64,000 bases of DNA, taken from positions 434,001 through 498,000 of the forward strand of contig NZ_CP159256.1 in NCBI RefSeq assembly GCF_040438645.1, written 5' to 3'. Source of the stretch: Mesorhizobium sp. WSM2240. Its GTDB lineage: Bacteria > Pseudomonadota > Alphaproteobacteria > Rhizobiales > Rhizobiaceae. A program made the position numbers and the translations under genes. Of this stretch, positions 1 to 64,000 are shown in pieces. Position 1 is the first letter of the stretch; each line of letters starts with the position of its first letter. A model generated the notes under the pieces. The model worked only from the letters and a program-made list of their open reading frames with translations, was not told the origin of the DNA and ran no database searches.

Positions 1-258
1 ATTCCAGCCCGCTACTGCACGGGCTACCTCGGAGACATCGGGGTGCCGCCGGTGCCGGACCCGATGGATTTCAGCGCCTGGTTCGAAGTCTATCTCGGCG
101 GACATTGGTTCACCTTCGATGCCCGCCACAACAAACCTCGCATTGGAAGGATATTGATGGCGACGGGCCGCGACGCGACCGATGTCGCGCTTTCCACGAG
201 CTTTGGTGCATCGAGGCTGGCCCGATTCGAGGTAACTACTGAAGAGATCGCACATTGA
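1..258 (+). CDS. Transglutaminase-like protein, C-terminal part (start outside window)
   Basis: The frame is open from base 1, so the N-terminus lies upstream of the window. The 85 visible residues are the C-terminal half of a bacterial transglutaminase-like (COG1305-type) protein, with the block PARYCTGYLGDIG followed by DFSAWFEVYLGG and the FDARHN motif. The position that is His in classical HAW motifs is Ser here, as in the second copy. That copy, at 25987-26559 on the other strand, is nearly identical in DNA; it lacks one codon (Val in TDVALS) and ends in APGVYR, whereas this one ends early with EEIAH. This suggests the last few residues were lost. Family is clear; catalytic competence cannot be judged from this half. 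Confidence 0.8.
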   Translation: MPARYCTGYLGDIGVPPVPDPMDFSAWFEVYLGGHWFTFDARHNKPRIGRILMATGRDATDVALSTSFGASRLARFEVTTEEIAH

Positions 259-474
259 CGGGTAGAGCGGCCCCGTGGGCGTCCAGCGACTCGCGCGAAC
301 GCCCGACTTCATCGGCAAATAGGCCCGCTTCCGAATAATGGGTCCCTTGGCGCGGGCTCTCAGCCGAAGACGCACCGGCCATTTGCGCAAAGAGCGCCAT
401 TTGACCAATGTTCGTTATGCGGACCAGTGAGATGACGGTCGTCCGGTGTCTCCTTGAGAATCCCGGCTTCGGTC

Positions 475-721
475 GAACAGCCCTTGTGTGCGCTCTTCTT
501 CGGACGCGCGAAACAGAAGGATTGCCGCGGCGCGACCGCGGGAATTGGGCACTTGGTCGGGATTCCAACCGGAGCATCCGGCGACCGCTGTCTCGCCGGC
601 CTCGTCCCAAATGGTGCAGATCACCAGTTCGGCCTTCGGACCCTTGCCGACAAAATCGGAAAATATCCCGGGCTATGGAGTCGATGTGTTTGACGGCGTC
701 TATTCCCTCTTGGCGCTCCAT
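475..721 (-). pseudogene. Frameshifted small hypothetical gene
   Basis: Starting at ATG 721 the minus strand reads MERQEGIDAVKHIDSIARDIF. It then needs a one-base frame change near 660 to continue as SDFVGKGPKAELVICTIWDE and on through GWNPDQVPNSRGRAA to about 475. Both halves have protein-like composition and join without a gap, so I read a recently broken gene. I do not recognise the family. The alternative is chance open frames in GC-rich DNA. Confidence 0.35.
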
Positions 722-922
722 GTGTCGGATGCAATCGAGCGGTGAGGGAGATGCGGCGTGCCCCCTGCGACCCGGCGGTACCGCCGCAGCCACGGTCCGG
801 GCTTACGGCGGTATGGCGGGTTGGCGCCTCCAATTTCAGATGTTCGGGCAAACTTTGCCTTTGCCCGAAAGCAGTCGGTTTGCCGAGCCTCCCAGCGGCA
901 GCACCTCCGTTGCCATGGCCGG

Positions 923-1363
923 CTAACGCTGGACCTGCTCCACCGTTTCAGAGCGCTTCGAGGACTTGGGTGTAAGCCATTGAGGGTCGAACCAGCGGTC
1001 GGCGGGACCGTCGTAAGGCAACCGCGTGATATCCCAATGGCTGACATACGGCGCATAAACATCCCAGACAGACGGACCGCCGCCAATAAAGACGATGCGG
1101 CCTGCAAAGCGCTTGAACAGCTCCTCCGGGCCCATGCTTGAGCGCAAAACGAAGAGGTCGCGATCCGATCGCGCGAACGCTGGAACGCTGGAGATAGTTT
1201 TGGGCCCTGCGGCCAGCACGTGGCCTCTTGTGATTTCGAAGAACCGGGCGACGTCAGCCTTGTACTCCGGTGATCGATCACCCTCCCAAGGCAAATGCCC
1301 TTTGAGGCCCATCTGTCCCGACTGGCCGATGGCGCAGATCACTTTTACGACGGTCTCTTGCAT
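923..1363 (-). CDS. Dihydrofolate reductase-like protein
   Basis: 146 residues of the DHFR fold. The start shows VICAIGQSGQMGLKGHLPW (the usual I-G-x-x-G-x-LPW loop), followed by an NADPH-loop-like stretch LAAGPKT and the late glycine motif FIGGGPSVWDVY. DHFR reduces dihydrofolate to tetrahydrofolate with NADPH in the cytoplasm. The protein is somewhat shorter than typical FolA (about 160) and the phosphate-loop Gly-Arg-Lys-Thr is replaced by GPKT, so substrate and activity are uncertain. ATG 1363 is preceded by GGAG at proper distance. A decayed relative lies at 12440-12605. Likely an accessory paralogue rather than the housekeeping folA. Confidence 0.75.
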   Translation of the reverse strand: MQETVVKVICAIGQSGQMGLKGHLPWEGDRSPEYKADVARFFEITRGHVLAAGPKTISSVPAFARSDRDLFVLRSSMGPEELFKRFAGRIVFIGGGPSVWDVYAPYVSHWDITRLPYDGPADRWFDPQWLTPKSSKRSETVEQVQR

Positions 1364-1462
1364 CCGTGCTCCGAAATCGGCGGCCGGCGTTCTTATGACC
1401 TACGCCGCTTTTTCGGAACAACCATGCTCGACAATGAGTTCCTGCCGAAGGGAGATTTTTTG

Positions 1463-1621
1463 ATGTCTGATCGCAAAAAGCCTGGGCCAAAAAAAGAACA
1501 GGACCATGAGCCTGAGGCGCACGATGAGGCGCCCGATAATCCGGTGCCGCTTGGTCCAGGCCCGTCGTTTGAACCCGACCCGGATCCGACACCTGACCCT
1601 CCGGATCTTCCTGGCGGGTGA
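1463..1621 (+). CDS. Small acidic proline-rich protein (52 aa)
   Basis: ATG 1463 follows an AAGGGAG ribosome binding site by about nine bases. The product begins MSDRKKPGPKKEQ (basic), then becomes acidic and very rich in Pro and Asp (PDPDPTPDPPDLPGG at the end). No Cys, no membrane segment. Probably an intrinsically disordered protein; function unknown. The good RBS and strongly biased composition favour a real gene over chance. Confidence 0.5.
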   Translation: MSDRKKPGPKKEQDHEPEAHDEAPDNPVPLGPGPSFEPDPDPTPDPPDLPGG

Positions 1622-2032
1622 TGCCCGCCAACTAGGCAACGCCCCGTTAGTGGCGCGCCAGTTCCTCCGGGATTGCCCCGGTTCTGTTGCCATTGCGCCA
1701 CCCGACGCGAATTTGCGGCTAGTTCTTCGACTTGATTCACTTACTTGCTGAAACTGCTCCCGGCTTCCAGAACTGCCGGTCGGCTACGCGCCTAATGTCG
1801 GCCGTAGAGGTCAGTTTTGCGGTTGCTCGGAAGCCGACATCGCCGACGACTAAGCTGTAAGTCGTCGTCACATTTGCGGAACTTCGGTACCTCAATGTCC
1901 CGCTACAACCACACTGCCGACGTGACACTGGTCCAACGCGAGATTTAGGGATGCTCAAAAGCGTTAGCTCGGTTATCAATGCGCATCCAAAGCTCAAAAT
2001 GCACGGCGAGATTGTTGTTCGACTAGTGATTG
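1622..2032. other. Stretch with no recognisable gene
   Basis: No open frame here has a convincing start or family resemblance. I see no strong terminator or repeat. Confidence 0.4.
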
Positions 2033-2182
2033 TTATCGCGAGTGAAGCGGCTTGGCCGACCATTGCGTCCACGCCACCCTGGAGGCGGCGCGTGCAGTCA
2101 GATCCTCGTACGAGTCACATGCCGTCTCGAAGCGCCGTTTCATGGCGGGCAAGCGTGCAAGTAATACTTGAAGATCGGACAT
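2033..2182 (-). CDS. Possible small hypothetical protein (49 aa)
   Basis: Minus-strand ATG 2182 with a GGAG about 13 bases upstream opens MSDLQVLLARLPAMKRRFE, a helical charged start resembling small rhizobial proteins. The C-terminal third looks out of character, so it may be a truncated remnant. Weak case. Confidence 0.25.
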   Translation of the reverse strand: MSDLQVLLARLPAMKRRFETACDSYEDLTARAASRVAWTQWSAKPLHSR

Positions 2183-2375
2183 GAGGGTCGGGGCTCCCTG
2201 TGTGCAAGTTTGTACAGCTTCATCGCTGCAGCGCTCATTCGCAACGCTGTCGAACCAAAAGCGCAAGGCCGTTTTTTCGGTTCAACTCGCGGCCGCGACT
2301 AGGCTCGGGCATTCGTCTGCATGCACCGAACGCCCGGTCTTCAGGCTTGTCTTTAAAAACTGAATGTGGATTGCT

Positions 2376-2411
2376 GAAGTTACCGAAGTTACCGAAGTTG
2401 CCGAAGTTGGA
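2376..2411 (+). repeat. 9-bp tandem repeat, four units
   Basis: Four consecutive units of GAAGTTACC (third unit GAAGTTGCC, fourth GAAGTTGGA) end inside the ribosome binding site of the downstream lysE-type gene. Copy-number change would move or remodel the 5' leader of that gene. Confidence 0.85.
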
Positions 2412-2422
2412 GGGATTCCAGA

Positions 2423-3049
2423 GTGATCGACCAAGCTGCATTGATTACCTACTCGCTGATCGTCTTGGGGTTTGTCTTCATCCCCGGTCCCGCGACGCTG
2501 CTTACTGTTGCACGCGCAACTACCTCTGGTACGAAGGTTGGCATTGCCACCGGTGCGGGCATCACGGCCGGAGACATCATTCACACTATCATGGCTGTCG
2601 TCGGCATCTCGGCGATTGTAGCGACCTCCGCGACCTTGTTTAGCACAGTGAAATACCTCGGCGCTGCCTATCTGGTTTACCTTGGGTTCAAAGCGATTCT
2701 CGAGAAAGCACCGGTCGATCTTGGGCAGGGCCGGGTCCCGATCACGGCACCGCAGGCGTTTCGACAAGCGATCCTCGCCGAAGTCCTAAATCCAAAGACT
2801 GCACTCTTCTTCTTGGCATTTCTGCCGCAGTTTGTCGTACCCGATAATGGCTATGTCGTCGCACAGCTCACGGTTCTCGGAGTTGTGTTCGCGTTGATCG
2901 GTTTCTTCAGCACAATCGTCTATTCAGTTGTGGCGGGCGGTCTTGGTAACTTCCTGCGGCGCCACCCGATTGTGCTGAAATGGCAGAGCAAGATTGTCGG
3001 TGGCATTTACTGTGCGCTCGGGCTGCGCCTGGCCTTCCAAGAGCGATAA
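2423..3049 (+). CDS. LysE/RhtB family amino-acid exporter
   Basis: 208-residue inner-membrane protein of full family length with about six hydrophobic segments. The hallmark PGPATLLTVARATTSGTKVG near residue 20 matches the P-G-P-x-x-L-x-x-x-x-x-x-x-G signature of LysE/RhtB transporters, which export amino acids or their derivatives by proton antiport. A second conserved block, NPKTALFFLAFLPQF, is present near residue 125. The start is GTG 2423, supported by GGAGG nine bases upstream. Substrate cannot be predicted. It stands alone on the plus strand directly after the 9-bp tandem repeat. Confidence 0.9.
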   Translation: MIDQAALITYSLIVLGFVFIPGPATLLTVARATTSGTKVGIATGAGITAGDIIHTIMAVVGISAIVATSATLFSTVKYLGAAYLVYLGFKAILEKAPVDLGQGRVPITAPQAFRQAILAEVLNPKTALFFLAFLPQFVVPDNGYVVAQLTVLGVVFALIGFFSTIVYSVVAGGLGNFLRRHPIVLKWQSKIVGGIYCALGLRLAFQER

Positions 3050-3164
3050 GCGGACCTTCGCCGGCGGGGCGTGCCCGCATCCTGCTCGACCAAGTGGACG
3101 TGGTGGGCGGCAAAGAACCACCTTTGCGGTAGTCTGCGCCGGGTACCAAGCGCCATCGGCGATC

Positions 3165-3384
3165 TCAGCGGATTGCGAGGTCAACGCCTGCCTTGGCTGA
3201 CAGCGGTCCAACGAAATTCTTGAGCCAGCAGGTCTTCTGCTTGCGCACGAAGGCGAACGCTCGACATTGGCTGCTCGCAGGCAACATAGCAGCCGACGAA
3301 GTTACTGTTGCGCAGCCGCAAATAATCGCCTCCTGCCATGTCGCGACCCGCTGCAATAGTAAAGGTGGAGACGTTCGCATTCAA
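3165..3384 (-). pseudogene. PAN/apple-domain fragment, frameshifted
   Basis: Two minus-strand frames join into one PAN-like sequence: AAGRDMAGGDYLRLRNSNF then CYVACE, followed after a frame change by SQCRAFAFVRKQKTCWLKN and the C-terminus KAGVDLAIR. The spacing of Cys residues and the CRAF/CWLK motifs fit PAN domains, which bind carbohydrate or protein outside the cytoplasm. No signal peptide or upstream half is left. Read as the 3' remnant of a secreted protein gene. Confidence 0.5.
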
Positions 3385-3722
3385 TCAGACGTTCTTCGCC
3401 AATGACCAGAATCCCGTTTTTCGGCCATGCGCATTTCTCTCCTCAAGCGCGATCAGACCGTCCAGATCGTTGCGGGCTCTGGCGATGACCTGCCGAACGT
3501 CACACAATTGCGAGGCATCGCAATCATACGATCGACGCTTCTTGGCCTTCTGCGGGTTCCCGGATCCATTCTGCAGCGCAAGTAGCAACTGATCCCATCG
3601 CTCCAGCGATGGCTTCGGCAGATAAACGGCAAGCGCTTCCGCCACATCGATGAGGTAGCCATGGCTGCTTTCACCAAGGGCGGCCATGATCTGCTCGGGC
3701 AAAAGGTCTGCCTCATCGGGCC
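3385..3722 (-). pseudogene. Hypothetical gene, 5' end lost
   Basis: The minus-strand frame has protein-like sequence from about LRPDEADLLPEQIMAALGES to the stop at 3385, including a basic patch PQKAKKRRSYDCD. Upstream of about 3722 the same frame runs antisense to the epoxide hydrolase remnant, so the true 5' end seems to have been replaced there. Family not recognised. Confidence 0.35.
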
Positions 3723-3728
3723 TCAGCT

Positions 3729-4110
3729 TTCCCTGTTCGAGCTGCTCAACACCGTCGAACCGCTCACGGATCCGACAGCGCATGGGGGGAACCCTGAGGA
3801 TGCTTTCGACTTGGTTCTGCCGACGATGCCGGGCTACGGTGCTTTTCAAGCAAGCCAAAGGGCACGGGTTGGAATCCCGACCGCATCGCTCGCGCCTGGC
3901 CGAACTCATGACCCGCCTCGGCTACACCCACTATGTGGCCCAGGGAGGCGACTGGGGCGCGCCTATCTCCAGCGCGATGGGACGTCAGGCGCCGAAGGGG
4001 TTGCTCGGCATCCATATCAACTTGCCGGCAACAATCCCACCAGACGTGGCCGCTGCGCTCGCCGGCGGGGGCTAGCGCCGGCAGGCCTCAGCAAGAATGA
4101 GCACGCGGCA
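3729..4110 (+). pseudogene. Epoxide hydrolase (microsomal type) remnant
   Basis: Broken alpha/beta hydrolase. One frame reads FELLNTVEPLTDPT and LVLPTMPGYG. A second frame reads RLAELMTRLGYTHYVAQGGD (the nucleophile-elbow region, GGDWGAPI) and GIHINLPATIPP. A third continues as LAPAGLSKNEHAAFY. These are consecutive blocks of EPHX1-type epoxide hydrolases. At least two frame changes and missing ends make it non-functional. Confidence 0.7.
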
Positions 4111-4243
4111 TTCTACGTCGTCGGGAAACAGGCAAACCTTGACTTCGCCAACCCAATCAGAAGGAAGCCTGCTAGACCGGTCGGAACCCTTGCGGCCGCC
4201 TTTCGTTGGGCGTGGTGTAATCCAACATTGGAGTGCAGCAGCG

Positions 4244-4504
4244 ATGGCCAATAATCCAGATACCAATGGCGACGATGGGCTTAGGCGCGAAATAGCTAAC
4301 TTGCGGGCGGTGTTGGCCGAGCGCAAAGACGATTTGGTCGCAGCCGCTTCCCGCGGTGCCCACGCTGTTGTCACGCCTATCAAAGAGAACCCTGGTGTCG
4401 TCAGTTCCGTTTTCCTCCTGGGCGGGCTCGTTGGTTTGCTTCTCGGCTTGGCTATTGGCCAATCGGAACAGCGGTCGCGGCATTGGTACGACAGGTATCG
4501 GTGA
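4244..4504 (+). CDS. DUF883/ElaB-YqjD-like membrane-anchored protein
   Basis: 86 residues. A charged helical N-terminus (GLRREIANLRAVLAERKDDL) is followed by one C-terminal membrane segment (VSSVFLLGGLVGLLLGLAIG) and a short basic tail. This layout matches the ElaB/YqjD/DUF883 group of tail-anchored, stress-linked inner-membrane proteins, some of which bind ribosomes. ATG 4244 has GGAG 12 bases upstream; the open frame extends further back but without an RBS. It lies just downstream of the broken epoxide hydrolase and upstream of two other small membrane-protein genes on the same strand. Confidence 0.65.
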   Translation: MANNPDTNGDDGLRREIANLRAVLAERKDDLVAAASRGAHAVVTPIKENPGVVSSVFLLGGLVGLLLGLAIGQSEQRSRHWYDRYR

Positions 4505-4721
4505 GCCGCGCCTCGCGCACGCTTATGCAGTCAGCCAGCCAAAATTCTGTAGCAGCGATGCAGTCGACGTGCAGGCCGAGGTACGATCACCAGCCACTCC
4601 TGTTGCCTTCTGACCGACCGCGACCGTGAGCGGCGAAGTGTTTCGTCAGTGAAACTGCATACTGTCCTCAGACGTTGTCGACCAACAGATAAGCGTGGGC
4701 TCAAGGAAGAGAGCATCCGAC

Positions 4722-5213
4722 ATGGATTGGAGCGCCATGTTCTTCCAGGACTGGGAAGGCATCGTCCGCACCATCATTGTGGGCTGCATGGCCTATGCAG
4801 CCCTTGTGCTCTTCCTCCGCCTCTCGGGGAAAAGGACGTTGGCGAAGCTAAATGCCTTCGACCTCGTTGTAACCATTGCCTTAGGATCGACCTTGTCGGC
4901 GACGCTTCTTCAGGAATCTGTCGCGCTCGCCGAGGGAGCGATCGCTTTCGCCCTCCTGATCCTCTTGCAGCTCTTCGTCGCGTTCCTATCGGTGCGCTCC
5001 GGCAGGTTTGCAAAGCTCGTGCGCTCCGAACCTGCGCTTCTCGCAAGAGACGGCAGTTTTTGCACTGCCACAATGAGGCAAGAGCGCGTAACGGAAGACG
5101 AAGCGCTGAGCGCCATTCGCGCTTCCGGCGCCGCTGACGTAGCGTCTGTCGACTACGCCATACTGGAAACCGATGGCTCCATCAGCGTCGGGCTGAAGAA
5201 GGCCAGCGACTGA
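4722..5213 (+). CDS. DUF421 (YetF-like) membrane protein
   Basis: 163 residues with about three N-terminal membrane segments (first around IIVGCMAYAALVLFLRL) and the conserved phrase RLSGKRTLAKLNAFDLVVT that marks DUF421. The soluble C-terminal domain (ATMRQERVTEDEALSAIR) is the YetF-type fold. Role unknown; family members are linked to envelope or spore stress. ATG 4722 is chosen because AGGAAGAG lies just upstream and residues match family starts. The stop overlaps the beginning of the DUF202 gene region, so the two are probably co-transcribed. Confidence 0.85.
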   Translation: MDWSAMFFQDWEGIVRTIIVGCMAYAALVLFLRLSGKRTLAKLNAFDLVVTIALGSTLSATLLQESVALAEGAIAFALLILLQLFVAFLSVRSGRFAKLVRSEPALLARDGSFCTATMRQERVTEDEALSAIRASGAADVASVDYAILETDGSISVGLKKASD

Positions 5214-5214
5214 C

Positions 5215-5646
5215 ATGACGATGGCATCCAGCAACGATCGAACGGAGATGGCACAGGATCGCACCGCCTGGGCCGAAGATCGCACCATGCTTGCAAACGA
5301 ACGAACCTTTGCCAGCTGGATGAGGACGGGACTTGCCTCGCTCGCCGTTGCGCTCGGCTTCCAAGCGCTATTCCGTTCGACCGATCCCACATGGTTCGCT
5401 AAGCTCGGCGCCAGTGTCTTCGTCGGACTGGCAATGGTTGTCTTCTGGTCCGCCCTATTGTCGGCATGGAAGGTGTTGAAGCGGCTCGATTCTCACGTCG
5501 CTTCTCCACCGAGTCGCCGTAGGCTACTTCTCATTACAATCTCAGCCACCGCGGGCGCTCTAACGCTTCTGCTGGCGCTGTTGGCTGCTTTAGGTCGTTG
5601 GGGACGGCTGGCGGCTTCCATGGGTACTGGGATATGCTCTATTTGA
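5215..5646 (+). CDS. DUF202 (YidH-like) membrane protein
   Basis: 143 residues. The N-terminus carries the DUF202 signature: EDRTMLANERTFASWMRTGL leading into the first membrane segment, with two more segments at about residues 58-82 and 102-122. YidH-like proteins are small inner-membrane proteins of unknown function. ATG 5215 begins one base after the preceding stop, so translation is probably coupled to the DUF421 gene. Confidence 0.85.
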   Translation: MTMASSNDRTEMAQDRTAWAEDRTMLANERTFASWMRTGLASLAVALGFQALFRSTDPTWFAKLGASVFVGLAMVVFWSALLSAWKVLKRLDSHVASPPSRRRLLLITISATAGALTLLLALLAALGRWGRLAASMGTGICSI

Positions 5647-6084
5647 GCATGATGCAGAGCATCTCGCCGCTTGGAAAGTCGCAGCAGAAGTGCCATTCCA
5701 ATGATGAGCGAGGTGGTCGTTTATCGAACAAGAACCGGGTGCCGCGTCTTCGGCCGGAGGACAACGAACAGGTTCTCCCAGCCCGGATTAACGAGCTGGC
5801 CACTCCGGGGTACCGACGGGCATGGTGCAACGCCGGTTCGTTCACATTTTCGGGCCAGAGAAGCCCGCCGGCGGAACAGCTGGGCATTGCTAGACCAGCA
5901 ACTCTGAGCTGTTCTGCCAGTCCGAGCGCGCAACTGCTCCTCTTTTGCGGGCATGGCGGGATCACCTTGAGCCCGGCGTTAACCTCCTACCTCGCGACGC
6001 GGCGTATGGCTGAGGACAAGAGCTTTGTCACACCCGATCCAGCCGGCAACGTGCTCGCCTCTGGGAGTTCATCGCTGACATGAG
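5647..6084. other. Stretch with no recognisable gene
   Basis: Open frames exist on both strands but none has family resemblance or a good start. It may contain remnants too degraded to name. Confidence 0.35.
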
Positions 6085-6534
6085 TCACGGCTTCTCGGTC
6101 GATGACCTGCCGATCGTGTCGGCCATCCTCGCACCACGCGATCCGAGCGGCTGCGGCTCTCCGGTCGTGGTGTCCTTTGCGGTCTGGTGTTCCAGCTCGG
6201 CGTTGAGTTCGGCTCCAAAGAGCAGGATCATGACGGAAATCCAGACCCAGACCATGAAGCCGATTAGTGCGCCAAGGGTACCGTAGGTCGCGTTGTAGTT
6301 GGCGAAGTTCTCCAGGTAGAAGGAGAACGCCATCGACGAGGCTACCCAAACCACCGTTGCAATTCCGGAGCCCCAAGTGAGCCACCGCCATTGTGGGCGC
6401 TCACGGCTTGGACCAAAGCGGTAGATTAGCGAAATCGCTGTGGCGATAACGACTAGCAGGACTGGCCAGCGCAGCACGTTGACGAGAGTCTCCGCCCACC
6501 GGCCGAGGTTCAGGAACGCGAGCACGGCCGGCAC
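6085..6534 (-). pseudogene. YihY/BrkB family inner-membrane protein, N-terminus missing
   Basis: 149 residues corresponding to the C-terminal half of a BrkB/YihY (formerly RNase BN) protein: VPAVLAFLNL, then RFGPSRERPQWRWLTWGSG, then the conserved ATYGTLGALIGFMVWVWIS membrane block. Full members are about 300 residues with six membrane spans. In frame, an amber stop lies seven codons upstream of the first GTG (6534), and no matching N-terminal half is found upstream, so the gene is 5'-truncated. Any product would be an incomplete membrane protein. Confidence 0.75.
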
Positions 6535-6623
6535 TACCCGCGTCTGGCGCTACTCTGAAAGGGGTAGCGGGCGGGCTTTTTACGTTTTCAGGCCATCTTG
6601 TCTGAGGAAGTTGCAGCGGTTTG

Positions 6624-6875
6624 TCAGCCGGCGAACAGTTCCTTGTACCCTGTCGTGACAAGCCAGTTCGCCCGGTTGAGGTGGCTTCGAACCGCATTTC
6701 GGGCGCGCGCTGGTTCGCATGCCGGATCGATGCCGAGGATCAGACGAGCCATTTCCTCTTCGTTGGCGTTGTCGGCGGATGCGTCCAGGAGTCTCATGTA
6801 GATCGTGAAATGCTCTTTGTCGTAGCCCGTGAGGTCGTCCGCCCAAGGGACTTTTTCTATAGTTTCCAGCTTCAT
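6624..6875 (-). CDS. DUF2285-like small protein
   Basis: 83 residues beginning MKLETIEKVPWADDLTGYDK. The pattern L-T-x-Y-D-x-x-H-x-x-x-Y-x-R-L-L-D-A and the later IDPACEPARARNAVRSHLNR followed by YKELF match DUF2285, a short domain common in rhizobial accessory regions and often annotated as DNA-binding. The open frame extends 43 codons further upstream, but that part crosses into the repeat element and has no family match, so ATG 6875 is preferred. Confidence 0.7.
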   Translation of the reverse strand: MKLETIEKVPWADDLTGYDKEHFTIYMRLLDASADNANEEEMARLILGIDPACEPARARNAVRSHLNRANWLVTTGYKELFAG

Positions 6876-6953
6876 GACGAATCCGTGCTTGTTTGAGTGC
6901 CACAATAGCGAATGGGAACGATGAGGCGTTAGCGGACTTTTCGGTTTTAAACA

Positions 6954-7063
6954 GGAACAAATCTTTCGCCTGGTCAGTTGTGGAGTTTCCAAGGGGCTCT
7001 CCAACCACCCTTGAAGCTGAGAAACCCGCCGTTGCTTCCCCCAAGCTCGCGGCGGGTTTCTTG
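6954..7063 (+). repeat. Two-hairpin dispersed element, copy A (possible small RNA)
   Basis: Begins GGAACAAATCTTTCGCC. Hairpin 1 pairs CAAGGG (6990) with CCCTTG (7008). Hairpin 2 is a perfect 10-bp stem, AAACCCGCCG (7022-7031) with CGGCGGGTTT (7050-7059), followed by CTTG. The same order of blocks recurs at 8716-8824 and 57433-57523/58559-58582. The last hairpin can terminate plus-strand transcripts and may also end the minus-strand DUF982 gene. Candidate trans-acting sRNA or a mobile terminator repeat; no transcript evidence. Confidence 0.5.
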
Positions 7064-7072
7064 CGTCTAGGG

Positions 7073-7528
7073 CTACTCTGAAAGGGCTAAGGGTTTGGCG
7101 GCTATTGAGCCCGCCTTGTAGACGCGATCGACGTCGCCGACGAAGTTACCCGCTTCCTCAACGGCCAAGCGGAACGCCAGGCGAGCAGTCTCGGCATCGC
7201 CGCCGTCCAAAGCCACGACGCAGGCCTGCCGAGCCGCCCGAGCCTTGAGGCTGTGAATCCTGCCGTCCGGCCATTCGTAGAGCATCCAATCCAAGGCCTC
7301 GCGCGCGCTGCCGATATTAAAGACATCACCGGCTCGATGTCCATATACCGCAACCGCCTGGCCAAAAGGCATGTCGTCGGCCAGCTTCATCTTCTGCAGT
7401 TCCGGCGTCAGCGAATTCATCTCGCGGATCGCTTGGCTGTTGCGGGGCGCTTTCCCGAGCGCCGCGCCGAAGCGTCCGATTTCTTCGAATATTGCCATGG
7501 CAAATCTCGCTCGAATACTCACCGACAT
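7073..7528 (-). CDS. DUF982 domain protein with DUF1127-like N-terminus
   Basis: About 151 residues. From residue 11, MAIFEEIGRFGAALGKAPRN and NSLTPELQK resemble the short DUF1127-type helical proteins of rhizobia (there usually ending PELQKDIGWP). From about residue 80, LDWMLYEWPDGRIHSLKARA and ARQACVVALDG are DUF982, a domain almost confined to Hyphomicrobiales and of unknown function. ATG 7528 is chosen for its GGAAGG ribosome binding site; ATG 7498 (MAIFEE) is the alternative. Looks like a fusion of two small-protein families. Confidence 0.75.
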   Translation of the reverse strand: MSVSIRARFAMAIFEEIGRFGAALGKAPRNSQAIREMNSLTPELQKMKLADDMPFGQAVAVYGHRAGDVFNIGSAREALDWMLYEWPDGRIHSLKARAARQACVVALDGGDAETARLAFRLAVEEAGNFVGDVDRVYKAGSIAAKPLALSE

Positions 7529-7940
7529 GGAACCTTCCGCACGGTGGCGGCGGATCAATGCGCCACCGATGTTTCAGGACGATTTCAGCGAAAAAGCCTT
7601 TTCGTTTCAAAGCTGAAACATTTGCTTGCAAACGAGATGCGGTCGCGACGACCCCAAGGATAGGCCCGGGCGCTCAGCAGTGAGGTCATGTGCCGACTGA
7701 AAAAGCGCTCCGCTTCGCGAGCTTTGAGCGGCTGGCCAGCCCAGCGCGACCGGCGGATACCCGACAAGTGGGGTGCGCTCGGCCAAGGCGCCGTCTCCCG
7801 GTACTGCGCGACTGGCCCGCTGCTTTCGAAAGGGGCGGCGGGCCCTTTGTGTTTGGGTGGAACACTTGGCGATAATGACACACCCGCCTCGCGATGGACC
7901 GTGAGGGGGAACAATCTGGACGAGCCCTCGTTTCGGGCGG
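7529..7940. other. Stretch with no recognisable gene
   Basis: Contains a hairpin-like GGCCCGCTGC/GGCGGGCC around 7816-7842 followed by CTTTG, but no open frame I can support. Confidence 0.35.
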
Positions 7941-8180
7941 ATGCGGCGCTTTTATTGTGATCTCGAGACCAACGGACATGTCATTCCCGACAATGAAGGT
8001 ACGGAACTCGCGGGAGTGACTTCAGCACGAGAGGAAGCCCTGGAGGCGCTAGCCTCCATGGTCCCGAGTGCCTTCGTCACTGGTGGTGATCGGCGGCATC
8101 TTGCGATCAATGTCCGCGATGAAGACGGCGGCCTAGTGTTGAAGGTTGTCCTGACATTGGAAACCATCTGGCCGCAGTGA
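7941..8180 (+). CDS. DUF6894 family small protein
   Basis: 79 residues: MRRFYCDLETNGHVIPDNEG, then ELAGVTSAREEALEALASM, then a central VRDEDGGLVLKV. This is the DUF6894 pattern (aromatic start, D-x-E-G, AREEAL, DE-D-G-x-x-L). These soluble proteins are abundant in rhizobia and have no known function. RBS is weak. It stands alone. Confidence 0.8.
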   Translation: MRRFYCDLETNGHVIPDNEGTELAGVTSAREEALEALASMVPSAFVTGGDRRHLAINVRDEDGGLVLKVVLTLETIWPQ

Positions 8181-8397
8181 AGAAATGCACGCCTGTGCGG
8201 CCCTTGCTCCGGAAGGCGCGCCGTCCTGCTGGAGTGCCGGCACATGCTCGATAACCCTCATTGAGCCCGCTGAAGGACCAATCCAATTCAGCCATACGCT
8301 CGATGCCTCAGCCAACGCGGTATTCCGCGCCGTCGAGAAGATCATCGGAAGAGAGCACGGCAAGCCCGCAGCCAGTCCAGCAGATGGCGCATGGGGT

Positions 8398-8624
8398 GAG
8401 CGGCTTCACAACCGTTCAGGAACTAATCGAACGGCCGGCATAAGCTGCACGCGTACTGCCACTATTCGCGCTGCCACGACAACCGGCGATCGACCTGTTG
8501 AAGCTGCACGATCGGCTTGGGCCGGATCATTAGGTCATGCACAACGACTTGGTGCCGAAGCTCAAATGCTCCAAGTGCGGCAGCAAGGAGATCGGTATGG
8601 ACGCGGCAGCCGCACACCCATGAT
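8398..8624 (+). pseudogene. Zinc-ribbon small protein, frameshifted
   Basis: Three frames read in order give blocks of a small rhizobial CxxC protein: GFTTVQELIERPA, then KLHAYCHYSRCHDN, then AIDLLKLHDRLGPDH, an amber stop, and VMHNDLVPKLKCSKCGSKEI. The two Cys pairs would form a zinc ribbon. Several frame changes and the in-frame stop show the gene is dead. Confidence 0.5.
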
Positions 8625-8715
8625 CCCGGGTCCAATCCGATGGCCGGCAGCTCCAGTCGGCACCGCTAATCCGCGCGGTAGATCAAAAGGAGTAGTAGTA
8701 CGCCCTTAGGCGGAC

Positions 8716-8824
8716 GGAACCGCCGCGGCAGTCGGGAGTTTTAGCCGCTCCAAGGTCCCCTCCTACGCCACAACCTTGGAAAAAAGCCCGCCGCTTATGC
8801 CCCTTCGCGGCGGGCATTTCTTGT
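8716..8824 (+). repeat. Two-hairpin dispersed element, copy B (possible small RNA)
   Basis: Starts GGAACCGCCGCGG. Hairpin 1 pairs TCCAAGG (8749-8755) with CCTTGGA (8774-8780). Hairpin 2 pairs GCCCGCCG (8786-8793) with CGGCGGGC (8808-8815), followed by ATTTCTTGTG. Same architecture and orientation as copy A. Confidence 0.5.
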
Positions 8825-9128
8825 GCCGACCGGTGCCACAACGACGGCTATTCTGGTTCTGTTCAGGCAAGCATCGCTCGCCCTTTGTCAGTCAGCCGAT
8901 GATTTGGCCCGCTCGGTGCAATATCCCGCCCGGCTGAGGGACTTCATAAACCCTTTACCCAAGTCTCTGCCGCGTGGTTTTAGGCCCGGCGAGCATTTCT
9001 AAAACGGCGATTCCTGAATATGCGCGAAACGTGCAGCCTCTCCGCCGTGTGCGGATTCTTTGCAAAGGCGACTGTGGAGTGCCACGGCACGCCGAGGCCA
9101 GCAGGACCATTGATTGAAGACGGAGGAC
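8825..9128. other. Stretch with no recognisable gene
   Basis: No supported frame on either strand. Confidence 0.35.
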
Positions 9129-9215
9129 GTGATCAGGACCGGGCTCTATGCGAGATGCCGTCAGTGCGGGTACCAGGCGCGGGATAATTACAACTGGGAG
9201 CGGCTGAACTCGTAA
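9129..9215 (+). CDS. Possible 28-residue CxxC peptide
   Basis: GTG 9129 directly follows a GGAGG. The peptide contains YARCRQCGYQARDNYNW, a single Cys-x2-Cys knuckle. It may be a genuine micro-protein or the surviving end of a zinc-ribbon gene like the one at 8398. Confidence 0.3.
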   Translation: MIRTGLYARCRQCGYQARDNYNWERLNS

Positions 9216-9329
9216 TTTCCCTGTCATGAATGCTTTATTCGCCCGCATTCCACGCCAGCCCTTGGATCGTCCCGAGCGGGTGGCCCGTCAGCCCGTGGAA
9301 CCTGTCTCTGCTTTCCGCCGTTTCAGGGC

Positions 9330-9659
9330 ATGGCTATTCGGACGATACAACAAACCCTCACCACCCTTGGAACAGTAGGGTCTCGACCTTGGGCCTTCGT
9401 CACGGTCTTGCTCTATGCCGCTGCATGGCTGTTGTTCCAGCCCGACAGCCTGGATATGCACGGGATTGCCACGCTGATGGTCTGGATGATGACCCTGTTC
9501 ATACAGCGCGCGGAGTATCGGGACGGCCTAGCGACCCAAGCCAAGCTGGACGAACTGCTCGCGGCGCTCAGCACAGCTCGAAATGATCTCGCCCAGATTG
9601 ACGAAGAAGAGCCTGAAGACATCGAACGTCACCGAGCTGCGGCGCGCGAGGGTGATTGA
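9330..9659 (+). CDS. Low-affinity iron permease family protein
   Basis: 109 residues. Two hydrophobic segments (PWAFVTVLLYAAAWLLFQ and IATLMVWMMTLFIQRAEYRD) and the following TQAKLDELL motif are typical of the short bacterial PF04120 low-affinity iron permease group. The C-terminus is acidic (QIDEEEPEDIERH). Bacterial members are small inner-membrane proteins of uncertain transport role. Other starts upstream are possible; ATG 9330 fits the family start. Confidence 0.8.
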   Translation: MAIRTIQQTLTTLGTVGSRPWAFVTVLLYAAAWLLFQPDSLDMHGIATLMVWMMTLFIQRAEYRDGLATQAKLDELLAALSTARNDLAQIDEEEPEDIERHRAAAREGD

Positions 9660-9709
9660 TCTGCTGCCTCAAAAGGCGATACCTTCGGCGAGGCGGAAAG
9701 GGCACCATC

Positions 9710-9916
9710 ATGGCTGACACACCTATGCCGGTTACCGGCTTCGCGCTCGATGCGGCGATGTCGGAAGATGGCCGGACCATGGTTGCTTTGCTCACTCTTC
9801 AGACCGGCGAATTGACCTTCGAGTTTGCTATCAATGACGACGGTGCGAAAGCAATGGTTGAGAACCTGCAGCAGTTTCTCGATATGGTGGAATCCAAAGG
9901 CGGCAGGGCGAACTGA
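9710..9916 (+). CDS. Conserved-looking small protein (68 aa)
   Basis: ATG 9710 with AAAGGG 12 bases upstream. The product (MADTPMPVTGFALDAAMSED, later GELTFEFAINDDGAKAMVEN) alternates strand and helix and resembles small rhizobial proteins that track dioxygenase-like or DUF folds, but I cannot name a family. Codon use is consistent with a real gene. Confidence 0.55.
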   Translation: MADTPMPVTGFALDAAMSEDGRTMVALLTLQTGELTFEFAINDDGAKAMVENLQQFLDMVESKGGRAN

Positions 9917-10011
9917 TCAGCAGAATTCATGCCGCTCAGCAGAGAGAGCGAGTTTGATTGACGGGATCGGCATGATTCGCGCTGATTGGGCCGCCAACAG
10001 GGAGGCCCGTC

Positions 10012-10197
10012 ATGGCAGACAACAAATCGAAACGCGGCAAGCAGGATCGTGATCGGGTAGCTTCGAACCAGGTACGAGGTCATCATTTCCGCAGAAAGCA
10101 CGACATCACGCTGGAGGGGGCCCACAAGATACTCGACAAGCACACCATGCGGGATGATGCCAACAAGGCGGCCCTCAAGCTGAAGAAGCGAACTTAA
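10012..10197 (+). CDS. Small basic DUF3606-like protein (61 aa)
   Basis: MADNKSKRGKQDRDRVASNQ matches the start of DUF3606 proteins (MADxKSKRGxxDRxR). The rest (HHFRRKHDITLEGAHKILD, ending KLKKRT) is more basic than usual and diverges from the family C-terminus. ATG 10012 follows GGGAGG at six bases. Probably a small nucleic-acid-associated or stress protein; function unknown. Confidence 0.65.
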   Translation: MADNKSKRGKQDRDRVASNQVRGHHFRRKHDITLEGAHKILDKHTMRDDANKAALKLKKRT

Positions 10198-10464
10198 TAG
10201 GTGCCAGCCCGGCGGCCCGCTCGCTTCCCACCCCGATTTGGGCGGTGGCATAGGGAGTTCAATGTCCAGCTATTCGGCCTTTCCGAATACCGCTTGCCAC
10301 TTCCTGCCATCGACCTCACGGGCCTTAGCCTCGTGCGTCCGCCGGACTGACTACTGCTGTCGCCCTCCAGCTGCCGGGGGCCGCTCATTGCGCATGTCGT
10401 GGTCGCGATGGACAACCGGCGCGACGGTGACATATAGGCAACCCGCGGACAAATGGGGATCTAT

Positions 10465-10638
10465 ATGCGCAAACAATTGACGGCACTCATGAAGCGGCTC
10501 AAAGACGAACAGCAGAGACTGCTTTTCGCTGCTGCGGAATCGGCAACGCTGCCAAGCCTCAGCACGATTCAACGTGTGGCTGATCTTGAACTCAACATCG
10601 CCGCGATCGAGAACACATTAGCCGAATTGCCGTCCTGA
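10465..10638 (+). CDS. Small helical hypothetical protein (57 aa)
   Basis: MRKQLTALMKRLKDEQQRLL continues as an amphipathic helix pair ending IENTLAELPS. ATG 10465 is preferred over 10453 because GGGGATC sits before it and the N-terminus then matches a typical helical start. No family recognised. Confidence 0.45.
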   Translation: MRKQLTALMKRLKDEQQRLLFAAAESATLPSLSTIQRVADLELNIAAIENTLAELPS

Positions 10639-10656
10639 TCTGGTTGCGCGGGAGCC

Positions 10657-11328
10657 CTGAAGAAGCCGCTCCTCATCCTCCATGCACCCCTGTACCAGAC
10701 AGTGGGAATCGAGAACGCCACTGAAATTTTCCGCGCGGCCAAGCATCCAAAAGCTTCGTTTCGCTGGACAAGGCCGACCATCTACTCACAGACCCTGAGG
10801 ATGCGGCCTTTGCGGCGCGGGTGGTTTCGGTGGGGCTGACGCGCTATCTTGCAGCCGACGTATCACAGGGCATGGCGGCGGCGATTGAGCATATTCGGGC
10901 CACCGACGGGCGAAGGCAAGCTTCAGAATGCGGCCCAGGCGGGCAAGCACCGGCTTTTCGCCGATGAACCGGAAAGCGTGGGCGGGCTCGACACTGGACC
11001 CTCACCTTATGATTTCCTACCGATCGCGCTTGGCGCCTGTACCTCGATGACGCTGCGCCTTTATGCCGAGCACAAAAACTTGACGCTCGGGCGCATCAGC
11101 GTCGACATCTCGCATGCGAAAATGCATGCCAAGGACTGTCAGGAGTGCATCCAATCGGCATGTAGCGATGGCGCGAAGGTTGACTGTTTCGAGCGCGTAA
11201 TTTTTGTCAACGGTGATGTCTCCGAGGAGCTTCACGGCAAGATCGCCGAAATTGCCGACAAATGCCGGGTTCATCGCACATTCGAGGCCGTGGCGAGGAT
11301 AACGACCGTCGTCCGATTGGAAACTTAA
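10657..11328 (+). pseudogene. Alpha/beta-hydrolase-OsmC fusion protein, 5'-truncated and frameshifted
   Basis: The frames join into the C-terminal two thirds of the bifunctional hydrolase/OsmC family. First, KKPLLILHAPLYQTVGIENA and then, after a frame change, PKSFVSLDKADHLLTD carry the hydrolase end with its catalytic His. A second frame then gives LQNAAQAGKHRLFADEPESV and GLDTGPSPYDFLPIALGACT with the OsmC cysteine, and a second OsmC Cys in DCQECIQSAC. OsmC proteins reduce organic hydroperoxides. The hydrolase start is missing and at least two frame breaks are present. The OsmC half alone has an open frame from 10849. Confidence 0.7.
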
Positions 11329-11682
11329 GCGATTAGACACCCATTGTCTGTCGCCAACCAGTCCGACCAAGGGCTGGAACGATAAGAAACCTGGCAACGC
11401 CTGCTTAGTTCGCGAACATCGTGAACTGGACACGAACGCCCCGTTCCGACCGGCGGCGTAAACGGCAAAGTTCCGCCCGTTGTCTCACGCCATACGACGC
11501 AAGTTGATCCGAAGACGTCCTTCCTGCGACGCTGACCGAATAACCGCTTTCCGGGGCAAGGCAGCATGGATTACGGCAGGGATTGAAAAGTCGCCTGCGA
11601 TCCGGTCGTCACGCGGATGGTGCGATCGCTCAAGCCGGAAGATGGCTGCTGGGCTAGCGGGAGGGTCAGTCAGACAACAGAA
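11329..11682. other. Stretch with no recognisable gene
   Basis: Nothing supported on either strand before the terminator hairpin. Confidence 0.35.
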
Positions 11683-11703
11683 AGGCGGGCTCATCGCCCG
11701 CCT
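11683..11703 (-). terminator. Rho-independent terminator of the mucR-type gene
   Basis: Perfect 8-bp stem AGGCGGGC / GCCCGCCT with a TCATC loop, 15 bases past the stop codon. T-rich on the minus side (TTTCTGTTGTCTG) and on the plus side (CTTCTTCTTT), so it may act in both directions. Confidence 0.7.
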
Positions 11704-11717
11704 CTTCTTCTTTGTGA

Positions 11718-12167
11718 TTAGGCGGCTTTGTTGCGGGCCCGCTTTACAGGTTCCGCTGCCTTCGGCTTGCGGCCGAGCCCCATTTTTTTGGCGAGTTCTG
11801 AACGTGCAGCCGCGTAGTTAGGTGCCACCATCGGATAGTCGGCAGGCAGGTTCCACTTCGCCCTGTATTCGTCAGGCGTCATCCCAAACGTCGTCTTCAA
11901 ATGCCGTTTCAGGGATTTGAACTTCTTCCCGTCATCGAGGCAGACGATGTAATCTGCGGTCACCGATTTCTTGATGGGAACGGCGGGCGCAAGCTTTTCG
12001 GTTGGTTCCGTAGCCGAACCATTCGAAAGCCCAACCAAAGATTGATGGACCTGAGCGATCAGAGAAGGCAATTCCGAAACAGGGACCGGATTGTTTGAGA
12101 CGTAGGCTGAGATCACATCGGCGGTCAATTCGATGGTGTCGGTGTTATCATTGAGATTGTCGTTCAT
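11718..12167 (-). CDS. Ros/MucR family transcriptional regulator
   Basis: 149 residues, family length. Regulators of this class bind AT-rich promoters and control exopolysaccharide, motility and symbiosis genes. The N-terminal half has the oligomerisation region ([20 protein letters not shown]). The zinc-finger region reads [20 protein letters not shown] then [11 protein letters not shown] and [13 protein letters not shown]. Cys76, Asp79 and His89 fit the prokaryotic finger, but the last His of the usual H-x3-H is Thr93. Some Mesorhizobium relatives fold without zinc, so DNA binding is still plausible. Basic C-terminal tail. Possibly autoregulated from the AT-richer upstream region. Confidence 0.92.
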
Positions 12168-12439
12168 CGAAATTTTTCCTCATATGGTTGAGCTCGCCCA
12201 GCGTGTAGATATTACTTGTCGGGAGGGATGCAACCCTAACCGAAGCGCTACGTAACGTGGTGGTCTAGTTGACGCGTTCCCCATCGACACCGAGCCACTG
12301 ACTCCAGGGGCGCTCGGTTTGCCCAACTCGGGATGGGAAATCTGATCTTTCGCACTAAAGATGAACATGTTGGCTCGATGGGACAGAAGGCTCATCGGCT
12401 GCCCTGAACCCCGGTAATGCCACCCCTCTCGGTGAGCCT

Positions 12440-12605
12440 ACTTGGATTGAACCAGCGGTCCGCCGGTCCATCATAGGGTAGCCGCGCAACATCCCAGTGG
12501 CTGACGAAGCGCGCATAGGCGTCCATACTGGCGGACCGCCACCGATGAAGACGACATGTCCGCCACAGCGCTGGAGCGTGTCGCCCGGATCGCTTCGCTA
12601 TCGAC
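12440..12605 (-). pseudogene. Dihydrofolate reductase-like remnant
   Basis: Minus-strand fragments read GHVVFIGGGP, then after a frame change YARFVSHWDVARLPYDGPAD and RWFNPS. This matches the C-terminal part of the intact gene at 923-1363 block for block (IGGGPSVWDVY, SHWDITRLPYDGPADRWF). Only about 55 codons survive. Confidence 0.75.
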
Positions 12606-12638
12606 TATATTCACCGCTCGAGGCCCAGGCGCAGCCGT

Positions 12639-12923
12639 GTGCGAGCCTCAACTTTTGGCGGTTCCCAAGCCATCCTTTGCAGAGAGCCGTTCACGATCGA
12701 CTTCATAGCGGGCCAGATGCACACGCGGGCGGATCTGGAAGCGCTCCATGCGGATAACCTGAACTGGTTCCGCAGCCAGTTCCCCGCGTTGCAAGGGACC
12801 TATGCCGACGAACGACCCGGCGAGATTGTCCTGGAGATTTATGCACCCGAGGCCGAGGGCGTGGATGTCGCATCGCTCTCAGAAGCGCGGCCGAAAGCCG
12901 GTTGGGGGGCGCCGTTGCGTTAG
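12639..12923 (+). CDS. Hypothetical protein or fragment
   Basis: The frame contains FTIDFIAGQMHTRADLEALH, then NLNWFRSQFPALQG, then GEIVLEIYAPEAEGVDVASL, which has coding-like composition. The N-terminal 20 codons look unrelated, and the start is a GTG without an RBS, so it is probably a fragment whose 5' end is lost. It ends three bases before the start of the antitoxin gene, so it may have been part of the same transcript. Family unknown. Confidence 0.4.
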   Translation: MRASTFGGSQAILCREPFTIDFIAGQMHTRADLEALHADNLNWFRSQFPALQGTYADERPGEIVLEIYAPEAEGVDVASLSEARPKAGWGAPLR

Positions 12924-12925
12924 AA

Positions 12926-13179
12926 ATGGCCACCTCCAAACTGGTATCCGCAAAGATCGCATCGGGTCGGACAAAACGCAGCGACGCCTGCGCGAGATGG
13001 TCGAGATCGTCAACAAGGTCGAGCCGCGTTTTGGCTCCGCGCTGATGGCTTATGCTTGGTACCGGTCCGAACCACTGTCCGGCTTCTCCGGCCAAACCGC
13101 GATGCAACTGGTGCGCAGCGGCCGTGCTGACGAGGTGCTCGACTATATCGATGCGGTTGACGCTGGCATTCACGCCTAA
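12926..13179 (+). pseudogene. Xre/MbcA/ParS-type antitoxin with one-base frameshift
   Basis: The C-terminal 60 residues (VNKVEPRFGSALMAYAWYRS then FSGQTAMQLVRSGRADEVLD) are the ParS/MbcA toxin-binding domain of antitoxins that pair with RES toxins. The natural start, ATG 12926, opens MATSKLVSAK and then loses frame at about 12955; one extra base there would join it to DRIGSDKTQRRL. As it stands, only an internal ATG (12997) could give a 60-residue product that keeps the toxin-binding domain. Stop is two bases before the toxin start. Confidence 0.7.
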
Positions 13180-13181
13180 TC

Positions 13182-13685
13182 GTGCCGATTCGTTGCCAAG
13201 GCAAGCTTTATCGGGCGCTCAATCCGATCTACGCGCGAGAGCCGCTGTCGGGCCGCGGCGCCGAACTTTATGGCGGACGGTTCAATCCAAAAGGCGTATC
13301 CGCGCTCTACGCATCGCTATCAGTGATGACAGCGCTCAGGGAAGCCAACCGAGCCGGCAATCTGCAGCCAACTACGCTCGTCTCCTATGACGCGGAGATC
13401 GAGCACGTCTTTGACTGCCGGGACGAAACGGCGCTCGCAGCGCAAGGGATGGATGCGGTCGTGCTCGCGGACGCCACATGGCGCGACCAGATGAAGGCGG
13501 ATGGAGAAGCCAGAACCCAGATCTTCGCCCGGCGGTTGATCGCCGCTGGCTACAATGCGCTGCTCGTCAGGAGTTTTGCACTAGGCGCGGCCGGGGGCGA
13601 CCTCAATCTCGTCCTTTGGAAATGGGGCGCCGCTCGCCCATCTCGTCTCACGCTGATTGTCGACGAAAACCGTTTGTCGAAGTAG
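13182..13685 (+). CDS. RES domain toxin (NAD+ phosphorylase family)
   Basis: 167 residues, full family length. RES toxins degrade NAD+ and halt growth until bound by their Xre/ParS antitoxin. Conserved RES features are visible: KLYRALNPIYAREPLSGRGA at the start, GGRFNPKGVSALYAS with the active-site Arg, the Glu in TALREANRAG, the RDQMKADGEART region, and a late LVRSFA Ser. GTG 13182 begins two bases after the antitoxin stop, typical of these operons. No frame break is visible, so the toxin looks intact while the antitoxin looks damaged. Confidence 0.88.
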   Translation: MPIRCQGKLYRALNPIYAREPLSGRGAELYGGRFNPKGVSALYASLSVMTALREANRAGNLQPTTLVSYDAEIEHVFDCRDETALAAQGMDAVVLADATWRDQMKADGEARTQIFARRLIAAGYNALLVRSFALGAAGGDLNLVLWKWGAARPSRLTLIVDENRLSK

Positions 13686-13985
13686 GTCCGGCGCGCTTCG
13701 CAGCAGCATCACGTTCCGGGAGGGAACGCTGGATCCGACATAAGCATCTTATGCGACCGCTCGAGCACCTAACACAGCTAGCTGCCAGCGGTGCTCTTTT
13801 GTCTATGGATTGGCACGCATGGTGATTGACGGTAATTTTCCGGAGTGGCATCCGTCTGAGCCCACGATCCCTCGCCGTGCGGAGGGCGCTATGTCTATTC
13901 ATTTACCAGATGACCATTCCATCTAAACGTGATCTCGGGAGCACCCGAAGAGGCTTTCGCAAGGCTTGACCGGTGAAGCATTAGA
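13686..13985. other. Stretch with no recognisable gene
   Basis: Nothing supported. Confidence 0.35.
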
Positions 13986-14198
13986 ATGATGGAACGCTAT
14001 CGGCGGCACGACCCGAACGGGCGTGGGCCGCATGACAATTTGGCTCTTGTTCTGAACCTCACCGCGCCGCCCAAAGGTAACGGGTTCACGGCGCAGGGAC
14101 TATGGCTTACGGCGTGGATCGTCCGCGGGCCAGGCGGAAAGGTCGGTTTCCAACGGATGAGCCGATTCGCCGATTCAAGCTTGGTGGCAATTCTCTGA
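13986..14198 (+). CDS. Possible hypothetical protein (70 aa)
   Basis: MMERYRRHDPNGRGPHDNLA then LVLNLTAPPKGNGFTAQGLW and LTAWIVRGPGGKVG. Composition is plausible but no family, and the RBS is weak. Could be a remnant. Confidence 0.3.
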   Translation: MMERYRRHDPNGRGPHDNLALVLNLTAPPKGNGFTAQGLWLTAWIVRGPGGKVGFQRMSRFADSSLVAIL

Positions 14199-14200
14199 CG

Positions 14201-14527
14201 CTAGGTTCGGCCATGTTGTGGGTTGGAGGTGTGTGCCTCGCCAGTATCGTTCAAATGAACGTGCGACACGACTGAGTTGTCATTGTCTGCTGCCTTGGCA
14301 CTCCGACACCAGTGCCGCCTGCAGATGGCTCGGAGACCCGCGCGCAGGTGGTCGTCCCTGAAAAGCTCTCTCGCATCGTGAAAGCCTTCGGCAACCAAGG
14401 CGCTTTCAATCGTCGGGCAACCCAAATGCTCCCCGCTTTCCGCGAGTTGGATGGCGCGCAATAGGAGACTGGCATTGGCCATGGCGGTCGCTTTTGACCA
14501 GTGTTCATTGCGTGGAATGGCACGCAA
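14201..14527 (-). CDS. Hypothetical protein
   Basis: The middle part, SLLLRAIQLAESGEHLGCPT then SALVAEGFHDARELFRDDHL and LRAICRRHWCRS, looks like a small helical rhizobial protein. The start may be ATG 14482 (MANASLLL) instead of the upstream non-ATG start. No family recognised; the C-terminus is Asn/His/Thr-rich and may be read-through. Confidence 0.45.
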   Translation of the reverse strand: MRAIPRNEHWSKATAMANASLLLRAIQLAESGEHLGCPTIESALVAEGFHDARELFRDDHLRAGLRAICRRHWCRSAKAADNDNSVVSHVHLNDTGEAHTSNPQHGRT

Positions 14528-14624
14528 ATCGATTTGGTTCCAAAGTTCGTGAACTTTTTTCTAATCGGCAAAGGGCGACAGGCCGCGGGGGAAACCCGCA
14601 AAGGCCAGGGACGTTCGCTAAGTC

Positions 14625-14805
14625 ATGCAAGATGATCCTGATAAGGACAGCCCCGCTGAAAGCCTTACGGACTTATCCGAGGAAGCCAGCAGCAATCTTG
14701 CCAAAAAGATGCGCGTTTCCATTGATGAGGTTCGCCGAGGCAGCCGCGGAAGCTGAGGAGCGAAAGCAGAATCTGCCTAACCCGGATTCCAACGCTACAG
14801 AATGA
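14625..14805 (+). pseudogene. Small hypothetical protein with frameshift
   Basis: ATG 14625 opens MQDDPDKDSPAESLTDLSEE then NLAKKMRVSIDEV. A frame change then allows AEAAAEAEERKQNLPNPDSN to follow to the stop at 14805. The joined 60-residue protein resembles short acidic rhizobial proteins. As it stands the first frame stops after RGSRGS. Confidence 0.35.
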
Positions 14806-14889
14806 GGGATGGGCAGCCGTTGTGTGGATGCCTCAAAGCCCGTCATGCAACTGAACGTCTCCGGTGCCGTCCAAAGGGAACGCGGCATG

Positions 14890-15150
14890 AGCTTCGAAGG
14901 CCTGGCCAGCCGAGGCGGCCGGGGACCCCGGTCCGTGGCGCCAACAGGCCATCCTGGGCCGCGGCCGCTGGTATGCGGATGCGCTGCGCGACATCGTGCG
15001 CGGCTATGCCTTGGAGACGCTGGCCGACCCGGACGCGGTGCTGGTGATCGACGAGACCGGTTTCCTGAAGCAGTTCTCGCCGAAAATTGGGAGAGCCGAA
15101 ACGCCTACGAGGACAGGCGCTTCGGCTCTCTACCCGTCCCGGAGTAGATC
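14890..15150 (+). pseudogene. IS701-type transposase fragment
   Basis: One frame reads RGRWYADALRDIVRGYALET and LADPDAVLVIDETGFLKQFS, which is the first-Asp region of DDE transposases of the IS701 family (VLVIDETGFLKK). Flanking frames carry short further matches. Most of the element is missing. Confidence 0.65.
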
Positions 15151-15441
15151 GATCGCCTGCGACCGGGACACCAGCTTAATCAATTCCAATTAGGGCCGAT
15201 GGTTCCCTGATGCATCCGGCCTGAGGGGGCCTCGAACATCAAGCCGGCCCCCAGCGTGCAAGGACCGGGGCCTAGTGCGGGGACAAAGTCGCCCCGCATA
15301 TAGCTTATCGGACGTGAGGGGGACTGTCCTTGCACAATTTTAAGTAGTTCAGTGACAATCTGGAAATCAGAAAAGCTGAACCTCCTCGACATCCTGGCCA
15401 TGCATGACATGCTGTCCTCTAGGTCCTTTGGAGACACGATC
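15151..15441. other. Unexplained GC-rich stretch
   Basis: Rich in GGCC and CCGG palindromes (e.g. AAGCCGGCCCCCAGCGTGC, ACCGGGGCCTAGTGCGGGG). No gene recognised; possibly the end of the transposon whose IS701 fragment lies upstream. Confidence 0.3.
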
Positions 15442-15666
15442 ATGGGAAGCGCAAGCTATTTCCATCGATTGCCCCCGGAAGTCCGCGAAACCATCCTGGA
15501 GTATCTTGATGAGCAGGATGGGACCAGCCCGATTTCTGTCGCCTCCGTCGTCCATCTTCTCGGCGAACGTCACCTGCACGTCGAACTGGCGGAGGCCTCT
15601 CTTAAGAGCTCAATTGCAGAGGCTGCCATAAAGCGAGGCTTCTACGTAGCCTTTGATGGAACTTGA
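15442..15666 (+). CDS. Small hypothetical protein (74 aa)
   Basis: ATG 15442 has GGAG ten bases upstream. MGSASYFHRLPPEVRETILE then LDEQDGTSPISVASVVHLLG and AEASLKSSIAEAAIKRGFYV reads as a compact helical protein. Not recognised; possibly DNA-binding by size. A terminator-like hairpin follows 200 bases downstream. Confidence 0.55.
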   Translation: MGSASYFHRLPPEVRETILEYLDEQDGTSPISVASVVHLLGERHLHVELAEASLKSSIAEAAIKRGFYVAFDGT

Positions 15667-15869
15667 AACATCAGACCAGGCGACGTTCGTAGCAATCAGG
15701 CCATCACAGGCGACAAAGCGCCGTGGATGAAACCCCGGCGTACCTGCATCCAGGCATAAAGCGCCCTGCCAGCGTCCCTCCGAAGGAATAAGCCTATCCT
15801 TTCGGCCAAGGTGCAATGAGCGCCTTACCGCCGTATACTCTATTATTGCCATATCCCCATATGGTCACA

Positions 15870-15921
15870 GGCCGGCATCTGCCTCTCTCCCCCGAGATCC
15901 CACAAGGACGCCGGCCTTTTT
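15870..15921 (+). terminator. Hairpin terminator
   Basis: GGCCGGC (15870-15876) pairs with GCCGGCC (15910-15916), followed by TTTTTG. A small palindrome CCATATCCCCATATGG lies just upstream at 15849-15864. It can end transcription from the 15442 gene. Confidence 0.6.
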
Positions 15922-16309
15922 GTCATCACGACCTATGCGAAAAGGTTCGCTGGGCGCGGCGACAGAACGCTTACTCATTGCAAATTTTAGGAGTTTCTGA
16001 AATTCGAAAGCCGCGCATCTCTCGCGAGACGTGGCCGTGGGTTTGAGAGCGTGTCCTGCTGCCTGAGAGCGTCGAGGCGGGCCTATTAAGCCTCCCTCCT
16101 TGCTGCAGCACCGAGATGCTGATCAGCGTGGCTGTGCTGCTGCCGGTTGGTCCCTCTCGCGGCAGATCAGCATAACCGGCTAGGCCGGGAGCTTGCCGCG
16201 TAACCCCGAGCTCTAACTTGGAACCGAAGCGCAGAATCTAGTCAGAGTCTGGGCGTTTTCACCTTAAAACGCAAGAGCATGCGCTCTTGTTGTCGGCTGC
16301 ACACAATAT
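15922..16309. other. Structured intergenic region
   Basis: Nested stem ATGCTGATC...GATCAGCAT (about 16111-16170) encloses TGCCG...CGGCA. Two further hairpins follow: GCGTTTT/AAAACGC (16253-16272) and CAAGAGC/GCTCTTG with a 4-base loop (16272-16289). TCTAGTCAG occurs twice, near 16239 and 16310. No open frame is supported; an RNA gene or the remains of a mobile element are possible. Confidence 0.4.
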
Positions 16310-16651
16310 CTAGTCAGTGAGGTTAGGGATTTCGGAACGAAGATCCTTGGCTGATGGTGAAAGAGTCACCTTGGGCGATCGAACGCGCCGCCCGGGCGGT
16401 TGGGCACCTTTGGGCGCTTTCGAGGTGTAGACGGTGCTCGGCGGTGTAGTCGGCGAGTCCACCGCGAATATTCCCGCGCCCAGATAGATCGCTGCCCCGA
16501 TGAAAAGCCAAATCGCCGACGCTACGGACCAGCGTTTGATCCGGCGCCGAACGCGCGCCAAACGCGCCCAGCGCGATATTCGTTTGCGCAGTCGATTTTC
16601 CTCGACAGCGGCCCGCCGTTGGGCGCGCCGCTCCATATGTGACGTGTTCAT
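16310..16651 (-). CDS. Single-pass membrane protein (113 aa), unknown
   Basis: From ATG 16651: a very basic N-terminus (ERRAQRRAAVEENRLRKRIS), one membrane segment (VASAIWLFIGAAIYLGAGIF), then a Thr/Pro-rich basic tail. The positive-inside rule places the N-terminus in the cytoplasm. The start is chosen over an upstream one because the upstream residues lack any signal. Not recognised. Confidence 0.5.
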   Translation of the reverse strand: MNTSHMERRAQRRAAVEENRLRKRISRWARLARVRRRIKRWSVASAIWLFIGAAIYLGAGIFAVDSPTTPPSTVYTSKAPKGAQPPGRRVRSPKVTLSPSAKDLRSEIPNLTD

Positions 16652-16939
16652 TCGCCACGGCCCCCCTAAAACACGTCTGCACGGTACGCCGGTTTGATTT
16701 CGAAAAATCAAAGATTCCAAAAAAAACTGTCAATGGGGCCACGCGGGTGGGCCACATGCCGAAAGCCGAGAAGATCAGCCTACCGCCCATTCCAAGGCTC
16801 ACAGGTAACTCCATCCCAGTCAGCATCGTGCGATGGCCAATAGCTTGGCTGACCTCGACGAGCGGGCGCAACACCCACGGCCCGTGCCATGGTGCAGCTC
16901 AGCTGCCGACGCTAAGTGCTGGAGCGCGTCAAAGGGTGA
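16652..16939. other. Stretch with no recognisable gene
   Basis: Lies between a membrane-protein gene and the 3' end of the cyclase pseudogene; may include cyclase debris. Confidence 0.3.
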
Positions 16940-17909
16940 GTTAATCCGAACCTTGGACGGCGGCGCGTACAAGACCACCGCAAGCATCACAAGAATGGCG
17001 ATGGCCAAGGCGACATCCCTTGCGAACTGCTTTCGGCTGTAGCGCACCGGCCTCGGCCGCATGCGCCGCGACATCGGTCAGTTCCAGCGTGACGCGGATG
17101 CGCTGGCCCGTCCGTTGCGCCGCCCCTTGGAGGACATAACGAACGCCATTTCGCGTCCCGCCTGCTCGGCTGGCAGATCCGCGTCGCAATATCTCTTGGC
17201 CGTGCCCGCGCCAATCAGGAACAGTCCCGAAGCATGGATGAGGGCTGCCTGGATGTCGAGCTGAAGGCCGTCCGCCAAGTAGCTGTGCTCCGGTTCGCCT
17301 CTCAGATTGGCAAACGGCCGAATGGCGACCGAGGGTTTCTTTGGAATTGGCAGGACCTCGCCGGTCCAGGCGGCGGGTTGCGGCCCCCGCAGGCTACCGG
17401 GAGGGACGATACGATGTGCATGAACCGCGTCGGCAATGTTTTGAGCGCTCGCGCTCCGAGGTTCTCGAAATGGAAATTGACGCGGCTTCTCACCTCCCTG
17501 AAAACAGCGCCTGAAAAACAAATCATTCCCGGCTCGGCGATGCCTTCCGGCCGCGACGCTATGTTTACACCATCGCCGAAAATGTCGTGGCTTTCGACGA
17601 CAACCTCATCCGATTGGTGCCGATGCGGAATTCGATCCGTTCATTCTCGGGAACGTCGCGGTTGCGATTGACCATACCGCACTGTATCGCAACGGCGCAT
17701 TCCACCGCTGCTACCATGCTCGTGAACTCGACCAACACTCCATCGCCGGTCGTCTTGGCTATGTGCCCAGCGTGCTCCGCGATATTCGGATCGATAAGAT
17801 CGTCTCCGTGGGCCTTGAGATCGGCTATGGACTTCGTCTCATTTCGCCCGGCGAGCCGGCTGAAGCCGACCACGTCGGCGACAAGAATGGTCGTTAGCTT
17901 ACGTTCCAT
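16940..17909 (-). pseudogene. Class III adenylate cyclase with TolB-like domain, broken
   Basis: ATG 17909 opens MERKLTTILVADVVGFSRLA, the cyclase homology domain, with AKTTGDGVLVEFTSMVAAVE. It loses frame near 17600. Other frames carry EVRSRVNFHFENLGARALK, then KPSVAIRPFANLRGEPEHSY and LADGLQLDIQAALIHASGLF (TolB-like domain), then VRYVLQGAAQRTGQRIRVTL. This order is the usual cyclase-TolB-TPR layout of rhizobial adenylate cyclases; the TPR part is missing. At least three frame breaks. Confidence 0.8.
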
Positions 17910-18210
17910 GGGCGCTCCAATCCTTCGGAGCGGATCGATCGCCGCTGTGGCTGACCTGTTAGACCTTGTGGGAGTGCGCGGCCAAAGTCCAGTGTGCCGA
18001 TGCGGTCCCGCAGGGTGCCGACCTGACCGATCACCATAAGTCGGTGGCGCCCACAGCTCTCCGTGTCGGCCAATGTCTGGTTTTTGATGCAACCAAGTCG
18101 GTCCCAAAGTCACGCCGTACGGCAGAGAACCACCACCCAATCCCCCGCTTCCAGTCGACGTGCTGAAGCACGTCTACCTCGCCTGCGAACGCAAAGCCGC
18201 AAATGGTGCC

Positions 18211-18400
18211 ATGATGAACCTGCGCGCGCTCATGGAGAACACCTCTGATGCGGATCTTTTGCGCGAGATAATCGGCTTTGCCGCCGAGCAGTTGATGGAG
18301 ATGAAGGTGGGTGGCGCAATCGGCGCCGCCAATGGAGAGAAGAACCCCGCTACGGACGGCCCAGCGCAACGGTTGTCGAGGTAGGGGACTGGGAGACGCG
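18211..18400 (+). pseudogene. IS256-family transposase N-terminal fragment
   Basis: MMNLRALMENTSDADLLREI and GFAAEQLMEMKVGGAIGAAN, then in another frame AQRNGCRGRGLGDAC, match the start of IS256-type transposases (LRALMEKSADADLLREMIGF, QRNGYRDRDWETR). It breaks off after about 60 codons. Confidence 0.8.
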
Positions 18401-18439
18401 TGCCAGCGAACGGAAACGGCTTGGGAATGTGCGCCCGCT

Positions 18440-19996
18440 CTATCGAACAAGATAGGTCTCAACCGTGCCGATGCCCCGCAGATCCAACGCGCAACGCGGC
18501 TCGAGCGTCCAATGACCGTGAAGGGCGCGCTTGGTTGCCTCCGAAATCTGCATGCGATCGGCAACTCCCTGAGATTCGAGGCGGCTCGCAATATTCACGG
18601 TTTCTCCCCACACGTCGTAGACGAAACGATGCCGGCCGATCAGCCCGGCGACGACTGGCCCCGAATGAATCCCGATGCGGATCCGAAATCGGTCGTTGTC
18701 GGAGGCCAAATCCCGCAATGATTCCAGCATGGACTTGCCCAGAGCCACGATCCTGTCGGCGTGATCTGCTGAAGGCTCCGGAATCCCGCAGGCGGCCATA
18801 TAGGCATCTCCAATCGTCTTGATCTTCTCCACACGATGCTCCTGTGTCAGGAGATCAAACTTGCTGAACGTTCGGTCCAGCCGCCTGACTAGATCGGACG
18901 GCGGCAGCCTTGCCGCAATAGGCGAGAAGCCGACGATATCTGCAAACAGAATGGAAACCTCTTCGAAGCGGTCGGCGATGATCTCCTCGCCGCCCTGCAA
19001 TCGGGCAACGATCTGGTCGGGAAGGATCGCGTGAATAAGCGTATCGGCACGCCGCTTCTCCGCTTCGATCTGTTGGAGATAGCGGTGCTCGCGATCAAGC
19101 CAGCGCTTCCTCTCGAGGGTGGAGTTAATGCGCGCGCGCAGCAGAATCGGATTGAAGGGTTTCGTTAGATAGTCATCGGCTCCAGCCTCGATGCACCGGG
19201 CCACCGCCGCGACTTCGCTCAAGCCCGATATCATGATCACCGGGACGTGCCGCCATCGGTTCTCCGCCTTCAGCCGCGAGAGAATCTCGATGCCGTTCAT
19301 GTCCGGCATCAATATATCGAGCAGAATGAGATCGAACTCGTCTTCGGTCAGTCTCGCGAGCGCGGATAGGCCGGAATCGGCGGTGACGACGCGATGGCCG
19401 TCACGCCGCAGGCGGCGGGAGAGAAGATCACGATTGCTGGCGACGTCGTCGACGACGAGAATCCTGCCGCCCTGATCGGACCACGCATCACGCTCGGCCT
19501 TGAACAGGAGCCGTTCAAGTTCCGCCGCGTCGATTTCGGTTCGATCCCTTGGCTGAAGCGTCTCGATCGCTTCCCCGCGCGAGAGACCGGCGATGGCGTC
19601 AACCTGCTTCAAAAGCTCGGCCGCCGCCGCAAGCATCACACGAAGATCCTCCTTCAGCTGGTGCAAATCTCCAGCATCTTCGAGGAGCATCTCCGAATAG
19701 CCAATGATGGCATTGAGCGGCGTGCGCAGATCGTGGCGGAGCCGAGCCTCCGCCTCGACTTCCCTCACGTCCGGGAAACCAACCTTGCCGTCGATCAGGC
19801 GATCGATGAGGCCGTTCAGTTGCCTTGCGGCGACGCCGATCCGCTCCAGGTCGGTCTCCAGATTGGTCAAACCGAGATCCCGCGCCTGCTCGAGTAGCAA
19901 TTCCTGAAAACCCAGGATCGCCCGCGCCGGACCGGCCAGCCGCTGCGTCACATGGGCGGCGATGGCGTGGCGCTGGAATTCGTTCCCGGCAATCAT
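18440..19996 (-). CDS. HisKA-REC-adenylate cyclase
   Basis: 518 residues, cytoplasmic. Residues 10-65 are a degenerate and 85-140 a clear HisKA helix pair ([20 protein letters not shown], His88), but no ATPase domain follows. Residues 177-292 form a receiver domain with phospho-acceptor Asp227 (LILLDILMPDMNG). From about 330 a class III cyclase domain carries both metal Asp (SILFADIVGF, KTIGDAYM), an adenine-selecting Lys in EKIKTIGD and the late YDVWGETVNIASRLE. It should make cAMP under phosphorelay control. Last gene of a four-gene operon; 25 bases separate it from the regulator upstream. No clear Shine-Dalgarno before ATG 19996. Confidence 0.93.
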   Translation of the reverse strand: MIAGNEFQRHAIAAHVTQRLAGPARAILGFQELLLEQARDLGLTNLETDLERIGVAARQLNGLIDRLIDGKVGFPDVREVEAEARLRHDLRTPLNAIIGYSEMLLEDAGDLHQLKEDLRVMLAAAAELLKQVDAIAGLSRGEAIETLQPRDRTEIDAAELERLLFKAERDAWSDQGGRILVVDDVASNRDLLSRRLRRDGHRVVTADSGLSALARLTEDEFDLILLDILMPDMNGIEILSRLKAENRWRHVPVIMISGLSEVAAVARCIEAGADDYLTKPFNPILLRARINSTLERKRWLDREHRYLQQIEAEKRRADTLIHAILPDQIVARLQGGEEIIADRFEEVSILFADIVGFSPIAARLPPSDLVRRLDRTFSKFDLLTQEHRVEKIKTIGDAYMAACGIPEPSADHADRIVALGKSMLESLRDLASDNDRFRIRIGIHSGPVVAGLIGRHRFVYDVWGETVNIASRLESQGVADRMQISEATKRALHGHWTLEPRCALDLRGIGTVETYLVR

Positions 19997-20021
19997 TTTT
20001 ACAAACGTTTACAAACGCCGC

Positions 20022-20393
20022 TTAATGAGGTGTCGTAAGCAGCCGCTCGATTTTCCGGACAAGCTGCGGCAGGTCGACCGGCTTGCTGTCATAGTCATTG
20101 CAGCCGGCCTCGAGCGCCATGTCCCGATCGCTCGCCATTGCGTGCGCAGTGAGCGCGATTATGGGAATCCTTGACGTATCCGGGTTGGCCTTGATCCGTC
20201 GCGTCGCCTCCCAGCCATCCATTACCGGCAGGCTCATGTCCATAAGGATCAGATCCGGATTTTCCGAAGCGGCAAGCTCGACGCCGGCTTTTCCATTTTC
20301 CGCAGTTAGTACCTCAAAGCCGCGACGAGACAACCGTCGCAAAAGCATGTCGCGGTTCATTTCATTGTCTTCCACCAGAAGGATTCTTGTCAT
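20022..20393 (-). CDS. Single-domain response regulator (CheY/DivK-like)
   Basis: 123 residues, one receiver domain. MTRILLVEDNEMNRDMLLRR carries the acidic pocket; the acceptor Asp lies in LILMDMSLPVMDG, the switch Thr in PIIALTAHAM, and the Lys in DYDSKPVDLPQL (unusual S before KP is normal for this class). ATG 20393 has AAGGAAAC upstream and is preferred to the longer open frame. It sits between the hybrid kinase and the cyclase and probably shuttles phosphate between them. Confidence 0.93.
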   Translation of the reverse strand: MTRILLVEDNEMNRDMLLRRLSRRGFEVLTAENGKAGVELAASENPDLILMDMSLPVMDGWEATRRIKANPDTSRIPIIALTAHAMASDRDMALEAGCNDYDSKPVDLPQLVRKIERLLTTPH

Positions 20394-20418
20394 TTTCGGT
20401 TTCCTTCGGCCATGCCCC

Positions 20419-23181
20419 TCAAACGTCAGTGACGGTCGTACCGGCGGTTTCACGTGATGCTATCTGGCGCTCGAGGGCTTCGACCAGTTGGGACCTGCTG
20501 TTTGCGCCCTTGTTTACGACAGCGACCGCCCGGTCGCGCAGCCATCTCAGCTCGTTTGCCGAGAGGTCCTTCGAAGTGACCACCACGACCGGAATGTTCT
20601 GCAGCTCCGGAATACTCTGCATCTCATGGAGCGTTTGGAATCCGTCCATTTCCGGCATCAGAATGTCGAGCAGGACCAGGCGCGGCAGAAGCCGCTTCAT
20701 CAGTTCGAGACCGCGGATGCCGTCACCTGCCTCGTGGACGGTCCAATCCCTCTTCACGAGAATGCGCCGGAGGAACTCACGGGAAGCCCGATCGTCATCG
20801 ATGACCAGCACGTCGCGGTTGCCGCCCCCGCAAGCCTCTATCGTCCGGATAAGCTTGTCGGTGTCGATGGGTTTTGTCAGATATTCGACGGCGCCGAGCG
20901 ATAGGCCAAGTTCACGATCCGCTAGGATCGTCGCCAGGATCACAGGAATCGTGCATAGTTCCGGATCACTCTTCAACGTGCGCAGCACCGACCAGCCGTC
21001 CTGATGCGGCATGATGATGTCGAGAATAATTGCGGCGGGCCGATGCTCCCGAGCAGCGGCTATTCCTTCCGCTCCGCTTGCTGCCTCCATTGACGCAAGT
21101 CCCGCTTCCGCGAGGGCTTTTGCAATCAGGTTCCGGGCAGCCGGTTCGTCGTCGATGATGAGTACGGTGCGACCCGGCTGAACGATCGGCGACGGCTCGG
21201 CCGTCCTAGGGTCTTCGGTCTCTCGCCTGCATTGCGCCGGCACTTTCATCGTGAAAACTGAGCCTTTTCCGACTTGGCTTTCGACGGTGACCACACCGCC
21301 TATCATGCGGCTGAAGCTGCGGGTGATGCTCAAGCCCAGTCCCGTGCCGCCGTAGTTCCGGGTGGTGGAAGCATCGGCCTGCGTGAAGGCATTGAAGAGT
21401 CGTCCCTGCTGTTCCGGCGTCATGCCGATGCCGGTATCGGAAACCTTAAACACTAGCCAATCGCCGTCGGCTCGCCCCTCACGCCGAACCGCAAGAGTTA
21501 CCCGGCCGCCATGGGTGAATTTGGCCGCGTTGCTGAGCAGGTTGAATAGATTCTGGCGCAGCTTGGTCTGGTCGGAGTGCATCTCCCCAAGATCGCGCTG
21601 GAGGTCCTGTACGAACTCGTTCCGGTTCTTCGCCATCAGCGGTGTTACAGTGGCCTTCACGTCATTGAGCAACTCGACGACGTCGAAGGTTTCGAGGAAT
21701 ATCTCCATCTTGTTCGCCTCGATCTTTGACAGGTCGAGGATGTCGTTGATGAGCGACAGGAGATGCCGGCCGGCAGACGCTATTTTTTCAAGGTCCTGGA
21801 CGAGTTCCTCGTCGTCCTTGTGGTCGCGTGCCTCCTCTATCAGCATCTCGCTATAGCCGATGATCGCGTTCAGTGGCGTGCGCAATTCGTGACTCATGGA
21901 GGCGAGGAACCGACTTTTGGCCTCGCTTGCCGATTCGGCGTTGCTCTTGGCCCGCTCGAGATCGACTTGCCTCTCCTTGAGTTCGGTGATGTCTGTGTAG
22001 ACAGCGACCGTTCCGCCGTCGGGGATCTTGCGCTTGCTGATGCGGACCCATTTGTCGCCAAACCGCTTTTCGTCAACGTGGCCCGCAGGGTCCCTGTGAA
22101 CGCGCAGACGGGCCCCGATCCATTCTTCCGGCGTCTTGCCTTCGAGATCTACTTGCCCTCTTGCCAGATCCTGCTCCAGGATTTCGCGGAAGCTCTTGCC
22201 CCGTAGCGCGTTCGGCTTGTGGCTGGTGAAGATTTCGCAGTATTTGCTGTTGGCAATCAGGATTTTGTCATCCGGATCATAGAGGACGAACCCATCGGAA
22301 ATTGCCTCGAGCGCCGCAGCGATCGTCCGCCTCTGCCGCTCTGCCTCGTCTTCGAGCCTTTTCCTTTCGACCGCGTTTTGCCGGAAAAGCGAAAGCGTTC
22401 TCGCCATTGCTCCGAATTCGTCCCCGCCCTCCTGGGGTATCTCGACATCATAATGTCCATCCGTGAGTTCTCCGATGACGCGATTGAGACGCCGGAGCGG
22501 ACCGACGATCGAGCGCAGGACGAGAAGCGTGAGAAGCGAGCCGATCAGGACTACGATACCCACCAGGATGGCAGCGGCTGCGGCCGTCTTTTGCGTTTGC
22601 GCTACGACCACGTTTCGGGCGGCCTCCGCATCGGCCTTTACCTGCTCGACTAGCCTGTTGATATCCGCATCGACTTTGCCGCTGTGGGTGCGTGCCTTTG
22701 CCAGCAAAGTGTTGCCGACAATGCGATTGTCTTGGGTATAGCTGTCCGTTGCCTGCAGCGCCGTTTCGACATAGGCGTCGATTTGCGTGCGGATTTCCTC
22801 GACCGCGTCGGGCGAGTGCTTCGCAAGGCGCTCCAGCTGGACCTGCAGGCGTTCGCGGGCCTGCTCGGCGTTGCGCTGTGAATTCATCAGCAGGCTGACG
22901 GAGAGATCGGTCAGCCAGTATCGCAGATCTCCGAAGGCGACATGCGCTGCGGCCGCTGATGCTGCGCGGTCGAACAGCTCCCTAGTGTCGTCCATGCGTT
23001 CGGCGCTGCGATAGAGCGCCTGGGTGAGAAAAGCGGAAGACAGAACAAGGCTGATGAGGCCGGCCGCGGTCAGCGCAGCCACGCGGGCAGAGATCGGCAG
23101 ATTGCCGAGCCGGCTGGCGGGCCTCTTGGCCGGTGTCGGAACAGGCTCGATCGACCGCAGCTGCTGCCCTAGCGCGCTCAT
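20419..23181 (-). CDS. Membrane hybrid histidine kinase with two receiver domains
   Basis: 920 residues from ATG 23181, which overlaps the stop of the heme-protein gene (ATGA). Order: membrane segment 34-57, helical periplasmic sensor about 60-198, membrane segment 200-223, HAMP 224-277, PAS 283-400 ([20 protein letters not shown]), HisKA with His431 ([18 protein letters not shown]), HATPase with [10 protein letters not shown] and [12 protein letters not shown] boxes, then two receivers with Asp in [12 protein letters not shown] and [13 protein letters not shown] coupled periplasmic heme partner suggests redox or gas input. Output is expected through the next two genes. Confidence 0.95.
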
Positions 23182-23936
23182 TTGAACAAGACGATGCTGA
23201 TCGCACCGCCCAGATCGCCCGCTTTGCCCCCCTCTTTCGGATAGCCGGTGACGTCGATTTCGCCCTTCGGTGCGCCGTGACAGGAAAGACAGGACTCCGT
23301 ATAATATTCTGGCAGCAGCATCCGGAAAGCAGGGCGGCCGTTCACCGTTGTCGCTTCCGTATAGATATTCCCCTTCGGCCTCTTCGGATCGGAGAAGACG
23401 TCCTCGATAACCCGTGCCTCCCAAGCATCGGGAAGCGACTTGCGGTTCCGCACCAGGACCTCCGGCGCGGTTACGCGGACCAACGCCTCGTTTCCAACTT
23501 TGGCGGCGAATTTCTCGTTCATCAGGCGCGCGAAAACGGCTGGGACAAAACCCTTAAACCCGATGCCGGGGCGGTTTATGTCGTCCTGCTGCTCGTCGAC
23601 GACCTCACGCATTGCCTCGACCTGTGCCTGGAGCAGCTTGCGGTCGCGCTCCGCCAGGTCGTCGGAGATCAATTCACGGCCGGTGCGCTTGGCATAGAGG
23701 GCAATCGCCTCCGCCGTGAAACGCTCGCCATCGAGGTTCTTGTCTCCCACGGCTGGATCATTGATGAGCGACTGATAATTCGAAAGAACGCTCCGGGCTG
23801 CCCTGAGCAATTCCGCCAGCCGCGTACCGGTCGCTACATCGGCGGCCTCTTGAGCCGCCACCGAAGACGAGAGGATCATGCAACCTGATAACACTGCGAA
23901 AATAAATTTTCGCGCCAGAGCTGTACGTGTCTCCAT
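23178..23936 (-). CDS. Periplasmic c-type-heme sensor protein, Tll0287-like (DUF3365)
   Basis: 252 residues with a signal peptide ([20 protein letters not shown], cleavage near 28). The body matches the Tll0287-like/DUF3365 domain, and [15 protein letters not shown] at 214-228 holds a CxxCH heme-attachment motif (216-220). [20 protein letters not shown] is the usual family ending. In related sensors this domain is fused to kinases or cyclases; here it is a separate exported protein translated just ahead of, and overlapping, the kinase. ATG 23936 follows GAGGTAAAG. Needs the cytochrome c maturation system. Confidence 0.92.
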
Positions 23937-24055
23937 TTTTCTTTACCTCGGGGAGGAAGCGCAAGCCGGAAGCATAACACAGGAAGAACAATGGAAGGAG
24001 TCATCTCCGGGCATAGCTTGGATATAGTCTGTTCCCTGGCCGAGTGAACGCAACA

Positions 24056-24370
24056 TCAGGCGAGCCGGCGGCGTTCAGCAGCGTCAGAATCTTTGCTCCT
24101 GGCCTGTCTTCGAGCGCCCTTCCCGCCGCGAAGATGGGGCGGGCGGTATCTGGAGAATTGGTCTTGGTCGGTCACGGACCGCCGTTTAACGATCGAACGG
24201 TCCGGCCCCGGCATTATCGATGCGCCAGATGATGTCGATGGCGTCAGGCCGATATCCTTGAGCTGCGCATCCGAGAGCTGCCGCATCATCAGGGCGTCGC
24301 GGCGCGTCCGGCGCCTATTGCGCATCGCCGCGGCTGCGGCCAGCACCGTCATTGCAAAGGTCTTTCTCAT
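24056..24370 (-). CDS. DUF1127-domain protein with unusual tail
   Basis: 104 residues. RRRTRRDALMMRQLSDAQLK followed by DIGLTPS is the DUF1127 motif found in short Arg-rich proteins that act in phosphate uptake, stress and RNA turnover in Agrobacterium and relatives. Normally the protein ends soon after DIGL; here about 55 extra basic residues follow (FSRYRPPHLRGGKGARRQAR), which could be a frame-shifted extension. ATG 24370 is chosen; ATG 24385 is possible but lacks an RBS. Confidence 0.7.
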   Translation of the reverse strand: MRKTFAMTVLAAAAAMRNRRRTRRDALMMRQLSDAQLKDIGLTPSTSSGASIMPGPDRSIVKRRSVTDQDQFSRYRPPHLRGGKGARRQARSKDSDAAERRRLA

Positions 24371-24408
24371 TGGTCTTTCTTTCATGGTCGACCGACGGAA
24401 TGCGGCGC

Positions 24409-25263
24409 TCAGCGCCGCACTTCGAAGATGAGGTTGAATGGGGTTTCCGCGGCTCGGCGGAAATGCGTGAAGTCCGCCTTGCGGCACACCTCGGCCAGGC
24501 GCGCCTGTCCCGCCTGCGCCTCGAGCACCAAGTTGCCGCCCTCGGAAATGGCGTGCGCGCAGCAGATCATGATCGACGCCGAGTAGTAGAGTTGCGCCAC
24601 CGGCGAGAGATTGTCCTTGACGTGGTCGTGAGCGAAAGACTCCACGAGCAGCACCGTGCCGCCAGGCGCCAGCACCTCGGCCGCATGCGAGCGGCGACGA
24701 CTGGTTCGCCGAGATCGTCGAGAATGTCGAAGAAGCAGATCAGGCCGTACTGTCCGTTCGGATAGTCATCGGCCCTCGCACTCGCGAAGTCGATCCGGTC
24801 GGAGACGCCCCGCCGCCGCCGCATTCCGCCTCGCCTCGTCAAGTGAGGCGGCATGCGGGTCGAAGCCGTGGAAGCGCGAGTTCGGAAACGCCTGGGCCGT
24901 GAGCGCCGCCGAATGGCCATGCCCGCAGCCGACATCGGCGACTCCTATGCCCGCCTCGAGCCGCCCAATGACGCCTTCCAGCGCCAGCAACCATTGCGGC
25001 ACCAGGCTGGCGCGGTAGCCATTGCGGCAGAAAGCCGCCGAGCCGCAGGCGAACCGCCCGTCATGCTCGCCCCAGCGACGCCGTTGCCGGTGCGGAACGC
25101 ATTCAAGGCCTTCGCCTCGTTGAACCACATCGACGCCAGCATATTCCATGCGTGCGGTAATTTGGGCGACAATGAGGGCACCCAACCGGAATCGCCGATT
25201 TGGCGACTTCTTACGTGTCGGCCGCGTAGGCAGCCGAATGATCCCCGCACCTGGGGATAACAC
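24409..25263 (-). pseudogene. SAM-dependent methyltransferase, multiply frameshifted
   Basis: The pieces join into one class I methyltransferase. N-terminal part: ASMWFNEAKALNAFRTGNGV; middle: VPQWLLALEGVIGRLEAGIG with the SAM-binding VADVGCGHGHSAALTAQAFP and GFDPHAASLDEARRNAA; then SDRIDFASARADDYPNGQYG in another frame; C-terminal part: LAPGGTVLLVESFAHDHVKD to LIFEVRR. At least four frame changes, so inactive. The family includes rhizobial enzymes with an N-terminal winged helix. Confidence 0.8.
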
Positions 25264-25293
25264 GCTGGCTGCGGTGGCCTGGCGGGCGGCTCC

Positions 25294-25728
25294 CTACTGG
25301 ATGACGCCGCGCAGCTCGAGCCTGGTGCATTTGCCGATCACGAGATGAGGGGTATTGGCGCGACTGTCGCCCGCATTCGTGTAGCCGATGCCGTAGTTTT
25401 CCTGAAACCGAAGGGTCTTCGACGAGAAGGTGAATCCGTTCGCCAGACCGCCGCAGATAAGCAAAAGGGTAGAATCGGATCTTCGTTGCAGAGGACAGTA
25501 GTGGCTGGGCGTCTGCTCCCCGATCTGGTTGACGGTATACTCGTCGGGCGAGCCGGATGGCTGCAGTACGAAAATTTTGTCCGTGAGATCGGGCCGGCTC
25601 ACCGCCCATCGCCCATTTAGCCAATCAAATCCGGTGGCGAGTTGACCAACGCACAGGAATGACTCAGCGCGCGCTCCAGTAACTTCACAAACAAGCAGAA
25701 GACACGCGGCGAGGATCCGGTGTTTCAT
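25294..25728 (-). CDS. Secreted protein of unknown function (144 aa)
   Basis: A clean signal peptide (MKHRILAACLLLVCEVTGAR, cleaved after ARA near 21) leads to a 120-residue periplasmic or secreted domain with four Cys (FLCVGQL, HYCPLQRR, LLICGGL, GKCTRLEL), likely two disulfides. WLNGRWAVSRPDLTDKIFVL looks beta-rich. Monocistronic between two decayed genes. Not recognised. Confidence 0.75.
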   Translation of the reverse strand: MKHRILAACLLLVCEVTGARAESFLCVGQLATGFDWLNGRWAVSRPDLTDKIFVLQPSGSPDEYTVNQIGEQTPSHYCPLQRRSDSTLLLICGGLANGFTFSSKTLRFQENYGIGYTNAGDSRANTPHLVIGKCTRLELRGVIQ

Positions 25729-25986
25729 GAAATCAATAGACCGGTTGACGTTATTCTTGCACCCTCAAGCCTGGTTGGACATCATCGGCCACGAAGGCTA
25801 ATCAAAAATTAATCAACCACGTCTTTGCCGGTCGTGCAATTCGGCGCAGGCGTCTTCACGTCACGCGTTGGCCTCAGTCACACCGTGCCGCCAGCGCGGA
25901 GGCAATGGCTGAAACGGGCGGAAGGAGTGGAAACGGAAATGCGGCGACACGGGCTAGGCCGTCCGAGCGCCGCCGTCGAGGCCGCG

Positions 25987-26559
25987 TTACCTGTAAACGC
26001 CGGGTGCGATCTCTTCAGCGATTACCTCGAACCGGGCCAGCCTCGATGCACCAAAGCTCGTGGAAAGCGCATCGGTCGCGTCGCGGCCCGTCGCCATCAA
26101 TATCCTTCCAATCCGAGGTTTATTGTGGCGGGCATCGAAGGTGAACCAATGTCCGCCGAGATAGACTTCGAACCAGGCGCTGAAATCCATCGGGTCCGGC
26201 ACCGGCGGCAACCCGATGTCTCCGAGGTAGCCCGTGCAGTAGCGGGCTGGAATGTTCATGCAACGGCACAGTGTGATTGCGAGGTGCGCGAAATCGCGGC
26301 ACACACCGGTCTTGTCGGTATATCCGCCGTGCGCCGTCCTTAAAGGATCGGCATTCTGGTAGTTGAACGCGATGTGATTGTGGACGAAATCGCGTGTTGG
26401 CAAAGTTTGCCCGAAATCGCCGAGACGATCGGTGTCGCAATAGCGGCTGCCGAGCAGGAAGACGAGCACCTCATCCGGCATAAGCAAATCATATGACCCG
26501 ACCACCGTCCTCGCCTGGGTGGACGTCGTCCGCGCCATCCTGTCAGGATGCGTTCCCAA
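25987..26559 (-). CDS. Transglutaminase-like protein, N-terminally truncated copy
   Basis: Second copy of the gene at position 1, inverted. The core is present: LVFLLGSRYCDTDRLGDFGQ, catalytic Cys in DKTGVCRDFAHLAITLCRCM, then PARYCTGYLGDIG, DFSAWFEVYLGG and FDARHN. Compared with family proteins of about 270 residues, the N-terminal domain is missing; only hints (FRPSDLVVPEQLKAAGHLFG) lie upstream near 26560-26625 with breaks. A short internal deletion removes the usual segment between TDRL and DFVH. Ends APGVYR. Likely a decayed protease or peptide-processing paralogue; activity doubtful. Confidence 0.7.
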   Translation of the reverse strand: MGTHPDRMARTTSTQARTVVGSYDLLMPDEVLVFLLGSRYCDTDRLGDFGQTLPTRDFVHNHIAFNYQNADPLRTAHGGYTDKTGVCRDFAHLAITLCRCMNIPARYCTGYLGDIGLPPVPDPMDFSAWFEVYLGGHWFTFDARHNKPRIGRILMATGRDATDALSTSFGASRLARFEVIAEEIAPGVYR

Positions 26560-26711
26560 ACAGGTGCCCAGCAGCCTTGAGCTGTTCGGGAACGACTAGG
26601 TCGCTCGGCCGGAACGTTCCCGTGACGCGTGAGCCGCGATCTGAAGCAGCGTTTCCCGCCCAACGCGGCCTACTTTACACCCATTTTGTCCTACATGATG
26701 GAACGAGCCCC

Positions 26712-27521
26712 TCAGCCTCTGGCCGTCGCCAGATTCGTGCTGAGTTCAAACGCGAGTTCACATCCTGTCGTATACCGCGCCAGGACAGCCGCGCTCTCGC
26801 TCATGATGTCTTCAATCGCGACATTGCGTTCTTGATCGTCCATTTGCTTGCCGGTCGCACTCATGCCGACCAGCGCCATCGTATTCAGTCGCAGGAAGGG
26901 TTCGCCTTCTTCAAGGCGTATGGTGCGGGATACCGTCTTCGACTGGACTTCGTCGAAGCCCGCATCGCGAAGTAGCGCCTCGAGCGGAGCTGCGTCGCCA
27001 AAGCTATATCGCTGGTCCGCGATCGGGCCCAGATGACGCTCGGCCACGTAACGCAGCTCCCGAAAAAACGGGATCTCCTCGTCCGATCGCCACGTACCCA
27101 CTGCCAGCCTGCCGCCCTTCCGCAGCGCCCGCCGGAACTGCGCTGTGGCCGCTGGCTTGTCAGGAAAGAACTGCAGTCCCTGTTGGCAGACAACAACGTC
27201 GAACTGCTCTCCAGGCTGGATAGGGAGTGTGCTTGCGTTGCCCTCGCGCCAGTCGATGCCCGGTGCCACCTTGCGCGCGACTGCAAGCATGTCAGGACTG
27301 ATGTCAACGCCGACGACATCCCCGGCTTCATTGACGTGCTCGCTTGCGAGACGTGCAACTATTCCGGTTCCGCAAGCGATGTCGAGAACACGATCGCCTG
27401 GAGACAGGCCCACTTCCTCAAGAGTGAGCTCGGCCCATGGCCGAAAGAGAGGGTGTACAAGCCACCGCTCGTACATCTGCGGGAATGTTGCCTGGTTCAT
27501 TGCGTAACTGGGAAGGGTCAT
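26712..27521 (-). CDS. Class I SAM-dependent methyltransferase
   Basis: 269 residues with UbiE-like motifs: GDRVLDIACGTGIVARLASE (SAM-binding), VVGVDISPDMLAVARKVAPG, FDVVVCQQGLQFFPD and the post-motif RRALRKGGRLAVGTW. The helical N-terminus (ATFPQMYERWLVHPLFRPWA) and C-terminal domain are as in bacterial small-molecule methyltransferases. Substrate unknown. ATG 27521 has GGGAG upstream. Monocistronic; intact, unlike the methyltransferase at 24409. Confidence 0.88.
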   Translation of the reverse strand: MTLPSYAMNQATFPQMYERWLVHPLFRPWAELTLEEVGLSPGDRVLDIACGTGIVARLASEHVNEAGDVVGVDISPDMLAVARKVAPGIDWREGNASTLPIQPGEQFDVVVCQQGLQFFPDKPAATAQFRRALRKGGRLAVGTWRSDEEIPFFRELRYVAERHLGPIADQRYSFGDAAPLEALLRDAGFDEVQSKTVSRTIRLEEGEPFLRLNTMALVGMSATGKQMDDQERNVAIEDIMSESAAVLARYTTGCELAFELSTNLATARG

Positions 27522-27620
27522 AGTCTGACTCCCGAATGAGATACCAACCCCGATCTACGTCCCACGCTCGCGAGCGCTTCCCGCGGATACGCTCGCCATT
27601 CGGAACCGCTGCCGTGCGAT

Positions 27621-28310
27621 CTATTTAATGAGCAGCAGCCCGCGCTTCTTGTCCCCGTCGATTGTGTCCACAGCTGAATACAAACGATCGGCTTCAATGA
27701 GCCAAGGCCCGAAGTCCTCGTTTACGTCCAGAACGAACACAAGATCCTCGTCTTCCAGATAGCCACCGATTGGAGAATGGTGGCCAACCCCTGCGCCAAA
27801 AATCCTCTCCCGGCTGAAATTTACGATGTATCGGCTGCCGGGATGGTTGGCACGTTTCATGTGCTCCCGGAACTCGTCAGCCGTCATGTCGCGCACAACG
27901 GACACATTACGGTGCGTATGTCCTCGGGCCACTTCGGCGAGCTCGTCCAGCGTGAGACCCATGATGCAAAAGCCCGTCGAACACAATCCGGTCCCGTCCA
28001 GGACCTCACCCTCCGTAATCTCCTCCTCGCCGATTGATCGAAAGGCATTGGCAAGGCTCGCTGGGCCGCAGCGCGAGCCGTTCGACTGCCAGGAGACGTT
28101 CGGCTTGAAGGTTGTTGCCACGGGAAGCTGCCACGCGCGATCGATCAACTCAGGTATGCGGATAACCGAGGATTGAATCGCCTCCTCGGGGACATTGGAA
28201 GGCCCGCCGGCATTCAGCGCGACAACGGCGAGCAGGCCGAGGCCGCCGATCACACCGAATACGCGATGACGGATCATTGCGCGGGCCCAAAGCACAGGAT
28301 GCTCATACAA
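27621..28310 (-). CDS. Exported phytochelatin synthase family protein
   Basis: 229 residues. An N-terminal signal or anchor (RVFGVIGGLGLLAVVALNAG) is followed by the phytochelatin synthase catalytic domain: Cys81 in QSNGSRCGPASLANAFRSIG, His177 in GAGVGHHSPIGGYLED and Asp195 in FVLDVNEDFGPWLIEADRLY, the papain-like triad with the same His-Asp spacing (18) as plant enzymes. Bacterial one-domain members mainly cleave glutathione to gamma-Glu-Cys and handle metals poorly. The membrane or periplasmic location is notable. Start could also be ATG 28277; neither has a strong RBS. Confidence 0.9.
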   Translation of the reverse strand: MYEHPVLWARAMIRHRVFGVIGGLGLLAVVALNAGGPSNVPEEAIQSSVIRIPELIDRAWQLPVATTFKPNVSWQSNGSRCGPASLANAFRSIGEEEITEGEVLDGTGLCSTGFCIMGLTLDELAEVARGHTHRNVSVVRDMTADEFREHMKRANHPGSRYIVNFSRERIFGAGVGHHSPIGGYLEDEDLVFVLDVNEDFGPWLIEADRLYSAVDTIDGDKKRGLLLIK

Positions 28311-28653
28311 TACTGCAGCAGAGGTTCTGCTTCAATGGCATCGGCCGCGCCGGAGTTGAACGTTGGCAACATCCGGCTAAGTCGTTGCCGGGATTTGTGA
28401 CTTTTCCGAATTACCAGTTGATGAGATCAGGCGACGTCGAAATGTCCGCCTCTGTGGCCTGATCGGCTGTGCCCGCTGGTGATCCAAACCTCACCTTCCC
28501 TGGGCAGCAGCTGAAAAGTGCCGATCGGCTCACAAAGGAGCCGCTGCGTTCTTCGGCGGAACAGGATGCTCACAAAATGTTGAAGTTCCTACCCTCGTCT
28601 CGCGGCAGTTGCGCGCTACAGTCAAGGCAGTCTGAAAAGCAGGAGTTCTGACC
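28311..28653. other. Stretch with no recognisable gene
   Basis: Nothing supported on either strand. Confidence 0.35.
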
Positions 28654-28764
28654 ATGCGCATTCTCGTCGCTGTTCTGATCGCCCTCTTCGCCGTCGCGCC
28701 GGCTGCAGCAGGCCCGGGAGATGGAAGCGGCTGTGCCAAGAGGACCCAACTTCATACAAGTTAA
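28654..28764 (+). CDS. Short secreted peptide or truncated exported protein (36 aa)
   Basis: ATG 28654 has AGGAG eight bases upstream. MRILVAVLIALFAVAPAAAG is a textbook signal peptide, leaving GPGDGSGCAKRTQLHTS. Either a tiny secreted peptide or the 5' end of a gene cut off by a rearrangement. Confidence 0.4.
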   Translation: MRILVAVLIALFAVAPAAAGPGDGSGCAKRTQLHTS

Positions 28765-29047
28765 TAGGCAGGCTTTCCTATAGTGCACCTGTCTTTGTAT
28801 CGTGGGTGCGGTATCTACGGCTCTTAGATCGGTCGCTGCCGCGGCCGTTGTCTAGCTGTGCAACGTGTCTTTGCTTCCCGAACTCCTCCGTTGAAAGGCG
28901 CAGGGCAGGCACAATCGAAACCTCCAAGGACAGTATGTCGCTGTTCCCGCTCCTGTTGTGAGGGAACGGAACCCATTACGTCACGTTTGCAAACCATGGA
29001 GAGGCCGGGCGCGGGAGAACGTCTGGCACAAGGAAAGCAAGACGTGA

Positions 29048-29275
29048 ATGTCCTATCAGTATTTCTCGCATGAAATCGATTCCGAGACCCATTACTGCGT
29101 CAAATGCGGTCGGTTCCTGATGGAGCTTCAGGAAAAAAAGAAATGGATCGGGAACCACGTTCTCCCCACCTGTGTCGAAGCCTCCAACGTCTCGGCAATC
29201 AGCCACTTGGTGCGCGGACAGGAGAACTCTCCACGGAACTACGCTAACCTGCCGCCAAAGTCGTTGCGATCGTAG
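29048..29275 (+). CDS. Small CxxC protein (75 aa)
   Basis: ATG 29048 is preceded by AAGGAAAG. MSYQYFSHEIDSETHYCVKC holds one zinc-knuckle half (C-V-K-C), with LMELQEKKKWIGNHVLPTCV and a third Cys after it. Looks like a conserved rhizobial metal-binding small protein, but I cannot name the family. Confidence 0.6.
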   Translation: MSYQYFSHEIDSETHYCVKCGRFLMELQEKKKWIGNHVLPTCVEASNVSAISHLVRGQENSPRNYANLPPKSLRS

Positions 29276-29661
29276 GCAGACACGCGGCCATTGCAATCGG
29301 CCTCCGTCTCGATTGGACCCGCGGGCTTTCTTTCGTCTTCAGTGGCGGTCTGGCACACGGGGCCTAGCAGCGTTGTTTTCCTTTTTCTGGCGACTCCATG
29401 GAATCGCCAATAATTTAAAGAAAATCTGATAGAGGCATTACACATTAACTGCCCGGTGATTTGCGATTGTCAGGCAGCATCAAATAGATTAATATTAGTT
29501 GCATAGCTGCATGTTCTGTCATCATGCCTGATCTTAGTAATAGTGACTGACACGTCGGTGGGTTCTGCCGCGTTCGCAGAACATAGCTTGTGATTATCAA
29601 GGGGCCGGGGGGCTTCCAGCGTGTCGGGCGCAAGCTTCGATGCGCGTTTAGGAGTTTCGAC
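29276..29661 (+). promoter_or_regulatory. Leader region of the heme peroxidase gene
   Basis: AT-rich for this window, especially 29400-29520. A hairpin TGGCGA/TCGCCA spans 29388-29409. No gene. A promoter for the peroxidase is expected here; I cannot fix -35/-10 boxes with confidence. Confidence 0.35.
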
Positions 29662-31266
29662 ATGTCCTTGAAACCCAAATCAACTTCCGGTGCGGCGGCA
29701 TTTGCAGCGAAGGTTGCTAACATCGAAGCGACGCCTGCAGCCAAGTCGAATGCGATAAAGACGACGCCGGGCCACGGCGTTGCCGGACGCCATGCTACCC
29801 GGGCGCTGCTCGACGCCCTCTCGGGCCACAAAGACCCAGGTATGTTCGGCCGCATGTTTCCCGCACTCGCTCCCCTCAACGTTCCTGACGCCAAGCTCGA
29901 GGTTCTTGCGACGGCGATGAAGGACCCGGATCCGGCCAGCGGGACGGGCAACAGCGAAATCCCGGCGGGTTTCACATACTTCGGCCAGTTCGTCGATCAT
30001 GACATCACGCTGGATCTCACTTCGCTTGGCGACAAGGAAAAAGACCCGCTCGGCATCGAAAACTTCCGCACCCCGAGCGTCGATCTCGATTGCGTCTACG
30101 GCCTTGGCCCAGACGGCAGCCCGCATCTTTATGCGCGAAACCCGGCTGCGGGAAACAAGCACGGGCCCAAGATGCTGATCGGCAAGAACATCACGGTCGA
30201 CTTCGGCGGCGTCACGGGCGATTTCCGCAACGACCTGCCGCGCAGCCCCGAAGGCTTTGCCCTCATTGGCGACCACCGCAATGACGAAAACCTGCTAGTG
30301 GCCCAGACGCATCTGGCATTCCTGAAATTCCACAACGCGGTCTGCGACATGCTGTCGGCCGCCCCGAACCCGCCGGCCGACATCTTCAAGGAGGCCCGCA
30401 GGATCGTCACATGGCATTACCAGTGGATCGTGTTGCACGACTGGGTCGAGCGCCTGACGGAGCCAGGAACGGTCGCCAAAATCCTCCACAGCGGCCGCAA
30501 GTTCTACCGCTTCAAGAAGGTGCCTTACATGCCGGTCGAGTTTTCGGCCGCAGCCTACCGCTTGGGCCACAGCATGGTCCGCGAGGAGTATCCCCACAAC
30601 AAGGTGTTCACGCTTGCCGCTTTCCAGCGGCTGTTCGACTTCAGCGGCCTCTCGGGATCGATAATCGGCGATCTCGCACCAAACCCGCCGACAGGACCAA
30701 TTCCGGTTTCGGCCCTGCCCAGCAACTGGATCATCGACTGGCGGCGGTTCTATCAACTGGGAGACAGCGGCGGCGCTCCGGTAGAAATGACCAAGACACG
30801 GAAGATCGATCCGCAATTGGCACCTGTCCTGCACGACCTTCCTGGCGGCGCAGGCAATCTTGCTTTGCGCAACCTCCAACGTGGTGTCAGACTTGGCCTG
30901 CCATCCGGCCAGGCTGTCGCCGAGCACATGAAGATCAAGAACCCGCTGACCCCGGACGAGATTGCATCCGACAGCGACGGGTCGACGGACGGACAGGCGG
31001 CGAAATCCCAAAGCCTGCATACGAAAACGCCGCTCTGGTATTACATCCTCAAGGAAGCCAAGGTCAGGCAAAATGGGCTGAGGCTCGGTCCCGTGGGTTC
31101 GATCATAGTCTCGGAGGTCTTCGTGGGCTTGGTCCATGGCGACCAGAGCTCTTTCCTCTGGAGGGAAAAGAACTGGAAGCCGACGCTGCCTTCGGCGACG
31201 CCCGACGACTTCAAGATGGCCGACATGCTCAGATTCGTGAACGACATCAATCCGATCGGAGACTGA
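29662..31266 (+). CDS. Animal-type heme peroxidase
   Basis: 534 residues of the peroxidase-cyclooxygenase superfamily, which uses H2O2 to oxidise halides, phenols or lipids. Key residues are visible: distal His113-Asp114 in FTYFGQFVDHDITLDLTSLG, distal Arg206 with Glu209 in LIGDHRNDENLLVAQTHLAF (G-D-x-R-x-x-E-N), and proximal His303 in FSAAAYRLGHSMVREEY. There is no signal peptide; the N-terminus is Ala/Lys/Thr-rich (AAAFAAKVANIEATPAAKSN), so the protein is cytoplasmic or exported by a non-Sec route. ATG 29662 has GGAG at eight bases. A strong terminator follows; a secreted TPR gene converges on it. Confidence 0.93.
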   Translation: MSLKPKSTSGAAAFAAKVANIEATPAAKSNAIKTTPGHGVAGRHATRALLDALSGHKDPGMFGRMFPALAPLNVPDAKLEVLATAMKDPDPASGTGNSEIPAGFTYFGQFVDHDITLDLTSLGDKEKDPLGIENFRTPSVDLDCVYGLGPDGSPHLYARNPAAGNKHGPKMLIGKNITVDFGGVTGDFRNDLPRSPEGFALIGDHRNDENLLVAQTHLAFLKFHNAVCDMLSAAPNPPADIFKEARRIVTWHYQWIVLHDWVERLTEPGTVAKILHSGRKFYRFKKVPYMPVEFSAAAYRLGHSMVREEYPHNKVFTLAAFQRLFDFSGLSGSIIGDLAPNPPTGPIPVSALPSNWIIDWRRFYQLGDSGGAPVEMTKTRKIDPQLAPVLHDLPGGAGNLALRNLQRGVRLGLPSGQAVAEHMKIKNPLTPDEIASDSDGSTDGQAAKSQSLHTKTPLWYYILKEAKVRQNGLRLGPVGSIIVSEVFVGLVHGDQSSFLWREKNWKPTLPSATPDDFKMADMLRFVNDINPIGD

Positions 31267-31275
31267 GGCGGCCGG

Positions 31276-31309
31276 TGGCTGCGGCGCGGAGGGTGGTGCG
31301 CCGCAGCCA
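31276..31309 (+). terminator. Terminator of the heme peroxidase gene
   Basis: Perfect 12-bp stem TGGCTGCGGCGC (31276-31287) / GCGCCGCAGCCA (31298-31309), 10-base loop, then TTTCC. Lies between convergent genes. Confidence 0.75.
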
Positions 31310-31384
31310 TTTCCGGGCTTCATGTCACCCGGTCCCGCGTGAGACGTCCGCAAATACCCCCCGCAACTCTGCCGTCCGCAGCCC

Positions 31385-33142
31385 CTACAGGCGCTCCAGG
31401 TCCAGCGAGGCGGGGTCACCCAGCCATGCCTTTTTGAGCTGCTCGGCAGCCCTGCCCTCTGCGGCTGTGTCTCCCTTGGCCTTGGCGGCCTGCTGCAGAC
31501 CGTATAGCGCCCAGGCGCTCCCTCGGGCGTGTTCCAACGCTGCGTTGAACTCCTTCTCGGCTTCTTCCGGTTTCCCGCTCTTGAGAAGCGCTGCGCCGAG
31601 CGATTGTCGGACCGGGTAGTACCAGAAGGGCGGCTCCATGTATGGGATGGTGTCCTCGACCTCGGCCGCCTTGCGCCATTGCTCGATCGCGGCGTCGTTC
31701 TTGCCTTCGGCCTGGGCGATGCGGGCAAGAACCACGCCTTGAGCCACTTCGAGAACAGGCCGGACCGGTACGCCCCAGGCATCGAGCGTCGACCAGTCCG
31801 TCTCCTGCTCGATGCGCTGGATGGCCTCCGCCTCCCTGCCAGCACCAGCGGTGTCCTTGTTGGCCGCCAAAGAGACCCCTCTGGCATAGTGCCACATGGC
31901 TTTGACGTACGGCGGCGCGCCGGGAGGCTCCGGCAACGCCAGGATCATGTCGGGCTCGCCGTATTGTGCCCAGGCGAAATACGGCGCTGCCTTGACCGGC
32001 TGCGCGATCGGTATGGCGGCCGCAACCTCATTGGTCAGCCATTTGTCGAGCTTGTCGGCTTCATCAAGGACAGTCTGCTTGTCGCCGAGCAGTTGCGCCG
32101 ATACCAGGGCAAAGTGGACATTGTGGGAGTAGTAGCCGATCGGGTAGACGCCCATCGCGCCCGTTTGCGAGATGTAGGTTTCATCGACCTTTGACGCCAT
32201 CCTGTTGACCTCGAGCGAGTCGACGTAGCGGCCAATGCGATAGTAGATGTGGCTGGGCATGTGGACGATATGCCCGGCCCCGGGCATCAGGGCCGCGAGC
32301 CTGTCGGCATAGGGTTCGGCACGCTCCGGCCGATCTGAAGCTTCCACAAGATGGATGTAGAGGTGGATCGCCCAGGGATGATCGGGCGACTTCGCAAGAA
32401 CGCCTTCGAGGCGTTTCTGGACATCGGCTGTCCGCCCCTTGGGTTCTTTACCGCCCGGCTCCCAGTAATCCCAAGGCTGGGTGTCCATGCCTGCCTCGGC
32501 GGCGAGCACCGCCAGGTCGAGGTCGTCGGGATACTTGTCGGACAGGGCGGCCATTGCTTCCGCGAAAGCTTGGTCAAGCGCTGGCCGCTCCGCCACCGGG
32601 TCTTCCGAATAGCGTGCCGCGACCGCGTCTATAAGCTCCCTTTCCTTCTCGCTTGCGCCGGAGGCAAGGCTTTGCGCCTTCTTGACCGCGGCCACGGCCG
32701 GGGCGTTTGCCGCCGGATCCATCGGCACATTGATGTTCGGTCCCAGGACCAGCGCCTCGCCGACGAAGCACATGGCGCAATCGGGATCGAGGCGTTGCGC
32801 CTTGCGAAACGCACGTCCGGCTTCCGCGTGATTGAAGTTGGCGGCCATGCGAAGGCCCTGGTCGAAATAGCTCTGCGCCTCCTTGCTCTTGGTCGTAATC
32901 GGGTAAGTAAGCGTGCCGAGACCGGACCACAGCGGAGGCTCTGCTTCTTCATACGCCTTCATCGCTTCCGGTGACTGGACCTGTGTCGGAATGTTCGCGA
33001 CGCGACAGTGAGGCGCTGATGAAATTTCCACTGGAATTTCGGGTGCAGGTGCACCGAAATTGGCGGCAGCCGCACCGGCGCCCAATGCCACCAAGACGAG
33101 CGACGGCAAACCTGCGTTCTGCAGGAGCTGATGCATCCTCAT
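31385..33142 (-). CDS. Secreted TPR-repeat protein
   Basis: 585 residues. ATG 33142 follows GGAGGG and starts a signal peptide (LPSLVLVALGAGAAAANFGA). Early repeats include SYFDQGLRMAANFNHAEAGR and AFRKAQRLDPDCAMCFVGEA with a C-x2-C; the central block GHIVHMPSHIYYRIGRYVDS is a signature of a bacterial TPR family of this length; repeats resume at the C-terminus (GAALLKSGKPEEAEKEFNAA). Likely a periplasmic scaffold. The open frame extends 158 codons further upstream, but that part is an unrelated acyltransferase remnant. Convergent with the heme peroxidase. Confidence 0.88.
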   Translation of the reverse strand: MRMHQLLQNAGLPSLVLVALGAGAAAANFGAPAPEIPVEISSAPHCRVANIPTQVQSPEAMKAYEEAEPPLWSGLGTLTYPITTKSKEAQSYFDQGLRMAANFNHAEAGRAFRKAQRLDPDCAMCFVGEALVLGPNINVPMDPAANAPAVAAVKKAQSLASGASEKERELIDAVAARYSEDPVAERPALDQAFAEAMAALSDKYPDDLDLAVLAAEAGMDTQPWDYWEPGGKEPKGRTADVQKRLEGVLAKSPDHPWAIHLYIHLVEASDRPERAEPYADRLAALMPGAGHIVHMPSHIYYRIGRYVDSLEVNRMASKVDETYISQTGAMGVYPIGYYSHNVHFALVSAQLLGDKQTVLDEADKLDKWLTNEVAAAIPIAQPVKAAPYFAWAQYGEPDMILALPEPPGAPPYVKAMWHYARGVSLAANKDTAGAGREAEAIQRIEQETDWSTLDAWGVPVRPVLEVAQGVVLARIAQAEGKNDAAIEQWRKAAEVEDTIPYMEPPFWYYPVRQSLGAALLKSGKPEEAEKEFNAALEHARGSAWALYGLQQAAKAKGDTAAEGRAAEQLKKAWLGDPASLDLERL

Positions 33143-33451
33143 GGGAAGCCCTCCACATAAATATCCTGTTGACGGCAAATCTCGCCCCAGATTGCAGCAC
33201 CAAACTATCCGCCCGAAAAACTCGGTTGGCAAATCAACTCTGGAGGATGTGCGCCAAGATTGCGCTTCTGGCGATAAAGCGACTTGGCGTTGCTTGTTGC
33301 AACGAATTTCAGCGTATTTTTTCTTCGAGACATCACGTACGGGTGCTTGTTGTCGGAGCTGGGATCTCGGCGCCGAGGACGAAAATTGGCGTGCTTCAGT
33401 GCGGCAATCCTGTCCTCCGGAGGCAAGCCGCCAGAAAGGAAGCGCTGTTCG

Positions 33452-33630
33452 TAGCCCAAGCCGCATAGCGGCCTCGGCGCCGACGGTCCGCGCGCCATCG
33501 AGGCTGAGGTGGTGTTCGTCGAAATCGAGCATTCTGCCGTCACGCATGATCGCGCAGCGCTCGCCAGCGCAGAAAACGGACTGCGGCAGCACGATCGAAG
33601 CGCCGGCCCGCCTCATCCATAAGTGCCGAT
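33452..33630 (-). pseudogene. OafA/YrhL-type acyltransferase, SGNH-domain end
   Basis: The minus strand reads RHLWMRRAGASIVLPQSVF then CAIMRDGRMLDFDEHHLSLD, which matches the last part of SGNH domains fused to surface-polysaccharide acyltransferases (final D-x-x-H-L-S catalytic pair). Nothing of the membrane acyltransferase is left. The frame runs on into the TPR gene. Confidence 0.6.
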
Positions 33631-33978
33631 CGCGACTGCCGGGTCCACGGCACGGTTAACCTCATTGCCGGCAGCTCGGTGTTCCCCCGCGCCGGGCAGG
33701 CCAATCCCACGCTCCCGGCAGTGGCGCTCGCATTGCGGCTGGGTGATATTCTGGGCAAGCTGCTATAGCGTTACCTGCGCCATTCCGATTTCGTGCCTGG
33801 GACAGACCTGGAAACGTTTCCCGATCGCAAGAAATTCTGCGCCTCGCTGCTGCGGTGCGGCTCGCACCGACAAAAGGCTCCGTGACTCCCGGAATCTCAA
33901 TCCGCGCTTCCTGTTGACAGGTACGAGGCCCGACCCGCGTTGAATTTCATGCGATCGCTGCATCCGGGGCGCTGCATT
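33631..33978. other. Stretch with no recognisable gene
   Basis: Possibly more debris of the acyltransferase gene (short matching frames only). IS630 copy 1 begins at its right edge. Confidence 0.3.
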
Positions 33979-35035
33979 TAGAGCAGATTCGACTTATTCC
34001 GGGTCATAGCCGGCGGCCTCGAAATAGTGTCGGCATTCCTCGGCGCTGAACGCGGAGAGACAGTCGGCGACGACCAACCAGAGTTCGTCGATGGTTCTGG
34101 CTGCAGCCTTTCTCAGGAGGGCTTTGAGCTTTGAGAAGGCCATCTCGATCGGGTTGAAGTCGGGCGAGTATGGCGGCAGGACAGGAGCCGCGCTCCGGCC
34201 TTCTCGATCACCTCGCGCACGCCGCTGATCTTGTGGGCCGGCAGGTTATCCATGACCACGATGTCGCCGGGGCTAAGCTCGGGCGCGAGAACCTGCTCCG
34301 CATAGGCGAGGAAGGCTGGGCCGTTCATCGGACCGTCGAGCAGCATCGGCGCGGCCATGCCGTCGAGCCGCAGGCCGGGGCGGTGAAGGTCGTCGTCTTC
34401 CAGTGCCCGTGAGGCACGGCCGCCAGGCAGCGCTCGCCGCATGGCGCACGGCCTCGCAACCGGGCCATCTTCGTGGATGCCGCGGTCTCGTCGATGAAGA
34501 TCAGCTTCTCGGGGTCGAGATCGAGTTGACCATCGAACCAGGCCCTGCGGCGGCGCAGGACGTCGGGACGCTGCTGTTCGGCGGCGTGCGCCGTCTTTTT
34601 TTGAACGTGATGCCGCGCCGGTCGAGTAACAGCCAGACGGTGGACGGCGCTACCCGTACGCCCCGCTCGGCTGCAAGGCGTTCACCGATCTCGGCAAGTG
34701 TGATGTCCGGCGTCTCCTCGATCAGGCCGAGAACGAAGGCCTCATGCGCGTCGAGCTTCGAACGCGACGGCTGGCCTTGCTTGCGCGCCTCCATCTCGCC
34801 GGTCTCGCGATAGCGGCGATACCAGCTTCCCGCCGTCGAAATCCCGATCCGGAAGCGACGCGCAGCCTCCCGCGTCGATAAGCCATCCTCAATGGCCGCA
34901 ATCACCCGCCCGCGCAGGTCCGCGCTCAGGCTCCTTGTCATCCTCACCCCCTCGCAAATCACTAGGAGCAGTGAATCAGACGAAACTTACCGCGTGAATC
35001 CCAAAACCGACTCTGCGTTCTTCGAAGATGCTCTA
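33979..35035 (-). mobile_element. IS630-family element, copy 1
   Basis: About 1057 bp bounded by TA. Ends are imperfect inverted repeats: left TAGAGCAGATTCGACTTA, right (reversed) TAGAGCATCTTCGAAGAA. TA flanks on both sides fit IS630 target duplication. Contains one transposase gene on the minus strand. Closely related to copy 2 at 57524-58558. Confidence 0.88.
33994..34941 (-). pseudogene. IS630 transposase, with slippery site and two extra indels
   Basis: First frame (from ATG 34941): MTRSLSADLRGRVIAAIEDG, a helix-turn-helix domain, to GITFKKRR. An A7 run there (near 34595) would let ribosomes slip -1 into the DDE frame: FIDETAAS (Asp 1), then VVMDNLPAH (Asp 2), then NPIEMAFS (Glu). Compared with copy 2, this copy has two extra bases near 34378 and lacks one T near 34183, each shifting frame, so it cannot make a full transposase even with slippage. 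It retains the 3' end KAAARTIDELWLVVADCLSA. Confidence 0.85.
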
Positions 35036-35284
35036 GACTTCGCGATCGTGATCGCCAAGATATGGGGCTTAGCGCAACTGGGCAGCATCCGAAATGAAGG
35101 CATTCTGTTCTGTGTAATCCCATCGGCATTGTGCGGCTGTGGCGCCGCGAAAGCTGCACGAGAGAACAGGGTAGATGTTCGACAAGTATGGTTGCATTGC
35201 CCGCGATTTTAACGGCGGGGCTCGCCTCGCGAGCTTGAGCAAAACCCCCGTCAACCATTGGCTTCCATGGAGGACGCGGGAGGA

Positions 35285-35638
35285 TCAACCAATCCGCTTG
35301 ATGCATTCTTTCGCCACGATCTCATCATTCAGCGCGTCGATCTCACCCTTCACCTCAGCGATTCTCGCCTCGCGAGCCTTCGGCGAGAAAACCATGGATT
35401 GCGTGAGCCCGGTCAAGGCGCCGCTGATGACGTCGGCGCGGAAGCGTTCACTCTGAGCGTCCTCAAGGAGGTCGCGTATAACCATTCGCCGATCACGCTC
35501 AGATATCAGCAGCGGGCAATCGAGATTCACGAAGCGATTGTCAGTGATCGGCTTCGCTTGAATGCGGCTCGGCGGCGTAGCGCATCCCGCAATTAGAGCC
35601 AGGACGGCGAGAGCGGCAGTGAGTGGGGTGCATCGCAT
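35285..35638 (-). CDS. Outer-membrane or periplasmic lipoprotein (117 aa)
   Basis: ATG 35638 follows GGAG. MRCTPLTAALAVLALIAGCA is a lipoprotein signal with lipobox LIAGC (lipidated Cys about residue 19). The mature part (NLDCPLLISERDRRMVIRDL and GEIDALNDEIVAKECIKRIG) is helical with a second Cys pair. Function unknown; not fused to IS630, which ends 250 bases away. Confidence 0.75.
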   Translation of the reverse strand: MRCTPLTAALAVLALIAGCATPPSRIQAKPITDNRFVNLDCPLLISERDRRMVIRDLLEDAQSERFRADVISGALTGLTQSMVFSPKAREARIAEVKGEIDALNDEIVAKECIKRIG

Positions 35639-35816
35639 GCCGCTCCATGCCCGCGGGTTGTGGCGAGATTTGGCCGCCTCAGAGGGCCTCATCACCGGTC
35701 ATGACGCAGGTAAGCGACCTAGCGAAGGCCAATACAATGCTGCAATCCTACGGGGACGTACGTGAACTGCTGCGCCCCAGCGACAGCTGAGGACGATGGG
35801 ATTTGCCTCAGCCATG

Positions 35817-36112
35817 GGTCAAAATTTCGGAAAGGCAGAGCTTCTCAGCGATGCGGTTCTGGCCGTGGCGGCGCTATCTCGCGGTAGAGAACTACGACTT
35901 CATCGAACGGGATCGCTACGGCCGATTTGTGGGTGACTGCTACGGGTCCGATGGAACCGGAGTTGCCGCATGACAGCGATGCAGGCCACCCGAGCCGCCC
36001 GATTGCGAAGTTGACCTGGTGAATTCCATTCGCGGCCGGATACGCCCTCGCACTGTCCGAAAAACCCATGTGGATCGCAACGGACGGGCCCGATCCTCGG
36101 ATCAACGCTTAA
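35817..36112 (+). pseudogene. Possible thermonuclease (SNase) remnant
   Basis: One frame gives NYDFIERDRYGRFVGDCYGS, resembling the catalytic DRYGR stretch of staphylococcal-nuclease-like proteins. A second frame gives FAAGYALALSEKPMWIATDG, resembling the following segment. Frame breaks separate them and both ends are missing. Tentative. Confidence 0.35.
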
Positions 36113-36328
36113 TGATGTTGGCGTTCCGAGCGGCAATGCCACATGCGTGCGGCCAAACCGGACGAGCTTGAATGCGCGCTCGTCGACAGCACCTATAGTA
36201 TCTTGATTACCGAGCAAGGCTGGCGTTCAGTTGGAGAGCTCACGCTGCGCCAACGGCTCCGACCCGTTCTCAATGATGACGGTTGCCAATTGCGGCATGT
36301 CTCATCGATGGGATCGTCGCAACTGACG

Positions 36329-36556
36329 CTACATGTCGACACGACGAGCAGAGGCAGAGAGGATTGCTCCCTCCACCAGTTCTTTCTCGTTCGTGACGCC
36401 TCGTTCGTAGGTGACGATGATCGCCTTGGCCATCACCTCTGCATCTGCCGATGGATCACCATTGACCAGACATGCAGCGTCGAACGCTTGACACAAAAAG
36501 GCCAGCTCGTCCGCACCCAATATTCGGTGGTTCGATATTCCATGTGTTATGAGCAT
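36329..36556 (-). CDS. Small helical protein (75 aa)
   Basis: RILGADELAFLCQAFDAACL then DAEVMAKAIIVTYERGVTNE is the pattern of a short rhizobial family (LGPDDLALLQRVFDxVC ... LALEVIRxFERGVxDE). Function unknown, probably regulatory or stress-related. The opposite-strand frame is longer but has poor composition. Confidence 0.55.
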   Translation of the reverse strand: MLITHGISNHRILGADELAFLCQAFDAACLVNGDPSADAEVMAKAIIVTYERGVTNEKELVEGAILSASARRVDM

Positions 36557-36713
36557 GCCGGCATCCTCGGTAAGCTATCTCTCGGTCTGATCAGCTTCAC
36601 TGCCGAAAATGGTCGATCCTGCTCAGGGCACGAATGAATAATAACACAATTGGCTTTAGCGAGCTATCGGCAATTGCTTCAACTTTCGTCGGACAACTCG
36701 CGGGCGACCACAT

Positions 36714-36914
36714 TCAGACGCCACGCGGATGCTGGCGGCAAGCGTCCGCGGCAATACTGACAAGTGCGCCGGTGCCGGCGCCAAAGACCATCCCTATGCC
36801 GATCCCGAACGGCAAATCGTTCAACATCCAAGCGCCAAATCCTGCGCCCAGCACGGCTCCAACGGCAATTCCAATGCCAGTCGCCACGGCGAACCGCGCC
36901 AAGCTGAGTTCCAT
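36714..36914 (-). CDS. Glycine-zipper membrane protein (66 aa)
   Basis: ATG 36914 follows GAGAGG. Two glycine-rich membrane helices (VATGIGIAVGAVLGAGFGAW and FGIGIGMVFGAGTGALVSIA) in a very short protein. Resembles small glycine-zipper inner-membrane proteins of unknown role. Confidence 0.65.
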   Translation of the reverse strand: MELSLARFAVATGIGIAVGAVLGAGFGAWMLNDLPFGIGIGMVFGAGTGALVSIAADACRQHPRGV

Positions 36915-37848
36915 CTCATCCTCTCTCCACCGAGTTGCGTGACGCCTTGGCCTGCAAATGCCGGCTGTCGCGCCGAAACCTTCACGATTACCGCCAAGCG
37001 TTAAGCGCCTTCGAGGGTCAGCCTTGCTCCATCTGCAGCCCCGATCCAAACTTGACCACCAGGAAGCAAAAGCACGCAGTTGGACGGCCATCAACACATT
37101 AATTCTGGCTTGTTGAAAGAACCGGGTGAAAGGCTATCGCGGCGGCGCGTCGTGTAACGCTTGATTGAAGGCGGAGCGGCTAACGGCTGGTTTGCAGGAA
37201 TTTTACGACCGGATACCAGCAGGTCGGATTATGTTCTCATTGATCGGGCGCCAGGAGCCAATTTGCCGAATAATCATCAAGAAAATGGCCGCCGAATCTG
37301 GAGGTGGCAGGGGCAACGCGCGAGATTACCAGAGGCACATTTACGAATTCTAACACTTCGCCAGATAACAGTGGCAGTCCCTGCTGATTTCTTAAGCTGG
37401 CACTTTCACAAGTCTTGGCGGATTAGGTATACGCCCAAGACCCAATCGGATGAAATGTGTTGAACGCCCGCGAAAAGACGTTGTGGATTTCTGTGGCCGT
37501 TACCGCCGAGGCCCGGTCCACCTCGGATGTTGTGGACCGGCAGATCATTAGCAAGTTCTTAACCAGGCTGGCGGAGCATCAGCTTGTTCTCCGAAGTTCC
37601 TGCCTCGTGATCGGCGCCAGCCACGATTGGCCAAATTACAATCGGTGCTCGCGGCCTTATGCCTGATGCCCTGCCAAAATGCCATATGGGTCGACCTGGC
37701 CAATGAACCATCCCTCTCCCTAATGAAGGCGGTGCGTCGGCGTTTTTTCCTTTCTTTCGGGACACGCCAAGTTTAAGTGCGCCATTCAAGGTGATTTGAC
37801 AGGACAGCACCCCCGGGCGTCTGCTGCAGTGGGGGAGTAGGAGGTTAC
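36915..37848. other. Long stretch without a supported gene
   Basis: Two short plus-strand frames (37165-37353, containing AGLQEFYDRIPAGRIMFSLI; 37457-37666, containing LNAREKTLWISVAVTAEARS) have some protein character but non-ATG starts and no RBS or family, so I do not call them. Confidence 0.3.
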
Positions 37849-38007
37849 ATGACCCAGCGTGATCGCGAGCGTAAGGCCGACGAGCAGCGACCGGCGAAAC
37901 CGCCGGTTGACACCTATGATCCGTTTGAACAGATGTTCCGCCCAAAGCGGCCGACCGACAGCTTTGGTGAGATGTTCGAAGAGAAGATCCGCAACGACGA
38001 GTTTTGA
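37849..38007 (+). CDS. Small acidic/basic hypothetical protein (52 aa)
   Basis: ATG 37849 has a near-perfect AGGAGG six bases upstream, the best ribosome binding site in the region. MTQRDRERKADEQRPAKPPV then DTYDPFEQMFRPKRPTDSFG and EMFEEKIRNDEF contains two D/E-P/F-x-E-M-F repeats (YDPFEQMF, FGEMFEE). Disordered N-terminus, probably a partner-binding peptide. Not recognised. Confidence 0.6.
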   Translation: MTQRDRERKADEQRPAKPPVDTYDPFEQMFRPKRPTDSFGEMFEEKIRNDEF

Positions 38008-38260
38008 GGCTGCCGGTGAAGGGCTTCGTCCGATCCGAGGCTGTCAACGATACCTGCAAAGAAATCGGTGCTGAAGGTACTGCTGCACATAAAGCTTTTG
38101 TATCGATGCGATAGTAGTATTTCGTTGCCGTAACGAACCGGTTGCCGGGGTGTTTCCCTGCGCATCCGCGAGCTGGCGGCTAGTGGGCAGCCTTCCCGCA
38201 GAGCTGGAGCCTGCTATAAGGGTGGCCTGCGGATCCCCTCAGCATCAATCATAGGGCCGG

Positions 38261-39187
38261 ATGAAGACTAGCATCGATCATTTACCGGAGCACAAGCAGG
38301 AGGAACTGGCCCGTGTCGTCGAGATCCTGCACGCCGAATTAGAGGACGCCCTGGCGCTGAGCAGCACCGAGTGGAAGAAGAGCGGGCGCATCCTGAAGAT
38401 CATTTTGTTCGGCTCCTACGCCCGCGGCGATTGGGTGGATGAGCCGCATACGATGAAGGGCTACCGCAGCGATTTCGATCTGCTGGTGATCGTCAACAAC
38501 AACAAGCTGGCCGATTTCGACTACTGGTACAAGGCAAAGGATAGCCTTGTGCGCAACCGCGCTGTAAAGACGCCGACAAGCTTCATCGTGCACAGCCGCC
38601 GCTTCGTGAACACGGCGCTCCGGCAGGGGCAATATTTCTTCACCGACATTCGCCGCGAAGGCATCGTTCTTTACGAACTCGACGACGAACCGCTCGCCAA
38701 ACCCAAGCCGCTTACGCCGCAAGAGACCTATCAGACGGCCAAGGAGAACTTCCAGAGCAGGCTTCCAGGTGCCAAACGCTGGCTGGAGACCTTCTCCTTT
38801 CAGCTTGCCAAATCAGATACAGAAGCCGAATGGAGGAAGGATGCAGCGTTCACGCTCCACCAAGGCATCGAGCATGCCTACGCGACCCTACTCCTCGTAC
38901 TCACCAACTATAGCCCGCCATCGCACAAGTTGACTTTTCTGAGGGCCCTTGCTGAGGACCAGGACAGGCGTCTTGCGGAGGCATGGCCGCGCGAGCAGCA
39001 ACGCCATCGCGCCTGGTTCAACACGTTAAATGAAGCTTATGTGAAAGCACGCTACTCGAAGCACTACGCGATCAGTGCGGAAGCGCTTGTCTGGTTGGGC
39101 GAGCGAACCGCGGAACTTCATAGAGTGGTTGAGAATATCTGTTTGGAACACTTGGCGCGGCTAAAGGAGCCCGCGCTTAGAGTCTGA
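38261..39187 (+). CDS. Nucleotidyltransferase (MNT)-HEPN single-chain protein
   Basis: 308 residues. N-terminal nucleotidyltransferase domain with GSYARGDW at 51-58 and the metal pair Asp71-x-Asp73 (SDFDLLVIV). The C-terminal half (about 190-300) is a HEPN helical domain (DAAFTLHQGIEHAYATLLLV, then ARYSKHYAISAEALVWL). In two-gene MNT/HEPN toxin-antitoxin systems the transferase adds nucleotides to the HEPN RNase and silences it; this is the fused form, known in alphaproteobacteria and sometimes annotated as KNTase-like. Could be a self-regulated RNase or a nucleotide-adding enzyme. Starts 253 bases after the small gene upstream; no partner gene. Confidence 0.85.
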   Translation: MKTSIDHLPEHKQEELARVVEILHAELEDALALSSTEWKKSGRILKIILFGSYARGDWVDEPHTMKGYRSDFDLLVIVNNNKLADFDYWYKAKDSLVRNRAVKTPTSFIVHSRRFVNTALRQGQYFFTDIRREGIVLYELDDEPLAKPKPLTPQETYQTAKENFQSRLPGAKRWLETFSFQLAKSDTEAEWRKDAAFTLHQGIEHAYATLLLVLTNYSPPSHKLTFLRALAEDQDRRLAEAWPREQQRHRAWFNTLNEAYVKARYSKHYAISAEALVWLGERTAELHRVVENICLEHLARLKEPALRV

Positions 39188-39309
39188 ATCAAAAAGAATG
39201 CTTTGAAGCCCTTGCGGGCCTTCTCTATTAGGCGTGTTGAGGTCAAGCGCTTTCGAGCGTCCAATGTGTCTGGAGTTTTGGCGTCTTCCGCAGCCTCGCT
39301 TCTCTTCGA

Positions 39310-39485
39310 TAAGGGCCCGGCCACGAGGCCGACCCGTTCAATGTTCAAGGCGGGATCCGTCAGACGGCGAGGAGATCGTCCGAGTGGCTGACCACCTTCA
39401 CTTCCCGGCAGATCCTGCCAGTGTCTTCGACCAGGCAAACGGCGGTCTCTTTCACCGAAACATCGAAGCCGATATAGTACTTCAT
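39310..39485 (-). pseudogene. IS110-family transposase N-terminal fragment
   Basis: MKYYIGFDVSVKETAVCLVE from ATG 39485 (GGAAAGG upstream) is the RuvC-like start of IS110 transposases. The frame stops after SHSDDLLAV; a second frame carries TDPALNIERVGLVAGPLS. Nothing further remains. Confidence 0.75.
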
Positions 39486-39630
39486 GCTGCGCTTCCTTTC
39501 CTGATGCTTGTGGCTGTGGCTCACAGACCACGTTCTATCATCAGCTCGAAGCGCAGCACCTCCCTGCATCGCTGTCGAAGATGGGGCGCTAGCCGAATAC
39601 CCCATCTGAATCAAAAAGGCTGATGCTATT

Positions 39631-39775
39631 TCAATGACTTGCGAGGCGACGGGTGAGCAGGTGGATGTGGGCGATGAAGACCCAGGCTCCGGCGGATGCG
39701 ATGGTTCGTTCGAAGTCCTTGGCCAGTCTGCGGCATCTGCCGAGCCAAGCGAATGTGCGCTCCACGACCCCCGCA
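39631..39775 (-). pseudogene. IS5-type transposase C-terminal fragment
   Basis: Reads GVVERTFAWLGRCRRLAKDF and ERTIASAGAWVFIAHIHLLT to a stop at 39631, matching the end of IS5-family (IS427-like) transposases (VVERTFAWL...RRLAKD). Abuts other transposase debris. Confidence 0.75.
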
Positions 39776-39779
39776 CATT

Positions 39780-39830
39780 AGAAGAGAGCATGCCGCCGTC
39801 GAAACGGGCGATCACGGTTCCCACCGACGG
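39780..39830 (-). pseudogene. IS1380-type transposase scrap
   Basis: About 17 codons reading VGTVIARFDGGMLSSN, the conserved start-proximal motif (FDGG-SS) of IS1380 transposases, fused to the IS5 fragment. Very short, so tentative. Confidence 0.35.
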
Positions 39831-39832
39831 AT

Positions 39833-40168
39833 GACAAATCGCTCAGCGGCAGCGTACGATCATTCATGGCGGGTGTGGTCTCCGGGAATGGCGCGGATCG
39901 GCGTAAGTAACCAAATCCTACGTCATTTCAACGGCTTGCACCACATCCGCCAACCCCCATGAATTTTTCTGGCTAAGTAGCTGGTGCAAACGGGCACGCG
40001 CCATCTGAGTGTTAAGCTTGAGCGGAATCCCAAAAATCTGACGCGCGGCGGGACCGTGAATGCACGGTTTCGGTCAGGACCAGTTGCATCTATGATGGAC
40101 TCTCCAGCTTGGACCCTTAACGTGCTTCCACGAGGGAAGTGACGATATACGAATTAGGCTGATGGCTA
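39833..40168. other. Intergenic region before the epimerase gene
   Basis: No gene. It should contain the epimerase promoter; no boxes assigned. Confidence 0.3.
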
Positions 40169-41077
40169 ATGATGGTTGTTACAGGCGGTAGTGGGTTTAT
40201 CGGCCTTGGCGTACGTGAAGCCCTGAGGCAGCGCGGTCTGCCGCATCGAGCCGTTAGCCGGAGCCCAAGAGAAGGCTGCATCATGATTGGAGAAATGGAC
40301 GCAAACACGGATTGGTCAGCCGCTCTCGTAGGAGCAACTTCTGTGATCCATCTGGCCGGATTGGCCCATCAGACTTCCCCGGTTCCTCCAATCGAGGATT
40401 TCAGGCGCACCAATGTGGACGGTTCAATCCGATTGGTCAGGCAGGCGGCTAAAGCTGGAGTAAAACGCGTTGTCTTCGTTAGCTCGATCGGCGTTTTAGG
40501 GCAGACCACCAAAGCTGAACCCTTGACAGAAGCATCTCCCCCCACGCCTAACAATTCCTACACCACATCGAAGTACGAAGCCGAACTCGCACTTGCCAAG
40601 CTCTGCGGTGATCTGGAACTCGAATTGGTGATCGTCAGACCACCGCTGGTCTATGGGCGAGGCGCCAAAGGAAATTTTGGCAAGCTTGAGCGTCTCGCGA
40701 CCTCTGGTCTTCCGTTACCGTTCGGGTCTGTCCGCAACCGAAGAAACATCATCTCACGCTCCAGTTTGTCAGACGCGCTCGTGACATGCGCTGTTCATCC
40801 CTTGGCTGCGAACGAGACCTTCGTCGTGGCCGAGAAGGAAGCAGTGTCTACGGCAGAGATAATCGCAGCCATTGCGCGTGCGAAGGGACGAAAACCACGC
40901 TTGTTTTCTTTCCCACCAACCTTCCTCGCGCGGGCGCTCCGAGCCTTGGGTTACACGTCAATGGCAGAAGGACTGCTCTCATCGCTCGAAATCGATAGTT
41001 CAAAGATTGCGGCAAAGCTAAACTGGCAACCGGCTACGCACACTTTGGAGAACATCCAGCTGGAGCTCAGGACCTAG
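40169..41077 (+). CDS. NAD-dependent epimerase/dehydratase (UDP-sugar 4-epimerase type)
   Basis: 302-residue extended SDR. MMVVTGGSGFIG is the NAD-binding glycine motif; SSIGVLG and Tyr/Lys in NNSYTTSKYEAELALA form the catalytic Ser-Tyr-Lys; RPPLVYGRGAKGNF is the late conserved block. Close in pattern to WbpV/WbpP-like epimerases in O-antigen loci that invert C4 of UDP-GlcNAc/QuiNAc-type sugars. It lies on the opposite strand from, and converges with, the GT4 gene of the polysaccharide cluster. A C-terminal fragment of a related gene is at 54325. RBS weak. Confidence 0.88.
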   Translation: MMVVTGGSGFIGLGVREALRQRGLPHRAVSRSPREGCIMIGEMDANTDWSAALVGATSVIHLAGLAHQTSPVPPIEDFRRTNVDGSIRLVRQAAKAGVKRVVFVSSIGVLGQTTKAEPLTEASPPTPNNSYTTSKYEAELALAKLCGDLELELVIVRPPLVYGRGAKGNFGKLERLATSGLPLPFGSVRNRRNIISRSSLSDALVTCAVHPLAANETFVVAEKEAVSTAEIIAAIARAKGRKPRLFSFPPTFLARALRALGYTSMAEGLLSSLEIDSSKIAAKLNWQPATHTLENIQLELRT

Positions 41078-41324
41078 CAGGCCTCTCTGATTGGGGTCGT
41101 TGAGGTCAAGCTCCTCCTGATATTTTCCGGATCATGTCGCCTCGCGGGTCACTCGCTTCTCTTCGCGGTCGACGCTGGGCCGCCGCATGATGGGGTCAGT
41201 AGAGCGAGGCCTCAATCTGTTGCCCGGCAAGGCGGGCCCTCGTCCCCTCGTCGGACGCGTACTCATTTTGTCTTGGTCGGTCAGCTCTTGAGTTTTTTCT
41301 CTTCCGGCGGGCGCATTTACTTAT
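41078..41324. other. Intergenic region between convergent genes
   Basis: GTTGAGGTCAAG and CTCGCTTCTCTTCG occur here at about 41099 and 41152, in the same order and similar spacing as at 39237 and 39296. This suggests two diverged copies of one non-coding segment flanking the epimerase gene. Confidence 0.4.
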
Positions 41325-42551
41325 TTATTTTTGCCCCACGCGGACAATGTGGTCTACTAGTTCCCTGTAGATCCTTCGGGCATCAAAGCGAGCTTCAAAA
41401 ACCGCCGCGCGCTGATCCCGTTTCTTCAGGATATTGGCATCATCAACGACTGTTTCGATGGCTTGGGCAAACTCGGCGGATGACGCTGATGGAATCGAAA
41501 GGCCTGTACCGGTCTGTTGCAGAAGGTCCTTCGCTTCCCCAGACAGCGTGGAAATCTGAAACGCCCCGTAGGCCATATACTCAAATATCTTGTTCGGCAG
41601 GCCCTGAGGCGCATTTGAAGTGTAGGGTAAGAGGCCAATGTCTGAACGACTAAGCAGAGCCGCCACCTGATTCTTGTCAATCCACCCCAACAGTCGAACG
41701 TTGGGAAGCTTCTGAAAGGCCCGCTTCAGGTCTGGCCGCGTCGATGGATCACCCGCAAGTGCGAATGTTATATCCTTACGATCGCGAAGTAGACGCGCAG
41801 CCTGGAGTACGAGCGAGAGATCGTACGTCGCTCCCCAAGATCCGACGAATGAAATCACATGTCCGGATAGGGGGATATTTAGTATTCGCAGCGCTTCGGT
41901 AAACTCGTGTAAAGCTATTGGAGGCGGACGAAGATAACCGAGGTACGAGATCCGATCATAGGCAATCGACTTTCGATTACCCTTTTCTTGCCCCCATTTC
42001 AAATACCCTTCCGAAATCCCAATTAAGGACGTGGCATGCCGACAGGCAAATTTAGTCTGATTGTTAAGAGGCCACGATGCGAAGCGAGCCAGTGTTCCCA
42101 AGGGGCGGGGCATAAAATCCGAAAAAAAATCTGGCCACAAATCGCGTATCGTAAGGACTGTGGGGATTTCCGCTTCAAGACCGAATCGGACCGCCGCTGA
42201 AGCCGCATCCGTCGTCGGCAAATCCGCAATGATAACATTGGGCAATTGTTTACTTGCCCTGGCAACTTCCAAAAATTGGCGGGCGAAGCGATAGTTGTGA
42301 ACGAGGCGCCTCGCACCGACATTGCGGCTGTAGCCCGGCGCCTTCAGGACCTCGATCATCAAATTCTCTTGTGGTGAAATGACGCCCGTTTCCCGATGCT
42401 GCCTGGAGTAGTGATTGAAGCTTGACGTGAACCATGTGGTTTCGTGACCAAGCGACGCAAGAGTTGTCGCGAGCATGCCGGCGCGTAAAAGCCTCGGGTT
42501 CCCATGATCCGTTGGGATTGGTTCGAGATCTCGAACGAGCCAGACTCTCAT
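41325..42551 (-). CDS. GT4-family glycosyltransferase (WbuB-like)
   Basis: 408 residues, GT-B fold. N-terminal half: MRVWLVRDLEPIPTDHGNPR then MLATTLASLGHETTWFTSSF, typical of WbuB-type sugar transferases. C-terminal half: FVGSWGATYDLSLVLQAARL, NVRLLGWIDKNQVAALLSRS, and the EX7E-like donor site in PNKIFEYMAYGAFQISTLSG. Adds a sugar (often FucNAc or similar) to the growing lipid-linked chain in the cytoplasm. ATG 42551 starts eight bases after the stop of the large transferase, so the two are co-translated. Confidence 0.9.
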   Translation of the reverse strand: MRVWLVRDLEPIPTDHGNPRLLRAGMLATTLASLGHETTWFTSSFNHYSRQHRETGVISPQENLMIEVLKAPGYSRNVGARRLVHNYRFARQFLEVARASKQLPNVIIADLPTTDAASAAVRFGLEAEIPTVLTIRDLWPDFFSDFMPRPLGTLARFASWPLNNQTKFACRHATSLIGISEGYLKWGQEKGNRKSIAYDRISYLGYLRPPPIALHEFTEALRILNIPLSGHVISFVGSWGATYDLSLVLQAARLLRDRKDITFALAGDPSTRPDLKRAFQKLPNVRLLGWIDKNQVAALLSRSDIGLLPYTSNAPQGLPNKIFEYMAYGAFQISTLSGEAKDLLQQTGTGLSIPSASSAEFAQAIETVVDDANILKKRDQRAAVFEARFDARRIYRELVDHIVRVGQK

Positions 42552-42559
42552 GACCAAAA

Positions 42560-45500
42560 CTACCGTATGGACGGGAGTGCAGGATGGATCCAATCATCCA
42601 CAACGTGCCCCAGATCCAGCGCAACTGCACCCATAGCGCGGGCACGGCCAATGAATATCTTTCCTATTATCCCCCCAGCAACCAGAACGAGATCCCCAGG
42701 TACCACAGTTTGATCAATATTGTTCAAAATTGATCGATAAAGGAATGGCAAAGCCTGTGAACCTTTGCTGTAACTCTCATTTAGCATGGTTTTGTGATGT
42801 GTTGGGATGGTGATAGTCTCTAATTTTCTCGCGCTGTTAAAGGTGGATGGAAGATTCTCCGGGACGACACTGCTCACGATAACTACTTTGTGAGCTGCTT
42901 CAACCAGCGGAAGCAGTGTCGCGGGGTCCGAAAAGAGGGCTACGTTGACTTTGTCTTCTGTAATCAGCGCAGAAGGTGATACCACCCCGACGACGCCGGC
43001 TAATACCTCAATCAGGCCTCGTCCCTGCAGTGATTGCATCAGCGACCGGCTGCTCTCGCTATGGTCACGGATGAAACGATATATCGCGGGAACACCTACG
43101 ACATCCGCTTCGGCGATCGCCTGCCTGGCCTCGCTAATTATTTCGGATCTTAGCTCCGTGGGGAGCTCCGTACCCCACCAATGTCGCTCGCGGTTAGCCA
43201 CGTCCGCTTGAAGGAAATGACGCCTGTCTGGGAAAAGGTAACCTTCCCCATCACTCAGACGAATCATGGAAAATGGCGTTTTTTCGTCAAGGGCACGGTT
43301 GGCAAGCCTCCAGAAATACTCTGCCTCGGAAGGACGGATGCGAAGGTTCATCAGTTCCATTCGAGAGCGAAGCGCGTCGTAGGTAGGCTTTAAGTGTGCT
43401 TCGAACTCGCGGGAAAGAGTGCGGGGCGCAACCTGCAGGAACCGATGTTCCGCATGACGATGATCCCAGCCCTCAACTGGCCGTCCGTCGAGGTACTCGG
43501 TATTGCTGAACTTGAGCAACTCAAAATCGCTAGCTTGCCGCGCAAACTCTTCCAACATGTGCTGTGCCTCGGCCTCGCGTCCAGGAATTCCTCTCAATCT
43601 GCGAAGCACTTCGATTCTTCTATTTGTCGGCAGCGTGTCTTTTTTCACGGAAGAAGCATTGAGCCAAAACCGATCCAATTGATCATTTGTGCCGGAACGT
43701 AAGATCGTCGTCAGAAGCGACTGCTCAAGAAGAAACCTTGTGGTGTAGTCGTCTTCGTAGCCGTATACAAAATCAGACATCGCTTCTAGTTCAGCTGGAT
43801 CTACCACAAAGTTTCCCCACTCGGTCCTCTTGAGGTAAACCCACGTGCCCACTGGCGAGCCCGATGGCCAACTGCGAAAGCCCTCGAAAATTGCGTTGAG
43901 CGCCGGGCGACGACTCTGGAACATTGCTTCCAACGCTGCGATCAGATCCCTCGGGCTAAATGCGTCCGCCTGCTCGTTCATCCGCAGCCAGTCAGCGGGA
44001 GTTGACAGGTGCGTTAGGGTATATTCCACGAACTCTTCAAAAGGGATTTCCCTCGCGCGGCCGGTTGTCTGGGGCGTGGTTCGGCTGGGAGTTCTCCAGA
44101 TCGGAGTGCTAATTTCGATATCAGTATTGGCCAACAGAAACCTGCCCAGCCGATCGGTAGTTATCGAAATAGAGTTCGCAGCGCGGCTGGTACGGGACAA
44201 TAAAAAGTTGGCAGCGCGCGACGACAGCTTTTTATTGGCGTTGACGAGCCGGATCACTCCTCTCTTTGCACTACCTTTCAGACGCGCCCGGAAACGCCCC
44301 TTCATGGAACGTCGACGTTTGGGCGGCATGTCTGTCCGAGAGTTTGCCGCCAAGCGGGCCATTTCCTCTACGAATTGTGCCTGGTCGTCTAGATAGTTGG
44401 CATTAGCCGACGCATCCCACTCCACGAAGGCATTCAGCCACCGATCATCTGCGTCGTAAGGACGCCAAAATGGCGACGACAGCTCTGCCAGCTTGACCTC
44501 AAAGGTCAATCCGCTGCGCACGAAACCATAGTAATCGCGGCCCACTGGATCAAAGTCGAAGTTCTGATAGACGGGCACTCCACGGTGTAGAAGTTCAATC
44601 GCGACCGAAGAATTTCCAACTATCGCTATGTGATCCTCTTCCGGGACAGTTTGGACAATTTCCACGCCTGCAATTTGAATCTGGTGACCTAGCTGCCTTG
44701 CCGCTCCTGGATGTTCTTTGATCAGGATTTTTGCGACGGCAGAGTTGCTCCCCAACTTAATGAGTAGCCGTTGCAATTCCGCAACGACGATTCGCGAAGT
44801 TGGATAAATGACAACTGTCACCGCTCGCCCCCGCGGTCTTACAAGCCTTTCCCGCGCAAAAGGTTCTGGATAGCGGGGGATGACAAAAACGCGTCCAGCG
44901 ACTGAGCCAATGGCTTCATAGGTGTCGCGAGATTTTTGGTTGCGGAGTACTGAGTACTCGAAATCCAGCGGAGGAAAGTTCATCGTCACCTCGGCATGCT
45001 GGAGGTATATTCGCGGCACACCCAACCCCTTCATGATCATCGAGAGCGCAACGCGCACCGGAGAATGGTCGTTTGCAAGCACTAATGCCGCCGGTTTAAC
45101 AACTCCTGTTCGAGAGAAAGAGAGTAAGAAGCTGAAGAATGAACGGCTGTACATTATCTGCTGGTGAACCAGACTCGCAGTTATTGCTGGGCAGCCAAGG
45201 TAAAAACTGGTCACGTCAGATACGATCGCTTCCGCAGCGTCCCTCTGTACCCTGCTGAAATCTCGTATAGAAATTCGAGTGTTGCCAGAATAATTATTTT
45301 TGAGAACCGTTATGCCCTTCGATGAGCATATCCGTTCGAAGAATTCGAACTCACGAATATTATTAATGGTGTTCCCGTCACAGGTGAAGCCATGGAATTC
45401 TGGCAATATTATTTTGTAGGAGCGGCTTTTGAATTTTTTCTCGAATTGAGCGGCTGCACGTTTGCTTTTCTGGTAAGGATCGACGTCCTTACCAAAAAAC

Positions 45501-45625
45501 AGTTTGTCGTGGTCGGTGATCCGATGGTCCATGAGATCGTCATAAGTCCCGTGTCCTTCGATCACCTTGCAAACGCGTTGCAGCCCTTCGCGATGGATTT
45601 CCAGCACTTTCGCGACGTCTGCCAT
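42560..45625 (-). CDS. Giant multi-domain glycosyltransferase with C-terminal GT-D domain
   Basis: 1021 residues. Residues 1-460 resemble GT-B capsule transferases (polysialyl/CDP-glycerol type): LVLANDHSPVRVALSMIMKG, ILIKEHPGAARQLGHQ, VGNSSVAIELLHRGVPVYQN. A basic linker (RRRSMKGRFRARLKGSAKRG) follows, then a helical middle part of unknown fold. From about 765 the GT-D domain (DUF1792-like) has the metal motif DxE in FSMIRLSDGEGYLF (789-795) and the classic end VAGGIIGKIFIGRARAMGAV, ALDLGHVVDDW. It probably adds two different sugars, or one sugar plus a chain link. ATG 45625 has GGAAGAG upstream. Between the GT2 and GT4 genes of the same operon. Confidence 0.88.
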   Translation of the reverse strand: MADVAKVLEIHREGLQRVCKVIEGHGTYDDLMDHRITDHDKLFFGKDVDPYQKSKRAAAQFEKKFKSRSYKIILPEFHGFTCDGNTINNIREFEFFERICSSKGITVLKNNYSGNTRISIRDFSRVQRDAAEAIVSDVTSFYLGCPAITASLVHQQIMYSRSFFSFLLSFSRTGVVKPAALVLANDHSPVRVALSMIMKGLGVPRIYLQHAEVTMNFPPLDFEYSVLRNQKSRDTYEAIGSVAGRVFVIPRYPEPFARERLVRPRGRAVTVVIYPTSRIVVAELQRLLIKLGSNSAVAKILIKEHPGAARQLGHQIQIAGVEIVQTVPEEDHIAIVGNSSVAIELLHRGVPVYQNFDFDPVGRDYYGFVRSGLTFEVKLAELSSPFWRPYDADDRWLNAFVEWDASANANYLDDQAQFVEEMARLAANSRTDMPPKRRRSMKGRFRARLKGSAKRGVIRLVNANKKLSSRAANFLLSRTSRAANSISITTDRLGRFLLANTDIEISTPIWRTPSRTTPQTTGRAREIPFEEFVEYTLTHLSTPADWLRMNEQADAFSPRDLIAALEAMFQSRRPALNAIFEGFRSWPSGSPVGTWVYLKRTEWGNFVVDPAELEAMSDFVYGYEDDYTTRFLLEQSLLTTILRSGTNDQLDRFWLNASSVKKDTLPTNRRIEVLRRLRGIPGREAEAQHMLEEFARQASDFELLKFSNTEYLDGRPVEGWDHRHAEHRFLQVAPRTLSREFEAHLKPTYDALRSRMELMNLRIRPSEAEYFWRLANRALDEKTPFSMIRLSDGEGYLFPDRRHFLQADVANRERHWWGTELPTELRSEIISEARQAIAEADVVGVPAIYRFIRDHSESSRSLMQSLQGRGLIEVLAGVVGVVSPSALITEDKVNVALFSDPATLLPLVEAAHKVVIVSSVVPENLPSTFNSARKLETITIPTHHKTMLNESYSKGSQALPFLYRSILNNIDQTVVPGDLVLVAGGIIGKIFIGRARAMGAVALDLGHVVDDWIHPALPSIR

Positions 45626-45664
45626 GAGGGTATCTCTTCCGGGATCGATCACGCCAGCACCAGA

Positions 45665-46582
45665 TCAACGGCGTTCAGTTTGATGACCACGTAGCAAGCG
45701 AAAAAGTTCGCGCAGTTCTACGATCCATATTAGATGCAGAACGCGAATCGCAATCAACCGGTAGGTCAGTGTGTGTTTGCTGTTTTTCAGGAGGTGCCAA
45801 GCACTGCGCAAAGGAGGCATAAGTGTCGCGAAACCCCACAGAAAGCGACGTGCTGGAGCCCCCGCGGTCAACTGGCCGCCTTTCACTCGACGTGCCTTTG
45901 TTGCGATCTCGTGCCAGGATGCCCGTGCAGGGTGGTTAACACGAGCTTGAGAGACATATTTGATCGGCCACCCCATGGAACCCGCGCGCCTGCAAAACTC
46001 TGCATCTCCTCCGGAAAAGCGACTTGCATCGAAGCCTCCCAGCTGGTGAAAGTGCTCAGTTGCTACTGCAAGATTGGCAGTGGCGCCATATCCGCGGGTT
46101 ACGTACCGTTCCTGGGGGATGCCTCTGACCATATCATAGATCTCATAAGAATTGGGTTTCTCTGATGCCTGAGTAACGTCGACCGCACCGGCCAATAAAG
46201 CGTCGGCAGCGGCTAGACTGCGGGCAGCTTCATCCAGTCTTTCCAGCCACTCCGGCGTGGGCAGGCAATCGGCATCGATAAAGGCGAGCCACTCTCCTGC
46301 CGCGTGTTCGGCTGCAAAATTGCGAGCAGCATAGGAACCCGGAGCCGAGCAGTACAGCACCCTTGCATTAATTGGCAAATTGGGAGGCAGCACGATGCAT
46401 GAGGAACCATTATCGACGAGAATAATCTCGAAGCAGTTGGCCGGAAACGTTTGCAGCTGCAGACAGGTGAGCAGGTTACGCACCAGTTCCCAGTGATCAT
46501 AGACAGGGACAATCACCGAGAAGCGTCTGTGGCCCTCACATCCCGAAAAGGTCGATCCAAACGAAGAGTTCTGGGAGGCCAT
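45665..46582 (-). CDS. GT2-family glycosyltransferase
   Basis: 305 residues, GT-A fold. RRFSVIVPVYDHWELVRNLL starts the nucleotide-sugar domain; VLYCSAPGSYAARNFAAEHA then EWLAFIDADCLPTPEWLERL holds the DxD-type metal site (DAD); GYGATANLAVATEHFHQLGG and FDASRFSGGDAEFCRRA contain the acceptor-side ED-like acid. Cytoplasmic, membrane-associated through a hydrophobic C-terminus (RLIAIRVLHLIWIVEL). ATG 46582 begins four bases after the ATPase stop; the frame is open further up but overlaps that gene. Confidence 0.9.
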   Translation of the reverse strand: MASQNSSFGSTFSGCEGHRRFSVIVPVYDHWELVRNLLTCLQLQTFPANCFEIILVDNGSSCIVLPPNLPINARVLYCSAPGSYAARNFAAEHAAGEWLAFIDADCLPTPEWLERLDEAARSLAAADALLAGAVDVTQASEKPNSYEIYDMVRGIPQERYVTRGYGATANLAVATEHFHQLGGFDASRFSGGDAEFCRRAGSMGWPIKYVSQARVNHPARASWHEIATKARRVKGGQLTAGAPARRFLWGFATLMPPLRSAWHLLKNSKHTLTYRLIAIRVLHLIWIVELRELFRLLRGHQTERR

Positions 46583-46586
46583 CTGT

Positions 46587-47369
46587 TCAAATGCGGGTGG
46601 ACTGGTCGGCAGCTTTGGAAGCGCTGCGCGTTTGAAACCATTTCCGGTATTCCCGATAAACCTTTTGTAGCTCACCGTCTGCGCGAATTTCCCCGTAGTC
46701 CAGCCAGATGAGACGATCAACCCATTCTTCAAGAACTCGTTGGGAATGGCTTGCTAGAAGAAGAATCTTCGCCTTCTCGATGAGTTGCGTTTGCAGTCCG
46801 CCGATGGCTGCACTGAGCGATGGATCGACAGCGTTGATCCATTCATCCATGATCAGGATCTCACCGCGGACAAGCCGCAGCAGGCTCATCACCAGCCGCG
46901 ATCGCATGCCTGCGGAGTAACTGTGGATTGGCAATTCGAAATAACCACCCAACCCAGAGAGTGTTTTCACATCCTCCACGTGCCGTCCAACGGAACTCTG
47001 AGGTACGCCCATATATAGGCATTTGAGCTCCGTGTTTTGCCGTCCGGAGAGTTTGGGCTTCAGTCCCGAGCCAAGCGCGAACTGTGGGCTCACCCTTCCT
47101 TCGATGGTCACACGGCCCGATTGGATTCCAAGAGCGCCGGCGCATAACTTTAGCAGCGTTGTCTTGCCAGAACCGTTCATACCGACGAGTCCGACGCGAT
47201 CGCCATCCTTGAGGTGCAGCGAAATGTTCTTGAGCGCCGCAATTTCGAGATAACGCCGGCCAACAATGACTTCGGCTCCAACGACGCCACGCTCCGTGGT
47301 TTTGGCGACATCCCCTCGCTTTCGGAGAAAATAGCTGACGCTGGCGTTCTCGATCGCAATCTTCGCCAT
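46587..47369 (-). CDS. ABC-2 polysaccharide exporter ATPase (KpsT/Wzt type)
   Basis: 260 residues. Walker A GLVGMNGSGKTTLLKL, the modified signature HSYSAGMRSRLVMSL (typical of KpsT/Wzt, in place of LSGGQ), Walker B ILIMDEWINA and switch His in LLASHSQRVLEEWVDRL. The RGVVGAEVIVGRRYLEIAAL lead-in is usual for this subfamily. There is no C-terminal carbohydrate-binding domain, unlike O8/O9a Wzt, so export is of the KpsT or CBM-less Wzt kind. Starts two bases after the permease stop. Drives export of the lipid-linked polysaccharide to the periplasm. Confidence 0.95.
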   Translation of the reverse strand: MAKIAIENASVSYFLRKRGDVAKTTERGVVGAEVIVGRRYLEIAALKNISLHLKDGDRVGLVGMNGSGKTTLLKLCAGALGIQSGRVTIEGRVSPQFALGSGLKPKLSGRQNTELKCLYMGVPQSSVGRHVEDVKTLSGLGGYFELPIHSYSAGMRSRLVMSLLRLVRGEILIMDEWINAVDPSLSAAIGGLQTQLIEKAKILLLASHSQRVLEEWVDRLIWLDYGEIRADGELQKVYREYRKWFQTRSASKAADQSTRI

Positions 47370-47371
47370 CG

Positions 47372-48157
47372 CTATTTGAAGTTCCTAACGAAACTCTGTG
47401 ACTGGCGATAGGCAAGAAAGCCCGTGGCGCAAATTGCCGTCGAAACAAGCACGGCCATGGCCCAGGCGCTGGGCTCTAACGGTTCAACCCCAAACACTTG
47501 GCGTGCGAGCGACAGGTAGTATGAAACAGGATTATACTGGACGAGAAAGGCCCGCGTCCCGCTCGCGACTTCGTCAGCATGCCAGAACACAGGAGAGGCA
47601 AAAAACATGAAGCGTGCACCGACTTTGACAGCCGTCTTCAAGTCCGGGTATAGGACCGTGGTAATATTAACAAGGTAGGCAGTCCCGAGGGATGTCAGGG
47701 TGATTATCGCAGCGAATGGTAAGAAGAGCGTCAGTCCGAAGCTAATGGTTGTTGGTCGAAGGAGCAAGATTAGCACTATTAAAATGGCCACGTTCATTGA
47801 GTATTCGAAAAGCCGATCCACCAAAAGTTTGCCGAACAAACCAATCAGCGAGAGATTGTTGTGAACGGCAAAATCGAGCTGACCTTGGATCACGTCCGTG
47901 CTGCCTGTGATGGAATCTGAGATAAAATTCCACAGGACATATCCAGTGAACACATAAATAAAATATTCTGAGACACTCATCGTGGCAGAATGGCGGAATA
48001 CCAACGCCAACAAGGCTGAAAAAATCAGGGATGAAAGGGGCGCCCACAGAATCCCCAGGCGGGTTCCGCTGTGCTCAGACTTTGCCTCGATGTAGCTAAT
48101 ATGGAAAAAGCGGACCAAACTGGACAAATAAGGCCGGATTCTGTTCCAAAGTTCCAT
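47372..48157 (-). CDS. ABC-2 polysaccharide exporter permease (KpsM/Wzm type)
   Basis: 261 residues from ATG 48157, the usual KpsM/Wzm length; a longer frame from a TTG at 48220 is less likely. Six membrane segments: LGILWAPLSSLIFSALLALV, VSEYFIYVFTGYVLWNFISD and others; SLTRQVFGVEPL-type late loop seen as SLARQVFGVEPLEP. Works with the ATPase as a homodimer in the inner membrane. AT-richer than its surroundings by eye. Confidence 0.93.
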   Translation of the reverse strand: MELWNRIRPYLSSLVRFFHISYIEAKSEHSGTRLGILWAPLSSLIFSALLALVFRHSATMSVSEYFIYVFTGYVLWNFISDSITGSTDVIQGQLDFAVHNNLSLIGLFGKLLVDRLFEYSMNVAILIVLILLLRPTTISFGLTLFLPFAAIITLTSLGTAYLVNITTVLYPDLKTAVKVGARFMFFASPVFWHADEVASGTRAFLVQYNPVSYYLSLARQVFGVEPLEPSAWAMAVLVSTAICATGFLAYRQSQSFVRNFK

Positions 48158-48506
48158 TAGGTTCGCCAGGTTGATGGGATTTGCAGATCGCTTATCCCTG
48201 AAGATGGTTAACTGCAACAACGTAAATGGATCCAGTCATGCCGCAACTGAAGCATCAGCTTACCCACGGACTGACGGGACACGGTGACGATGACTTTTTG
48301 ACGGCACATTAAGTCTGATCCCGAATTTCATCTCGACCGCAGACTGGGTGCCAGAAGCAAACCGTGCGGCCGATCCGGACGTGCTGTATCGTAGGCTAAC
48401 CGAACCGCACCCGATAGGGGCCCGCCAGCCAGGGATCGGTTTCGCAGCGTAGATTTCCAGTTTTGCGAGCCCACTGCGAACGCCATCGGCAAAAACACTG
48501 CAAGTG
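48158..48506. other. Gap inside the polysaccharide operon
   Basis: 350 bases between pseI and the exporter genes with no gene. It may carry a second promoter for exporter and glycosyltransferase genes. Confidence 0.35.
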
Positions 48507-49553
48507 TTAGGACATCACAAAATCCCAACTCGCCGGGGTTCCGGCCTTCAGATCTCGGCTCGCACGTCGCCCAAGCAGCATCTCGTAGTGCTTAGGAGCA
48601 AGGCCATGTCCTGGTCGCACGATCCGAAGATTTTCTCGGGTAAGCGGCTGTCCTGCTGCGACATCTTCGGCAACATATATCGATCGGCGGAAAGCGAGCG
48701 ACTTCTTCTCAGCTTCAGTGGCGCCGTACACGACATTCCCGAGCGACTGCCAAGCCCGCTCTGTTTCCGCAACCAGTGCCTTCATTTCTTCCGGCTCAAG
48801 CGAGAAGGTGCTGTCGACGCCGCCGTCAGCGCGGCGCAGGGTGAAATGTTTTTCCACCACGGTCGCACCATGTGCAACCGCTGCGACTGCAACGCCGACA
48901 CCCATGGTGTGGTCAGAAAGTCCGATGTCGCATCGGAACAATTCACGCATGTGAGGAATGGTGAGAACATTGGTGTTTTCGGGTGTTGCCGGGTAGGTGC
49001 TCGTGCATTTGAGCAGTATGATATCGCGGCATCCTGCTTCGCGCGCAGTACGAACGGCCTCGTCAAGTTCGGCGATGCTCGCCATCCCGGTAGAGAGGAT
49101 AATCGGTTTCCCAGTGGCCGCGACTTTGCGGATCAATGGCAGGTGGATGTTCTCGAAGGAAGCGATCTTAAATGCGGGGACATCAAGACTCTCCAGGAAA
49201 TCGACGGCGGTTTCATCGAATGGGCTGCTGAAACACAGCATTCCATGTTCCTTTGCACGCCGCATAATCGGAGCGTGCCACTCCCAAGGGGTATGCGCTT
49301 CCTTGTACAGATCATGAAGATTTCGCCCCTTCCAAATGCTTTTCTCGTCGGAAATGTCGAAATCTCCGCCGCGCACATTAAGCGTTATGGTGTCTGCCGT
49401 ATATGTCTGCAGCTTGATCGCGTGTGCGCCAGTGGTAGCGGCGGCGTCGACGATTTCGAGCGCTCTATCAAGCGACTGATTGTGGTTGCCAGACATCTCG
49501 GCAATGATGAACGGAGGGGCATTTTGCCCAATTTCACGATTTCCTATGAACAT
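48507..49553 (-). CDS. pseI: Pseudaminic acid synthase
   Basis: 348 residues, NeuB family. MFIGNREIGQNAPPFIIAEM and SGNHNQSLDRALEIVDAA are the PseI-type start (NeuB differs). Catalytic and metal residues lie in HGMLCFSSPFDETAVDFLE, SDHTMGVGVAVAAVAHGATV and VEKHFTLRRADGG. The C-terminal SAF (antifreeze-like) domain begins near FRRSIYVAEDVAAGQPLTRE. It condenses 2,4-diacetamido-trideoxy-altrose with PEP to pseudaminic acid. Start ATG 49553 has AAGGA upstream; GTG 49565, overlapping the pseGH stop, is the alternative. Last of the coupled pse genes. Confidence 0.96.
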   Translation of the reverse strand: MFIGNREIGQNAPPFIIAEMSGNHNQSLDRALEIVDAAATTGAHAIKLQTYTADTITLNVRGGDFDISDEKSIWKGRNLHDLYKEAHTPWEWHAPIMRRAKEHGMLCFSSPFDETAVDFLESLDVPAFKIASFENIHLPLIRKVAATGKPIILSTGMASIAELDEAVRTAREAGCRDIILLKCTSTYPATPENTNVLTIPHMRELFRCDIGLSDHTMGVGVAVAAVAHGATVVEKHFTLRRADGGVDSTFSLEPEEMKALVAETERAWQSLGNVVYGATEAEKKSLAFRRSIYVAEDVAAGQPLTRENLRIVRPGHGLAPKHYEMLLGRRASRDLKAGTPASWDFVMS

Positions 49554-49561
49554 GGAATCCT

Positions 49562-51124
49562 TCACTTGCTGTAGCAGCGTTCGTAGATAATGCGGTCCGG
49601 GCCGCTGACGCGAGTCGAGAAGTTCAATGACTCAAAAATTCGTCGCGAAGGCGCGTTCGCCAGCTTAACCTGGCCAAAAAGGGAGACGTTTCCGTGGCAT
49701 TTCTGCAAGTGCCGGATCGCGTCTTCGAGCATGCTTTGACCGACCCTCCTGCCGCGGAAAAGCGGGGCTACGCAGTAGCTGATTTCCCATTCGTCGCTGC
49801 GTCGATCGAAGCGAACTTGGCCCATGGGGATGCCCGATATGGTTTCTATGATATACAGCACACAATAATCGGGCTGACGAAGGCGGGCGCGAAACCATGC
49901 CCGATGTTCTTGCGGTGTTATAGGCTTGGGGTTGAATGCGTTTTCGCGCGTTGCGCGGTCGTTTGCCCAGTCCAGCAGCATGGATTCATCTCGCAATTCG
50001 GCGTGCCGGACCGACAAACTCATCCCGGCTTCGGCGAGCAATACCGCACAAACTCGCGCCGCACCGCGGCCGTCTACGATCTCAAGACATTTTTCCGACC
50101 AGGTCACGCCGAGTCCAGCGTCCAGAATCCCCTCCAATGCGCTTTGTATACGGTTTTGATCCACCGTATCCGCGTCCCCAAGCCAATGGACGAGCCCGCG
50201 CCGGGAAAGCTCGTCGGCGGTCGGACGTTGGTTTTCGGCAACAGTGACGACGAGAGTAGGGAGACCGAGGCAGAGCCGTTCCCAGTTCGTTGTTCCACTC
50301 GCGCCGATTGCCAAATCGGCCCCCAGCATCAGATGAGCTAGGCTTGTCAACCGATCGTGAAGCCGCAGGTTCGGAACGCCCTCTATTTTGCTTTCGATCT
50401 GCTGGAACTGTGGCGACGTCGAGGAAAGTACGATGTCTGCTTCGACAGCCCGTCCCTCGAGCGCGACAAGGGCATTCACCGTTTTTTCGGTCAAGAAATA
50501 TTTATCGATTCCGCCGAAGGATACGAGCACACGGCGTGGCTGGCCTTCCCGGGGTGACGCGCGAGGGCGCAAACGAGCATACTCAGAGTCCAGTAGCGCA
50601 TAGCCAGGTCCGAGCAACAGAGTACAGCGCTCCGGCGTCTTTCCAAAATATCGCTCGCTCTGGTGTGCAACGAGGTTTTGATCAAGCAGAATGTCGCAGT
50701 CGTGTAGTCTGTCGGCAAGATCATCGATAGCCATGATCTTTATGCCTTTTTTGCGGAAGTGCTGTTCCCACCTTGCATCAAGCGCATAGTGATCGACCAC
50801 AATCCAATGAGGCGGCGCGAGATGGCTGATGGAAGCTAAAGTCTGCGCCGCATCATCTTCCCAGGAGACGCCAAGCCACGCCGCGTGCGCCGGACCGTCA
50901 ACGTGAGTTACCTTTGATGCAGGCACTGGTAGACGCTCTAAGGAAAATCCCCGATCTTCGATTAGTCCGCATAAATGGCCATCCAACTCCCGGCAAACAA
51001 ACCGCACATCCGCGTCTTCCTGTTTCAGGCGTTCCGCCAGCGTCACACATCGCATCACATGGCCCGTACCGATGGTTGTGGACGCGTCAACACGAATGAC
51101 AATTCGCGGAGTGGAACCTGCCAT
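49562..51124 (-). CDS. pseG: PseG-PseH fusion: UDP-sugar hydrolase and N-acetyltransferase
   Basis: 520 residues with two enzymes. Residues 1-345 are PseG: RVDASTTIGTGHVMRCVTLA (catalytic His), WIVVDHYALDARWEQHFRKK, VLVSFGGIDKYFLTEKTVNA, ADLAIGASGTTNWERLCLGL. Residues about 350-515 are a GNAT acetyltransferase (LSVRHAELRDESMLLDWAND, then CVAPLFRGRRVGQSMLEDAI, the acetyl-CoA loop), i.e. PseH. Together they acetylate the 4-amino sugar and remove UDP, steps usually done by two proteins. ATG 51124 overlaps the last base of pseF stop. Confidence 0.94.
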   Translation of the reverse strand: MAGSTPRIVIRVDASTTIGTGHVMRCVTLAERLKQEDADVRFVCRELDGHLCGLIEDRGFSLERLPVPASKVTHVDGPAHAAWLGVSWEDDAAQTLASISHLAPPHWIVVDHYALDARWEQHFRKKGIKIMAIDDLADRLHDCDILLDQNLVAHQSERYFGKTPERCTLLLGPGYALLDSEYARLRPRASPREGQPRRVLVSFGGIDKYFLTEKTVNALVALEGRAVEADIVLSSTSPQFQQIESKIEGVPNLRLHDRLTSLAHLMLGADLAIGASGTTNWERLCLGLPTLVVTVAENQRPTADELSRRGLVHWLGDADTVDQNRIQSALEGILDAGLGVTWSEKCLEIVDGRGAARVCAVLLAEAGMSLSVRHAELRDESMLLDWANDRATRENAFNPKPITPQEHRAWFRARLRQPDYCVLYIIETISGIPMGQVRFDRRSDEWEISYCVAPLFRGRRVGQSMLEDAIRHLQKCHGNVSLFGQVKLANAPSRRIFESLNFSTRVSGPDRIIYERCYSK

Positions 51125-51813
51125 TACTTCGCTCGTATCGCCTCAAACATCAGCTCAGCCCTCTGCCAGTCTTCCACGGTATCGATATCCTGCACTCGAT
51201 ACCGCGGCAGAACGAGGGGCGTTGCTACAGATGAGAAGATCGGCCTTTTCCTAAGCCAAGCTTCGGCAAGCCCCCAATAGAATTGACCGGCATCATGATA
51301 AGCCTCTTCCAAATCCTGCGACCGCGTATTGAAATGTTCTGGATTGAACATCTCCACTCGGCCGCCCGGGGTGATCCGTATCGCCCGTTGGACTGGAAAA
51401 GCGTAGCTGGTGACCGGAAAAGCATAATCACAACCCTCCCGTTCGAGCAGCGAGAGCCCTGTCCTTAAGTCCTCTGATTGCACAAAGGGAGCAGTCGCAT
51501 AAACGCAGCAGATGTGGGTCGGTGTGTCGCCGTGATGCTGATACCATTCGATCGCATGGGCAATCACAGGCAGTGTGGCGGTATGGTCGTCAGCGAGGTT
51601 TGCAGGGCGTTTGAAAGGGACTCCAGCGCCCCACGCACGCGCGACATCCGCGACTTCATCGTCATCAGTGGAGACAATAACTTGCTGAAAGCAGCCACTT
51701 TGCAGTGCCGCCTCGATAGACCAGGCAATCATTGGCCTGCCACAGAAGGGGCGGATGTTCTTGCGCGGTATGCGCTTGCTACCACCGCGCGCTGGAATGA
51801 CCGCCAATCTCAT
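51124..51813 (-). CDS. pseF: CMP-pseudaminic acid synthetase
   Basis: 229 residues. MRLAVIPARGGSKRIPRKNI is the CTP-binding start of NeuA/PseF transferases; IVSTDDDEVADVARAWGAGV and YHDAGQFYWGLAEAWL (PseF-typical) are present. It activates pseudaminic acid with CTP to CMP-Pse. In this operon it is placed before the synthesis steps are complete (order B, C, F, GH, I), as in the rkp-3 genes of Sinorhizobium. Adjacent to pseC with no gap. Confidence 0.95.
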   Translation of the reverse strand: MRLAVIPARGGSKRIPRKNIRPFCGRPMIAWSIEAALQSGCFQQVIVSTDDDEVADVARAWGAGVPFKRPANLADDHTATLPVIAHAIEWYQHHGDTPTHICCVYATAPFVQSEDLRTGLSLLEREGCDYAFPVTSYAFPVQRAIRITPGGRVEMFNPEHFNTRSQDLEEAYHDAGQFYWGLAEAWLRKRPIFSSVATPLVLPRYRVQDIDTVEDWQRAELMFEAIRAK

Positions 51814-52977
51814 TTACGCGAGAGCCTTTTCCAGCGCGCTGATCACCGAATCCTGTTGATCATAACTCATCGCAGGATACATCGGGATGGTCATCGCTTC
51901 GAAATAGTAGGCCTCGGCTTCTGGATAGTCCCCGGGATTAAAGCCCATACGCTGATAATAGGGTTGCATGTGAATCGGGATGTAGTGAAGGTTCACCCCT
52001 ATGCCTTGGGACTGCATAGACTTGAAAACATCCTTATGACTGCCCTTGATCGCATCAAGTTGCAATCGAATGACATAAAGGTGCAAGCCCGAATATCCGT
52101 CGGGATGCTGCCAGGGTATGGTAACCGGGAGCCCCTTGAGCGTTTGGTCATAGCGGCGGGCCAACTCGTGTCGGCGCGCCACATAGGCATCCACACGGGC
52201 CATTTGACTCAATCCAAGTGCACCCTGCAGTTCCGTCATTCTATAGTTATACCCGAGATCCACCTGCTGGTAGTACCAAGGGCCATCAGGCTCGTGGGTC
52301 ATCAGAGCCGGCTCGCGCGTAATGCCGTGGCTGCGCAGCAGGGACATGCGGCTTGCAAGCCGGGCATCATTGGTAACCGCCATACCGCCTTCCCCAGAGG
52401 TAATGATTTTCACAGGATGAAAACTGAAGACAGTCACGTCACTGTAGCGACAATCACCGATCGGCCTATTCTGATAACGGCCACCTATTGCGTGAGAGGC
52501 GTCCTCAATGATCGAAAACCCGTACCGCGTTCCAAGGGTGTGAATGGCAGCAAGGTCACACGGTTGTCCGCAAAGATGAACGGCCACGACGATCTTGGGG
52601 AGCCGTCCGTCGCGCTCAGCCTGAACGAGCTTTCTCTCCAGAGCTTGGGATGATATGTTGTATGTATTCTTGTCGATGTCAACAAAGTCGACCTTGGCCC
52701 CACAATAGAGAGCGCAATTGGCCGACGCCACAAAGGTAATGGGACTTGTCCAAAGCCAATCATCGGGCCCCAACCCAAGCGCCAGGCAGGCGATATGCAG
52801 CGCTGATGTTGCGCTGTTCATTGCGATCGCATGCTCTACACCAGAATACTCAGCGACAGCCTCTTCGAAGCGAGGCACAACTGGACCCTGTGTCAGAAAA
52901 TCCGACCGCAGGACCTCCACAACCGCGTTTACGTCTGCTTCATTGATGTCTTGCCGACCATACGGAATTTTAGTCAT
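51814..52977 (-). CDS. pseC: UDP-4-amino-4,6-dideoxy-N-acetyl-altrosamine transaminase
   Basis: 387 residues, DegT/DnrJ/EryC1 aminotransferase. IPYGRQDINEADVNAVVEVL is the PseC start; the PLP Lys is in VFSFHPVKIITSGEGGMAVT; GYNYRMTELQGALGLSQM is the dimer contact. It transfers the 4-amino group from Glu to the keto sugar made by PseB. ATG 52977 overlaps the pseB stop (ATGA). Confidence 0.96.
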   Translation of the reverse strand: MTKIPYGRQDINEADVNAVVEVLRSDFLTQGPVVPRFEEAVAEYSGVEHAIAMNSATSALHIACLALGLGPDDWLWTSPITFVASANCALYCGAKVDFVDIDKNTYNISSQALERKLVQAERDGRLPKIVVAVHLCGQPCDLAAIHTLGTRYGFSIIEDASHAIGGRYQNRPIGDCRYSDVTVFSFHPVKIITSGEGGMAVTNDARLASRMSLLRSHGITREPALMTHEPDGPWYYQQVDLGYNYRMTELQGALGLSQMARVDAYVARRHELARRYDQTLKGLPVTIPWQHPDGYSGLHLYVIRLQLDAIKGSHKDVFKSMQSQGIGVNLHYIPIHMQPYYQRMGFNPGDYPEAEAYYFEAMTIPMYPAMSYDQQDSVISALEKALA

Positions 52978-53972
52978 ATGTTGCCGATCTTCGCGCGATT
53001 GTTAATGACCCACTCCTGGAGTGTTTCGACACTCATCCATTCTTTGTTGTTGTCACTTGTATAGCTGAAACCCTCTGTAACTTTTACCCCACCCTTGATT
53101 CGCTCTACACTGGAGCCCCAATTATTGATTGCAGGCAAAATCTTATAGTGGTCGGGATATTCGTACGTATAGAAAGAGTCCTCCTCACCGACCATCTGCT
53201 CGTGCAGCTTCTCACCCGGTCGGATCCCCACGAAATCATGTTTCGCCTCGGGAGCCACGGCTCGAGCGAGGTCCACCACTTTCATAGAAGGAATTTTCTT
53301 CACATAGATCTCGCCGCCTTCCATGTCGTCGAATGCGTGCCAGACAAGTTCAACCCCTTGTTCCAGGGTAATCATAAAGCGGGTCATTCGTTGGTCAGTG
53401 AGGGGCAGGACTCCCTTTTCCCTGACTGAAAGGAAGAACGGAATAACTGACCCGCGCGATCCCATTACATTTCCATACCGAACTACCGCGAAACGAGTTC
53501 CATGCCCTCCAACATAAGAATTGCCAGCCACGAAGAGCTTGTCCGAGGCGAGCTTGGTAGCGCCGTAGAGATTGATCGGGCTACTTGCCTTGTCCGTGGA
53601 GAGGGCCACAACCCGCTTCACTCCCTTGTCGATGCACGCGTCAATAACGTTCATCGCGCCATTGATGTTGGTCTTGATGCATTCAAAGGGATTGTATTCC
53701 GCCGTGGGAACAATTTTCGTTGCGGCCGCGTGCACAACGTAATCGACGCCATCGAGCGCGCGGTAGAGGCGCTCGCGATCTCGGACATCACCGATAAAGA
53801 AACGGACCCGGTTGTCGCCTTGATACTTCTTAGCCATTTCCCATTGCTTCATCTCATCGCGAGAATAGACGATGATCCTTCGCGGGTCGTAACGCTCCAG
53901 AGTCATCGGCAGAAAGGTATGTCCGAAGGATCCGGTGCCGCCAGTGATGAGAATCGATTGTCCAGTCAGCAT
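52974..53972 (-). CDS. pseB: UDP-GlcNAc 4,6-dehydratase (5-inverting)
   Basis: 332 residues, PseB-type SDR: QSILITGGTGSFGHTFLPMT binds NADP, ALSTDKASSPINLYGATKLA has the Asp-Lys-Tyr-Lys active site of the inverting dehydratases, FAVVRYGNVMGSRGSVIPFF and MTRFMITLEQGVELVWHAFD follow. First step of pseudaminic acid synthesis. ATG 53972 (MLTGQS) matches family starts; ATG 53987 is possible; neither has a strong RBS. First gene of the coupled block. Confidence 0.96.
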   Translation of the reverse strand: MLTGQSILITGGTGSFGHTFLPMTLERYDPRRIIVYSRDEMKQWEMAKKYQGDNRVRFFIGDVRDRERLYRALDGVDYVVHAAATKIVPTAEYNPFECIKTNINGAMNVIDACIDKGVKRVVALSTDKASSPINLYGATKLASDKLFVAGNSYVGGHGTRFAVVRYGNVMGSRGSVIPFFLSVREKGVLPLTDQRMTRFMITLEQGVELVWHAFDDMEGGEIYVKKIPSMKVVDLARAVAPEAKHDFVGIRPGEKLHEQMVGEEDSFYTYEYPDHYKILPAINNWGSSVERIKGGVKVTEGFSYTSDNNKEWMSVETLQEWVINNRAKIGNI

Positions 53973-54324
53973 AGTACCGCCATTCACTTTTTTGTTGCCA
54001 ATTCGAGCTGTCAGGTGTGAGGCTTTTAGGGTGCTTGCATCATTCCTGCAAGATCGGGTCGAGGATCAGGGCCCTGTGAGAACGCGTGCCCCATGTCTCG
54101 CGTGCTTCAATCCAAAAACTAGGTTGCTGCTTGCAGTAACCTTCGGCCAGTCGGACCGCCACGTAAGGTCATCAAGGCGCCCGCCGACAGCACCGAGAGG
54201 CGGCGACTCAGATGTTCCACGAGGCGAAAACTGGTAGTTGAATCGCGGTAAGTCCGCAAGACTGGGATCTGCTGCGGGTGGGCGGGACGCCGGCATATTG
54301 ACGCCGCAAACACCTGCCAGGGTG
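53973..54324 (-). promoter_or_regulatory. Upstream region of the pse operon
   Basis: 350 bases with no convincing gene between divergent pseB and the epimerase remnant. The operon promoter should lie here; AT-rich patch CACTTTTTTGTTGCCAATTC near pseB. Boxes not assigned. Confidence 0.4.
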
Positions 54325-54842
54325 ATGGACGGTCCAAGCGGGCCGCGGAACTGGCCGCGCTGACGCACTTTCCGAACGCCTCCAGGCTTTCGATCCTTCG
54401 CCTGCCGCCGGTCTATGGGGCAGGCATGAAGGGAAATCTCTCAAGGATGCTTCGCTTGGCCGATACCCCCTACGCTCTCCCCCTTCGCAACCGTCGGTCC
54501 TTGCTCTCGGTGGAGGCACTGGCCGCGGCGGCGGTCGACCTGCTCCGCATGGCGCAAATCCGGCAGATCTATCTGGCGAGCGACCGCTATCCGGTGAGCA
54601 CAGACGAGATATTCACCGCCTTCCGCGCAGGGCTGGACAGGCCCGCGCGTCTGCTGCCCGTTCCAGCCGGTCTGCTCAAGGAGGCTGCAAGGCTTGCCGG
54701 GCGCGGCGAAGACTGGCAGGGCCTGTTTGCCGAGCAGATTTGTGATTCTTCGGCGCTGGCAGACGATGGATGGCGGCAGACGGAAGATCCCCGGCCCGGC
54801 CTGGCCGATGCGGCAAGAGATTTTCAAAAGTCTAAGTCATGA
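54325..54842 (+). pseudogene. NAD-dependent epimerase, C-terminal half
   Basis: From about 54325 one frame reads RSKRAAELAALTHFPNASRL then ILRLPPVYGAGMKGNLSRML and ends at 54842. RSK..AE is the end of the Y-x3-K active site and RLPPVYGAG the late SDR motif, so the NAD-binding half is missing. Similar in pattern to the intact epimerase at 40169 but not the same gene. A plausible start is ATG 54426, giving a partial protein without cofactor site. Confidence 0.75.
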
Positions 54843-54855
54843 GGTCGAAATCATA

Positions 54856-56085
54856 GTGCCCCAACCAATTTTCGGCCTGACCCTGGACAGGATGAACCGC
54901 CTCTATATGGGGATCGTCACCGGCTGGGGGGCGGTAATCGGCAGCGCCGTCAGCTTCATGGTCGGCGGTGCGTTCATCTGGGCGATCGTCCGCCTCCTGA
55001 GAAGGGATTTTCCCCTGTCGCGGGTTCGCGAAGCTCGGATAGTAGCGCTGATCTTTGCGGGTTTTTTCGCAATTGAAGCCCTCGCCGGAGCGATTTCATA
55101 CAATGGCGTCGTGACCCTGTACGAAATCGGTCAAAACACGCTCTATCTGGCCTTCCTGCCGATCTACTCCCGCCTTTCGGTTTCGGAACGCTCAGGCGTT
55201 CGCGACGCGGTCGAACTTGCTGCAATGGGCGGCGCCTATGTGGCATTCGCCATTGCCTCGGTTGAGAGCTTCGGATTTGGCTTGCGGGCTGAAGGCGGCG
55301 CAGGCAACGCCTATCCCTTCGCACTTGCAAATTTCATGACCCTCACGATCACTTTCCTGGCCAGCCAGCGCGCGCATGGCCGATGGCGTGTGCTGTTCGC
55401 GCTGGCCGCACTCGCCTCAGTCGGCAGCATCATCCTATCAGGGACACGCGGCCTGTGGGCCGGACTCGTCATCGTTCCGGCGATCTGCATCTGGTTCTAT
55501 CGCGATCACATAGCGCGGCGCTACCTGCTGCCGTCCATAGCGGTGTTTTCGGTCGCACTGTTGGCCTTCGGGCTGTTTGCCACGCCCTTCGTCCGCGACC
55601 GTGTCGAGTTGCTGATCGAAGACTATGGGCAAATAGTGGAAGAGGGCGATTATTCGGGATCGCTCGGCAAGCGATTGACCGTCTGGAAAGCGGGTTGGCA
55701 ACTCGTCACGGAAGCGCCGTTCTTCGGTCACGGGCCGGGTCACAGCGCAGAACTGATGATCGAGCGCACCAAGGCGATCTCGGGAACGCCTCTCTCATAT
55801 TCGCATTTCCACAATGTTTTTCTCAACTATGCCGTACGCGATGGCATTCCCGGCGCCCTGATCGTCGCGATGATGCTTCTCGGCCCGGTGATTCTGGCCT
55901 GGCGCAAGAACCGCGACGAGATGGGAGACTATGGCCTGGCCATGACGGGGGGCATCATGATGAGCTTTTTCCTGAGCGGCCTGCTGAACAATATGATCGG
56001 CCATGACCTGTCCGACTCGATGTTCATCGTCGGAATATTGACCGGCCTGTTTTTTGTTTTTGGGCCTAGCGCCCAGTCAGGGTAA
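54856..56085 (+). CDS. O-antigen ligase/polymerase-like membrane protein (WaaL/Wzy_C)
   Basis: 409 residues with about ten membrane segments (first IVTGWGAVIGSAVSFMVGGA). The large periplasmic loop holds the Wzy_C motif SGTRGLWAGLVIVPA, GHGPGHSAELM and the ligase His in YSHFHNVFLNYAVRDGIPG. Ligases of this kind move lipid-linked polysaccharide to lipid A-core or polymerise it. GTG 54856 has GAGG 11 bases upstream, right after the stop of the epimerase remnant; upstream ATGs are in the same frame. High GC, unlike the pse genes. It could attach the ABC-exported chain to LPS. Confidence 0.88.
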   Translation: MPQPIFGLTLDRMNRLYMGIVTGWGAVIGSAVSFMVGGAFIWAIVRLLRRDFPLSRVREARIVALIFAGFFAIEALAGAISYNGVVTLYEIGQNTLYLAFLPIYSRLSVSERSGVRDAVELAAMGGAYVAFAIASVESFGFGLRAEGGAGNAYPFALANFMTLTITFLASQRAHGRWRVLFALAALASVGSIILSGTRGLWAGLVIVPAICIWFYRDHIARRYLLPSIAVFSVALLAFGLFATPFVRDRVELLIEDYGQIVEEGDYSGSLGKRLTVWKAGWQLVTEAPFFGHGPGHSAELMIERTKAISGTPLSYSHFHNVFLNYAVRDGIPGALIVAMMLLGPVILAWRKNRDEMGDYGLAMTGGIMMSFFLSGLLNNMIGHDLSDSMFIVGILTGLFFVFGPSAQSG

Positions 56086-56228
56086 GAACTGAATAGATGC
56101 TCTTGATCGCATGCATGGCAAAGGCCTTTGCCGCTCCTCGTTGCCGTGAACACTTTCGCCGCGAGGCTCGTACCACGGCCTGAGGGCGGTAACAGTCCGG
56201 CAGGTTTTTGACCCCGTCAGTGGGATCA

Positions 56229-56322
56229 GCTAGTCCCTATGATTGCTGGGCCAGCGGGCTTAACCCTACCGTTGCATATTGGATGATGGGCCGCCCTCAG
56301 GCCTAGCAATCATAGGACTAGG
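56229..56322. repeat. 94-bp imperfect inverted repeat
   Basis: CTAGTCCCTATGATTGCTGG (from 56230) and its near-complement CTAGCAATCATAGGACTAGG (to about 56322) flank a 45-base centre. Only two or three mismatches in 22. Not a T-tailed terminator; it could be the ends of a MITE, a recombination site or an operator. It lies in the 530-base gap 56086-56616, where I see no gene. Confidence 0.6.
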
Positions 56323-56616
56323 CCGTGTGGACGAGTTGACTCAGGTATAGGTGTGAGGTCCCGCCAAAGCCAGTCCATTGTGATCTCCATCGAATCTCGC
56401 AAATCCGACGGAATCATAACCTGCTGAAATCGCTCAACCCTTTTTGGAACGGACACTTACAGTTCAGGCTTCAACACCTGCCGAACCGGACGGCTTCTTA
56501 CCGCTGCCTAGACTCTCCCATATCCACCAAGCTTTTTTTTGGAGGAGAGCTAGGCTACAGAGGTAGCGCCGAGCCTGCCCCGGAGAGCGGCTCTCCGCCT
56601 CAACCTTTGTCCGAAA

Positions 56617-57381
56617 ATGTTAGATAGCCAGAAATACACTGAAACTCTCCGCCGCGCTGTATCTTCCATTGAAGATACGGAGTCCGACAGTAGAGAGAAG
56701 TCATACGACAAGATCCGCAAGGCGAACGAACGTTTCCTCGATAAGCATAGGGATTTGTTTGCCCCCGAAGCCGTGGTGCAATTGACCGCAGCGCTTGAGG
56801 AAATGATCGCCGCGCACCGGCGAGAAGCCGAGCCCCTAGCAGACAAAGCGATCCCGAATTCCACCCACCTATCTAATGGTCCACTCGGAGACGCTGGGCC
56901 CGAGGCATCGGCAGCTTGGCGACGGTTTTTGGTGGGCATGTTTCTCGGAATTGGAATCGGCGTAGTGGGGACCCTCAGCGTCTTTTTGTTATCAGAAGGG
57001 GAAACGTTGGCGCTCCAACTGGCCAACAAGAAAAACCTCCCGCAGGTCGAAATCGCAGTCGGGTTTTTGGATAGAATTCGCGAGGAAGTTACAAGCCGCC
57101 AACGGGACGATGCCGACGGCTTGAGCGCCGTCGCCGGGGCCAAGATGATTGGCCTGAAAAGCGTAATGCCTGAGCTGGCCCGGGAAATGCCAAAAACGCT
57201 GCCAAAAAGCTCCGCGGTGGTACTCCGGGCGGATGCCACCGGCTACAAGATCCTTTTTAACTGGCCGCTATGTGCCACGGTGCAGTACGCCAGACCGGAC
57301 CTGGTTGACCCGGTTCGGGCGCGCGACGTGCTCGGCTGCTCTCATTTCGGTATCTGGAATGAAGCCGGCGCAAAATGGTGA
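56617..57381 (+). CDS. Single-pass membrane protein, unknown (254 aa)
   Basis: Cytoplasmic helical N-terminus (KYTETLRRAVSSIEDTESDS, later LTAALEEMIAAHRREAEPLA, coiled-coil-like), one membrane helix at about 107-128 (RFLVGMFLGIGIGVVGTLSV then FLLS), and a periplasmic domain of about 125 residues with QVEIAVGFLDRIREEVTSRQ and a Cys pair (PLCATVQ, VLGCSHFGIWNE). No RBS of note. Not recognised; resembles proteins with a pilin-like or sensor periplasmic part only in layout. Confidence 0.7.
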   Translation: MLDSQKYTETLRRAVSSIEDTESDSREKSYDKIRKANERFLDKHRDLFAPEAVVQLTAALEEMIAAHRREAEPLADKAIPNSTHLSNGPLGDAGPEASAAWRRFLVGMFLGIGIGVVGTLSVFLLSEGETLALQLANKKNLPQVEIAVGFLDRIREEVTSRQRDDADGLSAVAGAKMIGLKSVMPELAREMPKTLPKSSAVVLRADATGYKILFNWPLCATVQYARPDLVDPVRARDVLGCSHFGIWNEAGAKW

Positions 57382-57523
57382 TCGAGACTGCCACTCAGGC
57401 GGACACGACTTCGTCGCCGCGACAGTTGAGTTGGAACAAAGCTCTCAGCTTGGCAACTGCTGGGTTCCCAAGGGGTCCCCTGTCGACGCCACCCTTGGAG
57501 CGGAGAAGCCCACCGTTGCTCCC

Positions 57524-58558
57524 TAGAGCATCTTCGAAGAACGCAGAGTCGGTTTTGGGATTCACGCGGTCGGGTTTGTCTGATTCACTGCTCTTGGTGA
57601 TTTGCAGGAGGTTGTGATGACGAGGAGCCTTAGCGGCGACCTTCGCGGTCGGGTGATTGCTGCGATTGAAGACGGGGTTTCGACGCGGGAGGCGGCGCGG
57701 CGCTTCCGGATCGGGATCTCGACGGCGGGGGCCTGGCATCGCCGCTATCGCGAGACCGGCGAGATGCAAGCACGCAAGCAAGGCCAGCCGTCGCGCTCGA
57801 AGCTCGATACGCATGAGGCTTTCATTCTCGCCCTGATCGAGGATGCGCCGGACATCACGCTTGCCGAGATCGGGGAGCGCCTTGCCGCCGAACTCGGCGT
57901 GCGTGCGGCACCCTCGACGGTTTGGCTGTTCCTCGACCGGCGCGGCATCACGTTCAAAAAAAGACGGCGCACGCCTCAGAGCAGCAGCGCCCCGATGTCC
58001 TGCGCCGCCGCATTGCCTGGTTCGACGGTCAGCTCGACCTCGACCCCGAAAGACTGATCTTCATCGATGAGACCGCGGCGTCCACGAAAATGGCCCGGTT
58101 ACGTGGCAGGGCGCCATGTGGCGAGCGATGCCGGGCGGCCGTTCCACACGGCCATTGGAAGACAACCACGTTCACCGCCGGTCTGCGGCTCGACGGCATG
58201 GCCGCGCCGATGCTGCTCGACGGCCCGATGAACGGTCCGGCGTTCCTGGCCTACGCCGAGCAAGTTCTCGCGCCCGAGCTTCGCCCCGACGATATCGTGA
58301 TCATGGATAATTTGCCGGCCCACAGGATCAGCGGCGTGCGCGAGGCCATCGAGAAGGTCGGGGCGCGGCTCCTGTTCCTGCCGCCATACTCGCCGGACTT
58401 CAACCCGATCGAGATGCCTGCTCAGAAAGGCCGCTGCCAGAACCGTCGACGAACTCTGGTCCGTTGTCGCCGATTGCCTCGCAGCGTTCACCGCCCAGGA
58501 ATGCCGACACTATTTCGAGGCAGCAGGCTATGACCCGGATTAAGTCGAATCTGCTCTA
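57524..58558 (+). mobile_element. IS630-family element, copy 2
   Basis: About 1035 bp between TA dinucleotides, with ends TAGAGCATCTTCGAAGAA and (reversed) TAGAGCAGATTCGACTTA, the same as copy 1. Inserted in the loop of a terminator hairpin. Compared with copy 1 it has a deletion of about 20 bp near the end of the transposase gene. Confidence 0.9.
57617..58543 (+). pseudogene. IS630 transposase with slippery site and 20-bp deletion
   Basis: ATG 57617 (after AGGAGG) opens MTRSLSGDLRGRVIAAIEDG to GITFKKRRRTPQ; the A7 run at 57955-57961 allows a -1 slip into KTAHASEQQRPDVLRRR, FIDETAAS, VIMDNLPAHR and NPIE. After NPIEM about 20 bp are missing relative to copy 1, so the last 45 residues are out of frame (they survive as ECRHYFEAAGYDPD in another frame). 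The DDE residues are intact, but the C-terminal helix is lost. Confidence 0.88.
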
Positions 58559-58589
58559 GCTTGCGGCGGGTTTCTTGTTTCAAACTCGG

Positions 58590-59124
58590 AAAGGCGTAGC
58601 GGGACTGTCAAGAGGATTCGCCCGGACGATGGCGCCCGCGGCTTCGGCGTCAGCCTGGATAGCCAGTGTCAACGCGTGGCAGTAAACGGTGTCTGTCGAC
58701 GGCGACAGAAGCGCGGCCGTGCATGACTGTTGTGGCTCCAACGCGACGCCATCCACGCCCGAGAGCAACGACAGGTCGTCGACGCGGTTGCGTGCTGTGC
58801 GCCGCGCGATTTCCTTCAGTTTCAACGCCTCGGCAGCGTCCGTCGCGACGATAAGCTTGCCGCAGCGGCTGTAGGGAACGCCCCGCGCGTCGTAATAATC
58901 ATAGACGCCTTCCCGACCCTCCACACAAAAGGGCGCCATTAGGCTGCGCTGCGGATAATATATGGCTGGCCGGCTCGAATGACTTCACTGTGAGGGACGA
59001 CTGTATGGGCGCCGATCGCCCTTTCCTTTCGACCATAAGCACCTCACGCCCAGACAGCGCGATGGAGCGCGATGGCCAGACCTACAATCCCGGCACCGAT
59101 TACAACGCAATCGACTTCATCCAT
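58590..59124 (-). pseudogene. L-2-hydroxyglutarate oxidase-like FAD enzyme, N-terminal half, frameshifted
   Basis: ATG 59124 opens MDEVDCVVIGAGIVGLAIAL (FAD-binding GxGxxG) and soon stops. Other frames carry VMVVERKG, then MAPFCVEGREGVYDYYDARG, CGKLIVATDAAEALKLKEIA and CHALTLAIQADAEAAGAIV, all consecutive pieces of LhgO/DadA-like oxidases. The C-terminal half is absent. Confidence 0.75.
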
Positions 59125-59255
59125 TCATCCAGGGCAGCGTGTCGACGCTGCATGAGCGGATGGATCGCTTTATAATTGAACCCAATGCCAGCCGGACGAA
59201 GCTTGCCTTGAGAGAGTGAATCCTGGCAGGGGGGTTCCTCGGCACTCCCATACTG

Positions 59256-59287
59256 ACCCCGTAGCTTCTGCTGCGGGGTCTTTTTCG
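59256..59287 (+). terminator. Strong rho-independent terminator
   Basis: GACCCCGTAGC / GCTGCGGGGTC with a TTCT loop forms an 11-bp stem (one wobble) and is followed by TTTTTCGC. Plus-strand only. No intact plus-strand gene precedes it, so it may be left from a lost gene or shield the minus-strand operon from read-through. Confidence 0.85.
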
Positions 59288-59315
59288 CATATGCGCCCAG
59301 GCACGACGGTCTGTT

Positions 59316-60389
59316 TTAGGCGTAAAGCTCACCGAACCTGCCGGTGATCACCATCTGGCTGTTAATATCGTTCAGCCTGACAGCTTTTCCTTGCTGTAAG
59401 CCAGACGAGGCAATTGCCCACAAAACACGCTGATTGAGCGCCACCTCTTCAGGCGAGATCGTTGGCGGAGTTCCCTCAACAATCGCATTGTACAATTCGA
59501 GAAATGCTTGGCTCGTACCGCTGCGCTCGACTTGGACCGGTACAGGAACAACGTCGCTGAAATATACGCTTTCGGGCGAAACCTTCCGGTGAAGCTCGAC
59601 TCGTTCGCCATTTGAAACCACTCTGATTGCACCCTCGGTCCCAGAGATGGTGACAGACATTCCGGTCGAACTGGAGATCAGCCCACGAGTGCCATTGGCA
59701 AAGACAACGTGGGCGAACTCTACTTTGGGGTCGCAGTCGATTAATTTTTCGGTTGCCGTCGCACTTCCGAAGTCGCAGACAGCATTCACCGTCTCGATTT
59801 CGCGCCCGCCAAAGAACAGCAGCAAATCTACGCTGTGCGGGTGCGACCACATCAACAGCTCACGATAATTATGGGCTATATTGATTTCGCGAACTTCGCC
59901 AATGTCGCCGCGATCGACCATCATCTTCGCCACCCTGTATGGCGCCATGAAACGCCGCAACGTTCCGTAGGTGAAGTAAATACCCGTTTCCGCGATTTCA
60001 GCCATCAAAGACTCGCCCTCAGCGAGATGCTGAGCCAGAGGCTTTTCAGAATGAATACCACGAACGCCGTGTTTGACGGCCGCGCGGATGATCTCGAGCC
60101 GGCCCGGTGTCCTTGTCGCAACGGCTAGTATATCCGGTTGGACCGAAGCCAGCATTTTCACCGCGTCTGTCATGCACGCGGCGGGCGGGATGCCGAGGCG
60201 CTCGCCGACCGCCATGGCTCGGTCCCCATCACCGTCACAAACAGAGACAAGTTGAAGGCCGGGGTGCTCGGCAATGGCCTCGGCATGGCTGAGCGGAAGC
60301 CACGCCGGTGGAAGCATCGACCGTGTCCGTTCCGTCGTGGACGCGCCCATCCGGCCACATCCGACCAGTGCGACCCGCAAGCTATTCAT
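59316..60389 (-). CDS. Gfo/Idh/MocA family oxidoreductase
   Basis: 357 residues. NAD-binding start RVALVGCGRMGASTTERTRS; the catalytic Lys is in RGIHSEKPLAQHLAEGESLM (E-K-P); the C-terminal sheet domain has LLMWSHPHSVDLLLFFGGRE with the catalytic His. Such enzymes oxidise or reduce sugar C3/C4 or other hydroxyls of nucleotide sugars and inositols. Nine bases separate it from the MDR oxidoreductase upstream, so the two act as a pair in the polysaccharide locus. Confidence 0.9.
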   Translation of the reverse strand: MNSLRVALVGCGRMGASTTERTRSMLPPAWLPLSHAEAIAEHPGLQLVSVCDGDGDRAMAVGERLGIPPAACMTDAVKMLASVQPDILAVATRTPGRLEIIRAAVKHGVRGIHSEKPLAQHLAEGESLMAEIAETGIYFTYGTLRRFMAPYRVAKMMVDRGDIGEVREINIAHNYRELLMWSHPHSVDLLLFFGGREIETVNAVCDFGSATATEKLIDCDPKVEFAHVVFANGTRGLISSSTGMSVTISGTEGAIRVVSNGERVELHRKVSPESVYFSDVVPVPVQVERSGTSQAFLELYNAIVEGTPPTISPEEVALNQRVLWAIASSGLQQGKAVRLNDINSQMVITGRFGELYA

Positions 60390-60398
60390 CCCGAACCC

Positions 60399-61382
60399 TC
60401 ACCATTTCAGTACTGCGGTCACAAGCCCCGGCTCACGGTTTGCCAGGCGCTCATACAGGTCGCCCAGCTTATCGGCAGCGGCGATTTCCGAAACCAGATG
60501 TTGCGCAGGTAGCCGCGCCCGTCCAACTTGGTCGACCAGCCATTGCATGTTGCGCTTGACCGTGAAGCGCACGTCGGTTGGCGAGACATCGATGTTGGGC
60601 AGCATTCCGCAGGCCATCACAGTGAGCTGCTTGTCGTACAAGAACTGCGACGCAAGCGGGTTGAAATCCGGCGCAGGCTGTCCTCGTCCTGGAAACCCGA
60701 GCACGGCAATTGTGCCGCCTGGCCTCGCGGCGCTTAAGGCCAGCTGCCAGTCCGGCCAAGTGTTGCTTGTCGTCACCACTATGTCGAGTGCGGGCACCGC
60801 AGAATGATTGTCTTTTGAAAGCACCTCGATTGCGCCAGCTTGGCGTGCCCTATCGGCTATGTTTGTCTGGTTGGAAAATGCATATGCAGCGCCCCCGCCA
60901 GACGACGCCATTCCAAGAGTAGCAAGACCGATTGGGCCAAGCCCGATTACGCCGACACTATGTCCTGGCCGGAACTGAGATTTGAGCAGAGCGGCGTAAC
61001 CGAGATGAAACAGATAGCTCACGCTCACCAAAGCGGGATCGAACGCTGGATCTAGGGTCGCCAGCACTGCGCGTTGGTGGCAGACAAAAGCTTCTCTATG
61101 CGACTCATGGGTGACCACCAAGTCTCCGGGACGATAGGCGGTTACCTCCGCCCCAACCTCTAGAACCTCCGCGACATTGCAATAGCCGACAAGCCTTGGA
61201 TAGACCTTTCCTGGGCGAAGAGGATCCGCCCCTACATAGGCGGCAACCTCCGTTCCGGGGGATATGGCCGAAAACGTCGTTCGGCAGAGGATGGACTGAG
61301 GATCCGACGAATTGAGGCCCACGGTCTCTCGTTCCCACACGAGATCACGAGGTCCCGTAAGCTTCGCAACGCGTACGTCCAT
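60399..61382 (-). CDS. Medium-chain dehydrogenase/reductase
   Basis: 327 residues of the MDR superfamily. GroES-like start: SILCRTTFSAISPGTEVAAY, KVYPRLVGYCNVAEVLEVGA, YRPGDLVVTHESHREAF. Rossmann part: GHSVGVIGLGPIGLATLGMA. The classical catalytic-zinc Cys/His set is not obvious, so it may be zinc-free, like BchC-type or bi-domain oxidoreductase N-terminal domains that occur next to Gfo/Idh partners in capsule loci. Probably acts on a sugar intermediate together with the downstream gene. Confidence 0.88.
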   Translation of the reverse strand: MDVRVAKLTGPRDLVWERETVGLNSSDPQSILCRTTFSAISPGTEVAAYVGADPLRPGKVYPRLVGYCNVAEVLEVGAEVTAYRPGDLVVTHESHREAFVCHQRAVLATLDPAFDPALVSVSYLFHLGYAALLKSQFRPGHSVGVIGLGPIGLATLGMASSGGGAAYAFSNQTNIADRARQAGAIEVLSKDNHSAVPALDIVVTTSNTWPDWQLALSAARPGGTIAVLGFPGRGQPAPDFNPLASQFLYDKQLTVMACGMLPNIDVSPTDVRFTVKRNMQWLVDQVGRARLPAQHLVSEIAAADKLGDLYERLANREPGLVTAVLKW

Positions 61383-61491
61383 GATTGGCCCCCCTTGTGC
61401 TGGCCGATTTAGATTACCCCCGTGGCAGGGTCGCCTTGCCCTGCAGTACGGACTTCATGGAAGCTGTTTTCTGCCGATTGGGCTCAAACTT

Positions 61492-63639
61492 CTATGATGC
61501 GGCCGCGGCAGATCGAGTGCGCCGCGCCTTTCGCTTTGCATCGCGCGGTCGTTCGAGGTTCAGCGATCGGGTAGGCAAATTAACGACCGGCGTGGTAGCC
61601 AAGTCAAATTCGAAGAAGCGGCTAGCGGCCTTTGTCACGTTGGGATCGCCGTTCTGCTCCAGGTCAAGCAACTGATTTTCGTAGAACATGTTCGGGCCGA
61701 TCGGTTTGTTGGTTGCCGCGCGGCGAACATAGCCAAAGGGGATCGTGACGAATTCGGACTTCATGAACTGCATATACGCGGTGGCCCGCCCAACCGTATT
61801 GGCCGGGATCGCCAGCGGGAACGTTCCATTGAAAAGGCTCTTGTAGTCATCCAGTTTGCGGAGCAACGGAGCATCTATCGGGTAGTCCTTCTCGGCCCAC
61901 TCGCTTTCCGCAAAGGCCGGGCAACCCAGCACCTGATATTCCGCATACGCCGTGCCATTCCAAAGGAAGCAGGCATCTACGTAATCAGCAAGCTCCGACG
62001 AATTGAACGACGAGTGCCCCAAGAAGATGACGTTATTCGGCAGCGACTCGGGGAGTAGATCGCGCAGTTTCTGGCTGCCGCCTTGAACGATTTCGGAACG
62101 CAGTTCGTGAGGGTGCGGCTTGATAATCAGCAGCGAGTTTGACTCCTCCGCCAGGTTCACCAGGCCCTTGGCCCAAGAGGGAAAGTCCCGGAAAACATTT
62201 CCCCGATCATCAGGAGCCGCGAAGTCGATGAGAACCTTGCCGAAAACGCAGAACACCTTGCGTCCTTCCGCCTTGGCAGCAGCGATGGCTCCGAGGACGG
62301 TCTGCCGCTCGAGGTCGTCGGTGCCGCTGGTCCCGCTTCGGTTCAGGTTAATCCACTCCAATACCATTTCTCGTCTTGTCGTGGCTTCCGGATCGCTGGC
62401 AATGAACTGATCCAAGCGGTATCGGCCGGCAAGCAGAGGATGCCTCACATCTGGCCTCGCCGTCATGTCCTCGACGGAGATGGTGCGGGCCTCAAGAGTT
62501 GAGAGATTGGAGAAGTAGTTTTCATAGGCAACAGACAATCCCACCAGGTGGATGTTGTGCCGCTTTCCAATATGCTCGCACCAGCGGCGCACGACACCCC
62601 AAGGCGCAAAGTGCGTGTCCATCGTGACCAGACGAATTGGTTTTCCAGTCTTCGAAGCTAGAGTCACCAATCGTTCGCATATGACCAGTGCAAGGTCGCT
62701 CCGACGAAGCATCGAGTGGAACAAACTGACTGCCTGGGTTGTGTCCAGTTTCCCGCGATAGACGCCCTGCTGCTTGCTGATGCGCTCCGCGAAAAACGTG
62801 TAATAATTAATCCCGGAGCAGGAGACGATTTCGTTCTCCCAATCGATAGTCCACTGGTTATGCAGTTCATCAGACGACCACGGCTCATCCGAGAGGGAGC
62901 TGCCATTTGTCCTGATCGCACCAGAAATGCCCTGCAATTCAGGGCGCCGGGAGAGCGGCATGGTGGACGGTATGACCGAGCACACATCATACCCCTGCCG
63001 CAACAGTTCCACGCTTATCGGAACCATGAGGCCAGACGTGATGCGATGGTTTAAGTCAAATAGAACGACGTAACCCTTGGGGTCGACTTGGCCGTAGCGT
63101 TCTATGTAGTTGGAAAATAGCTCATACCCCTTGCCTGCGAAAAGCGTGTGCCCGCGTCGGGCGCGAAGACTAGCGTTTTCACCAATATAAGCCGCTTTGG
63201 TTGCAAAGCCTTTGAATGCGAGGTCGTAGCGACCGATGTCGCGCAAACTGTCCCAACAGGCTTGCAGAAGGTGCGGATTGATATCGGCGTTCCGTGGGAT
63301 CATGGCCGCGAGCTCTACCGCATGGCGCAGATTGCCACGCCTATATTCCAGCGTTGCCCAAGTGACGAGAGTGTCCGATGCCAACTCCGAAACGCCTTTC
63401 ACCGTGGCTTCGTCTACCTGTTTGAGCGACAAAGTGCGACGGAGATTTGCAAAGGCTTTAGGCCGGTTTACGACCTCGATATCGGGTTTGGTGGCTTTAA
63501 CCGGTAGCTTGTAATCGACAGGAACCTCTTCCTGGCGGGGCAGCACTGGCTTGCCGTCAAAAAGCGGTCTGTTGTTTCTTACCCTCCACAGAGCTTGTCT
63601 TACATTGTAAGGAACGATCTTCCTGACAATCGCGCGCAT
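61492..63639 (-). CDS. Large capsule-type GT-B glycosyltransferase
   Basis: 715 residues from ATG 63639. Helical N-terminal part (ELASDTLVTWATLEYRRGNL, TPR-like), then a GT-B core: GYVVLFDLNHRITSGLMVPI, and a second domain KVFCVFGKVLIDFAAPD with SLLIIKPHPHELRSEI and CFLWNGTAYAEYQVLGCPAF, the IKPHP...NGT-x-x-x-E pattern of capsule (KpsC/KpsS, CDP-glycerol-type) transferases. Basic Ala-rich tail. Likely adds an acidic sugar to the polysaccharide. First gene of the block followed by the two oxidoreductases; 109 bases separate it from them. Confidence 0.85.
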   Translation of the reverse strand: MRAIVRKIVPYNVRQALWRVRNNRPLFDGKPVLPRQEEVPVDYKLPVKATKPDIEVVNRPKAFANLRRTLSLKQVDEATVKGVSELASDTLVTWATLEYRRGNLRHAVELAAMIPRNADINPHLLQACWDSLRDIGRYDLAFKGFATKAAYIGENASLRARRGHTLFAGKGYELFSNYIERYGQVDPKGYVVLFDLNHRITSGLMVPISVELLRQGYDVCSVIPSTMPLSRRPELQGISGAIRTNGSSLSDEPWSSDELHNQWTIDWENEIVSCSGINYYTFFAERISKQQGVYRGKLDTTQAVSLFHSMLRRSDLALVICERLVTLASKTGKPIRLVTMDTHFAPWGVVRRWCEHIGKRHNIHLVGLSVAYENYFSNLSTLEARTISVEDMTARPDVRHPLLAGRYRLDQFIASDPEATTRREMVLEWINLNRSGTSGTDDLERQTVLGAIAAAKAEGRKVFCVFGKVLIDFAAPDDRGNVFRDFPSWAKGLVNLAEESNSLLIIKPHPHELRSEIVQGGSQKLRDLLPESLPNNVIFLGHSSFNSSELADYVDACFLWNGTAYAEYQVLGCPAFAESEWAEKDYPIDAPLLRKLDDYKSLFNGTFPLAIPANTVGRATAYMQFMKSEFVTIPFGYVRRAATNKPIGPNMFYENQLLDLEQNGDPNVTKAASRFFEFDLATTPVVNLPTRSLNLERPRDAKRKARRTRSAAAAS

Positions 63640-63737
63640 CGATTCACTCTCTAGTTGGCCTCGGCGGTCGCCCACTTAGCGCGTACCAGTTGACGAGTCA
63701 CTCCCCTGTTTTCGCTGCGCCCACCTAGGAGGTCCCA

Positions 63738-64000
63738 TTAGGGAACAGCCGCGCCCGGCGAAATGACATCGATCTCCAAGTAGGTCGAAGGATTAACTGG
63801 GTTTGAGTTGTAAACATGAGTGAAGTCGTAGATTGCCTCTCGCACGACGAATCGCTTGGCATTCACATGCTTATTGACACAATCCATGGCGTTTCGGTTG
63901 TACTTCGCGCGCCAGGAGTTGATGGCGGCGCACATCGCAACGGCATGGGGCGCATGTAGATCGTCGAAGCGCCGAACCACCATCGCTTTGAAGAGATCAT
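63738..64000 (-). CDS. Partial protein at the window edge, unknown
   Basis: The minus-strand frame is open to the window end (DLFKAMVVRRFDDLHAPHAV then CAAINSWRAKYNRNAMDCVN). Ends at 63738 (EIDVISPGAAVP). This is the C-terminal part of a protein whose start lies outside. Probably another polysaccharide gene by position; family not recognised. Confidence 0.55.
   Translation of the reverse strand, partial: DLFKAMVVRRFDDLHAPHAVAMCAAINSWRAKYNRNAMDCVNKHVNAKRFVVREAIYDFTHVYNSNPVNPSTYLEIDVISPGAAVP

Follow-up and report, generated by a model that had tools for sequence, protein, structure and literature searches.

Does a run of four adjacent genes in Mesorhizobium sp. WSM2240 carry a signal from a periplasmic heme protein to the synthesis of cAMP? 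The genes lie in a window of 64,000 nucleotides, the whole stretch of DNA analyzed here, which is part of a contig of 746,578 bases in a 6.7-Mb genome. All four are on the minus strand, and the layout was confirmed as A (23178..23936, 252 amino acids [aa]), B (20419..23181, 920 aa), C (20022..20393, 123 aa), and D (18440..19996, 518 aa). The stop codon of A overlaps the start codon of B in an ATGA, with the ATG of B at 23181; a longer TTG start of B in the list of open reading frames is unnecessary. B and C are separated by 25 bases, as are C and D. The original prediction of a Tll0287-like protein with a CxxCH motif overlapping the start of a double-receiver hybrid kinase, with a single-domain regulator behind it, was borne out. 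It missed that A is paired with a particular periplasmic domain in B and that D contains a tandem DHp. Among protein relatives with a name, the closest belong to Mesorhizobium and Sinorhizobium. An Rfam scan of positions 16000 to 26000 returned no match, promoter and terminator signals were no denser than in shuffled sequence, and NCBIfam gave zero models for A and, among the matches listed, none above the cut-off for B, C, or D. Elsewhere in the window, we found a phytochelatin synthase-like protein (PF05023, E value of 1.7e-25; 27621-28310, minus strand) and, at 42560-56085, matches to GT-D-like, acetyltransferase, and O-antigen ligase (Wzy_C) proteins that suggest a surface polysaccharide region.

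Gene A encodes a stand-alone sCache_heme (DUF3365/Tll0287-like) protein that matches PF11845 with an E value of 1.6e-19 (71.2 bits, cut-off of 24.1). A heme-c motif, CLSCH, occupies residues 216 to 220, and its C216, C219, and H220 are invariant among 19 aligned relatives. The N terminus carries a signal sequence, judged by eye, past which there is no Cys outside the motif. Based on these features, A is predicted to be an exported, periplasmic heme-c protein. An LSGC near the N terminus made a lipoprotein a candidate, but its Cys is missing from several relatives, and this reading was set aside for that reason. Searches of PDB sequences with A or with the A alignment found no family member; Tll0287 (5b82) was reached only via an unlinked relative of A.

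The product of gene B is a hybrid histidine kinase in which a periplasmic four-helix bundle between two transmembrane segments is followed by HAMP, PAS_7, HisKA, HATPase_c, and two receiver domains (REC1 and REC2), with intact phosphorylation sites at His431 (HisKA), Asp721 (REC1), and Asp839 (REC2). Its sensor region (22560..23100, minus strand) is predicted to form a helical bundle like those of TorS/LytS-type sensors. Only three Foldseek matches of the sensor model passed 1e-3, all to NarQ, and the TorS and LytS sensor domains were among the top structural matches; four-helix bundles resemble many proteins. The invariant residues F83, Y88, W89, D92, S96, Y148, R153, G156, and N157 are placed by the model close to what is predicted to be the end of the bundle farthest from the membrane.

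This sensor domain does not occur apart from A in the genomes searched. Used alone as a query against the 297 genomes of the order sample, it was found at 19 places in 19 genomes, and all 19, which belong to related lineages and are not independent events, immediately follow an independently found DUF3365 match on the same strand. The pairing is strict. Nine further loci have B-C or B-C-D with a B-type kinase that lacks the sensor domain (L002, L007, L009, L013, L015, L016, L138, L157, and L158), and no A is visible at any of them; at two, L015 and L016, fewer than 130 bases of sequence lie upstream of B, where A could not have shown. By linkage and fold, A and the periplasmic domain of B appear to behave as one split receptor, in which A, once exported and supplied with heme c, would dock on the bundle at the end away from the membrane. 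A could instead be a heme-delivery or cytochrome-like accessory that merely shares the operon. By its motif it would be a soluble heme-c protein, and some stand-alone relatives occur in redox-gene neighborhoods (described below), both of which would suit such a role, yet A keeps strictly to one type of sensor domain and was not seen where the B sensor differs. We consider an accessory role quite improbable and prefer the split receptor.

The heme ligands bear on what this receptor would sense. Cluster 1 of the sCache_heme proteins comprises stand-alone proteins with Cys/His heme, in which the axial Cys lies ∼83 residues before CxxCH, and Cluster 2 comprises NO sensors fused to a signaling module in one chain. 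A has no Cys at the place of the axial Cys (scored at 75 to 92 residues before the motif) and, as a separate protein with the signaling module in B, is not a fusion. The axial Cys is absent from all 24 linked proteins (A and 23 relatives linked to the sensor domain of B) and from the 22 transmembrane or fused DUF3365 proteins read. Among stand-alone proteins of the order sample that are not linked, it is present in 29 of 43 readable sequences and absent from 14, one of which (L194) ends soon after the motif; one more protein, L111, contains unread letters. An initial count of 27 of 29 with the Cys came from a profile of A-like proteins that missed other stand-alone members. The rule that loss of the axial Cys marks kinase linkage was dropped because the 14 unlinked proteins lack it as well. 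The axial Cys of an unlinked relative aligns with a Cys of Tll0287 (5b82). In a tree that included 12 of the 14 and carried a long-branch warning, the linked A proteins formed one clade (99/98), the Cys-bearing unlinked proteins another (90/76), and the Cys-less unlinked proteins a separate one. A thus probably belongs to a separate clade whose heme has an open site, as judged from sequence. The missing Cys alone does not mean NO sensing, since Cys-less unlinked proteins exist and leave it undecided between NO and redox.

At least one neighbor was scanned for 7 of the 14 unlinked Cys-less loci. Six adjoin a gene for an NAD(P)H-type oxidoreductase, a multiheme cytochrome c, or a globin (L187, positions 1640-6315; L188; L155; L191; L142; and L141), and the scanned neighbors of L193 include none of these. 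The neighborhood of this stand-alone clade is possibly a redox or NO-handling cluster. Such surroundings suit redox or NO chemistry better than signaling and count against the mechanism that we propose, and the 14 Cys-less proteins lowered our estimates for NO, for the mechanism as a whole, and for the more novel combination given below while raising those for the redox and accessory alternatives.

A 2026 preprint (PMC12889525) assigns redox roles to stand-alone sCache_heme members and reports that every protein tested there reacted with oxygen to give superoxide. The tested stand-alone member, which is Cys/His ligated, releases NO fast, and a fused signaling member without the axial Cys has an NO koff of ∼6e-4 per second. 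The split receptor would hold equally if its signal were the redox state of the A heme, set by electron transfer with a periplasmic partner, and not a gas. The redox roles and superoxide formation reported in the preprint argue for this, as do the oxidoreductase, multiheme cytochrome c, and globin genes beside the second Cys-less clade. However, the ligation of the stand-alone protein tested there is one that A lacks, and the neighbor test found no cytochrome or oxidoreductase gene conserved beside the A-B block. We regard a redox signal as somewhat unlikely and favor NO only slightly. With NO or redox as input, heme occupancy or redox state at a sixth site that has no Cys would shift the balance of B between kinase and phosphatase.

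From B onward, the residues for phosphotransfer are in place. His431, Asp721, Asp839, and the receiver Lys residues of B are invariant across the window, the 23 linked loci, and 9 other loci, as are Asp52, Thr82, and Lys104 of the single-domain receiver C. His431 would phosphorylate the receivers of B itself, C, or both.

D had been described as a HisKA-REC-cyclase protein. The receiver and cyclase stand, and the HisKA portion proved to be two DHp repeats without an ATPase domain: Pfam finds HisKA, receiver, and Guanylate_cyc domains and no HATPase_c. In the tandem (residues 3 to 138; 19583..19990, minus strand), repeat 1 has Gln18 at the place of the phospho-His and repeat 2 has His88. The repeats are 40% and 48% identical to the DHp of B. 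All 28 D relatives keep at least one phospho-His, usually the second, and the two that have lost it (L016 and L025) keep the first. In the D alignment, all 116 rows have His88 and Thr92, with Asp or Glu at residue 89 throughout. In D of L130, repeat 1 bears a His at the site that is Gln or Glu in near relatives, such that both repeats bear His. The tandem is modeled as four helices in one chain (pTM of 0.74), whose best structural match is a single-chain ROP bundle; the sequence points to DHp ancestry. Foldseek gave no match under 1e-3, and the 50 structural matches listed include no HPt or DHp chain, which excludes nothing. A DHp His without a working ATPase domain is the arrangement of DHp phosphotransferases of the PhyT, Spo0B, and ChpT kind, and the N terminus of D is perhaps a home-made HPt. 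Phosphoryl groups would pass from a receiver, with C as the favored shuttle, to His88, the tandem acting as an HPt-like relay, and on to Asp227 in the D receiver, which would gate the cyclase.

The tandem might take no part in phosphotransfer. B or its receivers could control the D receiver directly, with the DHp repeats as a docking or dimerization surface (for example, for phosphorylated C) or as a partner of B in a heterodimer. A precedent for docking is DivK, which binds to the DHp domains of kinases, and the likeness of the repeats to the DHp of B fits this idea. At L147, L013, and L015, D lacks the DHp and stands beside the same kinase and C, indicating that the DHp is not always needed. 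Yet a bare docking surface needs no His, and it would explain neither the conservation of His88, Thr92, and the acidic residue 89 nor the first His kept by the two relatives without the second. Control without relay through the tandem seems doubtful to us, and we retain the relay through His88 as the preferred path.

The output domain has the features of a class III adenylate cyclase. Asp227 of the receiver is invariant in 116 rows, and so are Asp353, Lys393, Asp397, Asp461, Asn468, and Arg472 of the cyclase (116/116). We take these to be the two metal-binding Asp, the adenine-type Lys and Asp, and the catalytic Asn and Arg, the Lys and Asp pair presumably marking use of ATP. The relay may raise or lower cAMP. 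A giant D fusion in two relatives was rejected as an artifact of incomplete sequence. Downstream of D (16310-18140, minus strand), short frames resemble by eye a frame-broken class III cyclase with a different tail; Pfam found no match in two pieces of them.

The four-gene block recurs in several genera and families, as the original prediction had proposed to check, so the lack of conservation that would have spoken against that prediction did not materialize. The region is found in 67 plasmid records, all from Sinorhizobium and each with at least 80% query coverage, and the block is present on pSymB of Sinorhizobium meliloti 1021. At a threshold of E at most 1e-90, a D ortholog occurs in 13 of 297 genomes of the order sample and 12 of 247 of the family sample (DUF3365 occurs in 97 and 54, respectively), giving 24 D genomes overall, with our own counted in both sets. 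By coordinates, 20 of the 24 have a same-strand DUF3365 gene <5 kb upstream, one has its A-B and C-D split between two contigs (L130 and L131), and three (G238, G381, and G509) have no DUF3365 match. At the locus level, A-B-C-D was confirmed in Rhizobium, Phyllobacterium, Sinorhizobium, and six families, with a partial D sequence in two relatives. In the neighbor test, some of the frames flanking the block have matches at other loci (of these, the two named, both at L125, are ABC-transporter ATP-binding genes), and no fifth gene is conserved. The recurrence of the block without a conserved fifth gene suggests that it is more than chance.

Both ends of the block are exchanged. At the loci without the B sensor domain, C is sometimes reordered or inverted. 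Pfam scans of six of these kinases found dCache below the curated cut-off in L009 and L138, CHASE8 in L016, PAS in L002 and L007, and PAS with a sub-threshold GAF in L013. On the output side, A-B-C occurs without D in the retrieved stretches of L143, L144, and L159; with a REC-cyclase that lacks the DHp at L147; and, with no cyclase, beside a convergent REC-SpoIIE (PP2C-type) gene near C at L145 (4161-5459), L146 (9974-11611), and L160 (2388-3827), which suggests an alternative output. Judging by these swaps of domains and genes, the kinase and the lone receiver are probably the core, and A with the B sensor is one interchangeable input.

The proposed circuit from sensing through a phosphorelay to cAMP holds in part: because the relay and cyclase residues checked are intact, it is the natural reading of this locus, but cAMP is not the sole output behind A-B-C. 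The parts of the cassette seem to carry marks of joint evolution. We put the chances that the cassette couples a periplasmic heme-c signal to cAMP by a phosphorelay as evenly balanced. The full combination is more tentative, and we lean against it without dismissing it: a split receptor in the periplasm that uses heme to sense NO or redox, together with a new kind of HPt derived from a duplicated kinase DHp hairpin, with one copy usually His-less, in which a single chain mimics the DHp dimer and is fused in cis to the receiver and cyclase that it feeds.

Each part has known counterparts. H-NOX or NosP proteins are separate heme NO sensors that act in trans on an adjacent histidine kinase. They are cytoplasmic heme b proteins, whereas A, likewise separate from its kinase, is predicted to be periplasmic with heme c. 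CyaC-type cyanobacterial receiver/kinase adenylate cyclases place a class III cyclase under two-component control in one fused protein; the genes here are separate, one of them encodes a lone receiver, and the tandem DHp has no ATPase domain. Partners of the TorT, XylFII, and LuxP type are ligand-binding proteins of another fold than Cache, in contrast to A, a heme-c Cache protein. TorT/TorS, XylFII/LytS, and LuxP/LuxQ (PMC6321045) likewise combine a separate periplasmic protein with a membrane kinase. A resembles the sCache_heme proteins of PMC12889525 in Pfam family and CxxCH and resembles the fused signaling member in lacking the axial Cys, but it is stand-alone and yet tied to a kinase; the preprint places members that stand alone among redox proteins, and its main text does not contain the word "operon." In Sphingomonas melonis (PMC5898713), SdrG-PhyT-PhyR runs from a single-domain regulator through a DHp phosphotransferase to an output regulator, as proposed here, but PhyT, which belongs to the HRxxN kind and has a degenerate ATPase domain, is a membrane protein in its own right, whereas D has a HisKA-type tandem fused to its output. 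The expectation that no such four-gene system had been described agreed with our search of titles and abstract starts, which mostly did not extend to subscription papers and in which neither the layout nor a tandem-DHp phosphotransferase appeared. The parts are of known types; as far as these searches reach, the split arrangement of the heme receptor and the cyclase with a tandem DHp are variants not described before.

The tandem of D is a possible case of an HPt-like domain that evolved from a duplicated kinase hairpin. There is a strain of S. meliloti that lacks every one of the 28 annotated class III cyclase genes (PMC13001267). With this strain and the block on pSymB of S. meliloti 1021, the cassette is open to early experiment. 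Rhizobia meet NO in nodules, and the cassette is a possible route by which extracellular NO or redox state could set cAMP in these bacteria.
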